From positions 2,542,001-2,606,000 of the forward strand of contig AP025582.1 in NCBI GenBank assembly GCA_022846075.1: a DNA stretch of 64,000 nucleotides, given 5' to 3'. A program made the translations under genes and the position numbers. This DNA comes from Oscillospiraceae bacterium (GTDB lineage Bacteria; Bacillota; Clostridia; Oscillospirales; Oscillospiraceae). The notes below the pieces were generated by a model. That model did not search any database, was not told the origin of the DNA, and worked only from the letters and a program-made list of their open reading frames with translations. Positions 1-64,000 of the stretch are shown here, piece after piece; position 1 is the first letter of the stretch; each line of letters opens with the position of its first letter.

Positions 1-687
1 GCGGCCCTTTTCCCGTTCCAGGGAGAGCAGGCGGGTCCCCTCAGGGCACACGGGGGAGAGCCCGGCGGTCTCCGGCCCGGCCAGGAGGGCCTGGAGGGCT
101 GCCACCAGGCGGTCGTCCCCCACCTCCAGCCGGAGGGTGCGGCTCTCCCGGGACAGGACTTGCCCGCTGGGGAACCACAGCTCCGCCTCCAGCTCCGAGG
201 GTCCTCCCTCGCCGTTGTCCAGCACCAGGTCGGAGGCGCGGAGCATCTGGTCCCGGAAGGGCCGGGGGCGGCCCTCCACTGTCAGGTAGACGGCCTCCAC
301 GCTCTCCAGCTGGCACAGGGTCAGCACGATGCACCCGTCCGCCAGGGACAGGTCCACCCCGGAAAGCCCCCCGTAGGCCTCGGACAGGTCCACGAAGGCC
401 ACCCCCTCCTCCACCCGCCAGCCCCGGAGGGTGGTGCCTCTGGGGAAGGGGGAGGCCAGCTCCGGGCTCTCCGGGCCGGAGAGCAGCAGGCGCAGCAGGC
501 CGTCCACCGCCCCCCGCCCGGCGGGGAGGGCCCGTGTCTCGCTGTCCAGGGCGGCGCCGTCCTCCCGGCCCTGGTGGGTGGGGAAGTAGACGCTGTACTC
601 CCCCTCCCTGCTCCCCCCATCCCCCTGGGCACATCCGGCGCAGAGGAGCAGGAGGGCCAGCAGCAGGGCGGAGATCCGTTTTTTCAT
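1..687 (-). CDS. GerMN-domain lipoprotein (C-terminus beyond the window)
   Basis: The reading frame is open from ATG at 687 to the window edge (229 codons), so the gene is incomplete. The N-terminus MKKRISALLLALLLLCAGC is a lipoprotein signal with Cys19 as the probable lipidated residue. What follows resembles a GerMN domain (about residues 28-130) and the start of a second one (from about residue 135). GerMN domains occur in spore germination and sporulation lipoproteins; the exact role here is unknown. The start overlaps the kinase stop codon (ATGA), so it is translationally coupled as the last visible gene of the comEA-like, regulator and kinase operon. It would sit on the outer face of the membrane. 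Confidence 0.8.
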   Translation of the reverse strand, partial: MKKRISALLLALLLLCAGCAQGDGGSREGEYSVYFPTHQGREDGAALDSETRALPAGRGAVDGLLRLLLSGPESPELASPFPRGTTLRGWRVEEGVAFVDLSEAYGGLSGVDLSLADGCIVLTLCQLESVEAVYLTVEGRPRPFRDQMLRASDLVLDNGEGGPSELEAELWFPSGQVLSRESRTLRLEVGDDRLVAALQALLAGPETAGLSPVCPEGTRLLSLEREKGR

Positions 688-2120
688 AGACTCCCCTCCC
701 CCCGGCACAGCGGGAACGTGACGGTGAAGCAGGTGCCCTCCGGCTCCCGCCGCTGGGCCTTCACCGTGCCGCCGTGGCGGCGGGCGGTGTCCTGAACGAT
801 GGACAGGCCCAGGCCCGTGCCGCCGGCAGCCCGGGAGCGGGCCTTGTCCACCCGGTAGAAGCGGTCGAAGATCTTGGCCAGATCCTCCTGGGGGATGCCC
901 ACGCCGGTATCCTCCACCGTGAGGACGGCCCGGTCCAGCTCGGACCGGGCCGTGATGAGGACCCGGCCGCCGGGGAGGTTGTATTTCACCGCGTTTTCCA
1001 CCAGGTTGAAAATGATCTGATAGAGGTCGTCCCGGGTGCACCGGATATAGAGCCCGGGGGCCAGGTCCAGAGTGATGGACACGTCCACCGCCCGGGCCAG
1101 GGGCTCCAGCATGTGCTCCACCCGCCGGGCCACCTCCTCCACGTCCACCGGCTCGGTGTTCACGGGGGCGGCGGCGTCCAGCCGGGTGAGGGTGAGGAGC
1201 TTTTCCGTGATGCGCTGGAGCCGCTCGGACTCCTCCCCGATGTCCCCCACGAACTCCCGGACGGTGCCGGGGTCGATGTCCCCGTTCTGGAGAATGGAGT
1301 CGGTGAGGAGCCGGATGGAGGCCAGGGGGGTCTTGAGCTCGTGGGAGGCGTCGGACACGAAGCGGCGGCGGACCTCCTCCGTGGTCTGGAGGCGGCCGGT
1401 GAGCTCGTTGAACTCCTCCGCCATCTGGCTCAGCTCGTCCCCGCCCCCCATCTGGACCCGGTGGCTGTACTCCCCCGCCCGGACGATGCGGATGGCCCGG
1501 AGAAGCTCGGCGATCCGCCGGGTGAGGGCCTTGGAAAAGACGAAGGACAGGGCCAGGGTGACGGCGGCGATGACCAGCGAGATGGTGCGCAAGGTCTGCT
1601 GGATGCCCACCAGCAGCTTGCCCTGGTCGGCGTCATATTCGTCCACGTAGACCGCCCCCACCGTCATGCCCCGGTAGACCACGGGGGTGGCCGCCCGGCT
1701 GTGGAAGGCCCCCCCGGTATAGTCGGAGCGGAAGGTGTCGTTCCCCCGGAGGGAGGAGGTGATCTCCCCCAAAAGGGCGTAGCGGCCCACCGCCCCCGAG
1801 GCGGGAGAGCTGTCGTAGAGCACCACCCCGGCGGGGTCGGTGACCAGGACCCGGCTCAGTCCCGTGTCCCCCAGCACCTCCATGACCCGGCCCACCCCCT
1901 CCTGGCTCAGCCCCTCGGGGCCGGCCAGGGTGGAGGCGATGACGGCGGCCTGGCTTTGCAGGGAGTTCTGCTTGGACTTGAACACCAAGTCCTGGGAGAC
2001 CAGGATGGGGTATGTGTTGAGGAGGATCAGCACGGCGGCGATGACCACGATGTAGGTCATGGCGTACTTGGTCTGGAGGGAGCGCCACAGGGGGATCTTT
2101 TTCGATTGTTGCTCGGCCAC
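684..2120 (-). CDS. Sensor histidine kinase with HAMP domain
   Basis: 478 aa. The start is GTG at 2120 behind GGAGGGG. Membrane segments lie at about 19-38 and 180-198 and bracket a roughly 140-residue extracellular sensor domain. A HAMP linker (about 197-250) follows, then the HisKA box SDASHELKTPLAS with phospho-acceptor His260. The ATPase has its N box NLVENAVKYN (371-380), G1 box DTGVGIP (403-409) and GTGLGLSI (433-440). It is an orthodox class I kinase without PAS. It pairs with the OmpR-type regulator immediately upstream in the transcript. The stimulus cannot be read from sequence. Linkage to a GerMN lipoprotein suggests an envelope or sporulation-related role (inference). Confidence 0.93.
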   Translation of the reverse strand: MAEQQSKKIPLWRSLQTKYAMTYIVVIAAVLILLNTYPILVSQDLVFKSKQNSLQSQAAVIASTLAGPEGLSQEGVGRVMEVLGDTGLSRVLVTDPAGVVLYDSSPASGAVGRYALLGEITSSLRGNDTFRSDYTGGAFHSRAATPVVYRGMTVGAVYVDEYDADQGKLLVGIQQTLRTISLVIAAVTLALSFVFSKALTRRIAELLRAIRIVRAGEYSHRVQMGGGDELSQMAEEFNELTGRLQTTEEVRRRFVSDASHELKTPLASIRLLTDSILQNGDIDPGTVREFVGDIGEESERLQRITEKLLTLTRLDAAAPVNTEPVDVEEVARRVEHMLEPLARAVDVSITLDLAPGLYIRCTRDDLYQIIFNLVENAVKYNLPGGRVLITARSELDRAVLTVEDTGVGIPQEDLAKIFDRFYRVDKARSRAAGGTGLGLSIVQDTARRHGGTVKAQRREPEGTCFTVTFPLCRGEGSL

Positions 2121-2155
2121 GGCGGCCCCTCCCTTCCCACGTTTTATAGAACAAA

Positions 2156-2171
2156 TGTTTCACATGAAACA
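2156..2171. promoter_or_regulatory. parS-like ParB/Spo0J binding site
   Basis: TGTTTCACATGAAACA matches 15 of 16 bases of the Firmicutes parS consensus TGTTNCACGTGAAACA. The only change is the centre CG to CA. It lies between the response regulator stop and the kinase start. parS sites nucleate ParB for chromosome segregation and usually cluster around the replication origin, so this window may be on the origin-proximal side of the chromosome (inference). Confidence 0.7.
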
Positions 2172-2216
2172 TCGGCTTTTCGTACACCTATCCCCCGCGG
2201 GGGATCACAGGGGCGG

Positions 2217-2903
2217 TCAGCCCCCGCTTTTCAGATAGTAGCCCACGCCCCACTTGGTGAGGATATACTCGGGGTTGGCCGGGTCCAGCTCCAGCTTTTC
2301 CCGCAGCCGCCGCACGTGGACGTCCACCGTCCGGTAGTCCCCGGCGTACTCATAGCCCCAGACCACGTTCAGCAGGTTCTCCCGGCTGTATACCCGGCCG
2401 GGGTTGCGCATGAGCAGCTCCATGAGGTCGAACTCCTTGGCGGTGAGCTCCACGCTCTTGCCCTCCTTCCAGGCGGCCCGCTCGTCGGCGTCCAGAAGGA
2501 TGTGGCCGGCGGCCAGCCGTCCGCCCCCCTCCTTCTGCTGGGCCATGCCCGCCCGGCGCAGGAGGGCCCGGATGCGGGCCTTCAGCTCCAGGATGTTGAA
2601 GGGCTTGGTGATATAGTCGTCCGCCCCGCACTCGAAGCCCATGAGCTTGTCGGCGTCCTCCCCCTTGGCGGTGAGGATGATGACGGGCACGTTGGAAAAC
2701 TCCCGGATGCGCATGCAGGCTTGGAGCCCGTCAATCTTGGGCATCATCAAATCCAGGATGATGAGGTCGAAGGCCCCGCCCCGGGCCAGGTCCACGGCGG
2801 CCTGGCCGTCGTAGCCCACCTCCACCTGGTAGCCCTCGCTCTCCAGGTTGAACTTGATACCCTTCACCAGCACTTTTTCGTCGTCCACGACCAGTATTTT
2901 CAT
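2217..2903 (-). CDS. OmpR/PhoB-family response regulator
   Basis: 228 aa. The receiver domain (1-120) has the acidic pair Asp8/Asp9, phospho-acceptor Asp51 and Lys100. The C-terminal winged helix (about 130-226) ends in KWGVGYYLKSGG, like WalR/PhoP regulators. It starts at ATG 2903, whose ATGA overlaps the stop of the upstream ComEA-like gene. The 96-bp gap to the kinase holds the parS-like site. It presumably controls envelope genes through phosphorylation by the following kinase; targets are unknown. Confidence 0.93.
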   Translation of the reverse strand: MKILVVDDEKVLVKGIKFNLESEGYQVEVGYDGQAAVDLARGGAFDLIILDLMMPKIDGLQACMRIREFSNVPVIILTAKGEDADKLMGFECGADDYITKPFNILELKARIRALLRRAGMAQQKEGGGRLAAGHILLDADERAAWKEGKSVELTAKEFDLMELLMRNPGRVYSRENLLNVVWGYEYAGDYRTVDVHVRRLREKLELDPANPEYILTKWGVGYYLKSGG

Positions 2904-3283
2904 TGGGTCTCCTCCCCTGTTGTGATCTCGTCGATCAGCCCCGCCAGCGTCTCTTCCCCGATGCCGCTGACCCTGGTCAGATCCTCCGGGTAGCGGTAAG
3001 GGCCGTTGGCCTCCCGGTCGGCGATGATGTCGGCCGCCCGCTTCTCCCCGATGCCGGGCAGGGTCATGAGGGCCGCGGCGTCGGCGGTATTGATATTGAC
3101 CGGCCCGGGCTGAGCCGTCTGGGTGGGGGCGGGCAGGGCGGTCACCGCCGCCTCCAACCGCCGCTCGGTCTCCACCCGGAGGGGCTGGGCGGAGGTGTTC
3201 CCCCGGAGGAACCAGCCCGCGGTGAAGGCCAGGAACACGGCGGCGGCCAGAATGACCCCGCCCTCCAGCTTGGAAAGTTTCAC
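2900..3283 (-). CDS. ComEA-like helix-hairpin-helix DNA-binding protein
   Basis: 127 aa. The start is GTG 3283 with GGGGGAG upstream. A single N-terminal membrane anchor (about 9-27) precedes a low-complexity linker. A C-terminal double helix-hairpin-helix follows, with the hallmark PVNINTADAAALMTLPGIG and a second hairpin VSGIGEETL. This family holds incoming dsDNA at the cell surface during competence; short forms are widespread in Clostridia. It is first in a minus-strand operon with a two-component system and a GerMN lipoprotein. No comEC is visible nearby, so a competence role is not assured. Confidence 0.85.
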   Translation of the reverse strand: MKLSKLEGGVILAAAVFLAFTAGWFLRGNTSAQPLRVETERRLEAAVTALPAPTQTAQPGPVNINTADAAALMTLPGIGEKRAADIIADREANGPYRYPEDLTRVSGIGEETLAGLIDEITTGEETQ

Positions 3284-3302
3284 CCTTTCTCCCCCTTCCC
3301 CG

Positions 3303-3331
3303 TTGCGCCCGGCTGCCCGGTCTGCTATAAT
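3303..3331 (+). promoter_or_regulatory. Sigma-A type promoter of the carboxypeptidase gene
   Basis: TTGCGC (3303-3308), a 17-nt spacer and TATAAT (3326-3331), about 40 nt ahead of the ATG at 3373. The gene has an AGGAG ribosome site. Confidence 0.65.
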
Positions 3332-3372
3332 GACGTACGAATTGATTATATCACACGAAGCAGGAGTTTCCT

Positions 3373-4755
3373 ATGAAAAAATATCGTTCCCTCCCACCGT
3401 TTTTCCTGGCCCTGGTTCTGGCTTTGAGCCTCTTCACCCCCGCCCTGGCGGTCTCCTCCCCGGGAGAGGAGTTCTCCCCGGTCAACGCCGCCTCCGCCAT
3501 CCTCATCGACGCCGATTACGACGAGGTCCTCTACGAGCAGGCGGCCGACGAGCTGCGCTACCCCGCCAGTATCACCAAGGTGATGACCGGCCTTTTAACC
3601 GTGGAGGCGGTGGACCGGGGAGAGCTGTCCCTGGACGCCCAAGTGACCCTGGGGGACACCCTCTACACCGGCATCGGGGAGGGGGGCTCCACCCAGGACT
3701 TGAAGCCTGGGGAGATCCTCACCGTGCGGGACCTGCTCAACTGCGCCCTCATCCCCTCGGCCAACGAGGCCTGCAACGCCCTGGCCGTGGTCGTGGCCGG
3801 GAGCATCCCCGCCTTTGTGGATCTCATGAACCAGCGGGCGGCGGAGCTGGGGATGGACAACACCCACTTCGTCAACACCCACGGCTACCACGACGACAGC
3901 CACTACACCACCGCCCGGGACATCTCCCGCATGTGCCTGGAGGCCATGAAGCACCCGGATTTCCGGGACATCGTCTCTTCTGTGAGCTACACCGTCCCCG
4001 CCACCAACCTTCACGCCCAGCGGGAGCTCCACGACACCAACGCCCTGGTGTCCAACTTCCGGACCGGCTCCACCGGCCTGCTCTACCGGTACGCCATCGG
4101 CATCAAGACCGGCTCCACCCCCGAGGCGGGCTACTGCCTGGCCTCCGCCGCCGAGAAAAACGGCCGCACCATGATCGCCGTGGTCCTGGGGGGCGAAAAC
4201 TGGCGGGTCAAGGGCGTGGACGTGGAAAACAACTACTTCACCGAAAGCAAGCGCCTGCTGGAATACGGCTTCAACGCCTTCTCCCGGAAGGAGGTCCTCT
4301 CCCCCATCGACCCCGTGGGCACCATCCCCGTCTCCCTGTGCGCCGAGCAGGACTACGTGACCGTCCAGCCCGCCCTGGGGCTGGAGGCCACCCTCCCCAA
4401 CGACCTGGACCCCGCCGTCTTTGACCGGCAGGTGACCCTGCCCGAAGCCCTGGAGGCCCCCATCGCCAAGGGGCAGGTGCTTGGCTCCATCGCCCTGTCC
4501 TACGAGGGGAAGGACTACGGCACCGTGGACCTGGTGGCCACCACCGCCCTGGAGCGCTCCCAGTTCCTCTACGTACTGGACCAGGTCCAGCGGTTCTTCG
4601 GCCACCTGTGGGTGAAGATCGCCCTGCTGGCGGTGGTGGTCCTCATCCTCATCCTGGTGGTAAGGCACCTGGTGTTCGGCTCCTCCCGCCGCAACCGCCG
4701 GGGCGGGAGCGCGCCGAAGGTGTACCGCTCCAGCTACCGTGGGAAGAGGCGGTAA
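3373..4755 (+). CDS. D-alanyl-D-alanine carboxypeptidase (PBP5/DacF type)
   Basis: 460 aa. It has an N-terminal signal peptide (about 1-26). The serine-peptidase motifs are all present: SITK with nucleophile Ser66 and Lys69, SAN at 129-131 and KTG at 245-247. A PBP5 C-terminal beta domain (about 290-390) and a C-terminal membrane helix (about 415-437) with a basic tail anchor it on the outside of the membrane. It removes the terminal D-Ala of peptidoglycan pentapeptides. It is a single-gene unit between a promoter at 3303-3331 and a strong terminator. Another carboxypeptidase C-terminus appears at the far end of the window. Confidence 0.93.
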   Translation: MKKYRSLPPFFLALVLALSLFTPALAVSSPGEEFSPVNAASAILIDADYDEVLYEQAADELRYPASITKVMTGLLTVEAVDRGELSLDAQVTLGDTLYTGIGEGGSTQDLKPGEILTVRDLLNCALIPSANEACNALAVVVAGSIPAFVDLMNQRAAELGMDNTHFVNTHGYHDDSHYTTARDISRMCLEAMKHPDFRDIVSSVSYTVPATNLHAQRELHDTNALVSNFRTGSTGLLYRYAIGIKTGSTPEAGYCLASAAEKNGRTMIAVVLGGENWRVKGVDVENNYFTESKRLLEYGFNAFSRKEVLSPIDPVGTIPVSLCAEQDYVTVQPALGLEATLPNDLDPAVFDRQVTLPEALEAPIAKGQVLGSIALSYEGKDYGTVDLVATTALERSQFLYVLDQVQRFFGHLWVKIALLAVVVLILILVVRHLVFGSSRRNRRGGSAPKVYRSSYRGKRR

Positions 4756-4762
4756 TAACGAA

Positions 4763-4798
4763 CCCCGCGGCCGCTTGACAGCGGCCGCGGGGTTTTTT
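4763..4798 (+). terminator. Rho-independent terminator of the carboxypeptidase gene
   Basis: Perfect 12-bp GC stem (4763-4774 with 4781-4792), a 6-nt loop TTGACA and six T residues. Confidence 0.92.
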
Positions 4799-4870
4799 CA
4801 GCCTTACCGGGAAAGGCGTTGGGGCAACATGTCGTGAAGCGGGGAGGGGGGCACCAAAAGCCTTTCCCTA

Positions 4871-5350
4871 TTAGAAGAGAGATTCCCGCGCCCAATCGAA
4901 GTCCCCGCTCTTCTCCACACATTCGGGCCAGTGGGCGCACCAATCCGGCACGGCGGGCCGCTCCACCCGGTCCAGGCTGGGAACGTAAGGCTTCAAATCC
5001 AGCACGGGACTGCCATCCTCGGCATCCAGGTAATCCAGCGCGACCACGCCCCGCTTCCTATCCAGTCCCAGGATGCCCGCGCAGGACAAAGCCAAGGGAT
5101 TGGGCCGCTCCGGGGCCCGGGTGGCGAAGGTCCCCAGCCGGTCGGGGGCGTTGGTATAGGGCTTACTCTCCCACCGCTTGGCCCGGGAAGGGGCGTTGTC
5201 ACAGCGGTCGAACCACCACAAAACCTGGAGGTGGCTGTACCCCTCCAGGCCCTCCAGGGCAGGGCAGTACTCCGGCTCCAGCTCAAGGCGGTAGCCCTCA
5301 CTGCCGGCACGGATCACGCCGATGGGCCTGATGATATACTGTTGTTCCAT
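4871..5350 (-). CDS. trmO: TrmO/TsaA-type tRNA (t6A37) methyltransferase
   Basis: 159 aa. It begins at ATG 5350 (MEQQYIIRPIGVIR), preceded by AAGGAG; longer in-frame extensions lack a ribosome site. Family signatures are the beta-barrel start IRPIGVIR, the segment SHLQVLWWFD, the RAPERPNPLALS block and LDLKPYVP. TrmO uses S-adenosylmethionine to methylate N6 of t6A37 in tRNA-Thr(GGU). The family is often annotated only as a SAM-dependent methyltransferase. It is transcribed alone. Confidence 0.88.
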   Translation of the reverse strand: MEQQYIIRPIGVIRAGSEGYRLELEPEYCPALEGLEGYSHLQVLWWFDRCDNAPSRAKRWESKPYTNAPDRLGTFATRAPERPNPLALSCAGILGLDRKRGVVALDYLDAEDGSPVLDLKPYVPSLDRVERPAVPDWCAHWPECVEKSGDFDWARESLF

Positions 5351-5433
5351 AAAAATCTCCTTCGCTTTTTTGATTTTTACGGCGCCGTTGAGGCCAGTAT
5401 AGCAGATGGGTTTTATACTACAAGCCCTTTTTG

Positions 5434-5468
5434 AAAAAAGAGGCGGCGCCGTTTTCACGGCGCCGCCT
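5434..5468 (-). terminator. Terminator after the TSCPD gene
   Basis: Perfect 12-bp stem (5441-5452 with 5457-5468) and a TTTC loop. Six A residues on the plus strand (5434-5439) give the U-tract for minus-strand transcription. Confidence 0.88.
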
Positions 5469-5476
5469 CTTGGCTG

Positions 5477-5719
5477 TCACATGGCCTGTTTGAGAGCCTG
5501 GGCCAGCTGATCGGGGCAGGAGGTGGGCTTGAAGCCGCACCGGATCCCCTCCAGGCGGCCGATCACCTCGGCCACCGGCATGCCCTCCACCAGCTTGCTG
5601 ATGCCCTGGAGGTTTCCGTTGCAGCCGCCCCGCACCTGAAGGGACTGGACCACGCCGTCCTCCACCTCGATGATCATCCGCTGGGAACAGACTCCCCTGG
5701 GTTTAAAATCGATGGTCAT
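5477..5719 (-). CDS. TSCPD-domain protein (TIGR03905-like), function unknown
   Basis: 80 aa from ATG 5719 behind GGGAG. It contains three conserved cysteine regions, GVCSQ, GGCNGN and the C-terminal TSCPDQLA. These identify the small TSCPD family, related to the C-terminal domain of class II ribonucleotide reductases. The Cys residues may bind metal, but no biochemical function is established. It stands alone, with its own promoter (5755-5783) divergent from the antiporter and a strong terminator. Confidence 0.85.
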   Translation of the reverse strand: MTIDFKPRGVCSQRMIIEVEDGVVQSLQVRGGCNGNLQGISKLVEGMPVAEVIGRLEGIRCGFKPTSCPDQLAQALKQAM

Positions 5720-5754
5720 TGGAATCTCCCCTTTATCTTTGATTAAGCTACTAC

Positions 5755-5783
5755 ATGATATCATAGGCGAGAAAAAAAGGCAA
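5755..5783 (-). promoter_or_regulatory. Sigma-A type promoter of the TSCPD gene
   Basis: On the minus strand TTGCCT (5783-5778), a 17-nt spacer and TATCAT (5760-5755), 36 nt before the ATG. Confidence 0.55.
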
Positions 5784-5852
5784 TGCCGGAGAATTTTGGC
5801 CCCCCTCCAAAGTGTAGGGGCCGGACCCGCCGCTTTTTGGTCGTTTTCACCC

Positions 5853-5881
5853 TTGCGCCGGACCGCCGATACGCCTAGAAT
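5853..5881 (+). promoter_or_regulatory. Sigma-A type promoter of the antiporter gene
   Basis: TTGCGC (5853-5858), a 17-nt spacer and TAGAAT (5876-5881). AAAGGAGG follows at 5893-5900 and the ATG at 5907. Confidence 0.6.
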
Positions 5882-5906
5882 AAATATCCTGCAAAGGAGG
5901 CAAACC

Positions 5907-7184
5907 ATGGACTATCAATTTCTGCTGCGGCTGGCGGTGATCCTGCTGTGCACCAAGCTGCTGGGCATCCTCACCAAGCGGGTCTCCCTGCCCCAGGTGG
6001 TGGGCGCCCTCATCGCGGGGGTCCTGCTGGGCCCGGCCTGCTTCGGTCTCATCGGCGAGACCACCTTTCTGGATCAGATCGCCGAGCTGGGGGTCATCGT
6101 CCTCATGTTCACCGCGGGGCTGGAGACCGACCTGGACGGACTCAAGCGCTCGGGCAAGGCGGCCTTCATCATCGCCCTGATCGGCGTCATCGTCCCTCTC
6201 GCGGCGGGCTTCGCCGTGGCCTGCTTCTTCAACCGGGGGGAATTTCTGCAAAACGTCTTTATCGGCGTCATCCTCACCGCCACCTCGGTGAGCATCACGG
6301 TGGAGACCCTCAAGGAGCTGGGCAAGCTCTCCACCCGGTCGGGCAACGCCATTTTGGGGGCCGCCCTCATCGACGACGTGCTGGGCATCGTGGCCCTGAC
6401 CATCGTCACCTCCATGGCGGGCCAGGGGGCGGGCATCGGGATCGTGCTTTTGAAAATTGTCCTCTTCTTCGCCCTCAGCCTGGTGGTGGGCGTGGTGCTC
6501 CACAAGCTGGTGCAGAAGTGGTTTGAGACCACCGCCAACGACAAGCGGCGGTTTCTGGTGGTGGCCTTCGCCCTGTGCCTCCTCTACGCCTATGTGGCCG
6601 AGGACGTCTTCGGGGTGGCCGACATCACGGGGGCCTATATCATGGGGGTCATCTTCGCCGGGACGCCCAAGGTGGCCTATCTGGAGAACCGGTTCGACAC
6701 CCTCTCCTGCATGCTCCTCTCCCCCGTCTTTTTCGCCAGCATCGGCCTGAAGGTGGTGCTGCCCCAGATGTCCGGCGCCGTGGTGCTCTTCTCGGTGCTC
6801 CTCATTCTGGCGGCGGTGATCAGCAAGGTGGTGGGCTGCGGGCTGGGGGCCAGGCTTTGCGGCTACACCGGCAAGGACGCCATCCGGATCGGCGTGGGCA
6901 TGATCTCCCGGGGCGAGGTGGCCCTCATCGTGGCCAACAAGGGCATTGCCTCCGGGCTGATGAACGACGCCTTCTTCGGCCCGGTGGTGCTGGTGGTCAT
7001 CGTCACCACCGTCATCACCCCCATCCTCTTGAAGCTGGTCTACAAGAGCAAGGAGAAGGACTACTCTGATCTGGAGGAGAGCGAGCTGGTCAACCGCTAC
7101 GAGGACCGGCAGGACTTCGACCTGGCCTCTCAAATGCTGCTGGACGACCACGATACGCTTCAGGAAAAGAAGCCCAGGAAATAA
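5907..7184 (+). CDS. Cation:proton antiporter (CPA2/Na_H_Exchanger family)
   Basis: 425 aa, starting MDYQFLLRLAV at ATG 5907 after a consensus AAAGGAGG. About 12 hydrophobic segments fill residues 1-385. The conserved segments are LPQVVGALIAGVLLGP near the N-terminus, GAALIDDVLGIV with the paired aspartates of CPA antiporters, and GMISRGEVALIVA near the end. A charged cytoplasmic tail (about 385-425) has no TrkA-N domain, unlike Kef systems. It probably exchanges Na+ or K+ for H+ across the cytoplasmic membrane. It is a monocistronic unit. Confidence 0.9.
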   Translation: MDYQFLLRLAVILLCTKLLGILTKRVSLPQVVGALIAGVLLGPACFGLIGETTFLDQIAELGVIVLMFTAGLETDLDGLKRSGKAAFIIALIGVIVPLAAGFAVACFFNRGEFLQNVFIGVILTATSVSITVETLKELGKLSTRSGNAILGAALIDDVLGIVALTIVTSMAGQGAGIGIVLLKIVLFFALSLVVGVVLHKLVQKWFETTANDKRRFLVVAFALCLLYAYVAEDVFGVADITGAYIMGVIFAGTPKVAYLENRFDTLSCMLLSPVFFASIGLKVVLPQMSGAVVLFSVLLILAAVISKVVGCGLGARLCGYTGKDAIRIGVGMISRGEVALIVANKGIASGLMNDAFFGPVVLVVIVTTVITPILLKLVYKSKEKDYSDLEESELVNRYEDRQDFDLASQMLLDDHDTLQEKKPRK

Positions 7185-7192
7185 AAGAAAGG

Positions 7193-7224
7193 GGCCCATG
7201 CCGGCGGCATGGGCCTCTTCTTTC
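7193..7224 (+). terminator. Probable terminator of the antiporter gene
   Basis: 10-bp perfect stem (7193-7202 with 7206-7215) with a 3-nt loop, followed by a pyrimidine-rich but imperfect U-tract. Confidence 0.6.
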
Positions 7225-7551
7225 TATTCGGGACCTTCCCGAGGCCGCGCCTCGGGGGTATCCCGCCGCTGATGGAATCTCTCATTGGAATTTCAGCAAA
7301 CAAACCCTCCGCCGCGGGTCCCCACAGTTGGTGGACCCTTACCGCCAATAACGCAGCCTCCGGCCGGGACAGAAAAGTCTTTTTCCCTTTGAATGTGAAA
7401 GACTCCCAGTCCGCCGGTTCCGGGAACCAAGAAATTGAGCGAGCGCGTTTGTTGCCGCAAACAATCAATCGGCGATTGAAACGATAATGATCGCCGCTGC
7501 CTATTTTTTAAGAAAGCGCAGCCTGTCAGGACACTAGAAATTTTGCCTCCT
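7225..7551. other. Structured non-coding interval between antiporter and spo0A
   Basis: No convincing gene. Several inverted repeats are visible: CCGAGGC/GCCTCGG near 7239-7256, AGTCTTT/AAAGACT near 7377-7406, GTTTG/CAAAC near 7448-7463 and GGCGAT/ATCGCC near 7472-7497. The short open frames have no ribosome sites. It could be dispersed-repeat debris or a structured RNA. No clear U-rich spo0A terminator was found. Confidence 0.4.
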
Positions 7552-8310
7552 TTACTTTTCCTTCCGCTGGAGCTGGAGCCGATCGGCGATCATGGCGATG
7601 AATTCGGAATTGGTGGGCTTGCCCTTGGCGTTGGAGACTGTGTAGCCGAAGTACTTCTGCAGCGTTTCCAGGTCGCCCCGGTCCCAGGCCACCTCGATGG
7701 CGTGGCGGATGGCCCGCTCCACCCGGCTGGCGGTGGTGCCGAAGCGCTTGGCCACCTCTGGATAGAGGACCTTGGTGACGGCGTTGATGACGTCCATATC
7801 CTCCACGGCGATCATGATGGCCTCCCGGAGGTACTGGTAACCCTTGATGTGGGCGGGCACGCCGATCTCGTGGATGATGCCGGTGACGGTGCCCTCAAGG
7901 CTCTGGCCCCGGCGCTCGGTCTCGGCGGTGTCCGCCCGGGCCATGCTGGTCACCTGGCGGATCCGCTCCACCACGGAGCCCGTCTTGCAGGGCTTCATCA
8001 TGAAATAGTCGGCCCCCTTGGCGGCGGCCAGGTCGGCCACACTGCCGCTGGCAAAGCTGGAGATGACCAGCACCTTTGGCCTGGGGTTTCTGCTTTCCAG
8101 CGCGGAGAGGAGCTCCACGCCGTCTACCTTGGCCAGGATCATATCCATGACGACCACGTCGGGCTGGCGCTTGTCGCACAGGGACAGGGCCTCTTCACCG
8201 TCTCCGGTGTCCCCCACCACAGTGAGGTCGTTCTCCGCGTCGATGGTCTCCACCAAAAGGCGGCGGAATTCCTCTCCCGCGTCCGCCACCAAAACTTTCT
8301 TCTTATCCAT
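7552..8310 (-). CDS. spo0A: Spo0A, master regulator of sporulation
   Basis: 252 aa. The receiver domain (1-125) has phospho-acceptor Asp56 and Lys106. The C-terminal DNA-binding domain (about 140-252) carries the nearly invariant stretches [22 protein letters not shown] and the recognition-helix region [16 protein letters not shown]. It ends in [10 protein letters not shown] as in Bacillus. The first acidic pair is Asp10-Ala11 rather than Asp-Asp, so one Mg2+-pocket carboxylate is replaced. As phospho-Spo0A it binds TGTCGAA boxes and starts sporulation. It follows spoIVB on the same strand, the usual order in Firmicutes. Confidence 0.97.
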
Positions 8311-8372
8311 TCAATCGGACTCCCTTTCCGCTTCTATGTTCGCCTGGCCATGGCTGATTACCGGTCTTCAAT

Positions 8373-8401
8373 AATTTACCATAAATAGACAGCGAACGCA
8401 A
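8373..8401 (-). promoter_or_regulatory. Candidate sigma-A promoter of spo0A
   Basis: On the minus strand TTGCGT (8401-8396), a 17-nt spacer and TAAATT (8378-8373), 62 nt before the spo0A ATG. Confidence 0.45.
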
Positions 8402-8433
8402 TGGGGTTTTGCCAATTTTTGGATAAGAATAAA

Positions 8434-8472
8434 TCGACTTGATTCGACTGGATGTCGATGAAAGAACCTCGA
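8434..8472. promoter_or_regulatory. Cluster of 0A-box-like TCGA motifs upstream of spo0A
   Basis: Four TCGA cores start at 8434, 8444, 8455 and 8469, spaced 10, 11 and 14 bp. The best matches to the Spo0A box TGTCGAA are TGTCGAT on the plus strand (8453-8459) and AGTCGAA on the minus strand (8448-8442). The cluster lies just upstream of the predicted spo0A -35. This is where positive autoregulation by phospho-Spo0A would act. Confidence 0.45.
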
Positions 8473-8604
8473 AAAATGAAAAATTGTGTTCTTTTGTGCC
8501 TTATTTTTGTCCTATTTCTGGAAGAAAACGGAATATTTAAGGCCTCCATTTTCCTGTTATCCCCATTTCTCCCAGTTCCCACATGTTCTATTTCCATTTT
8601 CGCA

Positions 8605-8638
8605 GGGGAAGGGCCCGCCATCCGGCGGGCCCTTCCCC
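8605..8638 (-). terminator. Stem-loop downstream of spoIVB
   Basis: Perfect 15-bp stem (8605-8619 with 8624-8638) and a 4-nt loop, 12 nt past the spoIVB stop. The minus-strand U-tract is poor, so it may be a weak terminator or an mRNA-end stabiliser. Confidence 0.6.
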
Positions 8639-8649
8639 TATTTGGTTTG

Positions 8650-9741
8650 TCAGACCGCTTCCGCTCCCGCCTGGAGCATGTTTTCCGCCTGGATGCCGTA
8701 GCCCTGGGTGGGATCGCCCACCAGCACGTGGGTCACGGCCCCCACCAGCCGCCCGTTTTGCAGGATGGGAGAGCCGGACATCCCCTGGACGATGCCCCCG
8801 GTGGCGGCCAGGAGGGCGGGGTCGGTGACCTTCACCATCATGTCCCGGCCGTCGGAGGCGTTGGGGAAGAGCTTGGTGATCTCCACCTCATAGGCCTTTA
8901 CCTCGTCCCCGGAGATATTGGAATAGATGACGGCCTTTCCGGTCTCCACCTGGTTCCGGGCGGCCACCTCCACCGGCTCCAGGCCCGAGGCCAGGCTGTC
9001 GTTGGAGAGGGTGCCGAAGATGCCGTGGGCCGTGTTGGCCCTCAGCTCCCCCAGGTCCCCGGTCAGGTCAAAGGCTCCGTGGAGCTCCCCCGGCTCGCCC
9101 CGGCGGCCTTTTTTCACGTCGGAGACGGTTGCCCCCAACACGTTGCCGCTCTCCATGGGCATGAGCTGGGCGGTGTCCACGTCGTTGATCCCGTGGCCCA
9201 GGGCGCCGAAGTCCCCGGTGGCGGGGTCGTAATAGGTGACGGTGCCGATGCCCGCCATGGAATCCCGCAGCCAGGCCCCCAGCTTATAGCTGCCGTCGGT
9301 GGAGCACTGGACCGCCTGGGCGGTGACCTGGAGCGCGTGCCCGTTCCGCAGGGCCCGGATGCTCATGGCCTGCCCGCCCACCTGGGCCAGCTGCTCCTGG
9401 ACCTCCTCGATGGTGTCCACCTCGGCGGCGTTGATATGGGTGATGATGTCACCCTCTTTTAAGCCGCAGGACTTGGCCGGGGTGGCGTTTCCCCCCGCCG
9501 CCGGGATCTGGGAAAAGCCCACCACCATCACGCCGTCAGAAAATAACTTGATGCCTACCGCCCGTCCTACCGGGACCACGGTCCGCACCGATGCCGCCCC
9601 GCTCACCGGCAGGACCTCCGCCGCCCGGGCAAAGGCTCCGCCCTGCCCCATGAGCCCCAGCAGCACCAGGGCCACCGCAGCCGCCCGGAGCAGAGGCAGG
9701 GCGTATTCCGCCCCGGGCCGCTCCCGATGTTCCTCTTTCAA
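8650..9741 (-). CDS. spoIVB: SpoIVB serine peptidase
   Basis: 363 aa if started at TTG 9741, which has GGGGGTGG upstream; the longer frame to 9897 has no ribosome site. It has an N-terminal signal or anchor (about 17-40) and a PDZ domain (about 75-145). The S55-type peptidase domain has His183 in LGHGI, Asp307 and the nucleophile Ser324 in GMSGSPI. SpoIVB is secreted from the forespore and cleaves SpoIVFA to trigger pro-sigma-K processing. It sits directly upstream of spo0A, with a 339-bp regulatory gap between them. Confidence 0.95.
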   Translation of the reverse strand: MKEEHRERPGAEYALPLLRAAAVALVLLGLMGQGGAFARAAEVLPVSGAASVRTVVPVGRAVGIKLFSDGVMVVGFSQIPAAGGNATPAKSCGLKEGDIITHINAAEVDTIEEVQEQLAQVGGQAMSIRALRNGHALQVTAQAVQCSTDGSYKLGAWLRDSMAGIGTVTYYDPATGDFGALGHGINDVDTAQLMPMESGNVLGATVSDVKKGRRGEPGELHGAFDLTGDLGELRANTAHGIFGTLSNDSLASGLEPVEVAARNQVETGKAVIYSNISGDEVKAYEVEITKLFPNASDGRDMMVKVTDPALLAATGGIVQGMSGSPILQNGRLVGAVTHVLVGDPTQGYGIQAENMLQAGAEAV

Positions 9742-10086
9742 TCGACCACCCCCATCAAAATTTGAAAACAGCGCCCAAGGGCGCCGTCTCCCGCCGGGTC
9801 CGAAAACAGGGGCGGCAGGGCAAGCGGCCGCTGCCGCAAAACTGCCGCCGGTATTTTGGGACCCGGTTTTAATATGAGCCAATGGGGGAACGGGCACACT
9901 GGAAATGAACAGCGGCTTTGGCTTGGTGGTTTTTGCCGGGCGCGGGGCGGCAGGGCGGACGGATTCTATCCCGGCAAATGGGGCCAGTTATCCATTTTTT
10001 AACATTGTCAGAAGAGGGCGGAACCTCCCCGCATATTTTTTCTCCCTTGTCCATAGATTATACGGAAAAAAAGGGAGGCGGCGACC
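9742..10086. other. Intergenic region between divergent spoIVB and the DUF6512 gene
   Basis: 345 bp with no supportable gene. It holds a GCGCC/GGCGC hairpin near 9773-9786. A minus-strand CATATTA (9876-9870) resembles a sigma-F/G -10 element, as expected for forespore-expressed spoIVB, but I see no matching -35. No recN or argR, common upstream neighbours of spoIVB, is present. Confidence 0.35.
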
Positions 10087-10602
10087 ATGAAAAATTGTTC
10101 GAAAAAAATCTGGCTGGCCTTCGCGGCCACCACGGTGGCCGGGGCCTGTCTCCATTTCCTCTACGACCTGCGCCCCGCCCTTCTCACCGCCCTTTTGAGC
10201 CCGGTGAACGAGAGCCTGTGGGAGCATTTGAAGATCCTGTACTGGCCCTGCCTGATTGCCGGGGCCCTCTTGGCCCGGGGCCGCCGGGAGGAGCTGGCCC
10301 CCCGGATGGCCGCCCTGCTCCTCTCCTGCGCCGCTATGCTGGCCGTGGGCTGGGCCTATCACGTCCTGCTGCGGGGGGAATCCCTGTTTTTCGACATCGC
10401 CCTCTACGTGGTGCTGGCGGCGGTGTGCTTTTTCCTCCCCTGTTTTGGAAATACGCCCCTGGGCTCCGGCCGCTTTTTCCCGCTGGCCCTTTTGACGGCC
10501 CTGCTGGGCGCCGCGCTGATCGTCTTTACCTTTTTCCCGCCGGACAACATCCTCTTTTTTGACCTCTCCGGCGTCTGGAGCTGGGTCACCCTCCCCTGCT
10601 GA
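10087..10602 (+). CDS. DUF6512-family membrane protein
   Basis: 171 aa, ATG 10087 preceded by GGGAGG. About five hydrophobic segments are visible, at roughly 8-24, 52-62, 68-88, 100-118 and 128-150. The conserved motif SPVNESLWEHLKILYWP near residues 37-53 is typical of DUF6512 proteins of Clostridia. Function is unknown; it would be an integral membrane protein. It is separated from the next gene by about 60 bp and may be co-transcribed with it. Confidence 0.75.
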   Translation: MKNCSKKIWLAFAATTVAGACLHFLYDLRPALLTALLSPVNESLWEHLKILYWPCLIAGALLARGRREELAPRMAALLLSCAAMLAVGWAYHVLLRGESLFFDIALYVVLAAVCFFLPCFGNTPLGSGRFFPLALLTALLGAALIVFTFFPPDNILFFDLSGVWSWVTLPC

Positions 10603-10662
10603 GCTTGACTTTACCCTTCCCCTCCTGTATGCTTTTCATAAATGAAAACAGGAGGGACAAGG

Positions 10663-11595
10663 ATGGAAAAGATCGGCGTTTACGGAAGCGGCGTCATCGG
10701 CGCCTGCGAGGCCACCCTGTGCACCGGCAACGGCTTCGAGACCGTGGTGGTGGGGCACTCCGCCCCGGGGCTGGAGCGGTGCCGGGCGGCCATCGGGAAA
10801 AACTGGGACGATCTCATCGCCCAAGGCCTGGCCACCCAGCGGAACAAAGAGGCCGCCATGGAGCTCCTCACCCTGACGGACGACCCGGCGGCCCTGGCCG
10901 GGCGCACCTTTATTTTTGAGGCGGTGGCCGAGGATCTGGCGGTGAAGCGGTCGGTCTACGCCGCCGTGGAGGCCGTGTGCGGGGCGGACACCATTCTCGC
11001 CTCCTGCACCTCCTCCCTCACTGCCGCCGCCCTGGCGGCGCTGGTGGAGCGGCCGGAGCGGCTGGTCATCGCCCACCCCTTCCAGCCCGCCCATATGCTC
11101 CCCCTGGTGGAGCTGGTGCCCAACGAGCGGACCGAACCGGCGGTCCTGGACCGGGCCAAGATCCTGCTGGAGGGCTGCCTGGACCGGCAGGTGGTGCTGC
11201 TGCGGCGGGACGTGCCCGGCCTGCTGGTGAACCGGCTGGCCCAGGCCATGTTCCGGGAGTCCCTCTACCTTATCGAGCAGGGGGTTGCCACGGCGGAGGA
11301 CATCGACAAGGCGGTGAAATGGGCGGTGGGCAAGCGGTACGCCTCCATCGGCCTGCTGGAGTACTTCGACGAGGTGGGCTTCCAGCTGGAGCGGGACATC
11401 GCCGCCAACGTCTACCCCTCCCTGTGTGACACCAAGGACATCCAGGGCATCGTGACGGCGGGGCTGGAGAGCGGAAAGACCGGCGTGGCCGCCGGGCAGG
11501 GGCTCTACGACTGGTCGAAAAAGGACGTGGCGGAATTCCGCATGCGCAAGCAGGCCCCCTATTTCACCGATCTGAACTGGAACCTTCCCGAATAG
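10663..11595 (+). CDS. 3-hydroxyacyl-CoA dehydrogenase family protein
   Basis: 310 aa from ATG 10663 (GGAGGG at 10651). The N-terminal Rossmann fold has GSGVIG (8-13). The catalytic His lies in the HPFQPAHMLPLVELV block, and an all-helical C-terminal dimerisation domain follows. It oxidises a 3-hydroxyacyl-type substrate with NAD+. HPFQP and the single C-terminal domain resemble small HCDH/carnitine or gulonate dehydrogenase-type members more than the butyrate Hbd encoded at 57450-58304. The substrate is therefore uncertain. No acyl-CoA genes lie next to it. Confidence 0.85.
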   Translation: MEKIGVYGSGVIGACEATLCTGNGFETVVVGHSAPGLERCRAAIGKNWDDLIAQGLATQRNKEAAMELLTLTDDPAALAGRTFIFEAVAEDLAVKRSVYAAVEAVCGADTILASCTSSLTAAALAALVERPERLVIAHPFQPAHMLPLVELVPNERTEPAVLDRAKILLEGCLDRQVVLLRRDVPGLLVNRLAQAMFRESLYLIEQGVATAEDIDKAVKWAVGKRYASIGLLEYFDEVGFQLERDIAANVYPSLCDTKDIQGIVTAGLESGKTGVAAGQGLYDWSKKDVAEFRMRKQAPYFTDLNWNLPE

Positions 11596-11597
11596 GA

Positions 11598-11621
11598 AAA
11601 ACGGCCTTGGGGGCCGGTTTT
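11598..11621. terminator. Small bidirectional terminator-like hairpin
   Basis: CGGCC/GGCCG stem (11602-11606 with 11612-11616), flanked by A4 on the left and T4 on the right, directly after the dehydrogenase stop. Confidence 0.55.
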
Positions 11622-11654
11622 CCTCCGGAGGCTTGGAGGGCCGTGAAAGCAAAA

Positions 11655-11689
11655 AGAGAGTCCGCGCCGTTGGGCGCGGGCTCTCTTTT
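11655..11689. terminator. Bidirectional terminator between convergent genes
   Basis: 14-bp stem with one wobble pair (11655-11668 with 11673-11686) and loop GTTG. It is flanked by A5 and T4, and serves the dehydrogenase and the Bax-inhibitor gene. Confidence 0.85.
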
Positions 11690-11699
11690 GTTTGACCGC

Positions 11700-12416
11700 T
11701 CAGTTCTTCCGCTTGCCGAAGATGCGCAGCACGTAGAGGAACATATTCACAAAGTCCAGATAGAGCTGCAAAGCGGAGTAGATGGAGGCCTTTTTCAGCA
11801 TCACCGGGTCGCCGCTGTACGCCTGGTAGAAGGCCTTGATCTTCTGGGTGTCATAGGCGGTATAGGCCAGGAAGAGGATGAGGCCCACGGTGCAGATCAC
11901 CTGATCCATGACCTGCAGGCCGGGAATGAACATCATCAGCAGGTTCATCACGATGAGGAAGATGAGCCCGCCCAACAGGACGGTGCGGATCCGGGATAGG
12001 TCGATGTGGGTGACGTAGCCGAACACCGCCATGCCGCCGAAATAGAGGGAGGTGGCGGCAAAGACCAGAATGAGGCTGGGGATCTCAAAAATCAGGAAGT
12101 AGGCGGAAAAGACGATGCCGTTGAGGATGGAGTAGAGGAAAAAGAACACGGTGGCCGTCCCGGTGGAGATCTTGTGGAGGAAGGCCGTCATGCCCAGCAC
12201 CACCGCCAGCTCGGCCACCAGCAGCACCACGTGGAACATGGGGATATAAAAGACGTAGATGATCGCTCCGGTGGCATAGCCGAAGAAGGCCACGCCGAAG
12301 GTCACCAGCAGGCCCAGGAACATGGTCAGAAAGGTCTTGGCGGTGTATCTGCCGATGCTCTCCCCCGTCACGCCCTGTTCCTGCATTTTTTCCTGCGCAT
12401 AAAAGTTTTCTTCCAT
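11700..12416 (-). CDS. Bax inhibitor-1/YccA-family membrane protein
   Basis: 238 aa, ATG 12416. Seven hydrophobic helices span about 30-225. The family signature AYTAYDTQKIK lies near residue 190, and the last membrane segment is followed by a basic tail FGKRKN. Bacterial relatives such as BsYetJ act as pH-sensitive calcium leak channels. Whether this one does is inference. It is a single gene with a good promoter at 12450-12478. A CtpE-like P-type ATPase (possible Ca2+ pump) lies immediately upstream on the same strand. Confidence 0.92.
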   Translation of the reverse strand: MEENFYAQEKMQEQGVTGESIGRYTAKTFLTMFLGLLVTFGVAFFGYATGAIIYVFYIPMFHVVLLVAELAVVLGMTAFLHKISTGTATVFFFLYSILNGIVFSAYFLIFEIPSLILVFAATSLYFGGMAVFGYVTHIDLSRIRTVLLGGLIFLIVMNLLMMFIPGLQVMDQVICTVGLILFLAYTAYDTQKIKAFYQAYSGDPVMLKKASIYSALQLYLDFVNMFLYVLRIFGKRKN

Positions 12417-12449
12417 TCAGAACACCTCTCTTTGTTTCATCATACGCAC

Positions 12450-12478
12450 ATTGTAACATTTCAGTCCGCTGTCTGCAA
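12450..12478 (-). promoter_or_regulatory. Sigma-A type promoter of the Bax-inhibitor gene
   Basis: On the minus strand TTGCAG (12478-12473), a 17-nt spacer and TACAAT (12455-12450), 33 nt before the ATG. Confidence 0.6.
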
Positions 12479-12485
12479 GAAAATT

Positions 12486-14930
12486 TCAGCTTTTCTTCCT
12501 TTTCTTGATACCGGTTTTGTTCCAAACCGACCACACCAGGCGGCCCAGCCGGCGGAAACACCACAGGATGGCCCGCATCACCGGATAGGACAGGGCCAGG
12601 AACACCGCCAGCACCAGCCCCTCCTGGAGGCCCAGGGGGCTGAGGGAGAAGAAATCCTGAAGGAAGAGCACGCAAAAGACCATGGCCGCCGCCACGCCGC
12701 CCCAGAGGGCCCGGCGCTTGCCGTCGAAGGGCTTGCAGACCTGGAAAAGGATGAGCAGGCCGATGAAGGCCATGCACAGGGCGGCCAGGGTGGAGAGGGA
12801 CTGGGTGGAAAAGTTGAAGGCAAAGGCGAAGGCCTGGATGCCCAGGATGATGATGAGATCGGTAAGGCCGCCGGGAAAGGCCTCCCGCAGGACGTTGACC
12901 ATGAATTTCCCGCTGACCCGGCTCTTGTTGGGCTCCAGGGCCAGGACGAAGGAGGGGAAGCCGATGGTGAGGGCGCTGACCAGAGAGAGCTGGATGGGCA
13001 CCAGGGGATAGGGCATGTCCACCAAAATGGTCAGGAGGGACAGGCAGAAGGAGAAGATGTTCTTCACCAGGAACAGGGAGGCCGAGCGCTGGATATTGTT
13101 GATGACCCGCCGCCCCTCAGCCACCACCTGGGGCAGGCAGGCGAAATTGGACTCCAACAGCACCAGCTGGGCGGCGTGGCAGGCCGCGTCGCTCCCCGAG
13201 GCCATGGCGATGCCGCAGTCGGCGTCCTTGAGGGCCAGCACGTCGTTGACGCCGTCGCCGGTCATGGCCACGGTGTGGCCCTGCTTTTGGAGGGCCTTCA
13301 CCAGCTTGCGCTTCTGGCCGGGGGTCACCCGGCCGAAGACGGTGTACTCCTCCGCCGCCTTAAAGATGGCCTCGTCGGTCTGGAGGGTGGCGGCGTCCAC
13401 CCACTTCTCGGCGTTCTCCACCCCCGCCTTCCGGGCCACCTCGGCCACGGTGAGGGGGTTGTCCCCGGAGATGACCTTTACCGCCACCCCCTGCTGGGCG
13501 AAGTAGGCGAAGGTCTCGGGGGCCTCGGGGCGGATGCGGTTGGAGATGAGGGCCAGGGCCATGGGGCGCACCCGGCGGCCGTCCAGGGGGCCTTTGCCGT
13601 CGGGGGTCCCGTCGTACTCGGCCAGGAGGAGGACCCGGTAACCCTTGGCGGAGTATGGCTCCACCATCTCCTTCAAGTCCTCGTAGCGCTCCCCCATCAC
13701 GAATTCCGGGGCCCCGGCCACGAAGGCCCCCTGGCCGGGAAAGACGGCGGCGGAATACTTGTTGGCGGAGGTGAAGGGGACCGTGGCGGAGGGCTTCCAG
13801 CCCACCTTCTTTTGGAAGCGCTCGGCCATGGCCCGCCCCGTGTCGTTGTCCGCCCCCAAGGCCTGGTAGAGGGCGCTCACCGCCTCCTCCACCCGCTCCA
13901 TGGGATAGCGATCCTCGTCCAGGGGCACCACCTCCCGCACGGTCATCTTCTGCTCGGTGATGGTGCCGGTCTTGTCCACGCAGAGGACGTCCACCCGGGC
14001 CAGGGTCTCGATGCAGTTCATGTCCTGGGCCAGGGTCTTTTTCTGGGCCAGGCGGATCATGCTCACCGCCAGGGCCACGCTGGTGAGGAGGTAGAGCCCC
14101 TCGGGGATCATGCCGATGAGGGCGGCCACCGTGGCGGTGACCGCCTGCTTCAGCCCCAGCTCCAGCACGAAATACTGCTTCCAAAAGAGGATGGCCCCCA
14201 TGGGGACCAGCGCCACGCCGATGACCCGGATGAGCTTGTCCAGGGAGGCCATCATCTCCGACCGGCCCGCGTTCACGTCTTTCTTGGCCTCCAGAGTCAG
14301 CCGGGCGGCGTAGGAGTCCGCCCCCACCTGGGTGAGCTGGGCCCGGCAGGAGCCGGAGACCACGAAGGAGCCGGAGCGCAGCTTGCCCCCCGGCCCCTTC
14401 TCCAGGGGGTCGGCCTCGCCGGTGATCATGGCCTCGTTGACCTGGACCACGCCGGAGCGGACCACGGCGTCGGCGGTGATCTGGTCCCCGGCGGAAAAGA
14501 CGGCGATGTCATCCCGGACCATGTGGTCGGTGGGGACGCTCATCTCCGCCCCCTCCCGCACCACGGTGCCCCGGGGGGCGGCCAGCAGCTTCAGCTTGTC
14601 GATGGTCCGCTTGGAGCGGATCTCCTGGAAGATGCCGATGGCGGTGTTGGCCACGGCGATGAAGATGAAGGTGGCGTCCTTATAGGATCCCACGGCCAGC
14701 AGGGCCACGGCCAGCACCAGAAAGATGAGGTTGAAGAAGGTGAATACATTCTCCTTCACGATCTCTTTTTCCGTCTTGGTGGGGCTCTCCACCGCCACGT
14801 TGGACCAGCCGCCCTTCTGGCGGAGGTTCACCTGCTCCCGGCTCAGGCCCGATTCCGGGGCCGGATTCTCCACCGGGATGGCCGCCCGCTGGACGGGGAT
14901 CTTCGATTGCGGCGCTTTTCTTTCTTTCAT
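12486..14930 (-). CDS. Cation-translocating P-type ATPase (CtpE-like)
   Basis: 814 aa. Catalytic motifs are TGEADP in the actuator domain (170-175), the phosphorylation site DKTGT with Asp319, PEGL in helix M4 (276-279) and GDGVND in the hinge. About ten membrane helices are predicted, four of them after the ATP-binding domain. The N-terminal sequence (QKGGWSNVAV, ENVFTFFN, IGIFQEIRSKRTIDKL) resembles mycobacterial CtpE, a Ca2+ uptake pump. Ca2+ is therefore the best guess for the ion, but not proven. There is no heavy-metal CxxC domain. The ribosome site is weak (AAGGAT about 12 nt upstream). It is read toward the Bax-inhibitor gene. Confidence 0.92.
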   Translation of the reverse strand: MKERKAPQSKIPVQRAAIPVENPAPESGLSREQVNLRQKGGWSNVAVESPTKTEKEIVKENVFTFFNLIFLVLAVALLAVGSYKDATFIFIAVANTAIGIFQEIRSKRTIDKLKLLAAPRGTVVREGAEMSVPTDHMVRDDIAVFSAGDQITADAVVRSGVVQVNEAMITGEADPLEKGPGGKLRSGSFVVSGSCRAQLTQVGADSYAARLTLEAKKDVNAGRSEMMASLDKLIRVIGVALVPMGAILFWKQYFVLELGLKQAVTATVAALIGMIPEGLYLLTSVALAVSMIRLAQKKTLAQDMNCIETLARVDVLCVDKTGTITEQKMTVREVVPLDEDRYPMERVEEAVSALYQALGADNDTGRAMAERFQKKVGWKPSATVPFTSANKYSAAVFPGQGAFVAGAPEFVMGERYEDLKEMVEPYSAKGYRVLLLAEYDGTPDGKGPLDGRRVRPMALALISNRIRPEAPETFAYFAQQGVAVKVISGDNPLTVAEVARKAGVENAEKWVDAATLQTDEAIFKAAEEYTVFGRVTPGQKRKLVKALQKQGHTVAMTGDGVNDVLALKDADCGIAMASGSDAACHAAQLVLLESNFACLPQVVAEGRRVINNIQRSASLFLVKNIFSFCLSLLTILVDMPYPLVPIQLSLVSALTIGFPSFVLALEPNKSRVSGKFMVNVLREAFPGGLTDLIIILGIQAFAFAFNFSTQSLSTLAALCMAFIGLLILFQVCKPFDGKRRALWGGVAAAMVFCVLFLQDFFSLSPLGLQEGLVLAVFLALSYPVMRAILWCFRRLGRLVWSVWNKTGIKKRKKS

Positions 14931-14995
14931 TGCGGCAAATCATCCTTCTATCATGCCTCGTCCCCCGCATACATAGGGATAAGGAGGCGGTGGCT

Positions 14996-15268
14996 TTGAA
15001 ACTGGAACCGAACAAAGGCGAACTGATGACCCGGCTGGCGGTGTGCGTGGTGATCGCCATCGCGGTGGTATACGCCGCGGAAAAACTCTGTGCCGGGAAG
15101 GGATACCCCCTGTGGGAAAAATACGGCCCCTGGCTCATGGACAACAAGGTCCAGGCCATCGCCGTGGCCGCGGCGGTGCTCTACGGCGCCTCTCTGGCCT
15201 TCTTCCCCGAGGGGGGGCAGCCCTTTGCCCCGCCGCCGGAGGAGGAGGACGGCTTTTCCCCCTGCTGA
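14996..15268 (+). CDS. Small two-helix membrane protein, unknown
   Basis: 90 aa if translation starts at TTG 14996, which has AAGGAGG at an ideal 8-nt spacing; the in-frame GTG six bases earlier is too close. Two hydrophobic segments (about 12-27 and 48-64) are separated by a short charged loop. The C-terminal tail EEEDGFSPC is acidic. I do not recognise a family. It is divergent from the P-type ATPase (66 bp apart) and convergent with the ROK kinase only 3 bp away, with no terminator between them. Confidence 0.6.
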   Translation: MKLEPNKGELMTRLAVCVVIAIAVVYAAEKLCAGKGYPLWEKYGPWLMDNKVQAIAVAAAVLYGASLAFFPEGGQPFAPPPEEEDGFSPC

Positions 15269-15271
15269 GCC

Positions 15272-16216
15272 TCAGCGGTACACCGGGACCAGGGCCGCGC
15301 CGATGATGCCGGCGTCATTGCCCAGCCGGGCCGGGCACAGCCGGGTCCGGCGCGCCCCGTCCCGGGTGAATTCCTCCCGGTCCAGGATGGCCCGGATGGG
15401 GGCGAGCAGGGCCTCCCCCTGCCTGGAGACGCCGCCCCCCACGCACAATACCTCGGGCTGGAAGAGGTTCACCAGGTTGACGATGCCGCAGGCCAGGTCC
15501 CCCACGTAGTCCTCCACCACGGTTCGGGCCGCGGGATCCCCCGTCCGGGCGGCGTCGAAGGCGGTCTTGCCGTCCACCGCCTCCGGGGTGGGGGCGAAGG
15601 TCCACAGGGCGCTGTCCGGGTGGGTGGCCATGGCGGCCCGGGTGGAGGAAATGAGGCCGGTGGCCGAGGCGTAGGCCTCCCAGCAGCCCAGGCGGCCGCA
15701 GGTGCAGGGACGGCCCCCCCGGTGGATGACCATGTGCCCGGCCTCCATCCCGGCGTAATTGAAGCCGGTGTAGAGCTTTCCGTCCAGCACCGCCCCGGCC
15801 CCCACGCCGGTGCCCAGAGTCACCGCCACCAAGGAGCGGGCTTCCTTCCCCGCCCCGGCCACGAACTCCCCCAGGGCGGCGGCGTTGGCGTCGTTTTCCA
15901 GCACGGCGGGCAGACCCAGCAGATCGGACACCATGCCGGCCAGAGGCACGTGGTCCAGGCCCAGGTTGAAGGCGTGCTCCACGATGCCCCCGGCGGGATC
16001 GATGGAGCCGGGAGAGGCCAATCCCACAGACTGGGCCCCGGCGGGGTCCACTCCGGCGCGGCGGGCCGCCTCTTGGGTGGCGTGGGCGACGGCCTGGGCC
16101 ACCGCCTGGGCTCCCTTGGGTGTGGGGTGGCTGAACTGGCCCAGCAGACGGCCGCCGCCGTCCACGATGCCGGCGGCCACGTTGGTGCCGCCCAGGTCAA
16201 TTCCGATGTAATACAT
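15272..16216 (-). CDS. ROK-family glucokinase
   Basis: 314 aa from ATG 16216 with GGAGGG upstream. The N-terminal ATP loop is YYIGIDLGGTNVAAGIVDGG. The segment LGTGVGAG lies near residue 137, and the ROK zinc signature CTCGRLGCWEAYASA follows near residue 165. It phosphorylates glucose (or a related hexose) to the 6-phosphate using ATP in the cytoplasm. There is no DNA-binding domain, so it is an enzyme rather than a ROK repressor. An inverted repeat overlaps its -10 box (16257-16273), so transcription is probably repressed by an unidentified regulator. Confidence 0.92.
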   Translation of the reverse strand: MYYIGIDLGGTNVAAGIVDGGGRLLGQFSHPTPKGAQAVAQAVAHATQEAARRAGVDPAGAQSVGLASPGSIDPAGGIVEHAFNLGLDHVPLAGMVSDLLGLPAVLENDANAAALGEFVAGAGKEARSLVAVTLGTGVGAGAVLDGKLYTGFNYAGMEAGHMVIHRGGRPCTCGRLGCWEAYASATGLISSTRAAMATHPDSALWTFAPTPEAVDGKTAFDAARTGDPAARTVVEDYVGDLACGIVNLVNLFQPEVLCVGGGVSRQGEALLAPIRAILDREEFTRDGARRTRLCPARLGNDAGIIGAALVPVYR

Positions 16217-16256
16217 AACGTTCCCTCCGTTGAAAGCGGCCGGACGGCCTGAAAAG

Positions 16257-16273
16257 ATAACAGCGTTATTATA
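16257..16273 (-). promoter_or_regulatory. Glucokinase -10 box with overlapping operator-like inverted repeat
   Basis: TATAAT on the minus strand (16273-16268) overlaps ATAACAGCGTTAT (16257-16269), which has 5-bp inverted arms. This 13-mer differs at one base from the palindrome at the TetR promoter (23694-23706). No good -35 is visible. Confidence 0.5.
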
Positions 16274-16277
16274 ATCC

Positions 16278-16314
16278 AAATCCGCCCGCCTGAACAGTCA
16301 GGGGGCGGATTTTT
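16278..16314. terminator. Hairpin upstream of the glucokinase promoter
   Basis: 14-bp stem with a one-base bulge (16278-16292 with 16299-16312) followed by T residues on the plus strand. It may end transcription from the phosphopantetheinyl transferase gene, but the minus-strand U-tract is poor. Confidence 0.45.
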
Positions 16315-16380
16315 AATGGTTTCGCAATAATTGGATGGATTTTGTATCGAGAGGGCGGCGGAGAAGTCCCTTTCCCGCGG

Positions 16381-16872
16381 TCACTTCAGCGCCTCGCACA
16401 CCGCCCCCCGCCAGCCCTCCCCGGCCAGGGTGGTGAACCGGAAGCCCTCCCGCTCCGCCGTCCCGCCGGGGTCCAGCAGGGGCACGGCGATCTCCCGGGC
16501 CGGACGGCGCAGGCCCTCACCGGTGCATTTCACCCGGGCCTCCTTCAGGGTCCACAGGGTGTAGAAGTCCTCCCAGCGCGCCCCACGGGCGCGGAACCAC
16601 TCCAGTTCCCCGTCGCTGAACACGTACCGGGGCAGGCCCTCCCGCCTGGGGCGGAGGCGCTCCACGTCCCCCCCCACCGGCCGGTCCGACAAAACGCACA
16701 GGGACAGCGGCCCGGAGTGGCTGAGGCTGAAGCAACTTTGGGGGTGGTCCGGGAACCAGGGCTTCCCCCCAGGCAGGCGGACCAGCTCCGGCAGGGGATC
16801 CAGCCCCCAGACCTCTCCCGCCAGCCGGGCCAAAAGGGCGTGGGCGTCCCCCGCCTCCACCGTCCAGACCAT
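16381..16872 (-). CDS. 4'-phosphopantetheinyl transferase (Sfp-type, short)
   Basis: 163 aa from ATG 16872 with AAGGGGG upstream. The longer frame to 17049 reads into a repeat element and is rejected. Core motifs are FSLSHSGPL, GGDVERLRP (the Mg2+-binding Asp and Glu) and WTLKEARVKCTGEGL (catalytic Lys-Glu). It transfers phosphopantetheine from CoA to a carrier protein. It is shorter than typical Sfp (about 220 aa) but contains both subdomains. No carrier protein or NRPS/PKS gene is in the window, so the partner is unknown. Confidence 0.85.
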   Translation of the reverse strand: MVWTVEAGDAHALLARLAGEVWGLDPLPELVRLPGGKPWFPDHPQSCFSLSHSGPLSLCVLSDRPVGGDVERLRPRREGLPRYVFSDGELEWFRARGARWEDFYTLWTLKEARVKCTGEGLRRPAREIAVPLLDPGGTAEREGFRFTTLAGEGWRGAVCEALK

Positions 16873-16890
16873 GCCCCCACCCCCTTCTTT

Positions 16891-17052
16891 AGGGTGCATC
16901 TGAAAACCGGCGAAATGCCCAGTGGCGGGTCTTTTCCCGCTCGGACATCGCCATTTTTCCTTGAAATCCGTCAGGATTCCCGCGGCAAAATGGCTCGCCG
17001 AGCGAAAAAATCCCTCGCCCCTGCCTATTCCGCCAATTCTCAGATACACCCT
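16891..17052. repeat. MITE-like foldback element with terminal inverted repeats
   Basis: The ends AGGGTGCATCTGAAAA (16891-16906) and TTCTCAGATACACCCT (17037-17052) are inverted repeats matching at 14 of 16 positions. Weaker complementarity continues inward for at least another 16 nt. The 162-bp interior encodes nothing convincing. A 25-bp stretch matching one end at 21 positions occurs at 24370-24394. This is the form of a non-autonomous transposable element. No transposase is in the window. Confidence 0.65.
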
Positions 17053-17135
17053 GAAAAGATTTTAGCATTTGTTCCCTTCCCAAAGCAAGGGTTTTGCGTT
17101 AAAATACGATTATTGAAATAAAAGGAGGCTTTTCC

Positions 17136-17348
17136 ATGGAGCAGCAGCAGTACGTCTGTCCCAAGTGCGGGTGCACCACCTATGAACACGACCAGTTCCA
17201 GGCCACCGGCGGCAACTTCGCCAAGGTCTTCGACGTGCAGAACAAGAAATTTCTCACCATCTCCTGCACCCGCTGCGGGTATACCGAGCTCTACAAACAG
17301 CAGGGCAGCGACGGCTGGGACATCCTGGATTTCCTCATCGGGCACTGA
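17136..17348 (+). CDS. Zinc-ribbon protein (PF09855-like)
   Basis: 70 aa, with AAAGGAGG upstream of ATG 17136. Two CxxC knuckles, CPKC at 8-11 and CTRC at about 44-47, form a small zinc ribbon. The stretch FAKVFDVQNKKFLTISCTRCGYTELYK is typical of the family. It probably binds zinc and nucleic acid or a protein partner; no function is established. It is placed just outside the MITE-like repeat. Confidence 0.8.
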   Translation: MEQQQYVCPKCGCTTYEHDQFQATGGNFAKVFDVQNKKFLTISCTRCGYTELYKQQGSDGWDILDFLIGH

Positions 17349-17434
17349 GTCGGAATCGGCCAAACGGTTGCTTGAGCAGAAAAGTCTGAACAAAAAAATG
17401 GATATGGACGCTGCAGACGTCAGGAGGCGGCCCT

Positions 17435-18673
17435 GTGATTGAATTGTTGACGACCAATCATTTGGAGACGATTTTAGACCTCTTTGAAGAGTCCCAAGCG
17501 GAAATCAAAATGATCAGCCCTTTCTTAACGGTATCCATGGCAGAGCTCTTATGCGCGGCTGCGGCCAGGCGGCACATTTCCTGTACCTTCATCACTCGTT
17601 TATATTTAGAGGATTTGATTGCGAAAGCAAACAGCCTGGACGCTTTGGAACTGATGCTGCATAATGGCATCACCGTTTACGCCGTCCAGAAGCTGCACAC
17701 AAAGCTGTATCTCTTCGATGGCAGGAACGCCATCCTGGGCTCCGCGAACTTCACCAGCGGCGGGTTTAAAAGCAACGTGGAATTGTCGCTGCTGCTTTCT
17801 GACGAGGCCCAGGTTTTGGAAGAGCTGGGGGCGTATTTTGACAATATGGCACGGGAGCTGAGCTCCTCCGAGGGTGGAATCGTTACACCTGGAATGCTCA
17901 AAGACGCGAGGGAAAAGTACGCGGCGCTCTACCAATCAAAAAAGAATGAGGGGAAGAGCACGGTTCGCAGCATTCAAATGTACGGTGCCTCCCTGGATAA
18001 GCGCAAAAAGGAATTGACCGTTGATGAAAAACTGAAGGAATTGGACGCCTGTCAGGCGGACCATGACCTGGTATGCGAATTGTTTCAGGAAATGGAGCGC
18101 ACGGAACAAATCCGGTATCCATACACCATCTGGCTGAAATTTGTCGGGGAGGGCGACGACCGATTTCTTCCCGATGAGACGTATACCTTGACCTCCTTCC
18201 CTTTAAATGGCAATACGGCCTATCTCTCCAATTATCCTTTCAGGGCCGGGTCCGTCAAGGAAGATGATGAAATTTACATCGCCGCTTTGACCTCCGACCG
18301 GCGCGGTAAAAAACAGCCAGTCATCATAGGCAGAGGGCATCTGGCGGAATTTTCCTCCGAGCACTATGCCACCGAGCCCATGCTTCAAAAATATGATTGG
18401 ATGGATCGGTTTCCTTGGTTCTGCATCATAAAAGATTGTGAAGTGCTCGATACCACTGTAAAAAACGGTGTCCCTATGGATGTGGTTTGGGACGCTCTGG
18501 GCTCTGACACCTATGTGGCTTCCTTCGGCAGGCAGGAGGATATTCCCGCAGTTGCCAGAAAGCACTATCAAAAGGCGCATATCAGGTTGTCGGGAAACGC
18601 AAAACAATTTATAGATCAGAAGTTTGACTTGCTGAAAGCGCAGTATGGTACAGTCGAATATCTCTCCAAGTAA
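17435..18673 (+). CDS. Phospholipase-D-superfamily (HKD) protein
   Basis: 412 aa, GTG 17435 with AGGAGG. The N-terminal PLD domain (about 1-150) has one HKD motif, LHTKLYLFDGRNAILGSANFT, with His, Lys and the distal Asp/Asn-Ser positions. One motif implies a dimeric active site, as in Nuc-type nucleases. The C-terminal 250 residues are not recognised and lack membrane helices. The gene is distinctly AT-richer than its neighbours, with many AAA/GAT/TTG codons, suggesting horizontal acquisition. Single PLD-domain proteins of this size occur among restriction, helicase-associated and defence enzymes. A role here is speculative. Confidence 0.8.
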   Translation: MIELLTTNHLETILDLFEESQAEIKMISPFLTVSMAELLCAAAARRHISCTFITRLYLEDLIAKANSLDALELMLHNGITVYAVQKLHTKLYLFDGRNAILGSANFTSGGFKSNVELSLLLSDEAQVLEELGAYFDNMARELSSSEGGIVTPGMLKDAREKYAALYQSKKNEGKSTVRSIQMYGASLDKRKKELTVDEKLKELDACQADHDLVCELFQEMERTEQIRYPYTIWLKFVGEGDDRFLPDETYTLTSFPLNGNTAYLSNYPFRAGSVKEDDEIYIAALTSDRRGKKQPVIIGRGHLAEFSSEHYATEPMLQKYDWMDRFPWFCIIKDCEVLDTTVKNGVPMDVVWDALGSDTYVASFGRQEDIPAVARKHYQKAHIRLSGNAKQFIDQKFDLLKAQYGTVEYLSK

Positions 18674-18677
18674 GGAA

Positions 18678-18713
18678 GAGGCGATACGCCCGTCGGCGTA
18701 TCGCCTCTTTTTT
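18678..18713 (+). terminator. Terminator of the PLD gene
   Basis: Perfect 13-bp stem (18678-18690 with 18695-18707), loop CGTC and six T residues. Confidence 0.93.
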
Positions 18714-18791
18714 GACGGCGGCAAACCGGTCCGTGCCGTAAGATTCCTTTTATGGAAGAGAAATCCGCCCTTTTTTGTGTTATACTCTATT

Positions 18792-18846
18792 TTAAATGGT
18801 TCTTAAAACTTTCCCCCCTTTCGTTTTAAAATATTCTCCCTATACT
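18792..18846 (+). promoter_or_regulatory. Candidate regulator sites and -10 ahead of the two-component system
   Basis: TTAAAT (18792), TTAAAA (18803) and TTAAAA (18826) are spaced 11 and 23 bp apart. They precede TATACT (18841-18846), with no good -35. Helically phased direct repeats of this type are typical of OmpR-family autoregulation. Confidence 0.4.
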
Positions 18847-18866
18847 GGGGAGCATGAGGTGATCGC

Positions 18867-19571
18867 ATGTATAACATCCTGATCTGTGACGACGACAAGG
18901 ACATCGTCTCCGCCCTGGACATCTATCTCACGGCCGAGGGCTACCAGACCTTTTCCGCCTACGACGGCCGGCAGGCCTTGAAAGTGGTGGAGGAGCAGGA
19001 CATCCATCTCATCCTCATGGATGTGATGATGCCCAACCTGGACGGCATCCGGGCCACCGCCAAGCTGCGGGAGAAGTGCAACGTGCCCATCATCCTCCTC
19101 ACCGCCAAGAGCGAGGACGCCGACAAGGTGCTGGGACTGAACATCGGGGCGGACGACTACGTCACCAAGCCCTTCAATCCCATGGAGGTGATGGCCCGGG
19201 TGAAGAGCCAGCTGCGGCGGTACACCACCCTGGGCGGCCGGGGCGGCGCCCTCCCCGAGGAGGAGGCCAACCTCCTGAAGAACGGCGGCATCGCCCTGGA
19301 CGACGCCGCCAAGACCGTCACGGTGGACGGGGAGCAGGTGAACCTTACCCCCCTGGAGTTCAACATCCTGCGCCTCCTCCTCCAGCGCCCCGGCCAGGTC
19401 TTTTCCACCGCCCAGATCTATGAGCAGGTGTGGAACGACCCGGCTTACGGCTCGGAAAACACTGTGGCCGTCCACATCCGGCATCTGCGGGAAAAAATTG
19501 AGATTGACCCCGCCAACCCCCGCTACATCAAAGTCGTGTGGGGCCTGGGGTATAAAATGGAGAAATCATGA
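18867..19571 (+). CDS. OmpR/PhoB-family response regulator
   Basis: 234 aa. The receiver domain has Asp8-Asp10, phospho-acceptor Asp52 and Lys101. The winged-helix C-terminus has the segments LTPLEFNILRLLLQRPGQVF and WGLGYKMEKS. The start is ATG 18867 with GAGGTG. Its stop overlaps the kinase start (ATGA). It is probably autoregulated through the phased TTAAAW repeats upstream. Targets are unknown. Confidence 0.92.
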   Translation: MYNILICDDDKDIVSALDIYLTAEGYQTFSAYDGRQALKVVEEQDIHLILMDVMMPNLDGIRATAKLREKCNVPIILLTAKSEDADKVLGLNIGADDYVTKPFNPMEVMARVKSQLRRYTTLGGRGGALPEEEANLLKNGGIALDDAAKTVTVDGEQVNLTPLEFNILRLLLQRPGQVFSTAQIYEQVWNDPAYGSENTVAVHIRHLREKIEIDPANPRYIKVVWGLGYKMEKS

Positions 19572-21592
19572 TGAAACACGATCTGCGTTCCAATGCCTGG
19601 ATCAAGGCCCTCGCCATCCTCATCACCATCTCGCTGGGCGTGGCCTCCTTCTTCGGCTGGGTCTACTGCGGCCTCCACTGGGACACCCTCTTCGACATCG
19701 GGGACTACACCTATTCCGCCGCGTACAGCCAGGCGATGAACGACAAGTACTCCCAGCTCATGGCCCTGCTGAGTTACGAAAAAAACCTGTCCTACGGCGG
19801 CACCCTGAGCTACACGGAGCAGAAGGACTACGAGAACTGGAAGGCCGTCCTGGAGCCCTCGGCCACCAACTTCCGCTACATCGTCCGGGACAACGCCACC
19901 GGCGAGATCCTGTACAGCACCATGGGGGAGGACAGCCTGGCGGGCGTGAGCGACGTGAGGACCGCCGTGCGGAACTGGTCTCCCTCCTACTACGGCACGG
20001 ACTATGACGACGACACGGGGATGTACACCTACTATGACGACATCGGCCGCGAGTACACCACCCCCTATCCGCCCGACAGCGGCAATTCGGAGGACCGCTT
20101 GGAGCTGGCCATCGAGTACGGCGTGGACAGCACCCTGCCGGTACAGGACGCCTTCACCGAAGCCCGGGACTCCTTTACCAAGGGGGACATGGATTACCTC
20201 TACCTCACCTGCATCTCCACCCTGTCCTTCCTCGCCTTCTCGGTGTTCCTCCTGTGCTGCGCCGGGCGGCGGAAGGGATACGGCACCTTCGTACGCAACT
20301 GGCAGGACAAGATCCCCTACGATCTCTATCTGTGCCTGTCCATCACCGCCATCGCCGGCTGCACGGCCATCGCCATCCAGGGCCTTGAGAGCGTCATTTT
20401 CTACTATGGGGGCGAACCCTACGCCGACGCCCTCTACGGGGTGTCCGGGACTGCCCTGGCCGCCGGGTTCGGCCTCTACGCCGCCCTCCTCATGACCACC
20501 GCCACCCGGTGCAAGACCCACACGCTTCTCCGCAACACCCTCGTCTGGCGCCTCTGCGCCTGGATCGGCCGGGGCTGCGGCCATATCGGGAGCTGGTGGC
20601 GGGCCACCTTCGGGAATTGGGACGTCACCAAGCGGGCCGTCATCCTCTTCGCCCTCTATCTGCTGGGCACCATTCTCACCACGGCCACCATCATCCTCAT
20701 CCCCTTCTACCAGGGCTTCGTGCTGTGGCTGCTGTGCCGGTGGGTCAAGGAGTGGAAAAACATCCGCACGGGCACCCAGGCCATCGTGGGCGGCGCCCCC
20801 GACACCGTCATCGACGTCTCCGGCATGCGGCGCTTCCCCGACCTGCTGGAGCACGCCGGGCAGCTCAACGACCTGGGCTCCGCCATCAACTCGGCGGTGG
20901 AGGAACGGATGAAGTCGGAGCGGATGAAGGCCGAGCTCATCACCAACGTCTCCCACGACCTCAAGACCCCCCTGACCTCCATCATCAACTACGTGGACCT
21001 GCTGAAGAAGGAGGACATCCAGGACGAGAAGGCCAAGGAGTATATCGAGGTGCTGGACCGGAAGAGCCAGCGGCTCAAAAAGCTGACGGAGGATCTGGTG
21101 GAGGCCTCCAAGGCCTCCACGGGGGCCCTGACGGTGAGCCCCGAGCGGCTGGGGGTGACCCAGCTGGTGACCCAGGCCCTTGGGGAGTACGCCGAGAAGT
21201 TCGCCGACGCCGGGCTCATCCCCGTGGTGAGCCTCACCGAGGAGGAGGTCTACGTCAGCGCCGACGGCCGCCACTTCTGGCGCATCCTGGACAATCTCAT
21301 GGGCAACTGCGTCAAGTACGCCATGCCCGGCACCCGGGTCTATCTGGACCTGGTATCCTGGGACGGCTACGTGACCCTCTCCCTGAAAAACATCTCCGCC
21401 AGCCAGCTGAACGTCCCCGCCGAGCAGCTCATGGAGCGCTTCGTCCGTGGTGACGAGAGCCGCACCACCGAGGGCTCCGGCCTGGGCCTCTCCATCGCCC
21501 GGAGCCTCACCGAGCTCCAGGGCGGGCTGTTCCGGCTGGACGTGGACGGCGACCTCTTCAAGGCCGTGGTCAGCTTCCCCGAGATCAAATAG
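19568..21592 (+). CDS. Large multi-membrane-span sensor histidine kinase
   Basis: 674 aa. The first membrane helix (about 11-33) is followed by a 175-residue extracellular domain rich in Tyr and Asp. Four more membrane segments follow at about 212-232, 252-272, 291-311 and 358-390. The kinase core has ITNVSHDLKTPLTSI with His463, the N-box region NLMGNCVKYAM and GSGLGLSIA. This membrane layout (one span, sensor domain, then a four-helix block) recurs in Clostridial kinases next to OmpR regulators, often envelope- or antibiotic-stress sensors. The signal is not identified. It is coupled to the regulator by a 4-bp overlap. Confidence 0.9.
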   Translation: MMKHDLRSNAWIKALAILITISLGVASFFGWVYCGLHWDTLFDIGDYTYSAAYSQAMNDKYSQLMALLSYEKNLSYGGTLSYTEQKDYENWKAVLEPSATNFRYIVRDNATGEILYSTMGEDSLAGVSDVRTAVRNWSPSYYGTDYDDDTGMYTYYDDIGREYTTPYPPDSGNSEDRLELAIEYGVDSTLPVQDAFTEARDSFTKGDMDYLYLTCISTLSFLAFSVFLLCCAGRRKGYGTFVRNWQDKIPYDLYLCLSITAIAGCTAIAIQGLESVIFYYGGEPYADALYGVSGTALAAGFGLYAALLMTTATRCKTHTLLRNTLVWRLCAWIGRGCGHIGSWWRATFGNWDVTKRAVILFALYLLGTILTTATIILIPFYQGFVLWLLCRWVKEWKNIRTGTQAIVGGAPDTVIDVSGMRRFPDLLEHAGQLNDLGSAINSAVEERMKSERMKAELITNVSHDLKTPLTSIINYVDLLKKEDIQDEKAKEYIEVLDRKSQRLKKLTEDLVEASKASTGALTVSPERLGVTQLVTQALGEYAEKFADAGLIPVVSLTEEEVYVSADGRHFWRILDNLMGNCVKYAMPGTRVYLDLVSWDGYVTLSLKNISASQLNVPAEQLMERFVRGDESRTTEGSGLGLSIARSLTELQGGLFRLDVDGDLFKAVVSFPEIK

Positions 21593-21598
21593 CGCCTC

Positions 21599-21770
21599 TT
21601 AGCCTTCCCCCTGGGGGACACCCCAGGGTGGCCTCGCCCCCAGGGGCCCCTCTCGCCGCCTTTGGCGTCTCACCTTGTCTTGCCCCTCCGGGGCAATTCA
21701 CCTCCAGGTGCCCCGAAGGGGCGGATGAGGGGAACCTCATTCTTCCCAAAACGCCCGTCTAAAGGAAATC
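21599..21770. repeat. REP-like GC-rich dispersed repeat cluster
   Basis: Intergenic DNA built from short GC palindromes: CCCCCTGGGGG, CCCCAGG...CCAGGGG, GCCCCTCCGGGGC and CCCCGAAGGGGCGGATGAGGGG. Its end (GGATGAGGGG) resembles pieces of the repeat cluster at 53804-54138. It has no coding features and is probably a dispersed chromosomal repeat. Confidence 0.5.
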
Positions 21771-21779
21771 CCCCCGTAT

Positions 21780-21826
21780 AAAACATCCCCTCCTCCGGCA
21801 AACTGCCCGGTAGGAGGGGATGTTTT
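21780..21826 (+). promoter_or_regulatory. Hairpin occluding the ribosome site of the thioredoxin-reductase-like gene
   Basis: A perfect 15-bp stem (21780-21794 with 21812-21826) ends one base before the ATG at 21828. Its 3' arm contains the only Shine-Dalgarno AGGAGGGG (21812-21819). A nested CCGG/CCGG pair closes the 17-nt loop. Five T residues follow the GC part, so it could also act as an attenuator. Confidence 0.65.
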
Positions 21827-21827
21827 T

Positions 21828-22730
21828 ATGGTTTATGACGTCATTATCATCGGCGCGGGCCCGGCGGGGCTTACCGCCGCCGTCTACGCCCGGCGGGCGG
21901 GGCTGTCCACGCTGATCCTGGAGGGCACCCTCATCGGCGGCCAGGCCGCCGTGACGGCGGACATCGAGAACTGGCCGGGGAGCTTGCGGATGGCGGGGGC
22001 CGACTTCGCCCAGGCCCTTTGGAAACAGGCCGAGACCCTGGGGGCCGGGCTCCTGTTCAGCCGGGCCGAGGCCCTGTCGGTCCAGGAGGGCGGCTTTCAA
22101 ATCAAGGCGGCCAACGGGCTCCTGGAGGCCCGCACCGTCATCCTGGCCCCCGGGGCCAAACGGCGGAAGCTGGGCGTGCCCGGGGAGGAGAGCCTTGCGG
22201 GCAAGGGCGTCAGCTGGTGCGCCGTCTGCGACGGGGCCTTTTTTCAGGGGAAAGACGTGGCCGTGGTGGGGGGCGGCAGCACCGCCCTGGAGGACGCCCT
22301 CTTCCTGGCCCGGCTGTGCCCCCGGGTGTGGCTGGTCCACCGGAGGGAGGCCTTCCGGGGAGAGGCCCGGCTCATCCGGCAGGTGGAGAAGACGGGCAAC
22401 ATCCAGCGCCGCATGAACAGCACCGTCCGGGCCATCCTGGGGGACCACCAGGTCCAAGGCCTGCGGATCGACGGCCCCGAGGGGGAGCTGGACCTGCCCG
22501 TCCAGGGGGTCTTTGTGGCCGTGGGGCTGGAGCCGGACAACCTGTCCTTCTCGCCCCCCGTGGAGCTGGACCAGTGGGGCTATATCAAGGCGGGGGAGGA
22601 CTGCCGCACCAACGTCCCTGGCCTGTTCGCCGCCGGGGACTGCCGCACCCGGGACCTGCGGCAGCTGGTCACCGCCGCCGCCGACGGGGCCATGGCCGCC
22701 AAGCAGGCCGAGGAGTGGCTGAACCATTGA
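21828..22730 (+). CDS. Thioredoxin-reductase-like NAD(P)/FAD oxidoreductase
   Basis: 300 aa. The FAD dinucleotide fold is VIIIGAGPAGLTAAVYARRAG (5-25) and the NAD(P) fold is DVAVVGGGSTALEDALFLA. The redox-active disulfide is WCAVCDG with the CxxC near 127-130. The C-terminal FAD motif is VPGLFAAGDCR. It reduces thioredoxin or a similar dithiol carrier. No thioredoxin is adjacent. Translation is probably controlled by the hairpin that sequesters its ribosome site. Confidence 0.9.
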   Translation: MVYDVIIIGAGPAGLTAAVYARRAGLSTLILEGTLIGGQAAVTADIENWPGSLRMAGADFAQALWKQAETLGAGLLFSRAEALSVQEGGFQIKAANGLLEARTVILAPGAKRRKLGVPGEESLAGKGVSWCAVCDGAFFQGKDVAVVGGGSTALEDALFLARLCPRVWLVHRREAFRGEARLIRQVEKTGNIQRRMNSTVRAILGDHQVQGLRIDGPEGELDLPVQGVFVAVGLEPDNLSFSPPVELDQWGYIKAGEDCRTNVPGLFAAGDCRTRDLRQLVTAAADGAMAAKQAEEWLNH

Positions 22731-22770
22731 AAAAACGGGGGCCTCTCCCATGGAGAGGCCCCCGTTTTTT
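22731..22770. terminator. Bidirectional terminator between convergent genes
   Basis: Perfect 13-bp stem (22736-22748 with 22752-22764), flanked by A5 and T6. It ends the reductase gene and the DegV gene. Confidence 0.92.
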
Positions 22771-23641
22771 ATACTGTCTCGTCCAAGAGCTGGATGCCCG
22801 CTCCCAGAACGCCCTTGCCGATGTAGACGCTGAGGGTGGCGTCCAGCTGGGAGTCCCAGATGTGCCGGCAGCCGGGCAGGGCTGCCAGAAGGCCCGCCTT
22901 CAGCTCCTCCATCTCCTCCGCCGCGCCGCCGTTGGCCACCGCCAGGTTGAACTGCTTGTGGTCCCCCAGATGGGCCTTCACCAGCTCGATGAGCTTGCCC
23001 TGGACCTGCCTGCGGCCCCGGACCTTGGCGATGGACTGGAGCTGTCCGTCGGAGGCGAAGGTGATGAGGGGCTTGATGCTCAGCAGGGTCCCCGCCAGGG
23101 CGGTGACCTTCCCGATGCGCCCGCCCTTCTGGAGGTATTCCAGGGTGTCCACCGAGAAGTAGGGGAAGGTGTTTTTCAGCAGATAGGGCACCCGCCGGCC
23201 GATCAGCGCCTCCCAGCCCATGCCCGCCTGGATGTCCTCCCACAGCTGGAGGACCACGATGCCGATGCCCAGGGACCCGCTGAGGGTATCGAAGGCCACC
23301 GCCTCCAGGTCCCGGCGGGCCATACACTGGAGCCGCACCATATTGTAGGTCCCGGAGAGGCCGGAGGACAGGGGCAGGGCGATGACCCGCTCGTAGCCGT
23401 CGGCCTTGATCCGGTCCAGGGTCTCGGCCACCCGCAGCATGTCGGGCAGGGAGGTGCGGGGCAGCTGGCCCATCTCCAGACGGCGGTACACCTCCTCGGC
23501 GGAGATGTCCTCCCCGTCGCTGAACTCCCCGTCGGTGCAGGAGATGCGCAGGGGCACCGTGTAGATGGGCTTATCCTGCCGGTGCCGCTCCAAAAGGTCG
23601 GCGCAGGAATCCATCAGGAAGGCGATCTTTTCAGGATTCAA
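22769..23641 (-). CDS. DegV family fatty-acid-binding protein
   Basis: 290 aa from a TTG start at 23641 (GGAGG nine bases upstream); ATG at residue 10 is an alternative. N-terminal segments are IAFLMDSCADL and IPTS-like RISCTDGEF. The conserved block RTSLPDM, then VIALPLSSGLSGTY and VDTLEYLQKGGRIGKV, mark the DegV fold. DegV/FakB proteins bind a fatty acid for phosphorylation by FakA. No fakA is nearby. It is divergent from a TetR gene in a 112-bp spacer, so it may be under that regulator's control. Confidence 0.9.
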   Translation of the reverse strand: MNPEKIAFLMDSCADLLERHRQDKPIYTVPLRISCTDGEFSDGEDISAEEVYRRLEMGQLPRTSLPDMLRVAETLDRIKADGYERVIALPLSSGLSGTYNMVRLQCMARRDLEAVAFDTLSGSLGIGIVVLQLWEDIQAGMGWEALIGRRVPYLLKNTFPYFSVDTLEYLQKGGRIGKVTALAGTLLSIKPLITFASDGQLQSIAKVRGRRQVQGKLIELVKAHLGDHKQFNLAVANGGAAEEMEELKAGLLAALPGCRHIWDSQLDATLSVYIGKGVLGAGIQLLDETV

Positions 23642-23660
23642 AGCAATATTCCTCCATCGG

Positions 23661-23689
23661 TTGACAGCCCGCCGCCGTCACCGTATAAT
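23661..23689 (+). promoter_or_regulatory. Consensus sigma-A promoter of the TetR gene
   Basis: TTGACA (23661-23666), exactly 17 nt, TATAAT (23684-23689): both hexamers match consensus in full. Transcription should begin near 23696, inside the palindrome that follows. Confidence 0.88.
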
Positions 23690-23693
23690 TGGG

Positions 23694-23706
23694 ATAACAG
23701 TGTTAT
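23694..23706. promoter_or_regulatory. Palindromic operator at the TetR transcription start
   Basis: ATAACAGTGTTAT is a perfect 13-bp palindrome around a central G, placed at the predicted +1 of a consensus promoter. That is the expected position for autorepression. A one-base variant lies at the glucokinase promoter (16257-16269). Confidence 0.65.
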
Positions 23707-23753
23707 GTGAGTATTATAAGGGTTTCCAAAACTTCTGTCAAGGAGGGCACGGC

Positions 23754-24344
23754 ATGGATTATCAGGCACGCAGGCAGGCCCGGGCCCAGGAAACCCGCCG
23801 GGCCATCCTGGACTCGGCGGTCCGCCTCACCCGGGAGCGGGGCTTCGACAAGGTGACTATCCGGGACGTCTGTTCCGCCGCCGGGGTGACCACCGGGGCC
23901 TTTTACCACCACTTTTCCTGCAAGGAGGATCTTTTGAACCAGGGCTTCTCCTCCCTGGACGCCTACATGGAGGAGGCCCTGGCCCCCTATCTGGACCGCC
24001 CCCCCATGGAGCGGCTGGAGGCCCTGCTGCGGCTCTACGCCCAGTACATGGAGGACCAGGGGTGGGAGACGGTGGCCCTCTACTACGGCCGCCGGCTGGC
24101 CGACCCTGCCGCCGCCTCCATGTCCCCCCAGCGCTTCACTCTCCGGGCCATGCTGGACTGCCTCACCGCCCTGGACCGGGAGGGGGTCCTCTCTCCCTCC
24201 TTCACGCCGGAGTGGACGGCGGAGTTTTTCTTCCGCCACTTCCGGGGGGTGGTGGTGGACTGGGTGCTCCACCGGGGCGCCTACTCATTATGGCCCAAAC
24301 TGGCCCAGGATTATCAGCTTTTTGAGGGGGCGTTCCAGGCATAG
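23754..24344 (+). CDS. TetR/AcrR-family transcriptional regulator
   Basis: 196 aa from ATG 23754 behind AAGGAGGG. The N-terminal helix-turn-helix (about 14-60) includes FDKVTIRDVCSAAGVTTGAFYHHF, typical of TetR. The C-terminal ligand domain (about 70-196) is variable. A consensus promoter with a palindrome at +1 indicates strong negative autoregulation. The divergent degV gene shares the control region. A near-identical palindrome at the glucokinase gene suggests a second target. The ligand is unknown. Confidence 0.9.
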   Translation: MDYQARRQARAQETRRAILDSAVRLTRERGFDKVTIRDVCSAAGVTTGAFYHHFSCKEDLLNQGFSSLDAYMEEALAPYLDRPPMERLEALLRLYAQYMEDQGWETVALYYGRRLADPAAASMSPQRFTLRAMLDCLTALDREGVLSPSFTPEWTAEFFFRHFRGVVVDWVLHRGAYSLWPKLAQDYQLFEGAFQA

Positions 24345-24369
24345 CCCTCTCCTCCGCCGCATAGGGTTT

Positions 24370-24394
24370 AGGGTATATCTGAGCTTTGGCGGAG
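24370..24394. repeat. Relic end of the 16891-17052 MITE-like element
   Basis: AGGGTATATCTGAGCTTTGG and the next five bases match the inverted right end of the element at 21 of 25 positions. No second end is visible nearby. It now forms the leader, and GGAGG at its edge acts as the ylbJ ribosome site. Confidence 0.5.
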
Positions 24395-24403
24395 GTGATG
24401 GGA

Positions 24404-25597
24404 ATGGGACGGCTGCTGTCCAGGGAGGGGTTTCGGGAGATCTGCGCGGGGGCGGCCCTTCTGTGCTGCGCCCTGGCCCTCATCTGCTGGCCCAAGGAGA
24501 TCAGCGCCGCCGTCCGCAGCGGCCTGGGGCTTTGCTACAACGTGATCATCCCCTCCCTCTTCCCCTTCTTTATCCTCTCCTCCCTGGTCATCTCCCTGGG
24601 GCTGGCGGGCTATTTGGGGCGGCTCCTGGAGCCCGTCATGCGCCCCCTTTTCCACGTCAGCGGCTCCTGCGCCGCCGCCCTGGCCCTGGGGTTCATCGGG
24701 GGCTATCCCGTAGGGGCCCGGTCGGCCCTCACTCTCTACGAGAGCGGCCAGTGCACCAAGACCGAGGCCGAGCGGCTGCTGGCCTTCTGCAACAACTCCG
24801 GCCCCGCCTTCATCCTGGGGGTGGTGGGGGCTGGCATCTTCGCCGACAGCCGGGTGGGCATCCTCCTGTGCGTCACCCACGCCGCCGCCTCGGTCTGCGT
24901 GGGCCTTCTCTTCCGCTTCTACCACTGGCGGGACCGGGACAGCCGGGAGCCCCGGCCCAGTCCCCCCATCGCCGCCCAGCGCTTCACCTCCGCCTTCACC
25001 GGGGCCGTGAAGGACTCCCTGGCCTCGGTGCTCAACATCTGCGCCTTCGTGGTGTGCTTCACCGTCATCATCCAGCTTTGCTTCCGCTCCGGCATCCTCC
25101 CCGCCCTGGCGGAGCTGCTGGGGCGGCTCCTGGCCCCCCTGGGCTTCACCCAGGCCTGGGCCGAGCGGCTCCTCACCGGAGCGCTGGAGCTCTCCTCCGG
25201 GGTCTCCACCCTCAGCGGGGACGGCTCTCTGGCGGGCAAGCTGTCCATGGCGGCCTTCATGCTGGGCTGGGCCGGGGTGTCGGTCCACTGTCAGGTCCTC
25301 TCCTTCCTGGGCTCCAGCGGGCTGAATATCCGCACCTATATCGGCGGCAAGCTGCTCCACGGGGTCCTCTCCGCCGCTCTCACCGCCCTGCTGTTCCGCC
25401 TCTTTCCCCTGGAGGAGCCGGTGTCGGCCTATTTGGTCCAGCAGGTGGCGGGGATCGCAGGGACGGATTTTTACACCGCCCTCACCATCTCCACCGCGGC
25501 GGCCTGGGTGGTTTTTCTCCTGTTTTTCCTGGCGGCGGCCATGGGCCTCAAAAAGGGTCGAAAAACCTGTGGTAAAGGCCGTCGGAACATGATATAA
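24404..25597 (+). CDS. ylbJ: YlbJ-like sporulation integral membrane protein
   Basis: 397 aa from ATG 24404; GGAGGTG at 24391-24397 is 6 nt away, while two earlier in-frame starts lie too close to it. About ten hydrophobic segments are predicted. Nucleoside-recognition (Gate) type blocks appear: YNVIIPSLFPFFILSSLV, GFIGGYPVGARSA and CNNSGPAFILGVVGAGIF. YlbJ is produced under sigma-E in the mother cell and is needed for heat-resistant spores. It stands alone downstream of the TetR gene, with a relic of a repeat element in its leader. Confidence 0.88.
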   Translation: MGRLLSREGFREICAGAALLCCALALICWPKEISAAVRSGLGLCYNVIIPSLFPFFILSSLVISLGLAGYLGRLLEPVMRPLFHVSGSCAAALALGFIGGYPVGARSALTLYESGQCTKTEAERLLAFCNNSGPAFILGVVGAGIFADSRVGILLCVTHAAASVCVGLLFRFYHWRDRDSREPRPSPPIAAQRFTSAFTGAVKDSLASVLNICAFVVCFTVIIQLCFRSGILPALAELLGRLLAPLGFTQAWAERLLTGALELSSGVSTLSGDGSLAGKLSMAAFMLGWAGVSVHCQVLSFLGSSGLNIRTYIGGKLLHGVLSAALTALLFRLFPLEEPVSAYLVQQVAGIAGTDFYTALTISTAAAWVVFLLFFLAAAMGLKKGRKTCGKGRRNMI

Positions 25598-25675
25598 TAA
25601 TTATAATTACGGCAGTCATTCCAAATTTCACAGCGGTCAAAATTGACGAGAGAACCCCGCCGAGGAGGAGAGCCC

Positions 25676-25888
25676 ATGCTGTTCCAGAAGAAGATCGAGC
25701 CCCGCTGCACCTACTGCGCCAAGGGCGCCCCTCTGACGGACGGGCAGATCCTCTGCGCCCGGAGGGGCGTGGTGGCCGCCGGCGGGAGCTGTTCCGGCTT
25801 TCGCTACGACCCCCTGAAGCGGACCCCGCCCAAACCGGCCACCCTGGACACCAGCCGGCTGAAGGACGAGGATTTCCGTTTGGATTGA
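25676..25888 (+). CDS. Small Cys-containing protein, unknown
   Basis: 70 aa from ATG 25676 with GAGGAGGAG. Four cysteines in CTYC, LCARRG and GSCSGF could bind a metal. The C-terminal half is rich in Pro, Lys and Asp (PLKRTPPKP). It looks like a rudimentary zinc ribbon conserved in related genomes, but I cannot assign a family. It follows ylbJ by about 78 bp; TATAAT-like sequence in the gap suggests its own promoter. Confidence 0.65.
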   Translation: MLFQKKIEPRCTYCAKGAPLTDGQILCARRGVVAAGGSCSGFRYDPLKRTPPKPATLDTSRLKDEDFRLD

Positions 25889-25897
25889 CGGCAAATC

Positions 25898-25941
25898 AAA
25901 AAAATCGGGCCGGGAGCGTTTGCTCCCGGCCCGTTCCTTTT
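25898..25941. terminator. Bidirectional terminator
   Basis: Perfect 12-bp stem (25906-25917 with 25922-25933) with loop GTTT. A seven-A run on the left gives a strong U-tract for the minus-strand hydrogenase gene. TTCCTTTTT lies on the right. Confidence 0.9.
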
Positions 25942-25943
25942 TG

Positions 25944-27386
25944 TTATTGCTTCGCTGCCTCGAGCCCGTCGGCCTCCAGGGCGCCCAGGATGGTGCGGTC
26001 CTGGGCCTCCTTGGCGTGCTTTTGCACGTCCACCTGGTTGCGGGGGCTGCGGATAAGGATGCCCGCCCCCTGGACGCAGCCGCCCTCGCAGGCCATGCCC
26101 TCGATGAAGTTCACGTCGCCGATGCCCTTGGCCATCTTCATCAGCTCGGCCTTACAGGCGGCGATGCCGCTGCAGGAGACGGCGTTGAGCTTGAACTGCT
26201 CCTCGGTGACCCCGTGCTCCTTCAACCCCTCGGCCACGGCGGCGGCCACGCCGCCGGAGTGGGCGAAGGAGCGGCCGAAGCCGCTGGCCTCGTCCAGAGG
26301 GGTCTCCTCCAGGCTCTCGATGTCGATGCCCTTGGACTCGAAGAGGGGGTAGAGCTCCTCAAAGGTGATGGCGCAGTCGATGGTGCCCATGGTCTTGCCC
26401 AGCTGGAACTCCCGCTTCTTGGCCACGCAGGGGCCCACAAAGACCACCCGGGCCCGGGGGTCCTTCTCCTTGATGCGCTTGCCGATCATCACCATGGGAG
26501 AGGGGGTGTGGGAGATCAGGGGGGCCAGGTCGGGGAAGTTCTTCTCCACGTAGTCCACGAAGGCGGGGCAGCAGGAGGAGAGGAGCTTGCCCTTCTCCAC
26601 CAGCTCCTCGCTCTCAGCCTTGGCGGTCATATCGGCGCCCAGGGCCACCTCGGCCACGTCGTAGAAGCCCAGCATCTTCAATCCCGTGACCACCTGGCCC
26701 AGCTTGGCGGGGGCGAACTGCCCGGCGATGGAGGGGGCCAGCACGGCGTAGACCCGGAAGTCCCACCGGGCGGCGCCCCGGAGCATCTGGATCACGTCCA
26801 CGATGTAAGATTTGTCCATGATGGCGCCGAAGGGGCACTGGTAGACACAGCTGCCGCAGGCGATGCACTTATTGACGTCGATGGCCGCCTTCTTGTCCTC
26901 GCCCATAGTGATGGCGCCGGGGGCGCAGCCCCGCTCGCAGGGGCGCTGGTGCTTTTCAATGGCGCCGTAGGGGCAGGCGGAGACGCACTTGCCGCAGGTG
27001 ATGCACTTGGAGTGGTCGATGACGGCCTTGTGGTTGATGATGGTGATGGCGTCCTTGGGGCAGGAGTGCATGCACCGGGTGGCGATACAGCCCCGGCAGG
27101 CGGGGCCCACCTCGATCTGGGTCACGGGGCACTCGTCGCAGGCCACCTCCATGACCTCCACCATGGCCGGGTTGGAGCTGTCCCCCCCGATGGCCATTTT
27201 GATGCGGTTGGAGACCACCGCCCGCTCTTTATAGATACAGCAGCGCATCTTGGCCTCGGGGCCGGGCACGATCTGCTCGGGCACGTCCAGGACGCCGGTG
27301 GCCAGGCGGTCCTCCCAGGCCAGCTCGGCCACAGCCTTGAGCACCTGATCCTTCAGCTCTTGTACCGATGTCTCAAATTCACGCAT
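25944..27386 (-). CDS. [FeFe]-hydrogenase-like protein with ferredoxin domains (group B type)
   Basis: 480 aa from ATG 27386 with AAGGAG. The N-terminal half holds cysteine clusters at about 83-86, 97-109, 128-138, 150-154 and 174-184, enough for three or more [4Fe4S] clusters. The H-domain keeps the cysteine ligands SSCCPAF (272-273), GPCVAKK (320) and GMACEGGC (433, 437). The small-subunit-like tail is fused. Motif wording follows group B monomeric enzymes rather than the classical TSCCPxW form. It probably exchanges electrons between ferredoxin and protons, but activity is unproven. No HydEFG maturases are in the window. Confidence 0.8.
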   Translation of the reverse strand: MREFETSVQELKDQVLKAVAELAWEDRLATGVLDVPEQIVPGPEAKMRCCIYKERAVVSNRIKMAIGGDSSNPAMVEVMEVACDECPVTQIEVGPACRGCIATRCMHSCPKDAITIINHKAVIDHSKCITCGKCVSACPYGAIEKHQRPCERGCAPGAITMGEDKKAAIDVNKCIACGSCVYQCPFGAIMDKSYIVDVIQMLRGAARWDFRVYAVLAPSIAGQFAPAKLGQVVTGLKMLGFYDVAEVALGADMTAKAESEELVEKGKLLSSCCPAFVDYVEKNFPDLAPLISHTPSPMVMIGKRIKEKDPRARVVFVGPCVAKKREFQLGKTMGTIDCAITFEELYPLFESKGIDIESLEETPLDEASGFGRSFAHSGGVAAAVAEGLKEHGVTEEQFKLNAVSCSGIAACKAELMKMAKGIGDVNFIEGMACEGGCVQGAGILIRSPRNQVDVQKHAKEAQDRTILGALEADGLEAAKQ

Positions 27387-27438
27387 AAAATGTTCTCCTT
27401 TTTGAGAGGATCTTGTCGTCTTTTTCACAATGCAATTC

Positions 27439-27468
27439 ATTTTACTCTCTCCCGCGGCGGACTGTCAA
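27439..27468 (-). promoter_or_regulatory. Promoter of the hydrogenase-like gene
   Basis: On the minus strand TTGACA (27468-27463), an 18-nt spacer and TAAAAT (27444-27439), about 50 nt before the ATG. Confidence 0.65.
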
Positions 27469-27533
27469 CGACAATATTTTCTACTTCGAAGGGCCTCTTT
27501 TGTGAAGGTTGACCAAGTCCCCGCGGGCGGGGC

Positions 27534-27563
27534 TTGCCCTCCGCCGCCCCTCCGGGGTATAAT
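27534..27563 (+). promoter_or_regulatory. Promoter of selAB
   Basis: TTGCCC (27534-27539), an 18-nt spacer and TATAAT (27558-27563). The leader to the selA ATG is about 104 nt, GC-rich and probably structured. Confidence 0.55.
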
Positions 27564-27673
27564 AGCCGTAAGAGATTTGCGGGAGCCGGTCTCACGCCGG
27601 TACCACGGCGGCCCGTACCGCCCGCGGCATCCCAAAACACCTTTCCCGACGGAATACGAAGGAGGCGCTCGAC

Positions 27674-29044
27674 ATGGACCCTTCCCAGCTTCGGAACCTG
27701 CCCAAGATGGACGCCCTGCTGGCCCTGCCCGCCCTGGCGGACTCCGGCCTGCCCCACGCCGTCCTGCTCCAGGCCGCCCGGGCCGAGCTGGAGGCCCTGC
27801 GGGCCGGGGAGGGGCCCCTGCCGGACCCGGACGCCCTCTCCGCCGCCGTCCTGCGCCGGGCCCTCCGCGCCATGACCCCCGGCCTGGGCCGGGTGGTGAA
27901 CGCCACCGGGGTGGTGCTCCACACCAACCTGGGCCGGGCCCCCCTGGCTAACGCCGCCCTGGAGGCCATGGCCGGGGCCGGGGGGTACTGCGCCCTGGAA
28001 TACGACCTTGACACCGGCCGCCGGGGGGACCGGGGCGGCCGGATCGAGGCCCTCCTCCGGGACCTGACCGGGGCCGAGGGGGCCCTGGTGGTTGGCAACA
28101 ACGCCGCCGCCGTCCTCCTGGCCCTTACCGCCCTGGCCCAGGGCAAGGGGGTGGCCCTGTCCCGGGGGGAGCTGGTGGAGATCGGCGGCAGCTTCCGCAT
28201 GCCCGACATCATGGCCCAGAGCGGGGCGGAGCTGGTGGAGGTGGGCACCACCAACCGCACCCGGCAGGCCGACTACCGGGCCGCCGTGGAGGCCGGGAAG
28301 GTTCAATACCTGCTCAAGGTCCACACCTCCAATTACAAGTTGGTGGGCTACACCCAGGAGACCTCCCTCTCCGAGCTGGTGGGGCTGGGCCGGGCCTACG
28401 GGCTGAGCGTCCTTTACGACCTGGGCGGCGGGCTCCTCCTGCCCCCCAGGCTTCTGGGGCTTCCCGAGGGCACCCCCTCGGTGGCCGAGGCCGTCCGGGC
28501 GGGGGCCGACCTGGTGTGCTTTTCCGGGGACAAGCTGCTGGGCGGGCCCCAGGCCGGCATCCTGGTGGGGCGGAAGTGGGCCGTGGACCTCCTCAAGGCC
28601 CACCCCATGGTCCGGGCCCTCCGGCCGGGGAAGGAGACCCTGGCCGCCCTGGAGGCCACCCTTCAGCTCTACCAGGACCCGGCCCAGGCCAGACGGGACA
28701 TCCCCACCCTGGCCATGCTCTCCGCCCCCCTGGAGGAGCTGGAGGGCCGGGCCAAAACCCTGGCCCAAGCCCTGGAGCCGGTCTGCGGGGCCCGGTGCGC
28801 CCTGGCGGTGGAGCCCGGCGAGAGCGAGGCCGGGGGCGGCGCCTTGCCCGGCGTCAGCCTGCCCACCGCCCTGGTGACCCTGGCCCCCGCCGCCCTCACC
28901 CCGGAGAAGCTGGAGGCCGCCCTCCGGGCCGGGCCCACGCCGGTGGTGGGGCTTCTCCGCCGGGGAAAGGTAGCCCTGGACGTGCGCACCCTGCGCCCCG
29001 GAGACGAGGAGGCCGTCTGCCGGGCGGTGGCGGCCGCCCTGTGA
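27674..29044 (+). CDS. selA: L-seryl-tRNA(Sec) selenium transferase
   Basis: 456 aa, ATG 27674 after GAAGGAGGCG. It is a PLP enzyme: INATGVVLHTNLGRAPL-type segment near 75-92, EYDLDTGRRGDRG near 108-122, and the PLP lysine in FSGDKLLGGPQAG near 290. It converts seryl-tRNA(Sec) to selenocysteyl-tRNA(Sec) with selenophosphate. The stop overlaps the selB GTG, so the two are translationally coupled. The tRNA(Sec) gene follows selB, and selD is on the opposite strand 1.5 kb further. Confidence 0.96.
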   Translation: MDPSQLRNLPKMDALLALPALADSGLPHAVLLQAARAELEALRAGEGPLPDPDALSAAVLRRALRAMTPGLGRVVNATGVVLHTNLGRAPLANAALEAMAGAGGYCALEYDLDTGRRGDRGGRIEALLRDLTGAEGALVVGNNAAAVLLALTALAQGKGVALSRGELVEIGGSFRMPDIMAQSGAELVEVGTTNRTRQADYRAAVEAGKVQYLLKVHTSNYKLVGYTQETSLSELVGLGRAYGLSVLYDLGGGLLLPPRLLGLPEGTPSVAEAVRAGADLVCFSGDKLLGGPQAGILVGRKWAVDLLKAHPMVRALRPGKETLAALEATLQLYQDPAQARRDIPTLAMLSAPLEELEGRAKTLAQALEPVCGARCALAVEPGESEAGGGALPGVSLPTALVTLAPAALTPEKLEAALRAGPTPVVGLLRRGKVALDVRTLRPGDEEAVCRAVAAAL

Positions 29045-30900
29045 GGGCCCTCACCTTCGCCGTGGCCGGCCACGTGGACCACGGCAAGACCGCCCTGACC
29101 CGGGCCCTCACCGGGGTGGATACCGACGCCCTGGCCGAGGAAAAGCGCCGGGGCCTCACCATCGAGCCGGGCTTTGCCCCCCTCCGGCTGGAGGGGGCCC
29201 TCATCAGCCTGGTGGACGGCCCCGGGCACGAAAAATTTATCCACAACCTGCTCTCCGCCAGCGGCGGGGTGGACGCCCTCCTCCTGGCGGTGGACGGCCG
29301 GGAGGGGCCCATGCCCCAGACCTGGGAGCATCTGGAGCTTCTCACCCTGCTGGGGGTGGAGCGGGGCGCGGTGGCCCTCACCAAGGCCGACCTGCTCTCC
29401 CCGGCGGAGCGGGAGGCGCGGCGGGACGCCCTGGCCCTGGCCCTCCGGGGCACCATTCTGGAGGGGGCCCCCATCCTGCCCGTCTCCGCCCGGACGGGGG
29501 AGGGGCTGGGGGAGCTGAAAGCCGCCCTGGCGGCTCTGGCCGCCGCCTGTCCCCCCCGGGAGGAGGGGCGGCCCTTCCGCCTGCCGGTGGACCGGGCCTT
29601 TTCCGTGGACGGCTTCGGGGCCGTCATCACCGGCACCATCTGGGACGGGAGGATTCAAACGGGGGACACCCTTCAGCTTTTCCCCGGCGACACCCTGGTC
29701 CGGGTCCGGGGGCTCCAGCGCCACGGAGAGGCGGAGGACGCCCTCTCCGCCGGGAGCCGGGCCGCCCTCAACCTGGCGGGGGTGGAGGCGGGGGCGCTGT
29801 CCCGGGGCATGACCGCCGCCGCCCCCGGCTCCCTCCTCCTAACCGACCAGCTGGACGCCTTCGTCACGGTGTGGGAAAAAAGCCCCCTCCCCCTCTCCTC
29901 CGGGACCCCCCTCCGGTTTTACCACGGCTCCGGCTGGGTGACGGGGCGGGCCTTCCCCCTGGGGGGGCAGGCTTTGGCCCCCGGCGGGGCCGGCTTCGTC
30001 CAGCTCCGGCTGGATGCCCCCGCCGCCCTCCGGCCCCTGGACCGGTTCGTCCTGCGCGCCCTCTCCCCCGCCGCCACCCTGGGAGGCGGGCGGGTGCTGG
30101 ACCCCCTGGCCCCCAGGCACAGGCGGCGGGAGGCCGTCCCGCCCGGCCTGGAGGCGATCCGGGCCCGGGGCCGCCCCGCTCTGGCCCGCCTGCTTCTCCG
30201 GCGGGCGGGGGCCCCCCTGTCCACCGGCACTTTGGCCCGGCAGCTGGGCCTGTCGGAGGGGGAGGCGGCGGAGCTGCTGGCGGGGCTGGACGACGCCCTG
30301 CCCCTGGGGGGAGAATGGATCAGCCGGGAGGCCCTCTCCCTGTTTCGCCAAAAAGCGGAGGAGGGACTGGGGGAATATCACGCCGCCCACCCCCTCTCCC
30401 CCGGCATGGGCCGGGAGGAGCTGCGCACCCTCCTCCCCGACGCCGCGGCGGAGGCCCTGGCCCGGGAAGGGGCCATCCGGCTGGAGGGCCCCACGGCGTC
30501 CCTGCCCGGCTTTGTCCCCGCCTGGCCCTCCCAGCTCCTTCCGGTGCGGGACGCCCTGCTGGCGCGCTACGAGGCCTTCGGCCTGGCCCCGCCGGAAAAT
30601 GCCCGTGTGGAGGCCCTCTTCGGCCGGGATGCCGCCCTGGCCCGGCAGGCGGGCCGCAGGCTGGAGGAGGAGGGGCTTCTCATCCCCTACGCCCACCGGC
30701 GGCGCATGGGAAAATCCTCTTATGACAGGGCCCTGTCCATTTTGCGAAGGCTCTTCTCCCAGTGCGAACGGGTCACCCTGGCCCAGTTCCGGGACGCCGC
30801 CGGAGTGAACCGGGACGCCGCCCTCCTGCTGCTGGAATACTGGGATGGGCTGGGCCTCACCCGCCGGGTGGGGGACGGCCGGGTCCTGCTGGAGCATTAA
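29041..30900 (+). CDS. selB: Selenocysteine-specific elongation factor SelB
   Basis: 619 aa from GTG 29041, overlapping the selA stop by 4 bp. An apparently longer in-frame extension lies inside selA and is rejected. GTPase motifs are GHVDHGKT, the switch region RGLTIEPGFA, DGPGHE and TKAD. The EF-Tu-like domains II-III reach about residue 340. C-terminal winged-helix repeats (about 370-619) bind the SECIS RNA hairpin. It delivers Sec-tRNA(Sec) to UGA codons. One target is the selD gene in this window. Confidence 0.95.
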   Translation: MRALTFAVAGHVDHGKTALTRALTGVDTDALAEEKRRGLTIEPGFAPLRLEGALISLVDGPGHEKFIHNLLSASGGVDALLLAVDGREGPMPQTWEHLELLTLLGVERGAVALTKADLLSPAEREARRDALALALRGTILEGAPILPVSARTGEGLGELKAALAALAAACPPREEGRPFRLPVDRAFSVDGFGAVITGTIWDGRIQTGDTLQLFPGDTLVRVRGLQRHGEAEDALSAGSRAALNLAGVEAGALSRGMTAAAPGSLLLTDQLDAFVTVWEKSPLPLSSGTPLRFYHGSGWVTGRAFPLGGQALAPGGAGFVQLRLDAPAALRPLDRFVLRALSPAATLGGGRVLDPLAPRHRRREAVPPGLEAIRARGRPALARLLLRRAGAPLSTGTLARQLGLSEGEAAELLAGLDDALPLGGEWISREALSLFRQKAEEGLGEYHAAHPLSPGMGREELRTLLPDAAAEALAREGAIRLEGPTASLPGFVPAWPSQLLPVRDALLARYEAFGLAPPENARVEALFGRDAALARQAGRRLEEEGLLIPYAHRRRMGKSSYDRALSILRRLFSQCERVTLAQFRDAAGVNRDAALLLLEYWDGLGLTRRVGDGRVLLEH

Positions 30901-30957
30901 AAAGGTGCCGCCCCCCTCTCAGGAGAGGAGGGCAGATGCTTTGTGAGAGATTCAAGG

Positions 30958-30991
30958 CCCCGAAAGCCCGCGCCGGGGAGGGCTTTCGGGG
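30958..30991 (+). other. Stem-loop in the selB to tRNA(Sec) spacer
   Basis: Perfect 12-bp stem (30958-30969 with 30980-30991) and a 10-nt loop, without a U-tract. It is not a terminator. It may be an RNA processing signal separating the tRNA from the selAB message, or an attenuation structure. Confidence 0.5.
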
Positions 30992-31047
30992 TACGGTGCA
31001 AAGATTTTCCCCGCATGGCCGTGCCGGGAAAATTCCGGCATTGATAT

Positions 31048-31142
31048 GGAAGCGGAGCGGTCCTGGTGGGCCGCGCGGTCTTCAAAACCGTTGGGGGCGG
31101 CAGACCCGCCCCGGTGGGTTCGATTCCCATCCGCTTTCGCCA
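31048..31142 (+). tRNA. selC: tRNA-Sec (anticodon UCA)
   Basis: 95 nt with CCA encoded. The 8-bp acceptor stem GGAAGCGG pairs with CCGCTTTC (one G-T pair), followed by discriminator G and CCA (31140-31142). The T-stem has 5 bp, giving the bacterial 8/5 geometry. The anticodon loop CTTCAAA places TCA at 31082-31084. A long variable arm GGGGCGG/CCGCCCC is present. It is charged by seryl-tRNA synthetase, then converted by SelA. It probably shares the selAB transcript and ends at the adjacent terminator. Confidence 0.96.
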
Positions 31143-31146
31143 GAAA

Positions 31147-31181
31147 GGGCCGGGAGGGTGATCCCTCCCGGCCCCTTTTTT
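31147..31181 (+). terminator. Terminator after tRNA(Sec)
   Basis: Perfect 12-bp stem (31147-31158 with 31163-31174), loop TGAT and six T residues. Confidence 0.92.
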
Positions 31182-31193
31182 CCTTTCCCGCAT

Positions 31194-31236
31194 AGGATGG
31201 TGTGACCCCCTGCCTTGGTTGGGGGCACACCATCCT
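31194..31236 (+). promoter_or_regulatory. Long leader stem-loop before the DUF4397 gene
   Basis: The 11-bp arm AGGATGGTGTG (31194-31204) pairs exactly with CACACCATCCT (31226-31236), with a further CCCCC/GGGGG inside. The hairpin ends about 12 nt before the AAAGGAG ribosome site. There is no U-tract, so a leader regulatory or mRNA-stability structure is more likely than a terminator. Confidence 0.55.
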
Positions 31237-31260
31237 TCTCCAATGAAAGGAGTTTTCAAC

Positions 31261-32340
31261 ATGGAAACCAACTTCAGCGCCCCTCTCGGCCGGGTGGCCG
31301 GACGGGACGTGCCCGTTGCTCCCCTGCCCATGCCCGGCGAGGGCGGGGCCATCGACAGCGGCGCCACCCCCGTCGTCCCCCTGCCCGACGTGGGCGAGGG
31401 CGGCCCTGTGGGCGGCGGCCAGACCCCCGGCGGCATGCTCCCCGACTTCGGCGAGGGCGGCCCCGTGGGCGGCGGCAGCCAGACTCCCGGCGGCATGCTC
31501 CCTGACTTCGGTGAGGGCGGCCCCGTGGGCGGCGGCAGCCAGACCCCCGGCGGCATGCTTCCCGACTTCGGTGAGGGCGGCCCCGTAGCCGACGGCAGCC
31601 AGACCCCCGGCAACATGCTCCCCGACTTCGGCGAGGGCGGCCCCGTGGCCAACCCCAGCCCCAGCCCCTCCTTTGCCTACGTCCGCTTCCTCAACGCGGT
31701 CACCGACGGCGTCCCCCTGCGGGTCAGCCTGGGCAACCGGCTGCTGGCCACCAATCTGGCCCCCGGCAGCCTCACCGGCTACTACACCGTCTCCGCCGGG
31801 TTCCGCAATCTGACTCTGGCCGACGCCCGCTTCCCCTGGACCGTCCTCTTCCGCTCCGCCGTGCCCTTCTCCAACCGGGAAATCGTCACCCTGGCGGTGG
31901 TCCGCTCCGGGGCCGGGGTGGATCTGGTGCGGGTGGACGACCGGCCCTGCTTCAGCCGGGGCACCAACCGGGCCTGCGTGCGGACGGCGAACCTGATGTA
32001 CAACAGCCCCGGGCTGGACGTGATCCTCACCGACGGCCGGGTGGTCTTCAGCGACGTGCGCTTCAAGGAGGTCACCACCTTCCGCAGGGCCAGGGCCGGG
32101 CAGTACGATATGTACATCGCCCAGACCCCCTACGTCCTCCCCCTGGACTATACCGACATCGAGACGGTGGAGGATATGCCCGTGGTGATCCCCGACTACT
32201 TCCTCCCCGGCTACGGGGCTGTGGAGCCGCTGGCCTCCTTCTTCCTGGACGCCCGGCCGGGCGCCATGGTGACCATCTACCTTATGGGCAACTGGAACCG
32301 CTCCCACAACGTGCGGGTGCGTGTGGTCCAAAACTTCTAA
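31261..32340 (+). CDS. DUF4397 protein with Gly-rich N-terminal tandem repeats
   Basis: 359 aa from ATG 31261 (AAAGGAG). Residues about 42-132 are near-identical 20-residue repeats of the type PDFGEGGPVGGGSQTPGGML: four copies and a partial fifth. Residues 139-350 contain two DUF4397-like beta domains (FAYVRFLNAVTDGVP and CVRTANLMYNSPGLDV). There is no signal peptide or membrane segment. That is unusual for DUF4397 proteins, which are mostly extracytoplasmic, and together with the repeat head suggests a spore-surface or other assembled structural role (inference). It lies between the tRNA(Sec) terminator and selD. Confidence 0.8.
   Translation: METNFSAPLGRVAGRDVPVAPLPMPGEGGAIDSGATPVVPLPDVGEGGPVGGGQTPGGMLPDFGEGGPVGGGSQTPGGMLPDFGEGGPVGGGSQTPGGMLPDFGEGGPVADGSQTPGNMLPDFGEGGPVANPSPSPSFAYVRFLNAVTDGVPLRVSLGNRLLATNLAPGSLTGYYTVSAGFRNLTLADARFPWTVLFRSAVPFSNREIVTLAVVRSGAGVDLVRVDDRPCFSRGTNRACVRTANLMYNSPGLDVILTDGRVVFSDVRFKEVTTFRRARAGQYDMYIAQTPYVLPLDYTDIETVEDMPVVIPDYFLPGYGAVEPLASFFLDARPGAMVTIYLMGNWNRSHNVRVRVVQNF
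31381..31665 (+). repeat. 60-bp in-frame tandem repeat
   Basis: About 4.7 units of a 60-bp repeat within the DUF4397 gene (unit boundaries near 31381, 31441, 31501, 31561 and 31621). Units differ at a few third positions only, with small changes in units 4 and 5. The first unit lacks one codon. Such arrays are prone to copy-number variation. Confidence 0.9.
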
Positions 32341-32346
32341 ACCGGC

Positions 32347-32378
32347 AAAAAGAGGAGGGCTTACGCCCTCCTCTTTTT
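32347..32378. terminator. Bidirectional terminator between the DUF4397 gene and selD
   Basis: 9-bp GC stem (32352-32360 with 32365-32373) with loop TTAC, extended by A5 on the left and T5 on the right. Confidence 0.9.
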
Positions 32379-33423
32379 ATGACTGGATCACGACGGATTT
32401 TTCCCCTTTCGCCGCCATTCGACCGATGACCGCAGCGGTGAGCCCACGGTCCCGGAGGCGGCGGAGCAGCTCCTCCGCCCCCCCTTCCGGCAGCGCCACC
32501 AGCAGCCCGCCGGAGGTCTGTGGATCGAAGAGGAGGTCCGCCCTTTCCCGGGAAATACCGCCGGCAAGGGCCACCTCGTCCCCGGTGTCCGCCCGGTTGC
32601 GGTGGCACCCGGCGGGGAGCAGCCCCTCCCGGGCCAAGTCCAGTGCCCCCGGCAGCAGGGGGACCTCCCCCGCCCACAGCCGGGCGGTCAGGCCGCTCCC
32701 CCGGGCCATCTCCAGGGTGTGGCCCACTAGGCCGAAGCCGGTGATGTCGGTGCAGGCGTTGGGCCGGAGGGGCATCATGGCCTCCCAGGCCCAACGGTTG
32801 AGCAGCGCCATGGTCTCCACCAGTTCTCCGGCGGCGGCCTCACTCAACAGCTCCGCCTTGGCGGCGGTGGTGAGGACCCCCGTGCCCAGGGGCTTGGTGA
32901 GGACCAGCAGGTCCCCCTCCCGGGCCGTGCTGTTTCGCAGGACGGCCTCCACCGGGGCAAAGCCGGTGACACACAGGCCGTACTTGGGCTCGTCATCCTG
33001 GATGGAGTGGCCCCCCGCCAGCACGGCTCCGGCCTCGGCCACCTTGTCCGCCCCTCCGGCCAGAATGGCCCGGACGGCCTCGGCGGGGAGGCAGGCGGGC
33101 ACCGCCAGCAGGTTCATGGCAAGCCGGGGCGCGCCCCCCATGGCCCACACGTCGGACAGGGCATTGGCGGCGGCCACCCGGCCGAAATCGTAGGGGTCGT
33201 CCACCACGGGAGGGAAGAAATCCACCGTCTGGATGAGGGCCTGGCCCCCGTCCAGGGCGTACACGGCGGCGTCGTCACTGCCGCTGTGGCCTACCAGCAG
33301 ACGGTCATCGGACCCCGCGGGCAGGTCTTTAAGCAAGTTTTCCAGGGCACCCGGCCCCATCTTGGCCCCTCACCCACCGGCCGAGGTCATCTGGGTCAGT
33401 TTCACCCGTTCCAGCGCCGACAT
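32377..33423 (-). CDS. selD: Selenide, water dikinase SelD, itself a selenoprotein (Sec18 at UGA)
   Basis: 348 aa if UGA at 33372-33370 is read as selenocysteine. Translation starts at ATG 33423 (GGAGGTGG upstream) and reads MSALERVKLTQMTSAGGUGA, then Lys21. This places Sec18 and Lys21 exactly where E. coli SelD has Cys17 and Lys20. Conventional calling would start at ATG 33360 and lose the catalytic residues. Downstream motifs are GSDDAAVY, FFPPVVDDPYDFGRVAAANALSD and LAGGHSIQDDEPKYGL. It makes selenophosphate from selenide and ATP for SelA. A plausible bacterial SECIS follows the UGA. Confidence 0.95.
33335..33372 (-). promoter_or_regulatory. UGA(Sec) codon and putative bacterial SECIS hairpin in selD
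   Basis: UGA occupies 33372-33370. Sixteen nt downstream lies a loop CGGGU (33353-33349), closed by GGGGC/GCCCU and, below a bulge, AAG/CUU. A small apical stem with G and U in the loop at this distance fits SelB-type SECIS elements. Confidence 0.65.
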
Positions 33424-33455
33424 GGCCGCCACCTCCCTTCCCTTCAGCTGACCCT

Positions 33456-33484
33456 ATTGTATCCTTTTTTGGTGGCTTTCGCAA
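33456..33484 (-). promoter_or_regulatory. Promoter of selD
   Basis: On the minus strand TTGCGA (33484-33479), a 17-nt spacer and TACAAT (33461-33456), 32 nt before the selD ATG. Confidence 0.6.
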
Positions 33485-33555
33485 CGGCTGGCACCCCTTT
33501 TCTCCGGCGGGCATACTCTGAATTGGGTCAACTTTCTGAACGGAGGGTCATTTTT

Positions 33556-34632
33556 ATGGAACCAAAGGTCTCATTTTTCCTGGGAGCCAACACGCCCTCG
33601 GGTTTTTATTCCCTGTACGATCAACTCATCGACCCCGACGAAGCCCGCCGGGTCTACCTGCTCAAGGGCGGGCCGGGCTGCGGCAAGTCCTCCCTCATGC
33701 GCCGGGTTGCGGCGGCCCTGGAGGAGGCGGGGGAGGCGGCGGAATACATACAGTGCTCGGGGGACCCGGGCTCCCTGGACGCCGTGGTCTTTCCCCGCCT
33801 GGGCGCCGCCATCGTGGACGCCACCGCGCCCCACGTCATGGAGCCCAAACTGGCCGGGGTGGTGGACTGCTACGTGGATCTGAGCCGTTTCTACCGCCGG
33901 GAGGAGCTCCTTCCCCTGCGGGGGGAGATCGCCGGGGCCACCAGCGGCTACAAGAGCCACTACAAGCGGGCCTACCACTGTCTCACCGCCGCCGCCCAGC
34001 TCATGGAGGACAACCGGGCCCTGCTGTCCACCCCCGCCCTGGAGGCCAAGGCCCTGAAGCGGGCCAGGGGCATCCTCTCCCGGGAGGTGAAAAAGACGGG
34101 CCGCCAGCCGGGGCGGGCGGTCCAGCGTTTCCTGGGGGCGGTCTCCTGCCAGGGGGTCTCCTGCAATTTTGAGACGGTGGACGCCCTGTGCCGCCGGGTC
34201 TACGAACTGTCCGACAGCTACGGCCTGGCCTCGGGGATGCTTACCGCCCTGGCGGCGGGGTGCATGTCGGCGGGATACGACGTGATCCTCTGCCCCTCCC
34301 CCCTGTTCCCGGAGCGGGCGGAGCATCTGCTGGTCCCCGAGCTCTCCCTGGCCTTCGTCACCAGCACCCCCGCCCTGCCCTATCCCCAGCGGCCCTACCG
34401 CCGCATCCGGCTGGACGCCATGGCGGACGCCGAGCTCCTGCACAAGTACAAGGCCCGGCTCAAATTCTCCCGGAAGGTCACCGCCGCCCTCATGGAGGAG
34501 GGGGTGGACGCCCTGGCCCACGCCAAGGCGGTCCACGACCAGCTGGAGGCCCTCTATAACCCCCACGTGGACTTTGAGGGGGTTTACCAGGAGGCCGGCC
34601 GCATCACGGAAGAACTGCTGTCCATGAAGTAG
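33556..34632 (+). CDS. P-loop ATPase of the PRK06851 type
   Basis: 358 aa from ATG 33556 (GGAGGG upstream). The long in-frame extension before it runs antisense through selD and is rejected. Walker A GGPGCGKSS sits at about 38-46, followed by YIQCSGDPGSLDAVV and VDATAPHVMEPK, which are typical of this family of Firmicutes proteins. Relatives usually carry two P-loop halves. Here the second half (after about residue 195) has no intact Walker A, so it is degenerate. The role is unknown. It is monocistronic and divergent from selD. Confidence 0.75.
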   Translation: MEPKVSFFLGANTPSGFYSLYDQLIDPDEARRVYLLKGGPGCGKSSLMRRVAAALEEAGEAAEYIQCSGDPGSLDAVVFPRLGAAIVDATAPHVMEPKLAGVVDCYVDLSRFYRREELLPLRGEIAGATSGYKSHYKRAYHCLTAAAQLMEDNRALLSTPALEAKALKRARGILSREVKKTGRQPGRAVQRFLGAVSCQGVSCNFETVDALCRRVYELSDSYGLASGMLTALAAGCMSAGYDVILCPSPLFPERAEHLLVPELSLAFVTSTPALPYPQRPYRRIRLDAMADAELLHKYKARLKFSRKVTAALMEEGVDALAHAKAVHDQLEALYNPHVDFEGVYQEAGRITEELLSMK

Positions 34633-34643
34633 GAGCAAAGGAA

Positions 34644-34681
34644 AGACGCGCCGGGGGAAAATCCCCCGGCGCGTCTTTTTT
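34644..34681. terminator. Bidirectional terminator
   Basis: Perfect 14-bp stem (34644-34657 with 34663-34676), loop AAAAT, T6 on the right. It separates the P-loop gene from the ABC operon that converges on it. Confidence 0.92.
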
Positions 34682-34688
34682 GTTTTTC

Positions 34689-35693
34689 TCAGCGGATGCG
34701 CAGGCCGGTTTCCCGGTCGAAATAGTGCATCCTGCTCCGGTCCAGGGTGATGGAGATGCCCTCCCCCGGCCGGGCGGAGAAATCCGCCCCGGCGGCCATG
34801 GTGAGGGGGCCGATCCCCTCGGCCTCCAGGAACACCAGAGCCTCCCGGCCGGTGCGCTCCACGTTTTCCACCCTTGCCCTGTACCCCTCCCCGCCGGGGT
34901 GGACGTGTTCGGGCCGGATGCCCGCCACGCAGGGGGCGTCCAGCACCGTCTCCTCCCACACGTTCATGGGCGGGGAGCCGATGAACCGGGCCACGAAGAG
35001 GTTGGCGGGCTCGTTGTAGACCTTCTGGGGGGTGTCGGCCTGCTGGAGGACGCCCTCCTTCATGACGGCGATGCGGGTGCCCATGGTCATGGCCTCGGTC
35101 TGGTCGTGGGTGACATAGACGGTGGTGGTGCCCAGAGAGCGCTGGAGGGAGACGATCTCCCGGCGCATATCCACCCGGAGCTTGGCGTCCAGGTTGGAGA
35201 GGGGCTCGTCCATGAGGAAGAGCCGGGGGCTGCGGACCATGGCCCGGCCCAGGGCCACCCGCTGGCGCTGGCCCCCGGAGAGGGCGCCGGGGTAGCGGTC
35301 CAGGTATTCCGTCAGGCCCAGGGAGGCGGCCACCTCCGTGACCCGGGCCCGAATGTCCGCCTTCTTCCAGCGACGCATTTTCAGGGGGAAGGCCATGTTG
35401 TCGTAGACCTTCATGGTGGGGTAGAGGGCGTAGTTCTGGAATACCATGGCGATGTCCCGCTCCTTGGGGGGGACCTTGTTCACCACCCGCTCCCCCATGC
35501 GGATGGTCCCGCCGTCCACCCGTTCCAGCCCGGCGATCATCCGCAGGAGGGTGGACTTGCCGCAGCCCGAGGAGCCCACGAATACCATGAATTCCCCCCG
35601 GTCCACCTCAAGGTCCATGTCCACCACGGCGTGGACGCCGCCTGGGTACCACTTATTGGCCTTTTCCACGCTCAGGCTGACGCTCTCTTCCAT
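34689..35693 (-). CDS. ABC transporter ATPase, UgpC/MsmK/MalK type
   Basis: 334 aa from ATG 35693 with AAGGAGG. Walker A is GSSGCGKST, the Q-loop is VFQNYALYP, the signature is LSGGQRQRVALGRA, Walker B is LFLMDEPLSNLDAKLR and the switch His lies in VTHDQ. A C-terminal OB-type regulatory domain (about 240-334) marks it as a sugar-type import ATPase. It is last in the six-gene operon starting at 43040. It energises the MalF/MalG pair upstream. The MacB-like protein in the same operon has no ATPase of its own, so sharing is conceivable. Confidence 0.94.
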   Translation of the reverse strand: MEESVSLSVEKANKWYPGGVHAVVDMDLEVDRGEFMVFVGSSGCGKSTLLRMIAGLERVDGGTIRMGERVVNKVPPKERDIAMVFQNYALYPTMKVYDNMAFPLKMRRWKKADIRARVTEVAASLGLTEYLDRYPGALSGGQRQRVALGRAMVRSPRLFLMDEPLSNLDAKLRVDMRREIVSLQRSLGTTTVYVTHDQTEAMTMGTRIAVMKEGVLQQADTPQKVYNEPANLFVARFIGSPPMNVWEETVLDAPCVAGIRPEHVHPGGEGYRARVENVERTGREALVFLEAEGIGPLTMAAGADFSARPGEGISITLDRSRMHYFDRETGLRIR

Positions 35694-35734
35694 AGGGGGA
35701 CCTCCTTGCCGGCTGGCTCTGAAAATTAGGCGGA

Positions 35735-36574
35735 CTAATCCTTCATGCCCGCGGCGCTGATGCCCGCCTCCAGGTATTTCTGCCCGAAGAGGAAAATGAG
35801 GAGGGCGGGGACGAGCATGATGACCGACGCCACCAGGGAGACCCCGGCGTTGTCGGCGGTGACGGTGGGCAGATAGAGGGACAAGGGCCACAGGGTCTTG
35901 TCCTTCAGAAAAACAAGGGGCTGCTCCAGGGCGTTCCAGTACTCCAAAAACCCCAGCACCACGGCGGAGAGGATGCCCGGGGCCCCCAGCGGCAGGCCCA
36001 CGTGGAGAAAGGTCTGGAAGGGCCCCGCCCCGTCCAGGGCCGCCGCCTCGGTGAGGGCCGAGGGGATGGCGGTAAAGAATCGGACCATGAGGAACACGGG
36101 AAAGGTGGACACCGCCCCGGGCAGGATGATGGCCCACACCGTGTTCATGAGCCCCAGCCCGTCCAGCACCAGGTAGCTGGAGACCATGGTCACCTGGAAG
36201 GGCATGAGCATGAGGACGATGTACAGCGAGAAGAGGGCCTTCTTCCCCCGGAAGCGGAACCGGGCGAAGGCCCAGGCCGCCGGGGCCCCGATGAGGACCT
36301 GCCCCAGCACCACGGGAAAGACCTGGCGGCAGGAGTTCCAGAACATGGCGAAGAACTGGGGGGTATCCAACAAAAGCTCCACGTAGGGCTTCAGGGTGGG
36401 GTACATGGGCAGCAGGGGCCACACCGCCGTCCCCTCCGCGTTTTTCAGCACGGGGGCCAGGTTTTGGGCCATCTCCTCCGCCCCCATGAGGGAGCCGGAG
36501 AGGAGCAACCACAGGGGGACCCAGACGAAAAAGGCCACCAGGACCAGCACCATGCCGATGAGCCATTTCTTCAT
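35735..36574 (-). CDS. Carbohydrate ABC transporter permease (MalG type)
   Basis: 279 aa from ATG 36574, overlapping the MalF-type gene by 4 bp (ATGA). It has six membrane helices. The ABC coupling loop EAAALDGAGPFQTFLHVGLPL lies at about 190-210, and the C-terminus GISAAGMKD is characteristic of MalG permeases. It forms the import channel with the preceding permease. The substrate is not predictable; the operon lacks sugar-catabolic genes. Confidence 0.93.
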   Translation of the reverse strand: MKKWLIGMVLVLVAFFVWVPLWLLLSGSLMGAEEMAQNLAPVLKNAEGTAVWPLLPMYPTLKPYVELLLDTPQFFAMFWNSCRQVFPVVLGQVLIGAPAAWAFARFRFRGKKALFSLYIVLMLMPFQVTMVSSYLVLDGLGLMNTVWAIILPGAVSTFPVFLMVRFFTAIPSALTEAAALDGAGPFQTFLHVGLPLGAPGILSAVVLGFLEYWNALEQPLVFLKDKTLWPLSLYLPTVTADNAGVSLVASVIMLVPALLIFLFGQKYLEAGISAAGMKD

Positions 36575-37470
36575 CCCATCCCCTCCCTTCCCCACACCCG
36601 CTGGAGGACCAGGATCAGCAGAAAGACCACCAGGGCCATGAGGACCGCCCCCGCGCACATCTTGTCCACGTCCAGGTCCACGAACCAGTTGTTGAAAAGG
36701 TGCTGGAGCATGTAGATGCTCTTGTTGGGGTAGCTGCCCCCGATGAGGTATGCCTCCCGGAACACCTTGAAGGAGTTCAAAAGAGAGAGAACCGTCACGG
36801 TGAAGAGGGTGGGCTTCAGGTTGGGCAGGGTGATGCGGAAAAACCGCTGGAGCCCGCCGGCCCCGTCGATCTCGGCGGACTCGTACAGGGCGGGAGAAAT
36901 GGCGGTGAGGCCGGAGAGCCACAGCACCATATCGTAGCCGGTGTTTTTCCACAGGTAGGTGAACACCAGCACGAAGAAGGTCCCCGAGCTGTCCAGCCAG
37001 TTCACCGGCTCCAGCCCCCAGGCCCCCAGCAGGACGTTGAACAGGCCGTTTTCATGAAAGACCACCTGCCACAGCAGCACGATAGAGGCCACGGGGATGG
37101 CCATGGGCACGAGGAAGGAGGTCTTGAAGATCCCCCGTTTTTCCTGAAAGGCGTTGACCAGCAGGGCCAGAAAGAGGGAAAAGAGGAGCAGCACCGGGAT
37201 GTACACCGCCGCGAACTTGGCGGTGTTGGCCGCCGCCAGCCGGAAGGCGCCGTTTTGGAGGACGGAGAGGTAATTCTTCATCCCCACGAACTGGCCGCTC
37301 ATGGCGGAGAAAAAGGAGCGGCGCACCGCGTCGGCGAAGGGGAGGAGCACCAGCACCGTCACCGCCAGCAGGCTGGGCAGGAGAAAGAGCCAGGGGGCCG
37401 CCCCGTCGGTCTCGGGGGGCAGGCCGGAGCCCCGGTCATTCCCCGTCCCCTGGCGCTTCCAGAGCTTCAT
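36571..37470 (-). CDS. Carbohydrate ABC transporter permease (MalF type)
   Basis: 299 aa, ATG 37470 with a G-rich ribosome site. It has an N-terminal hydrophilic stretch and then six membrane helices. The coupling loop is YESAEIDGAGGLQRFFRITLP near 215-235. It is the partner of the MalG-type permease. Its start lies inside the end of the upstream MacB-like gene (35-bp overlap), showing tight coupling between the importer and the adaptor/MacB-like part of the operon. Confidence 0.93.
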   Translation of the reverse strand: MKLWKRQGTGNDRGSGLPPETDGAAPWLFLLPSLLAVTVLVLLPFADAVRRSFFSAMSGQFVGMKNYLSVLQNGAFRLAAANTAKFAAVYIPVLLLFSLFLALLVNAFQEKRGIFKTSFLVPMAIPVASIVLLWQVVFHENGLFNVLLGAWGLEPVNWLDSSGTFFVLVFTYLWKNTGYDMVLWLSGLTAISPALYESAEIDGAGGLQRFFRITLPNLKPTLFTVTVLSLLNSFKVFREAYLIGGSYPNKSIYMLQHLFNNWFVDLDVDKMCAGAVLMALVVFLLILVLQRVWGREGMG

Positions 37471-38692
37471 GTTCTTCCCCCCTCTCCCTCGGTCTTAAAA
37501 ATTCCTCATGCCGGGCAAGGCCCCAGCCGAACAGAGGCCACAGCACCGGCAGCAAAAGCATGGGCCGGCTGAGAGCCAGGCCTCCCCGGTCCCCCAGAAG
37601 GAACACCAGGGCCAGCAGGGTCCCCAGGCTGAGGGCCCAGCCCGCCACGACCCCCTGGCCGTCCCGGGGCCTGACCCGCTCGGCGGCCAGCAGGGTGAGG
37701 GCCAGGGCGGCCGCCGACAGCAGCAGGCAGCCCAGGGCCAGGGGCCACAGCCGCAGGTCCCGCAGGGTCAGCGGCCCGGACAGCCAGGCCCCCAGGCTCT
37801 CCCCCAGCCCCGACGCCAGCCGGGCCCAAAAGCTGAAGTCGGACCACTTGGTGGGGATGAGGGCGGCGGGCACCCTGGGGGGGAAGTTCCCGCACCACAG
37901 GGCCAGGGCACCGGCGCACAGGGCGGGGGGCAGGTAGGACGCCAGCAGCAGCGGGCTGGCCCGGAGGGCCAGGCCCCGGCGCAGCAGCTTCCACAAAAGG
38001 CCCAGCAGCAGGGCGGCCCCGGGCAGACCCGCCAGGGCCGTCACGCACCAGGACAGCAGCTCCAGATCCAGCAGGTCGCCCCCGCTCCAGCCGTTCCGGT
38101 TCAAGAAGGCCTGGGCCGCCTCCCGGCCCCCCTGCTGGGGAAAGCGCAGGAACAGGTTGGGCCAGGCATCGGCGTCGTCCGCCCGCCCCGGCAGAAGGGC
38201 CAGGCCGCCGTCCCCCCGGAATACCCCCCGGAGGACGTAGGTTTTCCCCTCCCAGCGGACGATCTGGCCGGGGCGGCCCACCCCGCCCCACAGGGCGGCG
38301 GAGAGGGCCTCGTCCACGGCGATGCCCTCGGCGTCCCCCTGGGCGGGATAATTGCCCGTGAGAAAGGGGACCGGCCAAAGGTCGGCCCCCTGGCCATAGA
38401 ATTCCACCACCGAGGCGGCGGCGGTCCGCTCTTCCCCCTCGTCCCAGAGGACCGCCCCCGGCTTCTCCCGCCACAGGGTCATTCGGGGGACATTCTCCCC
38501 CCCGTCCTCCCGGGCGTAGCGAAGGGCCTCCTCCACCTGGGCGGGGCTGACGCCCCCCTCCCCCTCCCAGCGGGCGGACACGCCGGAGGAGAGGGCCCCG
38601 ATCTCCTGGGCCAGAAAGGCGCACAGTCCCCAGGCCAGCAGGGCCAGCACCCCCAGGAGGGGGGCCGCCCACTTACTTGTCTCCCGTTTCAA
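37436..38692 (-). CDS. Multi-span membrane protein with MacB-core-like extracellular domain
   Basis: 418 aa. The first membrane helix (about 10-30) is followed by a roughly 170-residue extracellular domain containing VVEFYGQGADLWPVPFLTGNY, IAVDEALSAALWG and WEGKTYVLRGVF. These resemble the MacB periplasmic core of efflux permeases. Five or six further helices fill residues about 215-400. A standard FtsX domain is not clearly recognisable. It follows and overlaps (20 bp) the HlyD-type adaptor, the pairing expected of a MacA/MacB-like system, but no dedicated ATPase is present. Function is uncertain. Confidence 0.65.
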   Translation of the reverse strand: MKRETSKWAAPLLGVLALLAWGLCAFLAQEIGALSSGVSARWEGEGGVSPAQVEEALRYAREDGGENVPRMTLWREKPGAVLWDEGEERTAAASVVEFYGQGADLWPVPFLTGNYPAQGDAEGIAVDEALSAALWGGVGRPGQIVRWEGKTYVLRGVFRGDGGLALLPGRADDADAWPNLFLRFPQQGGREAAQAFLNRNGWSGGDLLDLELLSWCVTALAGLPGAALLLGLLWKLLRRGLALRASPLLLASYLPPALCAGALALWCGNFPPRVPAALIPTKWSDFSFWARLASGLGESLGAWLSGPLTLRDLRLWPLALGCLLLSAAALALTLLAAERVRPRDGQGVVAGWALSLGTLLALVFLLGDRGGLALSRPMLLLPVLWPLFGWGLARHEEFLRPRERGEEHEALEAPGDGE

Positions 38693-40685
38693 GGCGCACC
38701 CGATCCCCTTCCCCGATGGGCTTGCTGGAGCTGGTAACCACCTGCTCGGTCCCCATGAGGGAGGATTCCACGGCCATGGACTCGCTGTCCCGGTCCAGGA
38801 CGGTCACCTCCACCCGGACCACGGTCTGCTCGATGCCCATCACGGTGTTTTTCTCCTGGAGGACCAGCACATAGTCCTTGTCGCCGTCGCTGCGCAGGGC
38901 CCCCAGGGGCAGGCAGGCCCCGTACTGCTCGCTGCGCTTGGAAAGCTCCAGCTTGGCGGACACGCCGGCGGGGTAGCTCCCCTCGGGCAGGGTCACGGTC
39001 ACCTTGACCTGGCCCTTGTCGTCGGCGGCGCCGATGGCCGAGACCACCCCCACCGCTTCCCTTGCCTTGCCGTCCTGGTGGTAGGTCACCTTGCCCTGGT
39101 CCCCCAGGGACAGCTTTTCGGCGCTCTTCTCGTCCGTGGCGGCCTCCATCTGGAAGCCCTGGTCGCTGCGGGACAGGGAGGCCACCGACACGCCGTCCTG
39201 GGTCCGGCCCGTCTCGGTGAGAATGCTCTGCACCGTGCCGGCGATGGGGGCGGTCAGCACGCCGCCCCCGGCCGCCACCCGCTCCAGCTCGGCCAGGGTC
39301 CGGGCCTGCTCCCGGCGCTCGCTCTCATAACCCAGCCGCTCGATCTCCCGGCCCCGCTGGTCCTTGGCCGCGGACAGGCGGTTTTCCTCCGCCTTGCGCT
39401 GGGCCTGCTCCACCGCCCGCTGGGCGGCCTCCACGGCCCGGCCGGCGGTAAAGATCTGCTCGTCGGTGGCCACGTCCGTGTCCTCCACCCCCCGCTGGGC
39501 GGTCTTGAGGGCCCGCTCTGCTCCCTCCAGGGCGGAGCGGGCGGAGACCACCAGGGCCTCCTCGCTGACGTCGCTTTCCTTCTTCACCTTCTCCAGCTCG
39601 GCCTTGGCCTCTTCCAAGGCCTGCTCCGCCTTCTTGACCTTTTCCCCCTGGCGCTCGGTCACCTTGGCCAGCTCCTCGGCGGCCCGGGTGACGGCCAGGT
39701 CCCCCTTGTAGTTATAGGACTCCATGCTCCAGTTCGCGGCGTCCACCTCGGCCTGGGCGGCGTCCACCTTCTCCTGGGCGGCCTGGAGCTGGGCCTCGGT
39801 GGCGGTGCCGGAGTCCTGGAGCTCCTGGAGCTCCGCCTGGGCCTTTTGGAGCCGCTCCTTCGCCGTTTTCAGGTTCCGCACGGAGTTGTAGTAGGGCTCG
39901 CTGAAGGCTTTCGCGCTGTCCTGGGCGGCGGTCAGGCTGGCCTGGGCGCTCTCGATGGCGGACTGGGCCACCTCCTGGACGGCCTCCAAATCCTTCTGCG
40001 CCCCCTTCACCTTTTCCTCCGCCTCTTTGACCAGGTTTTCCAGGGCCTTTTTCTCGGCCTTCTCTAAATCCTCCAGGGCCTTGTCATAGTCGGCCTGGGC
40101 CGTGAGGAGGTCCTCCTCACTCCGGCCCTCGGCCCTCTCGCGGCTGTTCACCAGCCGGTCGTAGTCCTCCTGGGCGTCGGCCAAGGCCTGCTGGGCGGCC
40201 AGGATGGCTTCCGTGTCGTCCCCGCTGTTGCCCGAGAGGGCGTTTTGGATCTTCAAATCCAGCAGGCGGATGTCGTTTCTCAGCTTTTCCATGGTCCGGT
40301 CCAGCCCGGCGCCGTCCAGCTCCAGCAGGGGGTCCCCCGGCTCCACCCGCTGCCCGGCCTGGGCCCGGATGGAGGTGACCTGGATGCCCGCGGGGAGGGT
40401 GAGGTCCAAGTCCCCCAGGGGCTCAATGGTGCCCGAGAGGTCCACCCGCTGGGTGAGGATGCCGGTCTTGGGCCGCTGGGTCTTTACCCGGGCCACCGTC
40501 ACGCCCTCCGCCGCCCGGGACACCAGGGTCAGGCACAGCATCAGGGCGAAGAACCCGGCCAGCAGCCGGACCGCCGTGCGCTGGAGCCTGCTGGTAAAGC
40601 GGGACTTGGGCTTCTCCCCGCTTTGCAGGCGGACCCGCTCCTCCTCGGCGCGGATGTTCAGTTGTTCCATCGGCTTCAGGGCCAT
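38673..40685 (-). CDS. HlyD/MacA-type adaptor with long coiled coil
   Basis: 670 aa from ATG 40685 (AAGGTGG upstream); an in-frame GTG at 40697 has no ribosome site. A membrane helix (about 40-60) precedes a biotinyl-lipoyl half, GTIEPLGDLDLTLPAGIQV and IRAQAGQRVEPGDPLLELDG. A very long Ala/Glu/Gln/Lys heptad coiled coil (about 125-465) is followed by the second lipoyl half VLTAPIAGTVQSI and a beta-barrel region. In Gram-positives such adaptors link a permease to the cell wall space. The hairpin is much longer than usual for MacA. It sits between a solute-binding lipoprotein and a MacB-like protein. Confidence 0.85.
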   Translation of the reverse strand: MALKPMEQLNIRAEEERVRLQSGEKPKSRFTSRLQRTAVRLLAGFFALMLCLTLVSRAAEGVTVARVKTQRPKTGILTQRVDLSGTIEPLGDLDLTLPAGIQVTSIRAQAGQRVEPGDPLLELDGAGLDRTMEKLRNDIRLLDLKIQNALSGNSGDDTEAILAAQQALADAQEDYDRLVNSRERAEGRSEEDLLTAQADYDKALEDLEKAEKKALENLVKEAEEKVKGAQKDLEAVQEVAQSAIESAQASLTAAQDSAKAFSEPYYNSVRNLKTAKERLQKAQAELQELQDSGTATEAQLQAAQEKVDAAQAEVDAANWSMESYNYKGDLAVTRAAEELAKVTERQGEKVKKAEQALEEAKAELEKVKKESDVSEEALVVSARSALEGAERALKTAQRGVEDTDVATDEQIFTAGRAVEAAQRAVEQAQRKAEENRLSAAKDQRGREIERLGYESERREQARTLAELERVAAGGGVLTAPIAGTVQSILTETGRTQDGVSVASLSRSDQGFQMEAATDEKSAEKLSLGDQGKVTYHQDGKAREAVGVVSAIGAADDKGQVKVTVTLPEGSYPAGVSAKLELSKRSEQYGACLPLGALRSDGDKDYVLVLQEKNTVMGIEQTVVRVEVTVLDRDSESMAVESSLMGTEQVVTSSSKPIGEGDRVRLETGDK

Positions 40686-40748
40686 GGGAAACACCACCTT
40701 CTGGGTCGTCTCTGTTTGTCCTCCGCCGGACTTTGGCTGGCGGGGGAA

Positions 40749-43040
40749 TTATTCGGAAAGATAGATCTGGGTCTTTTCCACCACCTGGGCGGCGGCCTCC
40801 TCCGGGGTAAGCCTGCCCTCCAGCAGGGCCTTGGTCTGATCGAGGACCACGTCGGTCACCACCTGGTCGGTGAGCAACGGCTGAGACAGGCTGCCGCACA
40901 GGGACAGGAAGCCCATGTCGTCGGCGCCGTCCAGGATCTTGATCACGGATTTTTCCAGGGAGCCGCGGACCACGGAGAACCCGTCGCCCAGGTACTTGTC
41001 CTGGACCGTGCCGGAGAGGAGCATCTTCACAAAGCTCTGGGCCAGCTCCTTCTGCTGGGAGGTGGTCACGATGCCCACCGCGCCGGAGGGGGTGTAGGCC
41101 CCCTGGCCGAAGAGGGAGTCCAGCGCCCAGCCCTCTTCCCGGCCTAAGTTGGTGCAGATCTGCTCCAGGCCGTAGATTCCCCCAAGCTCCTGGATGTGGA
41201 AGAGGGCCTGGCCGTTTCTGAGGACAAAAGAACCCATGTCTATGACCTCCGCCCGGCCTCCGCCGTCCGACATGGTCACGAGGATCGCGCTGGTGCTGCC
41301 GTTTTGGGGCGTGTTCTTTTTCAGGGCGGCGTCGATCTGGGAGACCTGCCGGAAGAACTCCGTCAGGGCCCCCTCCTCCACCCCCGCGCCCTGGCGGGCC
41401 GGGGCGAAGAGATTCACGTACAGGGGGGCCGCGCCGTCCTCACCCCAGAGGGTGTCGGGGGCTTTGAGGAAGGGGGTGGAGCCGCCCTGCCGCTCCTCCA
41501 CCTCCCGGGCCAGGTCCGCCAGGGCCCGGACGGCCATCACGTCCTCCGACCTGCCCATCATGACGGGCAGAGTGAACCGGGAGGGAAGGGCGAATACGCC
41601 CCCGCCGGTGCGGTAAGCCCCCATGAGGTTGGGCATGAGACCCTGGGCCTCCAGCTCACCCTCCAGGCCGCTCAGATCCTCCAGCACGCCCTTTTCGATG
41701 TAGGAGGCGGCGGGCAGACCGTCCAGCACCAGCAGGTCGGGGCCCTTGCCGTTCAAAAGCTCGGTGTTCAGCGCCCGGATCACGTCCTCCGGAGTGGCGG
41801 CCGACTCCCCCTCCAGCAAAATCTGGAAGTTCACCTTCACGCTGGTGTTGCGGCGCTGGAACTCGCCGATGGCCTGGCGGATGGTGGCATTGTCGTCCAG
41901 GGCGGCGATGGTGAGCTCGGTGTCGGGATTGGTGGGGGTGTCGGCGCTGTAAGTGTAGCGCATGACCTCCACCCCCTCTTCCCCGGAAAGCAGGGCCCAG
42001 AAGCTGCCCTCGGGGCCGGACGCCGTGGCCGCGATGCTCAGATCGGGCATGGACAGGGAGGTGAGCTCGCCGTCCACCAGCTTTTCCCACAGGGTGCCCC
42101 CCTCGGCCTGGCGGTAGATGCCGCCGCTGTTGGCCAGGAATACGCCCTCCTCGTCCAGGTTGGGCACGGTGGCGTAGTCCAGCCCGTCAAAGACGCACTC
42201 GCTCTTCGCGCCGGTGTCCAGGTCATAGAGCCACAGCCCGCTGTAATTGGGGTCAAAGGCCAACAGCTGATTGCCGTAGACCGCCGTGGAGCCGGCGAAG
42301 GCGGTGCAGGGATACTCCCGGATCAGCGCGCCGTCCGCGCCGCTGTACCGGGACACGCCCTTATTGCCGTAGGAAATCAGGTAGTCCCCGTTTTCCAGCA
42401 CGCTGAACCCGGTGGGGGGAATCAAGGAGAACGGCTCTCCCACTGCTCCCCCGTCTACCCCGACGGAGACGCTGCCCTCCACGGTGATCCCGCCAAAACT
42501 GCCCGAGACGACCGCACCGCTCTTGCCGTCGGAGGTGGTGACGCCGGGGTCGTTTTTGCTGCCGGAGACCGTGATTCCGGGCTCTTCCCCGCCGCCGCCC
42601 GCCTCCTTTTCCCAGTCCGGGATCTCGATGTCCTGGGGCGTGTCCCCCTCCGCCCGGACCAGATGGGGGGCCCCAGCCTGGTCCATGTACAGCGCGAAAA
42701 GGGCGCCGTTGGAGGTCTCGTTGATGCCCAGGACGCTGTTCCCGGCGGCCATCAGGCCGGAGAGCCACGTGACGTCCTCTTCTTGTATCTGGCCGTCCTG
42801 GGAGATCTCGTACCGCTTGGCCCACTGCTCGGTCTTGCTGTACCCGTAGGTCACCAGCACGCCGTCCTCCCGCAGGCAGGTCCCCCGGACCCGCTCGACC
42901 CCCGGCAGGGACCCGGTCTGCTCCTCGATATACCGCCCCATGGGCACGTTTCCGCCCTGGGTCCCCTCGGAGCTCCCGCAGCCGGACAGCAGCCCGGCGG
43001 TCAGGCTCAGGGACAGTGCCGCGCATAAAAATCGTTTCAT
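40749..43040 (-). CDS. Lipoprotein: N-terminal propeller-like region fused to an extracellular solute-binding domain
   Basis: 763 aa from ATG 43040 (AAGGGAG). It has a lipoprotein signal with lipobox LLSGC. Just after it comes PMGRYIEEQ, shared with the paralogue at 45174-47396. Residues about 45-360 are beta-rich with repeated loops (YLISYGNKGVSRYSG, LWLYDLDTG, GGIYRQAEGG), suggesting a beta-propeller. Residues about 375-763 are an ABC solute-binding domain (IRQAIGEFQRRN, NTELLNGKGPDLLVLDGLPA, SGAVGIVTTSQQ). It is first gene of the transporter operon and divergent from its regulator. The propeller may present or sense ligand. Confidence 0.85.
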   Translation of the reverse strand: MKRFLCAALSLSLTAGLLSGCGSSEGTQGGNVPMGRYIEEQTGSLPGVERVRGTCLREDGVLVTYGYSKTEQWAKRYEISQDGQIQEEDVTWLSGLMAAGNSVLGINETSNGALFALYMDQAGAPHLVRAEGDTPQDIEIPDWEKEAGGGGEEPGITVSGSKNDPGVTTSDGKSGAVVSGSFGGITVEGSVSVGVDGGAVGEPFSLIPPTGFSVLENGDYLISYGNKGVSRYSGADGALIREYPCTAFAGSTAVYGNQLLAFDPNYSGLWLYDLDTGAKSECVFDGLDYATVPNLDEEGVFLANSGGIYRQAEGGTLWEKLVDGELTSLSMPDLSIAATASGPEGSFWALLSGEEGVEVMRYTYSADTPTNPDTELTIAALDDNATIRQAIGEFQRRNTSVKVNFQILLEGESAATPEDVIRALNTELLNGKGPDLLVLDGLPAASYIEKGVLEDLSGLEGELEAQGLMPNLMGAYRTGGGVFALPSRFTLPVMMGRSEDVMAVRALADLAREVEERQGGSTPFLKAPDTLWGEDGAAPLYVNLFAPARQGAGVEEGALTEFFRQVSQIDAALKKNTPQNGSTSAILVTMSDGGGRAEVIDMGSFVLRNGQALFHIQELGGIYGLEQICTNLGREEGWALDSLFGQGAYTPSGAVGIVTTSQQKELAQSFVKMLLSGTVQDKYLGDGFSVVRGSLEKSVIKILDGADDMGFLSLCGSLSQPLLTDQVVTDVVLDQTKALLEGRLTPEEAAAQVVEKTQIYLSE

Positions 43041-43070
43041 GATCTTGCTCCCTTCTGAAATGGTGTCTCC

Positions 43071-43103
43071 AGGATATCTCATTTTTCTCTAATCCACCTG
43101 TAA
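43071..43103 (-). promoter_or_regulatory. Response-regulator-type promoter of the transporter operon
   Basis: Minus strand: TTACAG (43103-43098), 5 nt, TTAGAG (43092-43087), 10 nt, TATCCT (43076-43071). It has no ordinary -35; the 11-bp-phased direct repeat takes its place. Confidence 0.65.
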
Positions 43104-43109
43104 GAATCT

Positions 43110-43142
43110 TTGTAGATTTTTTAGAGATAAGGCTGTTATACT
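43110..43142 (+). promoter_or_regulatory. Response-regulator-type promoter of the first paralogous two-component system
   Basis: TTGTAG (43110-43115), 5 nt, TTAGAG (43121-43126), 10 nt, TATACT (43137-43142), about 40 nt before the regulator ATG. It has the same architecture as the divergent promoter and the two at 47425-47516. Confidence 0.65.
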
Positions 43143-43181
43143 GGTAACACCGACATCACTGTTTAAAGGTGGGAGCACTGC

Positions 43182-43862
43182 ATGCGCATTTTGATGATCG
43201 AGGACGACCGGGACCTGTGCGGGGCCGTGGATATCCATTTAAAAAGCCAGGGCTACACGGTGGACTACGCCTACGACGGGGAGGACGGCCTCCACTTTGC
43301 CCGGCAGAACGCCTATGACCTCATCCTCCTGGACCGGATGCTGCCCGGACGGAGCGGGGTGGAGGTGGTCTCCGCCCTTCGGCGGGAGGGGCTGTCCACC
43401 CCCGTGCTGATGATCACCGCCCTGGACGGCATCCAGGACCGGGTGGACGGCCTGGACGCCGGGGCGGACGACTATCTGCCCAAGCCCTTCGCCACCGAGG
43501 AGCTGCTGGCCCGGATCCGGGCTCTGGCCCGCCGGCCCCGGCAGGTGGAGACCACCCACCTCCTCCGGGCCGGGGACCTGGAGCTGGACGTGGAACTGTG
43601 CGCCCTCCGGGGCCCCGCCGGGCCCTGCCCCCTCTCCCGGCGGGAGGCCCGGCTTCTGGAGCTGCTGCTGCGCAACCGGGGCCAGACCTTGACCCGGGAG
43701 CTGCTGCTGGCCCGGATCTGGGGCCCAGACGCCCCTGTGGAGGACGGGAACCTGGACAACTATATCCACTTCCTCCGCCGCCGTTTAAAGACCGCGGGCA
43801 GCCGCTCCCAGATCGCCACGGTGCGGGGGGTGGGCTACCGGCTGGAGGAACCGCCATGCTGA
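43182..43862 (+). CDS. OmpR-family response regulator of the transporter locus
   Basis: 226 aa, ATG 43182 with GGGAG. It starts MRILMIEDDRDLCGAV; Asp51 is the phosphorylation site and Lys101 is conserved. The winged-helix domain ends RTVRGVGYRLEE-like (ATVRGVGYRLEEPPC). It is a paralogue of the regulator at 47547-48227: same length, same MRILMIEDD start, same DRMLP loop. It overlaps its kinase by 7 bp. It likely activates its own promoter and the divergent transporter operon through TTAGAG direct repeats. Confidence 0.93.
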   Translation: MRILMIEDDRDLCGAVDIHLKSQGYTVDYAYDGEDGLHFARQNAYDLILLDRMLPGRSGVEVVSALRREGLSTPVLMITALDGIQDRVDGLDAGADDYLPKPFATEELLARIRALARRPRQVETTHLLRAGDLELDVELCALRGPAGPCPLSRREARLLELLLRNRGQTLTRELLLARIWGPDAPVEDGNLDNYIHFLRRRLKTAGSRSQIATVRGVGYRLEEPPC

Positions 43863-45163
43863 AACAGCTGCGTCTGCGCCTGACCCTCCTGGCCGCCGCC
43901 CTCACCGGGGCGGTGCTGGTGGTCATGGCCCTGGCCGCCCTCTCCCTGTCCGAGGGACGGCTCCAGGAGAGCCTTCGGGCCAACTTCCAAACCAGCGCCA
44001 ACGGCATCGTGGTCAAGCTCCAGACCGACCGGGTGGTGAGCGCCGCCTGGCTGGCCCAGCTGGAGGCCGGGGAAAACCTGGTCATCTCCCTCCGGGACGG
44101 GGGGCGGCCCATCACCTTCCGTGGGGCCTGGGCGCCGGCCACCGACCGGCAGGTATTGATCGACCGGGCTGCGGAGCAGGGGCGGGCCCTGGGGGTGGAC
44201 CCCGGCCTGCCCCCCATCTCCATCCTGGAGCCCACCTCCACCCCCGCGTTCCAGGTCCAGGGGGACCACGGGGACAGGTATCTGGCCTCCGTGACCCTGA
44301 TTCCCGCGGGGCGGGGATGGCAGAGCCTTGTGCTCCTCAAGGACATTGCGGACAGCCGCCGGGAGATCTGGCTCCTCCGGGGGGCCTTCGCCGGCCTGGT
44401 GGCCCTCGGGGTGGCCGCCCTGGTGGCCCTGTGCTGGCTCTTCGCCGGGCGGGCCATCCGGCCCATCGAGGAGAGCCAGAAACGGCAGGCCGAGTTCATC
44501 GCCGCCGCCTCCCACGAGTTGCGCTCCCCCCTGGCCGTCATCCGCACCGCCGCCTCCGCCCTGGCGGTGGACCCGGCCCAGGCGCCCAGGCTGCGGCGCA
44601 GCATTGAAAACGAGTGCGCCCGCATGGCCCGGCTGGTGGACGACCTCCTGTCCCTGGCCCGCAGCGACGCGGGCACCTGGAGCGTGGCCGACGCCCCGGT
44701 GGACGTGGACGCCCTGCTGCTGGAGACGGCGGAGAAGTTCCTCCCCCTGGCCCGGGAAAGGGGCCTTTCCCTCCATCTGGAGGTGCCGGACACCGACCTG
44801 CCCATGGTCAGGGGGGACGCCCAGCGTTTGGGTCAAATCCTCACCGTCCTGCTGGACAACGCCCTGAGCTACACCCCAGCCGGAGGGGCCGTCACCTTGA
44901 GGGCCCAGGCCCTTCCGGAGGCCGTGCTCCTCCGGGTGGCCGACACCGGCCCCGGCATCCCCTCCGCCGACGCGGCCCACATCTTCGACCGCTTCTACCG
45001 GGCGGACACCGCCCGGAACAGCAAGGAGCACTTCGGCCTGGGCCTCTCCATCGCCCAGGAGCTCACCCGGCTCCACCACGGGACCCTCCGGGTGGCCTCC
45101 ACCGGGCCGGAGGGTACGGTCTTTGAGCTGAAACTGCCGGTGCCGAAGGAACCCCTCTCATAA
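43856..45163 (+). CDS. Sensor histidine kinase of the transporter locus
   Basis: 435 aa from ATG 43856. Two membrane helices (about 8-30 and 176-196) enclose a 145-residue extracellular sensor. A very short linker follows, with no full HAMP domain. The DHp motif EFIAAASHELRSPLAVIRT has His220. The ATPase has LLDNALSYTPAGG, DTGPGIP and HFGLGLSIA. It is paralogous to the kinase at 48220, with the histidine at the same residue number. Its extracellular domain may read the ligand state of the propeller-type lipoprotein (inference from linkage). Confidence 0.92.
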   Translation: MLKQLRLRLTLLAAALTGAVLVVMALAALSLSEGRLQESLRANFQTSANGIVVKLQTDRVVSAAWLAQLEAGENLVISLRDGGRPITFRGAWAPATDRQVLIDRAAEQGRALGVDPGLPPISILEPTSTPAFQVQGDHGDRYLASVTLIPAGRGWQSLVLLKDIADSRREIWLLRGAFAGLVALGVAALVALCWLFAGRAIRPIEESQKRQAEFIAAASHELRSPLAVIRTAASALAVDPAQAPRLRRSIENECARMARLVDDLLSLARSDAGTWSVADAPVDVDALLLETAEKFLPLARERGLSLHLEVPDTDLPMVRGDAQRLGQILTVLLDNALSYTPAGGAVTLRAQALPEAVLLRVADTGPGIPSADAAHIFDRFYRADTARNSKEHFGLGLSIAQELTRLHHGTLRVASTGPEGTVFELKLPVPKEPLS

Positions 45164-45173
45164 TGTGGGGGCG

Positions 45174-47396
45174 TCACTCCGCCAGGTAGAGCTCCAGCTT
45201 ACCGAGCACCCGGTCCACCGCCCCGTCAAGGTCCTGCTTTCCGGCGAAATAATCCGCCGTCTCCTGCTCCATGATGGTCTGGATGCTGCCGTCCAGAAGG
45301 ACCGGGGTATCCAGGGCCTTGAGGGTCTCCGCCCAGGCGATTCGGTAATCCTCCGGCGGGTAGTCGATGGTGACGTAGATGGGCACGTCGGCCCCGTCCT
45401 TGTCCGTCAGGGTGGTGCCGTAGGTGGAGAAGTGGCCGTTCCGATTCGGGTCCGGGTCCTCCTGGGTGGAGGCCTCAAAAGCGGCGGCGTTCACCGGCAT
45501 CCCGGTCCCCACCCCGGAGCCCTGGACCTCCTCCGACAGGGCCGTGGCCAAGAACTGCCGGGCCACGGCGGTATTCTGGCTGCGGGCGTTGATGCCCAGG
45601 ATGGTTTTGGGCTGGTACAGGCCATGACCGAAGAGGGGAACGGTCTCCCCGTCTCCCCGGTTCTGGCTGACCTGCCACGCGGCGTACAGGCTGTCGAAGC
45701 TGCACAGGTAGCCCAGGTCGATGCCCACGGCGTCGATGGACCAGGCCAGCGCGCCGAAGCCGAATTCCGGGTGGAGTCCCCAGCTGTCCTCCACCACCCG
45801 GCCCTGCTCCATGTCCCAGATGCGCTTCATCTGGGTCAGGAAGGCGGACCAGGCGGCCTTGTCCCCGGCGTAGAGGCGGTCCCGGTCGGTCAGGGTGAAG
45901 ATCTCCATGATCCAGTCGATCTCCGTCACCGACAGGGGGTGGTTGAAGCTGTCCCGGTTGGCCTCCAGCCAGTCCACCATACTTTCCAGATCCCGGCTGG
46001 CGGACACCGCAGCCGTGGAGGCGTGGAGGACAGGGGCATCGAATTGCAGCGGGATCCCGGGCAGGGTTCCGTCGGCCCGGCGGCAGGCCGCGGCCTTGTG
46101 GGGCAGAAGCCGGTCTTCCAGGGCGGCAAAGTCCTCAGACAGGTCCAGCAGCACCCCCTTCCCGGCGTAGGAGTCCAGAGGCATCCCGTCTAGGACCAGC
46201 ACGTCCGGCCCCTTCCCCGCCACCAGCTCGGTGGCGATGGTTTTCAGGGCGTCGTCCCAGCTGTAAGAACCCTCTCCCTCGGTGTAGCCCAGCTCATAGG
46301 TGACGTACACCTCCGGGTGGTCCTTTTGGAAGGTCCCGATGGCCTGCCGGACCAGAGGGTCCTCCTCCATGGACCACACCCGCAGCTCCTGCCCCGGCAG
46401 GGTGGGCACGCCGGGGTCGTAGACATAGGCGGTGAGGCTCCAGGCCTCGTTGACCCAGGAGACCATCAGGAAGCTGTCGTCTAAGGGCACAAAGAACTGC
46501 ATCAGGAAAGAGGGGGTCCCAAGGCTGGTAAGGCCGCCGTCCACCACCTGCTCCAGCATACTGTTGCCCGTCTGGGTCCGGTAGATGCCCTTGGCGTCGG
46601 CGTAGCACACCGAACCGTCGGGGGCGTAGGCCGCCAGCCGGTTCCATGTGCTGTTGTCATTGGAGGAGTGGACAAAGGAGGCGGCAGCCACCCGGCCGGT
46701 CTCCCTGGCCGCCTCCATGTCGTAAAAAACCAGGGCGTCGTTGGCGCAGTAGACCGCTTCATTGCCCCGGATGTCATAGCCCTCGATGGAGCCGTCCTCC
46801 ACCTCAAACTGGTTTTTGACCGCCCCGGTCTCTCCGTCCAGGTGGTAGAGAACCCACCAGCAGTCCACCAGCAAATCGCCGTTGTCCGCCACCTTGAAGC
46901 TGCGGGGGCCGGCGCCGTCCGGCTCCTCCAGGGGCAGCTCCGTGATGGTCCCGTCCGGGGCGATGCGCCAGAACAGGGTCGGGACGCCCTCCCCCTCCGG
47001 CACGTCCGCGCCGTAGTCATAGCCAAAAAACCACAGGTTCCCCTGGCTGTCCCAGCAGGCGCAGTCCTGGGAATACTGGTCCATCAGTCCACCATTGAGG
47101 GCGGTGCTGTCCTGGGCCTCCCAGGTCATACCCCCGTCGGCGGAATGGAACAGCTTCAGGTCAGCCCAGTGCGCCTCGTCCCCCTCCCGGCGGATGAAGG
47201 CCAGCAGGTCCAGTTCCCCCGCCTCGTCGGCCCGCAGGGCCAGCACTTGCCCCATCCGGTCGGGCAGGGTCCGGGTTTCCTCTACGTACCGCCCCATGGC
47301 GGGCGTTCCGCCCTCCTCCCCCTTTCCACCGCAGGCGGTCAACGGCAGCGCCATCGCCAGGGCCAGCAGCCCGGCCAACAGTCGTCTCATCTTCAT
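45174..47396 (-). CDS. Second propeller-like/solute-binding lipoprotein (paralogue)
   Basis: 740 aa from ATG 47396 (GGGAGG). The signal peptide has lipobox LTACG. PAMGRYVEETRTL follows, matching the MGRYxEE signature of the lipoprotein at 40749-43040. The N-terminal region (about 45-350) is again beta-rich and propeller-like. The solute-binding domain has RQAIGTFQKDHPEVYVTYE, GKGPDVLVLDGMPLDSYAGKG and INARSQNTAVARQF. There are no permease genes behind it: it converges on the first kinase 10 bp away. It may be a stand-alone sensor or share the importer of the neighbouring operon (inference). Confidence 0.85.
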   Translation of the reverse strand: MKMRRLLAGLLALAMALPLTACGGKGEEGGTPAMGRYVEETRTLPDRMGQVLALRADEAGELDLLAFIRREGDEAHWADLKLFHSADGGMTWEAQDSTALNGGLMDQYSQDCACWDSQGNLWFFGYDYGADVPEGEGVPTLFWRIAPDGTITELPLEEPDGAGPRSFKVADNGDLLVDCWWVLYHLDGETGAVKNQFEVEDGSIEGYDIRGNEAVYCANDALVFYDMEAARETGRVAAASFVHSSNDNSTWNRLAAYAPDGSVCYADAKGIYRTQTGNSMLEQVVDGGLTSLGTPSFLMQFFVPLDDSFLMVSWVNEAWSLTAYVYDPGVPTLPGQELRVWSMEEDPLVRQAIGTFQKDHPEVYVTYELGYTEGEGSYSWDDALKTIATELVAGKGPDVLVLDGMPLDSYAGKGVLLDLSEDFAALEDRLLPHKAAACRRADGTLPGIPLQFDAPVLHASTAAVSASRDLESMVDWLEANRDSFNHPLSVTEIDWIMEIFTLTDRDRLYAGDKAAWSAFLTQMKRIWDMEQGRVVEDSWGLHPEFGFGALAWSIDAVGIDLGYLCSFDSLYAAWQVSQNRGDGETVPLFGHGLYQPKTILGINARSQNTAVARQFLATALSEEVQGSGVGTGMPVNAAAFEASTQEDPDPNRNGHFSTYGTTLTDKDGADVPIYVTIDYPPEDYRIAWAETLKALDTPVLLDGSIQTIMEQETADYFAGKQDLDGAVDRVLGKLELYLAE

Positions 47397-47424
47397 GTTT
47401 CCTCCCATCGTTGCTGTTGGCTCC

Positions 47425-47458
47425 AGTATACCGCGCCAATCTCTAAGTTTTTCTCCAA
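47425..47458 (-). promoter_or_regulatory. Response-regulator-type promoter of the second lipoprotein gene
   Basis: Minus strand: TTGGAG (47458-47453), 6 nt, TTAGAG (47446-47441), 10 nt, TATACT (47430-47425). It has no standard -35. Confidence 0.65.
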
Positions 47459-47483
47459 AAACAGGGCCGCCGGCCCCGACAAA

Positions 47484-47516
47484 TTGGAGAAAGGTTAGAG
47501 GAATGTATGCTATAAT
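47484..47516 (+). promoter_or_regulatory. Response-regulator-type promoter of the second two-component system
   Basis: TTGGAG (47484-47489), 5 nt, TTAGAG (47495-47500), 10 nt, TATAAT (47511-47516), 30 nt before the regulator ATG. Confidence 0.65.
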
Positions 47517-47546
47517 AGGGACAAAAGGGGCAAAGGGGGCGGCGGG

Positions 47547-48227
47547 ATGCGCATCCTGATGATCGAGGACGACGAAAAGCTCTGCGAGGCGGTGTGCTAT
47601 CACCTGGAGCGGGAGGGCTTCACCGTGGACGTGTGCCACGACGGGGACGACGGCCTGCGCTGGGCCCGCCAGCAGGCCCACGACCTGATTATTCTGGACC
47701 GGATGCTCCCCACCCTCAGCGGGGTCACCGTTCTGGAGCGGATGCGCGCCGGCGGCATCCAGACCCCCGTGCTCATCGTCACCGCCCTGGGAACGGTGGC
47801 CGACCGGGTCCAGGGCCTCAACGCCGGGGCGGACGACTACCTGGTGAAGCCCTTCGACCTGGAGGAGCTGACCGCCCGGGTCCGGGCCATGGCCCGCCGC
47901 CCCCGGCAGTGGGAAAACGCCAGCCTCTTGCGCTGCGGGGACGTCCAGTTCGACCCCGAGGCCCGCGTCCTCTCCGGCGCCGGGGGCAAATGTTCCCTGT
48001 CCAAGCGGGAGGCCGCCCTTTTGGAACCCCTGCTCCGCCACCCGGGGCAGACCTTCACCCGGGGCCTGCTCCTCTCCCGTGTCTGGGGCCCCGACGCCCC
48101 GGTGGAGGAGGGCAATCTGGACAACTACATCTATTTCCTCCGCCGCCGTCTGGCACAGGTGGGCAGCGCCATGGAGATCCGCACGGTCCGGGGCGTGGGC
48201 TACAAGCTGGAGGCGGGCCATGTTTGA
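47547..48227 (+). CDS. OmpR-family response regulator, second paralogous module
   Basis: 226 aa, ATG 47547, identical in length to the regulator at 43182-43862. MRILMIEDDEKLCEAV at the start, Asp51 and Lys101 are conserved. The C-terminus RTVRGVGYKLEAGHV closes the winged helix. It overlaps its kinase by 8 bp. The promoter ahead of it carries the same TTAGAG direct repeat as the other three promoters of these loci, so the two regulators may recognise each other's sites. Confidence 0.93.
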   Translation: MRILMIEDDEKLCEAVCYHLEREGFTVDVCHDGDDGLRWARQQAHDLIILDRMLPTLSGVTVLERMRAGGIQTPVLIVTALGTVADRVQGLNAGADDYLVKPFDLEELTARVRAMARRPRQWENASLLRCGDVQFDPEARVLSGAGGKCSLSKREAALLEPLLRHPGQTFTRGLLLSRVWGPDAPVEEGNLDNYIYFLRRRLAQVGSAMEIRTVRGVGYKLEAGHV

Positions 48228-49512
48228 ATCGGTCCACCGCCGGCTGACCCTGTTCCTCACCTGTATCCTGGCCACCGGCGCCATTTTGCTGGCCACCGCC
48301 GCCGGGTTCCTCCTCTTCACCCAGAAACAGGCCTCGGAAAACGCCGAGGCCTCCTTCAACAGCACCGTCAACGCCATCCTGGCCCACCTGAGGAGCCAGC
48401 CGGTGCTGGACCACGCCTGGCTGAGCCAGACCGAGCACGACGGCGGCCTGACCCTCCACGTGGAGCTGGACGGCCGCCCCCTTCTCTACGCCGGGAACGG
48501 GGACGGGGAACGGGGCGGGCTGATCGCCGAGGCCAAGGCCGCCGCACTCTCCGGCCAAGGCCTGGATTTGTCCCTCCCCCCCACCTCCAACATCCAGACC
48601 CAGGAGGCCCGCTACGTCTTTACCGGCCGGGACGGGGGCCGCTACCGGGCCGCCGCCGCCGTCATCCCCCTGTCCTCCGGCTGGGCGGGGGTGGTGGTGG
48701 TCCGCTCCACCGCCCCCGAGTCGGTCCAGCTCACCGGCCAGCTGGCCCTGCTGGGCACTGTCACCCTGGGCGGGCTGTGCCTGCTGGCCCTCTTCGCCTG
48801 GATCTTCACCCGGCGGGCCCTGCGGCCCATCGAGGAAAACCAGCGCAAGCAGCTGGAGTTCGTCCACGCCGCCTCCCACGAGCTGCGCTCCCCCCTGGCC
48901 GTCATCCAGGCCAGCCTCTCCGCCCTTAAGACCGCCGAACCCGGGGAGCGGGAGCACTTCATCGCCCTGGCCGACGGCGAGTGCGCCCGCATGTCCCGGC
49001 TGGTGGGGGACCTGCTGGCCCTGGCGGGAGCCGACAGCGGCCAGTGGACCATCCGCCCGGCCCAGGTGGAGCTGGAGACCCTGGTCCTCAACGTCTGCGA
49101 GGGCTTCGAGGGCCCCGCCCGGCACGCCGGCATCCGCCTGGAGCCAAGGCTCCCCGCCGCCCCCCTTCCCCCCTGCCGCTGCGACGGGGAGCGGGTGGCC
49201 CAGGTCCTCTCCATCCTGCTGGACAACGCCCTGGCCTACACCCCCGCCGGGGGACGGGTCACGGTGGGCGTGGACCGGGGCGGGAGGGGCTTCCTCCTCA
49301 CCGTGTCCGACACCGGCCCCGGCATCCCCGACGGGGAAAAGGCCCATATCTTTGACCGTTTTTACCGCGCCGACCCCTCCCGGTCCAAGCGGGAGCACTA
49401 CGGCCTGGGCCTGTGCATCGCCAGGGAGATCGCCGGACTCCACAGGGGGAGCCTCACCGTGAGCGACCGCCCCGGCGGCGGGGCGGTGTTCACTCTGGCC
49501 CTGCCGGGGTAA
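48220..49512 (+). CDS. Sensor histidine kinase, second paralogous module
   Basis: 430 aa from ATG 48220. Membrane helices lie at about 9-32 and 172-196, with an extracellular sensor of about 140 residues between them. LRPIEENQRKQLEFVHAASH leads to His220 of the DHp domain. LLDNALAYTPAGG, DTGPGIPDG and HYGLGLCIA complete the ATPase. It resembles the kinase at 43856-45163 throughout, including the LPP(I/T)S segment of the sensor. A strong stem-loop follows the stop. Confidence 0.92.
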   Translation: MFESVHRRLTLFLTCILATGAILLATAAGFLLFTQKQASENAEASFNSTVNAILAHLRSQPVLDHAWLSQTEHDGGLTLHVELDGRPLLYAGNGDGERGGLIAEAKAAALSGQGLDLSLPPTSNIQTQEARYVFTGRDGGRYRAAAAVIPLSSGWAGVVVVRSTAPESVQLTGQLALLGTVTLGGLCLLALFAWIFTRRALRPIEENQRKQLEFVHAASHELRSPLAVIQASLSALKTAEPGEREHFIALADGECARMSRLVGDLLALAGADSGQWTIRPAQVELETLVLNVCEGFEGPARHAGIRLEPRLPAAPLPPCRCDGERVAQVLSILLDNALAYTPAGGRVTVGVDRGGRGFLLTVSDTGPGIPDGEKAHIFDRFYRADPSRSKREHYGLGLCIAREIAGLHRGSLTVSDRPGGGAVFTLALPG

Positions 49513-49529
49513 GGCCTTCTGACGATAAA

Positions 49530-49567
49530 GAGAGCCGCCGCAAAACAGTTGTTTTGCGGCGGCTCTC
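49530..49567. terminator. Long perfect hairpin between convergent genes
   Basis: 17-bp perfect stem (49530-49546 with 49551-49567) with loop AGTT. The U-tracts are short on both sides. It probably ends the kinase transcript and the small-protein operon from the other side. Confidence 0.8.
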
Positions 49568-49568
49568 C

Positions 49569-49775
49569 TTATCTGCCCTCTCGCTCCCGGCTCTCCTGCC
49601 TGAGCCGTTCCTTCGCCTGGGCCGTGCTCTCCCCCTCCCGGGTGAGACAGCGGTCTATGAAGGCGTCCTCGATTTTGGTGTATGCACCAACCACGGCGGC
49701 CTCAATCCGGCAGAACCCCGTCGTGACCACCCTGGCCGCCGCCCGGTTCGCCCGGACCAATCTTGACCCTGCCAT
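49569..49775 (-). CDS. Small charged helical protein, unknown
   Basis: 68 aa. Its ATG 49775 shares the A of the preceding gene's stop (TGATG), so it is coupled. The segment VVGAYTKIEDAFIDRCLTRE and the Glu/Arg-rich C-terminus predict an amphipathic helix. I recall similar short proteins paired with small four-helix membrane proteins in Clostridia, but no function is known. A longer frame upstream is a shadow of the membrane-protein gene. Confidence 0.65.
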   Translation of the reverse strand: MAGSRLVRANRAAARVVTTGFCRIEAAVVGAYTKIEDAFIDRCLTREGESTAQAKERLRQESREREGR

Positions 49776-50143
49776 CACCGCAGCCCCTTCACCATGGGGA
49801 TGAGGCACAGCAGGACCACGATACCCGCAAGGCCGATGGCGATGCCCAGCGCCAACTGGCTCCACACCATGGTGAAGCACATGCCCACGCCCAGGGCCAG
49901 GGCCCCCACCACGCTGACCGCCACGGTCAGGACCGTCTTTCCGGAAATTTGGATGGGGGCCTTCCCCTCCATCTTCCGCCACACCGCCACGGTGACCAGG
50001 GCCAGGGCCAACCCCGCCACGCCGAGGATAATCCCCGGCCGGCGGGCCCCCCACTCCGGCACCAGGGCCATGCACATTCCCAGGGCGAAGAAAATCCCGC
50101 TGATGGTCCCCAGGACCATGGCCGCAAAGCTGCTCTTTTTCAT
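49775..50143 (-). CDS. Small four-helix membrane protein, unknown
   Basis: 122 aa from ATG 50143 with GGAGG. Four hydrophobic helices lie at about 7-27, 34-54, 70-90 and 93-117, with a short basic loop WRKMEGKAP between helices 2 and 3. The repeated pattern (F)ALGMCMALVPEW and LGVGMCFTMVW suggests an internal duplication of a two-helix unit. It is divergent from a TetR gene whose operator probably controls it. It is coupled to the 68-aa gene. Confidence 0.75.
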   Translation of the reverse strand: MKKSSFAAMVLGTISGIFFALGMCMALVPEWGARRPGIILGVAGLALALVTVAVWRKMEGKAPIQISGKTVLTVAVSVVGALALGVGMCFTMVWSQLALGIAIGLAGIVVLLCLIPMVKGLR

Positions 50144-50165
50144 GTCGATTCCTCCAAGCATTATG

Positions 50166-50201
50166 ACTACAGTTGTTTGTTTATTGCAGTTGTAGTATAA
50201 T
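50166..50201. promoter_or_regulatory. TetR promoter and operator-like inverted repeat
   Basis: Plus-strand TTGTTT (50173-50178), a 17-nt spacer and TATAAT (50196-50201). The inverted arms ACTACA (50166-50171) and TGTAGT (50191-50196) bracket the promoter core. The site could repress both the TetR gene and the divergent membrane-protein operon. Confidence 0.55.
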
Positions 50202-50266
50202 ACGGAAAAGTCCCCGGGGGCAATCAGCAATTCACAGACATCTGTTGGAATAATGGAGAGGCGCTT

Positions 50267-50827
50267 ATGAATACCAAAAACAACCGGCGGAAAAAGGAGT
50301 CCCGGGAAAAGCTGGAGGGTGCGTTTATGGAGGTTTTGGAGAGCAAGGACCTCAACCAGATCTCCGTGTCCGAGCTGTGCAAGCGGGCGGGGCTCAACCG
50401 CAGCACCTTCTACGCCAACTACCTGGACATTTACGACCTGGCCGACAAGGTGAAGGAGCGGGTGGAGGCCGAGGTGAACCAGCTCTATGCCCAAGAGCTG
50501 GCTATGAGCTACAACAGCAACGACTTTTTGAAGCTCTTCCGCCACATCAGGGACCACCAGCTTTTCTACAAGACCTGCTTCAAGCTGGGGTACGACAGCG
50601 CTTATCAAATCACCAGGTACGACACCCACCTGACCAAGCTGTATTTCGACGACAGGTACGTGGAGTACCACATCGAGTTTTTCCGGGCCGGGTTCAACCA
50701 AATTGTCCGGATGTGGCTGGACCGGGGCTGCCCGGAGACGCCGGAGGAGATCAACGAGGTTCTCCTGAGTGAATACCGGGGCAGAGCGTCCACCGCATCC
50801 GCCCATGGAGAGGAATTGCCTTCATGA
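50267..50827 (+). CDS. TetR-family transcriptional regulator
   Basis: 186 aa, ATG 50267 with GGAGAGG. The N-terminal HTH is LEGAFMEVLESKDLNQISVS, then ELCKRAGLNRSTFYANYLDI. The C-terminal half (HIRDHQLFYKTCFKLGYD) resembles the TetR_C_33-type domain found with small membrane proteins. It probably represses the divergent four-helix membrane-protein operon. Its stop overlaps the AraC-type gene start (ATGA), although the AraC gene differs in base composition. Confidence 0.88.
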   Translation: MNTKNNRRKKESREKLEGAFMEVLESKDLNQISVSELCKRAGLNRSTFYANYLDIYDLADKVKERVEAEVNQLYAQELAMSYNSNDFLKLFRHIRDHQLFYKTCFKLGYDSAYQITRYDTHLTKLYFDDRYVEYHIEFFRAGFNQIVRMWLDRGCPETPEEINEVLLSEYRGRASTASAHGEELPS

Positions 50828-51651
50828 GGGAGCTGGTAAGCAAAAGCATCGATTATATCATCCGCTCCCTGAAAGACGACCTGACGGTAAAAAGCGTGGC
50901 GGATCATTTTCATTATTCAGAATTCCATTTTGCCAGGCTGTTTAAAGCGGAGACCGGCGAGAGCGTCTACGCTTTCATCAAACGCCTTAAAATGGATCAG
51001 AGCGCCATTGATTTAAAGCTGAAACACAATAAAAGCATCACCGAGATCGGATCGGATTACGGATACTCCCCCTCCAATTACAGCTCCGCGTTCAAAAAGC
51101 ACACCGCCGCCTCCCCCGCCCAATTTCGGAAAACCGCAAACGCGGGGGAGATCAATAATCCCTTTTATCCCGCAAGGACTGACGTTTTTGAGACCTATGA
51201 CGCCTACGACGACAGGATCAAAATTGAGGAGCTTCCGGATCTATTTGTACTCTACGAGCGAATGATTGGAAGCTATGCCGACATAAAAGAAAACTGGCTT
51301 AAGTTCATCAGCAAATATAGGGAGTATTTTCAGGGCGGCGCGCGGATGCTCGAGCGGTTTTACGACGATCCATCGGTCGCTTCTCCCGGCTGCTGTATTT
51401 GCGATTTGTGCCTATCTGTGGAGAATGCCTGCCCGCTGGAGAACGTGACGGCCATAAGGGGCGGCAGGTTCGCCGTCTACCGCTATGAGGGAGCAATCGC
51501 GGATATCTTTTGCGCCGTGCAGGGCGTTTTCAGCGTTTGGCTGTCCCAAAGCCGCTACGAGATGCGGGAGCGGTACGGTTTGTCCATTTACAGAGAGATC
51601 GAGTGGGACCACAACCACGTTGTGATGGATCTGTGCATCCCAATTCAATAG
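50824..51651 (+). CDS. AraC-family regulator with GyrI-like effector domain
   Basis: 275 aa. The N-terminal AraC HTH pair (about 1-105) includes VKSVADHFHYSEFHFARLFK and ITEIGSDYGYSPSNYSSAFKK. The C-terminal half (about 125-275) resembles the GyrI/Rob/BmrR effector-binding fold, with the end IYREIEWDHNHVVMDLCIPI. The gene is visibly AT-richer than the surroundings (many AAA, ATT, GAT codons), as is the next gene, so the pair looks acquired. It overlaps the TetR gene by 4 bp. Confidence 0.85.
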   Translation: MRELVSKSIDYIIRSLKDDLTVKSVADHFHYSEFHFARLFKAETGESVYAFIKRLKMDQSAIDLKLKHNKSITEIGSDYGYSPSNYSSAFKKHTAASPAQFRKTANAGEINNPFYPARTDVFETYDAYDDRIKIEELPDLFVLYERMIGSYADIKENWLKFISKYREYFQGGARMLERFYDDPSVASPGCCICDLCLSVENACPLENVTAIRGGRFAVYRYEGAIADIFCAVQGVFSVWLSQSRYEMRERYGLSIYREIEWDHNHVVMDLCIPIQ

Positions 51652-51746
51652 AGCAGGAATTCAGAAGTATTGATCCAGGACTTGCCTTATCATGTAACCA
51701 TAAAATAAGGACTGGCGAGCAGTCTGTTTTGAGGGGACGGGGCAAG

Positions 51747-52322
51747 ATGGAGAAACCGGCATTTGACATAAGGGACATCCAGGAGCGCGTCATTTGGGAA
51801 GCGGTCAAGGCAGAGAGTGACGGCGGCACCGCAAAAGAAATCGTATACGGGCCTTGCGGTGATTCCCGGTGCGAGGACAACGCCGCTTGGGTAAAGTCGG
51901 CCATGCGCCGCCTGGAACGGAAATTTGACCCCGATACGGCAAAACGCATCCGAATGAACTGCCAATGCGGGTATAAAATGGATGACAAGCTGGCGCTTTT
52001 GAACGAGCTGATGGCATCCGCCGCAAGCATAGAGGAGCTTGCGGCCTCGGACCGGGCCAGGTCCGCCGGCCTTTCCTGTGAAGGCGGGGAGCTGTATCTT
52101 CAATTTTGGTTCTGCCCCTGTCCCATGCTGGCGGAGGTGGAAAGGCTGGAGACAAAGACCTGGTGCCAATGCACGACCGGGTACAGTAAGGTCCTCTTTG
52201 AAAAAGCGTTTGGCTGCGAGGTGGACGTTAAATTGCTGAAAAGCATAAAAACGGGGGACGACATCTGCTTAATGAAGATTGTCCCCCGCGGTCCCATTAA
52301 AAAGCGCCCCTCACAGACGTGA
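51747..52322 (+). CDS. Cys-rich protein resembling DUF6144
   Basis: 191 aa from ATG 51747 (GAGGGGACGGGG upstream). Cysteine motifs GPCGDSRCEDN, MNCQCGYKMDD, FWFCPCPM and WCQCTTGYSKVLFEKAFGCEV suggest metal or ligand binding. No membrane segment or signal is seen. The C-terminal part (KVLFEKAFGCEVDVKLLKSI, then DDICLMKI) looks like a small-molecule sensor fold such as V4R-like domains, but this is only a resemblance. It follows the AraC regulator by 95 bp and shares its AT-richer composition. Confidence 0.65.
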   Translation: MEKPAFDIRDIQERVIWEAVKAESDGGTAKEIVYGPCGDSRCEDNAAWVKSAMRRLERKFDPDTAKRIRMNCQCGYKMDDKLALLNELMASAASIEELAASDRARSAGLSCEGGELYLQFWFCPCPMLAEVERLETKTWCQCTTGYSKVLFEKAFGCEVDVKLLKSIKTGDDICLMKIVPRGPIKKRPSQT

Positions 52323-52330
52323 GGGGCGCT
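52303..52330. terminator. Bidirectional terminator overlapping the stop codon
   Basis: Perfect 12-bp stem (52303-52314 with 52319-52330), loop AGAC; the TGA stop (52320-52322) lies in the stem. The A-run on the left gives the U-tract for the minus-strand transporter. Confidence 0.8.
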
Positions 52331-52340
52331 TGCCGTTTCA

Positions 52341-53726
52341 TCAGCCGGGGAAGAATTTTTCCTTGTAGCCCATGAGGAAGATGAAGAGGATCATGATGGG
52401 CACCACCCACTTCATGTAGGCCCGCAGGCCCTTGGGGAAGCGCAGGCCCTGGCCCTCATTGGCCTCGGACAGGAAGTTGTCCCAGCCCCAGCCGCTCTTG
52501 CTGACGCAGAAGAGCAGGTAGATGAGGGAGCCCAGAGGCAGGAGGTTGTTGCTCAAAATGAAGTCCTCGAAGTCCATGATGCCGCCGCCCAGGATGGACA
52601 CGCCGCCCCACAGGTTGAAGCCCAGCAGGCAGGGCAGGCTCAGGACGAAGATAAGGGGCAGGTTCATGGCCACTGACTTTTTCCGGCTCCAGCCCCACTT
52701 GTCCATGGGGAAGGAGATGATATTCTCAAAGACGGCGATGATGGTGGACATGGCGGCGAAGGACATGAAGAGGAAGAACAGCGCCCCCCAAAGCCGCCCG
52801 CCGGGCATGGCGTTGAAGATGTTGGGCAGGGTGACGAAGATGAGGGAGGGGCCGGCGTCGGGGGTCACGCCGAAGGCGAAGGCGGAGGGGAAGATGATGA
52901 GCCCCGCCACGAAGGCCACGAAGGTGTCCAGAATGGTGACGTTCACCGCCTCGCCCAGCAGGCGCCGCTCCTTGCCGATGTAGCTGCCGAAGATGGCCAT
53001 GGCGCCGATCCCCAGGGAGAGGGTGAAGAATGCCTGGCCCATGGCGGCGAAAATGACCTCGCCCAGGCGGAACTTGCCGTCGTCGGTATAGAAGAGGCTT
53101 TTGAAGTCGGGCATGAGGTAGAATACCAGGCCCTTGGCCGCGCCGGGGAGGGTCACGGCCCGGATGGCCAGAACCACCAGCAGGGCCAGCAGGCAGAGCA
53201 TCATCACCTTGGTGATCTTCTCCACGCCGCCCCGGAGGCCCTGGCCGCAGACGGCCATGCCCAGCAGGACCACCAGCGCCATAAAGACCAGCATCACGCC
53301 GGGATCGGCCTGCATGCCGTCAAAGGCCGCCCCCACCCCGTCGGGGTCCAGGCCCGCGAAGTCACCCTTGGCCATCTTGACAAAGTATAACAGCATCCAG
53401 CCGGCCACGGTGGTATAGAACATCATGAGCATATAATTGCCCGCCATGCCGAACCAGCTGTACCAGTGCCACTTGGTGCCTTTGGGCTCCAAGGCGTGGA
53501 AGGACACGGCGATGCTCTTGCGGCTGGCCCGGCCCACGGAGAACTCCATGGCCATGATGGGAAGGCCCATGATGACCAGGAAGAACAGGTACACCAGCAC
53601 GAAAGCGGCGCCGCCGTACTGGCCCACGATGTAAGGGAACCGCCACACATTCCCCAGGCCGATGGCGCACCCGGCGGAGATGAGCACAAAGCCCAGCCGG
53701 GAGGCGAAGGTCTCTCTTTCTTTCAC
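52341..53726 (-). CDS. Sodium-dependent SNF-family transporter
   Basis: 461 aa from GTG 53726 with GGGGGA. It has eleven to twelve membrane helices. The family signature near the N-terminus is GCAIGLGNVWRFPYIVGQYGG (Na+ and substrate site in helix 1). QAFFTLSLGIGAM in helix 6 and SSAAMS-like FMSFAAMSTIIAVFE in helix 8 are also conserved. LeuT-type transporters of this length import amino acids or related compounds with Na+. The substrate is unknown. It has its own near-consensus promoter. Confidence 0.94.
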   Translation of the reverse strand: MKERETFASRLGFVLISAGCAIGLGNVWRFPYIVGQYGGAAFVLVYLFFLVIMGLPIMAMEFSVGRASRKSIAVSFHALEPKGTKWHWYSWFGMAGNYMLMMFYTTVAGWMLLYFVKMAKGDFAGLDPDGVGAAFDGMQADPGVMLVFMALVVLLGMAVCGQGLRGGVEKITKVMMLCLLALLVVLAIRAVTLPGAAKGLVFYLMPDFKSLFYTDDGKFRLGEVIFAAMGQAFFTLSLGIGAMAIFGSYIGKERRLLGEAVNVTILDTFVAFVAGLIIFPSAFAFGVTPDAGPSLIFVTLPNIFNAMPGGRLWGALFFLFMSFAAMSTIIAVFENIISFPMDKWGWSRKKSVAMNLPLIFVLSLPCLLGFNLWGGVSILGGGIMDFEDFILSNNLLPLGSLIYLLFCVSKSGWGWDNFLSEANEGQGLRFPKGLRAYMKWVVPIMILFIFLMGYKEKFFPG

Positions 53727-53761
53727 AGAACAATCCCCCTTTGGATTTTCACACAGGCAAT

Positions 53762-53790
53762 ATCATACAAGACTCGGGCGGATTTGTCAA
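53762..53790 (-). promoter_or_regulatory. Promoter of the SNF transporter
   Basis: Minus strand: TTGACA (53790-53785), 17 nt, TATGAT (53767-53762), 35 nt before the GTG. Confidence 0.75.
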
Positions 53791-53803
53791 AGGGGTCGTG
53801 GGG

Positions 53804-54138
53804 GGCCCTCTCAGTCAGCTGCGCTGACAGCTCCCCCTCCGGGGGAGCCCTTGGCAGAGGATGAGGGGGTTTCCTTCTGCTATTGCCCTTCTTCTTCCCT
53901 GGGCGCTGGGGCGGGCGGATAATATCCGCCCCTACGGGGTGGGACGGGGTTCGGGAGGTCTTGGGCTTCCCCTGGGGGAAGCTGGCTGGCCGAAGGCCAG
54001 ACTGATGAGGGGAGCTTATCTCTTTAGCAGAGTCTCTACCATGTCCGCAGTTCCCCTCATCCGTCAGCCCTTCGGGCTGCCACCTTCCCCCGAGGGGAAG
54101 GCTGAGTTCGTAGGGGCGGATATTATCCGCCCCTACAA
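53804..54138. repeat. REP-like repeat cluster
   Basis: This 479-bp intergenic region holds no gene but many palindromic units. CAGTCAGCTGCGCTGACAG is followed by CTCCCCCTCCGGGGGAG. GGGCGGATAATATCCGCCC lies at 53913-53931. CTTCCCCTGGGGGAAG and TGGCCGAAGGCCA follow, then CCCCTCATCCGTCAGCCC with CTTCCCCCGAGGGGAAG. A 27-nt inverted repeat with one central base occupies 54110-54136 and shares its core with 53913-53931 in the other orientation. These are typical dispersed repeats; ORFs crossing them are not genes. Confidence 0.75.
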
Positions 54139-54146
54139 GTTCTTTA

Positions 54147-54190
54147 TAAAAAAGGCCGGGCCGTGGAGAATTCCACGGCCCGGCCTTTTG
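54147..54190. terminator. Terminator of the butyryl-CoA operon
   Basis: Perfect 16-bp stem (54152-54167 with 54172-54187), loop GAAT, A-run on the left for minus-strand termination. Confidence 0.92.
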
Positions 54191-54205
54191 TTTGAATTAG
54201 ATTGC

Positions 54206-55312
54206 TTACTTGGAAGCCTTGAGGGCCTTGACGGCCTCGGTGAGCATGGGGGCCACCTTGTACAGGTCGCCCACGATGCCGTAGCTGGCCACCTCGAAGA
54301 TGGGGGCGTCGGCGTTCTTGTTCACCGCGATGATGCACTCGGAGTCCTGCATACCGGCCTTGTGCTGGATGGCGCCGGAGATGCCCAGGGCCACGTAGAT
54401 GCGGGGGTGGACGGTCTTGCCGGTCTGGCCCACCTGGTGGGAGGCGTCGATCCAGCCGGCGTCCACGCAGGCGCGGGAGGAGCCGACCACGCCGCCCAGG
54501 GCGTTGGCCAGGTCCTGGGCCAGGGCGATGCCCTTCTCGGGGTCCTTGCTGATGCCGCGGCCCACGGAGACCACCACGTCGGCACCGATCAGGTCCACCA
54601 GCTTCTTGGCGGCCTTCTTGATCTCCAGGATCTCCACGTGGATATCCTCCTTGGAGAGGGTGACGGGCACCTTCTCCACCACGGTCTTGGCGGCGCCAGC
54701 CTCATCGAAGGGCTGGGTGGCCATGACGCCGGGGCGGACGGTGGACATCTGGGGACGGAACCGGGGGCAGATGATGGTGGCCATCAGGTGGCCGCCGAAG
54801 GCGGGACGGGTCATCTTGAGGTTGGTGTTCTCCTCAAAGGCGGTGTTGTCCACGTCGATGGTGGAGGTGGTCTTGAGGAACTCCTTGTATTTGGCCACGT
54901 CCACATCCAGGTGGGTGCAGTCGGCGGTCAGACCGGTGTGCAGCCGGGCCGCGCAGCGGGGGCCCAGGTCACGGCCGATGTTGGTGGCGCCGATGAGGAC
55001 GATCTCCGGCTTGTTGGCCTCCACCAGGTCGCAGATGACCTTGGTGTAGCCGTCGGTGGTGTAGTCCTTCAGCAGCTCATGGTCGCAGTAGTAGACCTTG
55101 TCGGCACCGTAGCCGCCCAGGGCCTTGATGTACTCTTCCTTCACGTTGGAGCCCAGCACCACGCCGCACAGCTCCACGCCCAGGTCGTTGGCCAGCTTCC
55201 GGCCCTCGCTCAGCAGCTGATAGCTGATGGACATGATCACGCCCTCGCGCTGCTCGCAGAATACCCACACGCCCTTGAAGGCGGCGGTGTCTTTACTATT
55301 GAATTCAGCCAT
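54206..55312 (-). CDS. etfA: Electron transfer flavoprotein alpha subunit
   Basis: 368 aa from ATG 55312; GGAG lies 9 nt upstream, whereas an ATG at 55321 abuts it. The N-terminal ETF domain is followed by a C-terminal FAD-binding domain. The latter has VSVGRGISKDPEKGIALAQ, GSSRACVDAGWIDASHQVGQTG, ALGISGAIQHKAGM and AVNKNADAPIFEVASYGIVGD. With EtfB it carries electrons for the butyryl-CoA dehydrogenase. In Clostridia this complex bifurcates NADH electrons to crotonyl-CoA and ferredoxin. Last gene of the operon. Confidence 0.96.
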   Translation of the reverse strand: MAEFNSKDTAAFKGVWVFCEQREGVIMSISYQLLSEGRKLANDLGVELCGVVLGSNVKEEYIKALGGYGADKVYYCDHELLKDYTTDGYTKVICDLVEANKPEIVLIGATNIGRDLGPRCAARLHTGLTADCTHLDVDVAKYKEFLKTTSTIDVDNTAFEENTNLKMTRPAFGGHLMATIICPRFRPQMSTVRPGVMATQPFDEAGAAKTVVEKVPVTLSKEDIHVEILEIKKAAKKLVDLIGADVVVSVGRGISKDPEKGIALAQDLANALGGVVGSSRACVDAGWIDASHQVGQTGKTVHPRIYVALGISGAIQHKAGMQDSECIIAVNKNADAPIFEVASYGIVGDLYKVAPMLTEAVKALKASK

Positions 55313-55332
55313 TGTTTCCATCTCCTCTCAAG

Positions 55333-56133
55333 TTAGATAATGTGCTTGCCGTCCAGGATGCCGATCAGCTGGTCCACGGTGGCCTTGTCGGCCCCCTCCA
55401 GCATCATGCCGGCGCCCTTGACCGGGGGGGAGAAGGACTTGTAGACGTTGGTGGGGGAGCCCTTCAGGCCGATGGTGTCGGGGTCGATCAGGGGCTCGTC
55501 CTTCAGGGTCTCGTAGTTATAGATGGACAGCGGCTTGGAGTAGCACTCGAAGATGCCGGGCACGGACATGTAGCGGGGGTTGTTCAGCTCCTTGACGCAG
55601 GTGATGAGGCAGGGGGTCTGCACCTTGAGCATCATGTAGCCGTCCTCCAGCAGGCGCTTGATCACCACGCCGTTGCCCTCGGCCTTGATCTCGGCGGCGT
55701 AGGACACCTGGGGCAGGCCCAGCTTCTCGGCGATCTGGGGGCCCACCTGGGCGGTGTCGCCGTCGATGGCCTGGCGGCCGCAGAAGATGATGTCGTCCTT
55801 GTCCACGCCGATCTTGTGGATGGCAGCGGCCAAGATCTGAGAGGTGGCGTAGGTATCGGAACCGCCGAACTCACGGGCGGAGACCAGAACGGCCTCGTCA
55901 CAGCCCATGGCCAGCAGCTCCCGGAGCATCCCCTCCGCGGGAGGGGGGCCCATGGAGACCACCACGACCTTGCAGCCGGTGGCGTCCTTCAGCTCCAGCG
56001 CCGCCTCCACGGCGGCCAGGTCGTCATGGTTGGTGATGGTGGCCATGGCGGCACGGTCCATCGTTCCGTCTTCCTTCACCGCCACAACGCCGGACGTATC
56101 CGGCACCTGCTTTACACATACAATGCACTTCAT
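55333..56133 (-). CDS. etfB: Electron transfer flavoprotein beta subunit
   Basis: 266 aa, ATG 56133 with GGGAGGG. It starts MKCIVCVKQVPDTSG. The conserved blocks are VVSMGPPPAEGMLRELLAMG, IFCGRQAIDGDTAQVGPQIA and the nucleotide-binding C-terminal KSFSPPV region. The length and start fit bifurcating EtfB proteins from Clostridia. It lies 20 bp from etfA and 24 bp from the acyl-CoA dehydrogenase. Confidence 0.96.
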   Translation of the reverse strand: MKCIVCVKQVPDTSGVVAVKEDGTMDRAAMATITNHDDLAAVEAALELKDATGCKVVVVSMGPPPAEGMLRELLAMGCDEAVLVSAREFGGSDTYATSQILAAAIHKIGVDKDDIIFCGRQAIDGDTAQVGPQIAEKLGLPQVSYAAEIKAEGNGVVIKRLLEDGYMMLKVQTPCLITCVKELNNPRYMSVPGIFECYSKPLSIYNYETLKDEPLIDPDTIGLKGSPTNVYKSFSPPVKGAGMMLEGADKATVDQLIGILDGKHII

Positions 56134-56157
56134 ATGTTCTAATTCCCTCCCGTATCC

Positions 56158-57321
<1,164 letters not shown>

Positions 57322-57368
57322 ATTGATACCTTCCTCCTACTTTATAATGAAAACGCAATCTGCGGGGT

Positions 57369-57448
57369 TGGGAGCCCCCGCCGTCCCACCGGGACTGATA
57401 TATGCACGGGATCACGGGAGTGGGAGCTCCCGCCGTCCCTCGGGACTG
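57369..57448. repeat. Tandem duplicated 28-29-bp hairpin segment between hbd and bcd
   Basis: TGGGAGCCCCCGCCGTCCCA and the following CCGGGACTG (57369-57397) recur as TGGGAGCTCCCGCCGTCCCT and CGGGACTG (57421-57448), about 26 of 29 matched. Each contains a small GTCCC/GGGAC hairpin. They could trim or stabilise the mRNA between hbd and bcd. Confidence 0.6.
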
Positions 57449-57449
57449 C

Positions 57450-58304
57450 TTATTTGGAGTAGTCGTAGAAACCCCTGCCGGTCTTGCGGCCCAGGTAGCC
57501 GGCCCGGACCATCTTCTTCATGAGAAGGCTGGGGCGGTACTTGGGGTCGCCGGTCTCGGTGTACAGGGTGTCCATGATGGCCAGGCACACGTCCAGACCC
57601 ACCAGGTCGCCCAGCTCCAGGGGGCCCATGGGATGGTTCGCGCCCAGCCGCATGGCCTTGTCCACGTCCTCCACGCTGGCCACGCCGGAGTACACCAGCT
57701 CGCAGCCCTCGTTGATCAGGGGGATGAGGATGCGGTTGACGACGAAGCCGGGGGCCTCGCTGACGGTGACGGGCTCCTTGCCCACCTCGGAGGAGAGGGC
57801 GAATACGGCGTTATAGGTCTCGTCGGAGGTCTTGGCGCCCCGGATGACCTCGACGAGCTTCATCACGGTGGCGGGGTTGAAGAAGTGCATGCCGATAACC
57901 TTCTCAGGCCGCTTGGTGGCCCCGCCGATCTCGGTGATGGACAGAGAGGAGGTGTTGGAGGCCAGGATGGTCTCGGGCTTGCACAGGCCGTCCAGGTCGG
58001 TGAAGATGCTCTTCTTGATGGTGGGGTTCTCGGTGGCGGCCTCGATGACCAGATCGGCGTCGGCGGCGTCCTTCAGCTCGGTGGTGAAGGTGATCTTGCC
58101 GGTGATGGCGGCCTTGCCGGCCTCGTCCAGCTTGCCCTTGGACACCAGCTTGTCCAGGCCCTTGTTCAGGCGGGCCTCAGCGGCCTTGATGAGATCCTCG
58201 TTGATGTCCCGGACCACCACGGTCTTGCCCTTGCGGGCCATGACCTGAGCGATGTCCAGGCCCATGGTGCCGCCGCCGATGACGACTACTTTTTCGATAC
58301 TCAT
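57450..58304 (-). CDS. hbd: 3-hydroxybutyryl-CoA dehydrogenase
   Basis: 284 aa, ATG 58304 with AGGAGG. The Rossmann motif [10 protein letters not shown] sits near the start (9-18), the Ser/Asn segment is [11 protein letters not shown], and the catalytic His lies in [15 protein letters not shown]. The C-terminal dimer domain follows. It interconverts acetoacetyl-CoA and 3-hydroxybutyryl-CoA with NAD(H). It is second in the operon after crt. A distinct, shorter paralogue lies at 10663-11595. Confidence 0.96.
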
Positions 58305-58350
58305 TTATGTAGTGCCTCCTATTTTATGTTGAATTTTTTGAATCTTTCCC

Positions 58351-59127
58351 TTATTTGCCGGTGAAATGCTTCTCCTTGCGCTTCTCAAGGAAAGCACTCA
58401 TGCCCTCCCTCTGGTCGGCGGTGGAGAAACACAGGCCGAAGGCCTCGGCCTCGAAGGCCAGACCGGTGTTGATGTCGGTCTGGATGCCCTTGCGGATGCA
58501 GCGCTTGGACTCTCGCACGGCCACCTGGGCCTGGGCGGCGATCATCTCGGCCATCTCCATGGCCTTGTCCATCAGCTCCTCGGGGGGGCAGACGGCGTTC
58601 ACGAGGCCGATCTTCTCGGCCTGGGCCGCGTCGATGGTCTTGGCGGTGAAGATGAGCTCCATGGCCCGGCCGGTGCCCACGATGCGGGCCAGCCGCTGGG
58701 TGCCGCCGAAGCCGGGGGTGATGCCCAGGCCCACCTCGGGCTGGCCGAACTTGGCCTTCTCGCTGGCCAGGCGGATGTCGCAGGCCATGGCCAGCTCACA
58801 GCCGCCGCCCAGGGCAAAGCCGTTGATGGCGGCGATGACGGGCTTGGTGCAGTTCTCCACCTTCAGGAAGACGTCGTTGCCGGCGTTGCCCCAGGCCTTG
58901 CCCTCCACGGCGGTGAGGGGCTTCATCTCCCCGATGTCGGCCCCGGCCACAAAGGAGCGGCCCGCGCCGGTGAGGATGACCACGTAGGCCTCGTCATTGG
59001 CCTCCACGGCGTCCATGGCCTCGCCCAGGTCCCGGAGCACGTCGGCGGTCAGGGCATTGAGCGCCTCGGGCCGGTCGATGGTCAGGATCGCCACATGGCC
59101 CTTCTGCTCGGTCTTTACAAATCCCAT
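58351..59127 (-). CDS. crt: 3-hydroxybutyryl-CoA dehydratase (crotonase)
   Basis: 258 aa from ATG 59127 (GGAGG 8 nt upstream); the ATG at 59142 has no ribosome site. The oxyanion-hole segment is SFVAGADIGEMKPL. The glutamate-containing loops are GGGCELAMACDIRLAS and GLGITPGFGGTQRL. It dehydrates 3-hydroxybutyryl-CoA to crotonyl-CoA. First gene of the crt-hbd-bcd-etfB-etfA operon. Its 140-nt leader contains a Rex-like site. Confidence 0.96.
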   Translation of the reverse strand: MGFVKTEQKGHVAILTIDRPEALNALTADVLRDLGEAMDAVEANDEAYVVILTGAGRSFVAGADIGEMKPLTAVEGKAWGNAGNDVFLKVENCTKPVIAAINGFALGGGCELAMACDIRLASEKAKFGQPEVGLGITPGFGGTQRLARIVGTGRAMELIFTAKTIDAAQAEKIGLVNAVCPPEELMDKAMEMAEMIAAQAQVAVRESKRCIRKGIQTDINTGLAFEAEAFGLCFSTADQREGMSAFLEKRKEKHFTGK

Positions 59128-59165
59128 GTCTCTTGCCTCCATCTATGTATTCATTTCTTCCATGT

Positions 59166-59183
59166 CCGTTATTTTTTTAACAA
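59166..59183 (-). promoter_or_regulatory. Rex-like operator in the crt leader
   Basis: Minus strand TTGTTAAAAAAATAACGG: the left half-site TTGTTAA is perfect and the right half keeps TAAC. That is 11 of the 14 defined positions of TTGTTAA-N4-TTAACAA. Rex senses NADH/NAD+ and controls this operon in other Clostridia. Confidence 0.5.
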
Positions 59184-59273
59184 TGCCTTCTGTGAAAAAA
59201 CGCAACTTCTCCATGGGGCCACGGTTTCAAGCTGCGTTATTCCGGATGCGGCCCAAGGCCGTCCATGTTGCTT

Positions 59274-59302
59274 AGTATAGCTCTTTTTCCCGCCCGGCGC
59301 AA
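59274..59302 (-). promoter_or_regulatory. Promoter of the butyryl-CoA operon
   Basis: Minus strand: TTGCGC (59302-59297), 17 nt, TATACT (59279-59274). The 59128-59273 leader is otherwise non-coding. Confidence 0.6.
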
Positions 59303-59430
59303 GACAAAATCGCCGGGAAAGCAAAAAATTTTCCCTTCAAATCTCTGGACGGCGGGGCGCTCCCCTCCGCCCCATGAGAAAATTGGCAGGAAATATGCTC
59401 AATACCCCCCGGTTCCCAGGGGGAACGCGG

Positions 59431-59478
59431 AAAAACGGCCCCCGCCCCAAACCAGGATTTGGAGCGCGGACCGTTTTT
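59431..59478. terminator. Terminator of the DUF554 gene
   Basis: Imperfect long stem: AAAAACGG (59431-59438) pairs with CCGTTTTT (59471-59478), with CCAAA/TTTGG inside. A second small hairpin GTTCCC/GGGAAC lies at 59412-59426. The rest of 59303-59430 shows nothing. Confidence 0.75.
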
Positions 59479-59481
59479 GTC

Positions 59482-60192
59482 TCAGCCTATGAGCCCGCCC
59501 AGCCAATTCACCAGCGGGAGGTACAGGATGGGGAGAAAGATGGCGGGCAGCATATTGCCCACCCGGATCTTCTCCTTACCCATGCCCAGCATATTGAAGG
59601 CGATGCCCAGGATGATGGCGCCGCCCACGGCGCTCATCTCCGTAATGACGTCGCCCCCCAGGTAGGGCCCCACCACTCCGGCCAGGAGGGTGATGGCCCC
59701 CTCGTAGACCAGGAGGGGCAGGGCGGAAAAGGCCACGCCCACGCCCATGGCGGCGGCGAAGGTGATGGCGCTCACCCCGTCCATCACCCCCTTGGAAAAG
59801 AGGATGGCGTAATCGTGGTTCAATCCGGCCTGGATGGAGCCGTTGATGGCCATGGCCCCCACGCAGTAGAGGACGGTGGCGGTGAGGAAGCCCTCCACGA
59901 AGCGGCTGTTGCCCTCCCCCCGGACCAGCTTCCGGCGCAGGGCCTCCCCCACGCCGTCAATCCGCTTCTCGATGTCGATTTTCTCCCCCAGCAGGGTGCC
60001 CAGCACCATGCAGACGATGACGCACATGGAGTCCTGGGTCCTCAGCAGGGTGGTCAGGCCGATGCCGATGGTGCACAGGGCCAGGGCCGCCATCACCGCC
60101 TGCCCCATCCGCTGGGAAAACCGGTTTTTCAGCAGGATGCCCAGCAGGCTTCCCAGGATCACCAGGACCACGTTGACAATCACCGCCAGCAC
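59482..60192 (-). CDS. DUF554-family membrane protein
   Basis: 236 aa if started at GTG 60192, which has AAGGAG eight bases upstream; the longer frame from GTG 60219 lacks a ribosome site. The resulting start VLAVIVNVVLVILGSLLG matches how the family begins. About seven hydrophobic segments are predicted. Conserved are CVGAMAINGSIQAGL, FSKGVMDGVSAITFAAAMG and GGAIILGIAFNMLG. Function is unknown; it may be a small-molecule transporter (E. coli YqgA is a relative). Divergent from the SpoVB-like gene. Confidence 0.88.
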   Translation of the reverse strand: MLAVIVNVVLVILGSLLGILLKNRFSQRMGQAVMAALALCTIGIGLTTLLRTQDSMCVIVCMVLGTLLGEKIDIEKRIDGVGEALRRKLVRGEGNSRFVEGFLTATVLYCVGAMAINGSIQAGLNHDYAILFSKGVMDGVSAITFAAAMGVGVAFSALPLLVYEGAITLLAGVVGPYLGGDVITEMSAVGGAIILGIAFNMLGMGKEKIRVGNMLPAIFLPILYLPLVNWLGGLIG

Positions 60193-60233
60193 GGGGATCA
60201 CTCCTTCTCTCTCAGACACGCAGAATTGACCTT

Positions 60234-60262
60234 ATTTTACTCGCCCCGGGCCCGTTTGTCAA
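60234..60262 (-). promoter_or_regulatory. Promoter of the DUF554 gene
   Basis: Minus strand: TTGACA (60262-60257), 17 nt, TAAAAT (60239-60234). Confidence 0.75.
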
Positions 60263-60270
60263 AACAGAAT

Positions 60271-60300
60271 GACAAGTCCCCCCGGCATGTCAGACTTGTC
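60271..60300. repeat. Inverted repeat in the DUF554/SpoVB-like divergent region
   Basis: GACAAGTC (60271-60278) and GACTTGTC (60293-60300) form a perfect 8-bp inverted repeat with a 14-nt spacer. It lies upstream of the DUF554 -35 and before the flippase gene, and is a possible operator. Confidence 0.45.
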
Positions 60301-60338
60301 CGTTGAATACCCTGCATTGTAAGAGAGGGGGCCTTCCA

Positions 60339-61853
60339 TTGAAACCCATGTCCGCGCTGCGTTCCACCGTGATCCTCACCGCCGTGAGCCTCTTCGCCCA
60401 GGCCGTGGGCTTCGTCTACCGCGTCTTTCTCTCCCGAATGGTGGGGAGTGAGGTGATGGGCCTCTACCAGCTGGTCATGCCGGTGTCGGCGGTGTTCATG
60501 TCCCTCACCGCCGTGGGCTTCACCGTGGCCTGCTCCAACCTCTCCTCCCGCTACCACGCCCTGGGCAACGCCAGGGCCGCCGCCCAGACGGTGCGGACCT
60601 GCGTGCTGGGCTTCCTCCTCTCCTTCGCCGTGGTGGCCGCCGTGGTTGGGCTTTTTTCCGACCCCATCTCGGTCTACCTGCTGGGGGACGCCCGCTCCCA
60701 GCTGGGGCTGCTGCTGTTGCTGCCCTGCGTCCTCCTGACGGGGCTGGAGAACATCCACAAGCACTACTTCTACGGCTCGGGCAACGTGCGCCCCCCCGCC
60801 GTCACCGAGATCTGCGAGCAGCTCATCCGGGCCGGGGCGGTGCTGGGGCTGCTGTGGCGGTTCCTCCCCCAGAGCCCGGAAAAGTCCGTGGGCCTCATCG
60901 TGCTGGGCATGGTGGTCTGCGAGGTCTTTTCCGCCGTCACCCTGACCCTGCTCTACCGCCGCGCCATGGGCCGGGCTCCGGCGGGGGCGGGGGTGGACCG
61001 CCGGGTCCTGCGGCGGAAGGTGGGGAAGATCGCCCTGCCCATCGGCTGGACCTCCCTGCTTGGCAACCTAATGGGGGCGGCCACCTCGGTGATGATCCCC
61101 CAACGGCTGGTGCGGGCGGGAGCCAACGTGTCCCAGGCCATGAGCGCCTTCGGCGTCATGTGCGGCATGACGGTGCCCATGCTGGCCCTCCCCACCGCCG
61201 TCATCTCGGCCATGGGGCTGGTGCTGGTGCCCAAGCTGGCCGAGTCCACCGCCCTGGGCCGGCCCGAGCTCTCCCGCCGCCGGGTGGGCAAGGCCCTCTC
61301 CGCCACCTCCCTGCTCATCCTCCCCGCCGCCGCCCTGCTGGCGGTGCTGGGGCCGGTGCTGGGCCGGGCGCTGTTCCACGAGCCCTCCGTGGGGGACTTC
61401 GCCGCCCCCCTGTCCGCCGGGGTGGCCCTCACCTGCTACGAGGCGGTGCTGGCCTCCTCCCTCAACGGCCTGGGCAAGCAGACCGCCGCCGCCCGCAACT
61501 CCCTCATCTGCGGGGCGGTCCAGCTCATCGTCACCTGGGTGCGGATGGGCCAGCCGGGCATCGGGCTCCAGGGCTATGTGGAGGGCCTGCTCATCAGCAC
61601 GGTGCTGGGGGTGTGGCTCAACTGGCGGTCGGTGTCCAAGGCCATCGGCCTCAAGCCCCTGATCTTCCAGTGGATGGTGGCCCCAGGGCTGGCCGCCCTT
61701 CTCTCCGGGCTGTGCGTCAACCTCCTCTTCCCCACCCTGCTCCGCTCCGGGCTGGAGGGAGTGCCCGCCGGGCTGGTGTGCCTGGTGTTCGGGGTGATGC
61801 TCTACCTGTGCGCCCTCATCGCCCAGGGGGCTCTGCCCCGTCGAAGGGCGTAA
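60339..61853 (+). CDS. SpoVB-family MOP flippase (polysaccharide/lipid II-type exporter)
   Basis: 504 aa from TTG 60339, seven bases after GAGAGGGGG; ATG 60348 is too far from it. Twelve to fourteen membrane helices are predicted. The N-terminal FLSRMVGSEVMGLYQLVMPV and LSSRYHALGNARAA, together with MIPQRLVRAG and ALPTAVISAMGLVLVPKLAE, are typical of SpoVB/MurJ-like exporters in sporulating Firmicutes. SpoVB is needed for spore cortex synthesis, probably by flipping lipid-linked precursors. A vegetative paralogue role cannot be excluded. Confidence 0.88.
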   Translation: MKPMSALRSTVILTAVSLFAQAVGFVYRVFLSRMVGSEVMGLYQLVMPVSAVFMSLTAVGFTVACSNLSSRYHALGNARAAAQTVRTCVLGFLLSFAVVAAVVGLFSDPISVYLLGDARSQLGLLLLLPCVLLTGLENIHKHYFYGSGNVRPPAVTEICEQLIRAGAVLGLLWRFLPQSPEKSVGLIVLGMVVCEVFSAVTLTLLYRRAMGRAPAGAGVDRRVLRRKVGKIALPIGWTSLLGNLMGAATSVMIPQRLVRAGANVSQAMSAFGVMCGMTVPMLALPTAVISAMGLVLVPKLAESTALGRPELSRRRVGKALSATSLLILPAAALLAVLGPVLGRALFHEPSVGDFAAPLSAGVALTCYEAVLASSLNGLGKQTAAARNSLICGAVQLIVTWVRMGQPGIGLQGYVEGLLISTVLGVWLNWRSVSKAIGLKPLIFQWMVAPGLAALLSGLCVNLLFPTLLRSGLEGVPAGLVCLVFGVMLYLCALIAQGALPRRRA

Positions 61854-62121
61854 CCGCCGCCCCGCCCGTCTCTTCCCTCCATTGCTGGGTCCTGGCCTGG
61901 AGATACCCGGCGATCATAAAAAGATAATCGTCCTTTTTCTCCCTGCCAAGCTGAAGGTACGTCTCCAGGTCCGCCCCCGCCAGACGGCCCTCTTTTGACA
62001 ATGCGTCTAAAAAGTCAATGTTTTTTGCCACCCACATAACCGCACGCCGTTGTGGATTGCACAGGTTTAAAAACATTGCCTCAATATCACGCAACATTTT
62101 CTCTTTCTCTTCATTTGCCAC
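61816..62121 (-). CDS. Small helical protein, unknown
   Basis: 101 aa from GTG 62121 (GAGGAGGG about 10 nt upstream). The sequence is predominantly helical and charged (MWVAKNIDFLDALSKEG, LETYLQLGREKKDDYLFMIA), without membrane segments or Cys motifs. Its 3' end overlaps the end of the flippase gene by 38 bp on the other strand. The first half is AT-richer than the region. I do not recognise the family; antisense overlap and foreign composition hint at recent acquisition. Confidence 0.6.
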   Translation of the reverse strand: MANEEKEKMLRDIEAMFLNLCNPQRRAVMWVAKNIDFLDALSKEGRLAGADLETYLQLGREKKDDYLFMIAGYLQARTQQWREETGGAAVTPFDGAEPPGR

Positions 62122-62229
62122 CTAAAATATCCCTCCTCTGCTTATTTGCTTAATTGATCTGATATAACTTACAAGCCCTAACCCCCTGTATACGAATCAA
62201 TATCTAAATATCAAATAATACTGTATCAT

Positions 62230-62277
62230 AAAATTAGAAAAGCAGTGGAATGCAGACATTCCACTGCTAAAATTAGA
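62230..62277. repeat. Perfect 28-nt palindromic hairpin flanked by 9-bp direct repeats
   Basis: The stem arms are AGCAGTGGAATG (62241-62252) and CATTCCACTGCT (62257-62268), loop CAGA. AAAATTAGA occurs on both sides (62230-62238 and 62269-62277). The surrounding 62122-62288 is strikingly AT-rich for this genome and has no other feature. Confidence 0.65.
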
Positions 62278-62287
62278 TAAAATATTA

Positions 62288-62320
62288 AGAGCGCGCCCGG
62301 AAAATCCGGGCGCGCTCTTT
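62288..62320. terminator. Terminator of the LytTR-DUF3021 operon
   Basis: Perfect 13-bp stem (62288-62300 with 62306-62318), loop AAAAT. The U-tracts are short. Confidence 0.75.
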
Positions 62321-62325
62321 GCCGC

Positions 62326-62718
62326 TTATTTCAGCTTTTCGCTCATCATCCGGGCGCTGCGGTGGTCCACCAGGTAGATGCCCACGCTGACCAGCGTGTA
62401 GATGACCAGGAAGGACACCACCATGCTTACCGCCGCCGTCCAGCCCCAGGCGGCGAAGTACCCCAGCCGCCAGCCGGTGAAGAGGGTCACCCCCAGGCAG
62501 CCCAGCAGGTGGATGGCCTGCACCAGCCGCAGGGAGAGCTTCTCCGTCTCATAGACCAGAGAGATGAGCCCGTAGCAGGCCGAGGCGCACAGCCAGGCGA
62601 TGACCTGCCGCAGGGTCCCGTCCAGATTGCCCATGAGGACCAGTCCCACGGTCGACACCACCGAGCCGATGCCCAGGCCGATGACGATGTGCAAAATCAC
62701 GTTTTTAAAGCCTTTCAT
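62326..62718 (-). CDS. DUF3021-family membrane protein
   Basis: 130 aa with four membrane helices (about 7-29, 37-57, 67-85 and 93-116) and a basic C-terminus RSARMMSEKLK. DUF3021 proteins are regularly encoded after a LytTR regulator, as here, where the ATG follows the regulator's stop by one base. The pair is thought to act as regulator and membrane partner. The exact mechanism is unknown. Confidence 0.85.
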   Translation of the reverse strand: MKGFKNVILHIVIGLGIGSVVSTVGLVLMGNLDGTLRQVIAWLCASACYGLISLVYETEKLSLRLVQAIHLLGCLGVTLFTGWRLGYFAAWGWTAAVSMVVSFLVIYTLVSVGIYLVDHRSARMMSEKLK

Positions 62719-62719
62719 C

Positions 62720-63163
62720 CTATCTCGCCTCCATCACATATTGCCTGAACGCCTTGACGTACTTCCGGGACAGGGTGAGCCGGGTCTTTCCGTCCCGGAG
62801 GGAGCAGACGTAGTTGCCGGAGAACTCCGCCTCCACTGAGCGGACCCTGGCCACGTTCACCAGCACGCCCTTGCTGATCTGGAGGAAGCCGGGGGCCATC
62901 CCGGCCAGCTCGTAGAGCCGCTCCCGGGCCTCCAGCGTCTCCGCCCCGGCGTGGGCCAGCACCCTGCCCTCCCCCGCCTCGAAGTAATCCACGTCCTCCA
63001 AATCGTAGAGAAACGCCTTGCCCTCCCGGTACAGGAACAGCCGCCCGGTCCCCGACGCCCGGGAGAACGCGGCCATCAGCCGGTGAACCCTGGGGTCGGC
63101 GGGATCTCCCCGGATGACCACCTCCGGCTCATCTCCCGCCGGGGGTTCCAATGTCAGTTTCAT
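62720..63163 (-). CDS. LytTR-domain DNA-binding regulator
   Basis: 147 aa, ATG 63163 with GGAGG. The N-terminal 45 residues are unassigned. The LytTR domain (about 48-147) has FLYREGKAFLYDLEDVDYFEA, LYELAGMAPGFLQISKGVLVN and DGKTRLTLSRKYVKAFRQ. There is no receiver domain, so it belongs to the LytTR-DUF3021 class that is not phosphorylated but controlled by its membrane partner. It probably autoregulates the operon. Confidence 0.9.
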   Translation of the reverse strand: MKLTLEPPAGDEPEVVIRGDPADPRVHRLMAAFSRASGTGRLFLYREGKAFLYDLEDVDYFEAGEGRVLAHAGAETLEARERLYELAGMAPGFLQISKGVLVNVARVRSVEAEFSGNYVCSLRDGKTRLTLSRKYVKAFRQYVMEAR

Positions 63164-63261
63164 GCGTCCGCCTCCTCTCTGATTCCCAGGATAGCACCGT
63201 CAGGGGCCTTTGTCGCCCCCTTTTCCACAAGTGGTGGTTTTTGGGCCCCAAGCGGCAAACA

Positions 63262-63284
63262 GGCGCCCGGAAATTCCGGGCGCC
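63262..63284 (-). terminator. Hairpin after the ribbon-helix-helix gene
   Basis: Perfect 9-bp stem (63262-63270 with 63276-63284) three bases past the stop, with a weak U-tract. Confidence 0.65.
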
Positions 63285-63286
63285 CT

Positions 63287-63436
63287 TCATTTTTGCTCCA
63301 GTTTGGCCAGGTATTGCTTCAGGATCGTCTCCACCAGGTTGGACAGGCTGCGGTTCTCCTCCTCGGCCCGCAGCTGGAGGCGGGCCACCATCTCCGGGTC
63401 GAAGCGGAAGCTGTATACCCTTTTTTCAATCCCCAT
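63287..63436 (-). CDS. Small ribbon-helix-helix protein
   Basis: 49 aa from ATG 63436 with AGGTGAT. The sequence MGIEKRVYSFRFDPEMVARL is a beta-strand followed by a helix, then EENRSLSNLVETILKQYL, the second helix with the Ser-Asn-Leu turn of Arc/CopG folds. It is short enough to be missed by automated calling. It probably dimerises and binds DNA. The direct repeats GTATTACA at 63467 and 63492 in the divergent region are candidate sites. It lacks a toxin partner in antitoxin arrangement, though the divergent 87-aa gene is unassigned. Confidence 0.8.
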   Translation of the reverse strand: MGIEKRVYSFRFDPEMVARLQLRAEEENRSLSNLVETILKQYLAKLEQK

Positions 63437-63466
63437 TCTATCACCTGTTTACAGTGTACGTATATA

Positions 63467-63518
63467 GTATTACAAGCGCAAAGTTTATATTGTATTACAT
63501 CGTATTTCATGTTAAACT
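63467..63518. promoter_or_regulatory. AT-rich divergent control region with GTATTACA direct repeats
   Basis: GTATTACA at 63467-63474 and 63492-63499, 25 bp apart. A possible plus-strand promoter is TTGTAT (63490-63495), 17 nt, TAAACT (63513-63518) for the 87-aa gene. Confidence 0.4.
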
Positions 63519-63558
63519 GGGCGTATCTGGAGGGACAAAACACGGAAAAAGGGGGAAA

Positions 63559-63822
63559 ATGCGGGTCATGCTGGACACCGACGAACTTCTGGAGCGGCTG
63601 CGCGCCGGCCTGGGCTGCGTCTACCTCTCCGACGTGCCCACGCTGGCGGCCTATCCCGAGGGCCGCGCCGCCCTGGGCCGCTGCGCGGCCGGCATCCCGC
63701 CGGAGGAGTACTCCGGCGAGGCCTGGCTCCAGGCCGCCGGCTACCTCTTTCCCGGCCGGACCTTTCCCGACGGCGAAAGCGCCCGCCGGTTCCTGCTCCA
63801 GGCCCCCGCCCATCAAGCCTAA
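63559..63822 (+). CDS. 87-aa protein of unknown function
   Basis: ATG 63559 behind AAAGGGGG. The sequence MRVMLDTDELLERLRAGLGC and the following YLSDVPTL, with GIPPEEYSGEAWLQAAGYLF, is compact, mixed alpha/beta and without a signal or membrane segment. An in-frame upstream extension is non-coding. I do not recognise it. It is divergent from the ribbon-helix-helix gene and ends in a strong terminator, so it is an independent transcript. Confidence 0.65.
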   Translation: MRVMLDTDELLERLRAGLGCVYLSDVPTLAAYPEGRAALGRCAAGIPPEEYSGEAWLQAAGYLFPGRTFPDGESARRFLLQAPAHQA

Positions 63823-63865
63823 ACCGGACGCAGGTCGGTATCCCGACCCGCGCCCGGTCTTTTTT
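63823..63865 (+). terminator. Terminator of the 87-aa gene
   Basis: 16-bp stem with two A-C mismatches (63823-63838 with 63843-63858), loop TATC, six T residues at 63860-63865. Confidence 0.85.
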
Positions 63866-63868
63866 GGC

Positions 63869-64000
63869 TCATTTCGCCATGAAGAAATGCTTCAGCAGGT
63901 TTTGGAAGATGCCGGGGATGGTGAGCCGGGGCACCGCCTGGGCGGCCACGATGGGGATGGTCTCTTTTACCTCTCCCCCCACCAGCACCGTCATCTCGCC
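63869..64000 (-). CDS. C-terminus of a D-alanyl-D-alanine carboxypeptidase (partial)
   Basis: The last 43 codons and stop are inside the window. The sequence GEMTVLVGGEVKETIPIVAA, then PRLTIPGIFQNLLKHFFMAK, is the end of a PBP5-type C-terminal beta domain followed by an amphipathic membrane-anchoring helix. The catalytic part lies beyond the window. It is a second carboxypeptidase in addition to the one at 3373-4755; sporulating Firmicutes usually have several (DacA, DacB, DacF). Confidence 0.7.
   Translation of the reverse strand, partial: GEMTVLVGGEVKETIPIVAAQAVPRLTIPGIFQNLLKHFFMAK

Follow-up and report, generated by a model that had tools for sequence, protein, structure and literature searches.

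The window, a stretch of 64,000 nucleotides from a gut-type Oscillospiraceae bacterium (contig AP025582.1), carries between positions 34689 and 43040 six minus-strand genes in which the parts of a sugar-type ABC importer stand together with an adaptor and a MacB-like membrane protein (Table 1). The coordinates and strand of all six, as given in the first-pass annotation, were confirmed, and the overlaps were re-measured with the same result (20 bp between the HlyD adaptor and MacB-like genes, 35 bp between the MacB-like and MalF genes, and 4 bp between the MalF and MalG genes), the gaps being 51 bp between the binding protein and adaptor genes and 41 bp between the MalG and MalK genes. Third-position GC is 0.89-0.93 across all six frames, which fits real genes here. 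The importer had been described as "fused genetically" to the adaptor and the MacB-like gene; of this description the operon linkage stands, and there is no gene fusion. As the annotation had also claimed, no MacB ATPase and no catabolic enzyme was recognized among the further frames of the interval, nor any other ATPase; these frames were inspected by eye, with Pfam applied to the named proteins only.

Table 1. Features at the locus and the evidence for their assignment (positions in the window).
Protein	Feature	Position	Strand	Evidence
P0001	Lipoprotein	40749..43040	-	SBP_bac_1 E 2.8e-7; lipobox LLSGC
P0002	MacA/AcrA/HlyD-fold adaptor	38673..40697	-	HlyD_3 E 1.7e-7
P0003	MacB-like membrane protein	37436..38692	-	Family profile; without own Pfam match
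P0004	MalF-type permease	36571..37470	-	BPD_transp_1 E 4.9e-15
P0005	MalG-type permease	35735..36574	-	BPD_transp_1 E 1.1e-12
P0006	MalK-type ATPase	34689..35693	-	ABC_tran E 3.3e-32, TOBE_2 E 2e-8
P0007	Divergent response regulator	43182..43862	+	Response_reg + Trans_reg_C (Pfam)
P0008	Sensor histidine kinase	43853..45163 (start approximate)	+	HisKA + HATPase_c (Pfam)
P0009	Second propeller-type binding lipoprotein	45174..47408	-	SBP_bac_1 E 5.6e-6

Four of the proteins provide the elements of a type I importer, namely a sugar-class solute-binding protein (P0001), two BPD_transp_1 permeases (P0004 and P0005) and a MalK with a TOBE domain (P0006); the Pfam matches to these and to P0002 were each above cut-off. 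The Walker A, Q-loop (MalK-like), signature, Walker B, D-loop and H-loop motifs are intact in P0006, and EAA-like stretches (ESAEIDGA and EAAALDGA) are recognizable by eye in P0004/P0005, in which the strict EAA pattern was unmatched. P0001 consists of a lipobox, a propeller-like N-terminal region (residues ~36-370) and a sugar-type solute-binding domain (~375-763), and its AlphaFold2 model (mean pLDDT 75.1) has a beta-rich N-terminus. Propeller-repeat Pfam matches were obtained for some relatives and not for P0001 itself. ABC solute-binding proteins, those for sugars and others, make up most of the Foldseek rows listed for P0001; many structural neighbours of the binding domain are sugar binders, with dietary-type oligosaccharide binders among the best matches. 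The fold of this domain does not fix the ligand.

In the adaptor P0002 a single membrane helix at the N-terminus is combined with a helical hairpin of great length, and both HlyD_3 and its Foldseek matches (AcrA, EmrA and MacA) identify it as a MacA-fold adaptor of the kind found in MacAB-type (type VII) transporters. The coiled coil of roughly 340 residues reported for it corresponds to a long helical region of 348 residues, modelled as helices 159-296 (138 residues) and 301-443 (143 residues) with a length of ~21 nm (mean pLDDT 80.5, pTM 0.36). Among 37 relatives conservation, expressed as the mean majority fraction, is 0.84 in the membrane helix, 0.69-0.72 in the membrane-proximal parts and 0.40 in the hairpin, which ranges from 208 to 433 residues; a conserved membrane side with a variable hairpin is what docking at the base would lead one to expect. 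In one relative (L020) the adaptor has 221 residues and lacks the hairpin, suggesting that the hairpin is dispensable in some systems. Binding proteins without a propeller occur with short adaptors (L020, 221 residues; L100, 240; L104 and L105, 341; L207, 392; L208, 403), and propeller systems in the same table have adaptors of at least 421 residues except L228 (246 residues, the adaptor being split over two frames). Total adaptor length was used here because the pattern-based measure of the hairpin succeeded in just 39 of 123 rows, and L014, L093, L188, L257 and L262 (short binding-protein rows, apparently truncated or outside the run) as well as L201, whose upstream side is cut by a contig end, were set aside. 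The pairing is a hint, drawn post hoc from few independent events with the nearest members of the two groups less than 30 residues apart. The binding protein of L100 lies six genes upstream. Adaptor matches were present in 59 of 200 family genomes, G065 having the only clear complete short frame among the matches listed; several of the listed frames sit near contig ends.

For P0003 alone a Pfam scan gave no match, and an ATPase domain was not found in it. The designation "MacB-core-like" was borne out through its family: of 12 members scanned, 10 match MacB_PCD with E values no higher than 1 (best E 1e-11; P0003 is outside the 10), and the family profile compared with solved MacB periplasmic domains gave 3ftj as best hit (E 1.7e-4). 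The MacB periplasmic core domain of type VII transporters is therefore attributed to P0003 on family evidence, the protein itself lacking a Pfam match. The FtsX transmembrane domain was not detected by Pfam in any of 20 distinct family members (0/12 and 0/9 in two sets, L024 being in both), in contrast with 10 of 10 ordinary MacB controls, from which it follows that the family is probably unable to act as a MacB motor. P0003 has ~5 hydrophobic segments and most relatives have two, the two-segment forms accounting for 61 of 93 well-flanked loci. As judged from sequence, the absence of a coupling region is firmer for these forms; in P0003 and the other longer forms (3-6 segments) a silent Pfam scan is no proof against a coupling region. 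A Trp motif before the last membrane segment was present in 95/135 importer-linked, 14/20 other high-scoring, 0/19 exporter-linked and 0/7 other low-scoring proteins, the pattern having been chosen post hoc with the alignment already viewed.

The arrangement recurs widely. Adaptor, MalF and MalG genes lie within five genes of the MacB-like gene in 93/93 well-flanked loci (window included), and none of the 93 has an exporter-sized ATPase at a distance of up to two genes. Neither of the findings named in the annotation as contrary, a MacB ATPase accompanying these genes or a strain-specific arrangement, was encountered in the loci examined; the set is found in other Clostridia. Among ordinary (low-scoring) MacB controls, an exporter-sized ATPase is present in 17/26 and MalFG in 5/26. 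Across all loci only 2 of 145 (L228 and L276) have an adjacent exporter-sized ATPase, in frames that directly follow the MacB-like gene and reach the sequence end; in the well-flanked loci a MacB-type ATPase belonging to the system itself, fused or adjacent, was not found. The same parts appear with tight spacing in several gene orders, and adjacent pairs overlap in 74/142 cases for HlyD/MacB-like and in 93/112 for MalF/MalG. On the tree, a single change separates importer-linked proteins (85, plus 7 unflanked family members) from 19 exporter-linked rows, 7 unclear rows having been excluded. The one-genome-per-species scan kept 80 loci of at least 533 confirmed relatives, mostly from metagenome-assembled Oscillospiraceae and other Clostridia; within the genus, the adaptor was found in 0 of 15 other genomes searched (1/16 counting that of the window).

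Chance or misannotation was ruled out, as the gene set recurs in several orders, and a decayed MacAB exporter beside an importer is disfavoured, the MacB-like family being diverse and accompanied by MalFG in every well-flanked locus. A MacB-type ATPase further along the operon was likewise not seen within two genes in any of the 93. In the five loci L184-L188, MalF is preceded by a protein of ~730 residues with 10 segments and by an ABC ATPase (301 residues), possibly a second motor. The two of these five ATPases that were scanned with Pfam (L186 and L184) match ABC_tran and not TOBE, and in L186 a GntR regulator lies ahead of the pair. A solute-binding protein is nearby in 80/93 well-flanked loci; in the other 13 the five nearest genes on either side include none on that strand, and MalK was found beside the MacB-like gene in only ~28/93. 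Among 14 neighbour clusters, each present in at least 4 of 134 loci, no glycan enzyme was recognized by eye from the first residues (one cluster was scanned with Pfam). At one f67 locus (L191) a GH9-CBM3 cellulase adjoins.

Compared with known systems, the operon shares with MalEFGK2 and other CUT1 sugar importers the solute-binding lipoprotein, the two BPD_transp_1 permeases and a MalK with TOBE, and differs from them in two additional conserved MacAB-related subunits and in the propeller-like extension of the binding protein. MCE/Mla-type lipid importers are ABC importers with an extracytoplasmic conduit, belonging to other protein families and serving lipid substrates in a diderm envelope. 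With MacAB-TolC and Gram-positive MacAB-like pumps (Spr0693-0694-0695 of S. pneumoniae, YknWXYZ of Bacillus) it shares the adaptor fold and, via the family, the MacB periplasmic core domain, whereas here no exporter-type ATPase gene adjoins, FtsX was not found and an importer is part of the operon. The modelled helices of ~21 nm also contrast with the barrel of a truncated S. pneumoniae MacA homologue, 5.6 nm high according to the available portion of PMC5768738. BceAB, LolCDE and FtsEX (type VII) are MacB relatives for which the excerpt of PMC5985334 suggests a shared periplasmic subdomain; unlike P0003, they work with their own ATPase and have the four-helix MacB-type topology (in part from the same excerpt). 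Titles and the beginnings of abstracts contained no description of an adaptor, MacB-like and MalFGK combination; "MACB" in the portion of PMC12838199 available is a strain name.

Based on this evidence, the reading we favour, at a probability of about 0.42, is that of a MalK-powered importer which captures oligosaccharides by means of an extension into the wall, made up of the adaptor and the MacB-like protein as its base. Two MacAB-like components that lie outside the cytoplasm would thus have become lasting parts of a type I (MalFGK-type) importer, its substrate probably being an oligosaccharide. MalK would energize MalF/MalG alone, and the MacB-like protein would be a passive membrane base seating the adaptor as the periplasmic domain of MacB seats MacA. 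The host group presumably has a Gram-positive-type envelope, in which the ~21 nm hairpin could span the inner wall zone and extend as far as the peptidoglycan; the propeller of the lipoprotein may bind the adaptor or glycan, and the captured oligosaccharide would pass to the binding domain and then to MalF/MalG. We infer import, substrate and physical assembly from genes and models. In favour count the linkage in 93/93 loci without an exporter ATPase (0/93), the varied gene orders with tight spacing, the FtsX result (0/20), the single change on the tree, the long helices, the conserved membrane side of the adaptor and the sugar binders among the structural neighbours of the binding domain. Against it count the adaptor without a hairpin in L020, the lack of recognized glycan-enzyme neighbours, the 13/93 loci without a binding protein, the possible second motor of L184-L188, MalK beside only ~28/93 loci and the 3-6 segments of the longer forms. 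A 3 nm barrel of the type described in the consulted part of PMC5768738 is too narrow for a whole binding protein, which would leave the adaptor a place alongside the importer or a tethering role. The annotation had left open whether the single, importer-type ATPase of this mixed system, itself real, served import only or both parts; MalK also driving the MacB-like part is disfavoured by the FtsX comparison.

In a bolder version, which we regard as doubtful, the system would be the first case of an ABC importer extended through the wall. Its adaptor, of the MacA type with ~21 nm hairpins and placed on a motorless MacB base, would carry oligosaccharide from the outer part of the thick wall to MalFGK, with the propeller lipoprotein receiving it or docking; if true, such an importer would be for Gram-positive cells what the uptake machines of the outer membrane are elsewhere. 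The available part of PMC5985334 describes MacA-type adaptors and MacB domains in export and sensing, and here both are stably joined to an importer, the exporter motor being absent, in many Clostridia. If the adaptor aids uptake, the role of membrane-fusion adaptors in bacteria that lack an outer membrane can be tested, and this could explain how thick-walled cells bring glycans to the membrane.

Alternatively, the adaptor and MacB-like protein might be a sensory or regulatory arm reporting the state of the wall or lipoprotein to the importer or to a two-component system, without carrying substrate, which we consider unlikely. A motorless MacB-like part suits a sensor, a function in sensing bacitracin and in its efflux is described for BceAB, a relative of MacB (PMC5985334, excerpt), and a divergent two-component system adjoins the operon. 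P0007 is a possible regulator of the importer operon, and a divergent response regulator or histidine kinase lies upstream in 18/93 well-flanked loci; yet profiles found neither within six genes in 75/93, and a ~21 nm hairpin varying between 208 and 433 residues is not obviously needed for sensing. A comparison of two divergent intergenic regions for a common promoter motif gave 8-base matches only.

It is distinctly unlikely that the system is a cell-wall scavenger whose adaptor holds peptidoglycan or another wall glycan and which takes up wall fragments, not dietary sugars. The unrecognized catabolic context would suit this, as would the report that YknX, a Gram-positive MacA homologue, binds peptidoglycan (Xu et al., 2017, as cited in the part of PMC5985334 available), but dietary-type binders among the best structural matches, though the fold leaves the ligand unfixed, and the cellulase at L191 speak against it. 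A separate efflux or export complex, served by a MacB-type ATPase from elsewhere with the importer merely co-transcribed, is very unlikely: an ATPase could be lent by three ordinary loci in the genome of the window (L117-L119), each with HlyD, MacB and an exporter-sized ATPase, but FtsX was found in 0/20 distinct members, only two hydrophobic segments occur in 61/93 loci, and MalFG linkage in 93/93 through several gene orders is strong for independent systems. Least probable is that MalFGK exports, or works both ways, with the adaptor as the path by which a glycan or glycolipid leaves the cell, since binding-protein-dependent MalFGK systems are importers, a solute-binding protein is nearby in 80/93 loci and MalK has a TOBE domain and a MalK-like Q-loop, even if no recurrent catabolic gene was recognized and MacA-type adaptors are otherwise known as export parts (PMC5985334, excerpt).

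Beyond the two-component genes lies P0009, which has no importer genes alongside. It is the sole other match to P0001 in the genome at E 1e-5, with 26% identity in the alignment, and may use the P0004-P0006 importer too.

By the features tested here, the minus-strand operon is a MalFGK-type importer, the solute-binding protein, the permeases and the TOBE-bearing MalK, in which the motif set is complete, being common to this operon and to importers of that type. A MacAB transporter it is not, since two features that define that class, an FtsX-type transmembrane domain and an own MacB-type ATPase, were looked for and not found; its function may nevertheless depend in part on MacAB-like components. 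The positions proposed in the first-pass annotation for its six genes, encoding a lipoprotein (P0001), an adaptor (P0002), a MacB-like membrane protein (P0003), MalF, MalG and a MalK-type ATPase, were borne out by the open reading frames, which are separated along the operon by a gap of 51 bp, overlaps of 20, 35 and 4 bp and a gap of 41 bp, and each of which has a third-position GC of 0.89-0.93. Among the operon proteins scanned, the solute-binding protein, the adaptor, both permeases and the ATPase lay above the Pfam cut-offs and P0003 gave no match; none of seven proteins scanned reached an NCBIfam cut-off among the matches listed (for MalK, the best 25 of 199). In the open-access literature, with few subscription papers and no bioRxiv preprints, no description of an importer combined with an adaptor and a MacB-like protein was found.

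The locus sample comprised the window and 189 stretches. A family search supplied 11 of these, an order search 57 (82 of 394 genomes matched) and class and phylum searches together 38 (matches in 78 of 391 and in 77 of 398 genomes); the window's own genome contributed 3, and a single scan of species genomes, in which at least 533 relatives were confirmed, a further 80 named contigs. Stretches were chosen mainly at the strongest places, with some weak ones for control, and removal of loci sharing the last 200 residues reduced 190 to 181. The high band (family-profile score >80, a line drawn after the scores were seen) holds 145 loci; 93 of these, window counted, are well flanked, carrying 6 kb or more of upstream and 3 kb or more of downstream sequence (54 being the window and genomes without names, 39 named).

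The adaptor was present at all 93 well-flanked loci, MalF at 86 and MalG at 90 (frame picking, up to five genes away), and the solute-binding protein at 80. At ten well-flanked loci where frame picking had missed a permease, tblastn recovered both MalF and MalG; one of these is L014, whose operon copy looks decayed or mis-assembled (see table). An exporter-sized ATPase within two genes was found at 0/93. Over all 145 high-band loci the adaptor was seen in 142, the remaining three having a contig end no more than 20 bases upstream, and an exporter-sized ATPase in two (L228 and L276), both frames lying directly 3' of the MacB-like gene and running to the stretch end. A MalK-sized gene (330-480 residues, up to three genes away) occurs at 27 of the 93, plus the window, where the frame picker over-extended the frame; a broader neighbour count of 37 takes in other ABC ATPases besides MalK. 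Loci lacking MalK likely use a shared ATPase encoded elsewhere, and the window's genome has five more places matching MalK at E 1e-40.

Taken alone, P0003 matched no family and gave no meaningful solved-structure match; 13 of 400 family genomes, its own counted, match it at E 0.001 or better. It is tied to the MacB-like family by similarity, for example to its relative at locus L006 (29% over P0003 residues 28-304, E 5.5e-14). In an alignment of 12 members including P0003, MacB_PCD was detected at E up to 1 in ten, P0003 not among them (best 1e-11), and a profile built from the alignment matches MacB domains of known structure, with 3ftj the best (E 1.7e-4). Nine further members all carry MacB_PCD (E 4e-7 to 2e-17) and none carries FtsX, which is absent from all 20 distinct family proteins over both scans (L024 common to both), whereas ordinary MacB controls carry both domains in 10/10. 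By a simple hydropathy count, the 93 well-flanked members have two hydrophobic segments in 61 cases, three in 21, one in 3 and four or five in 8; P0003 has five, and the longer forms may hide a diverged coupling region missed by Pfam. MacB itself is described (PMC5985334) as a four-helix protein whose coupling helix engages its ATPase.

The importer features of the ATPase and permeases, together with the lack of FtsX in the MacB-like family, suggest as the simplest reading a single motor that would serve import, with the adaptor and MacB-like protein as a passive extracytoplasmic extension. This extension may reach into the wall and be used by the lipoprotein, and the cargo could be an oligosaccharide; no recurrent enzyme family stood out among neighbours in 14 clusters, each in at least 4 of 134 loci and all but one judged by eye.

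The adaptor model (38 sequences, mean pLDDT 80.5) structurally matches AcrA, EmrA and MacA and contains helices 159-296 and 301-443, which, with a rise of 0.15 nm per residue, would be 20.7 and 21.5 nm long; its pTM of 0.36 makes the placement of the hairpin against the body unsure. The hairpin region spans 208-433 residues in 37 named relatives (median 345) and 348 in the window's adaptor. According to PMC5768738, a truncated S. pneumoniae MacA homologue has a barrel 56 Å high and 31 Å wide, and the modelled pump rises 154 Å from the membrane, a height comparable with that of the inner wall space. The lipoprotein model (46 sequences, mean pLDDT 75.1) is beta-rich before residue 380, with low confidence at about 134-204, and sugar-binding and other ABC binding proteins make up most of its best matches. 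Beta-propeller repeat families matched at E up to 0.1 in relatives (of 46 members, Reg_prop 10, SGL 4, SBBP 2, PQQ_2 2), rather than in P0001 itself, point to a putative N-terminal propeller.

Among 26 well-flanked low scorers (profile score <62), 17 have an exporter ATPase, five MalFG (L100, L102, L104, L105 and L215) and four neither (L108, L113, L115 and L120). MalFG was found within five genes of 0/19 exporter-linked proteins; at one such locus, L212, a MalF-like frame lies six genes off. In the middle band (62-80), MalG or MalF occurs in 5/8 (L200, L201, L204, L207 and L208); the other three (L202, L203 and L209), with short upstream sequence in two, group with exporters on the tree. In the ten MalFG-linked members scoring below the high band, the number of hydrophobic segments is 3-6.

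On the MacB-like tree (118 proteins, 7 unclear rows left out of the count), one change parts 92 importer-type rows (MalFG seen beside 85, the other 7 lacking flanks) from 19 exporter-linked rows; given the short search, several long branches and biased compositions, this is compatible with a single origin rather than proof of it. On a MalG tree, a single change with support 86 sets 75 operon rows apart from 6 unlinked MalG, which is weak evidence given the long branches, and one "linked" row (L183 at +3) belongs to a second MalFG pair. The operon is patchy within the window's genus, as the adaptor was found in only 1/16 genomes, the window's own; the adaptor of a relative, L020, matched in 59/200 genomes and 33/106 genera of the bacterial family.

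Features in and around the operon and its relatives
Stretch	Position	Strand	Feature
Window	28516-33360		Presumed selenocysteine cluster
Window	31048-31142		tRNA-Sec gene between two frames, presumably SelB-like and SelD-like (from their translations)
Window	31219-32340	+	Frame with several near-identical DFGEGGPV-containing repeats in its N-terminal part
Window	33007-34632		P-loop protein frame past the operon's 3' end
Window	34689-43040	-	Six-gene operon
Window			Two-component system, divergent from the operon, then second propeller-type binding protein and second response regulator
Window	45174-48227		Second propeller-type binding lipoprotein and own divergent response regulator; importer genes not adjoining
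L014 (genome G206)	9636-16810		MalF and MalG truncated in one frame; adaptor short; histidine kinase split over two frames
L015	12243-13331		Representative of a cluster in 7/134 loci resembling the window's P-loop protein (first residues, by eye)
L191 (group f67)	9744-12353		GH9 cellulase with CBM3 directly 3' of MacB-like gene
L193 (f67)	9932-10930		Transglutaminase-domain protein 3' of MacB-like gene (cluster in 4 loci)
L194 (f67)	7574-8596		As L193
L268	5403-8620		FtsX-type permeases, ABC ATPase and histidine kinase adjoining operon; presumably BceAB-like
L274	1407-4723		As L268

The second propeller-type binding lipoprotein of the window may share the operon's importer. In five loci of group f52 (L184-L188), a 301-residue ABC ATPase and a 10-segment membrane protein of about 730 residues lie directly before MalF, this pair being preceded in L186 by a GntR regulator.
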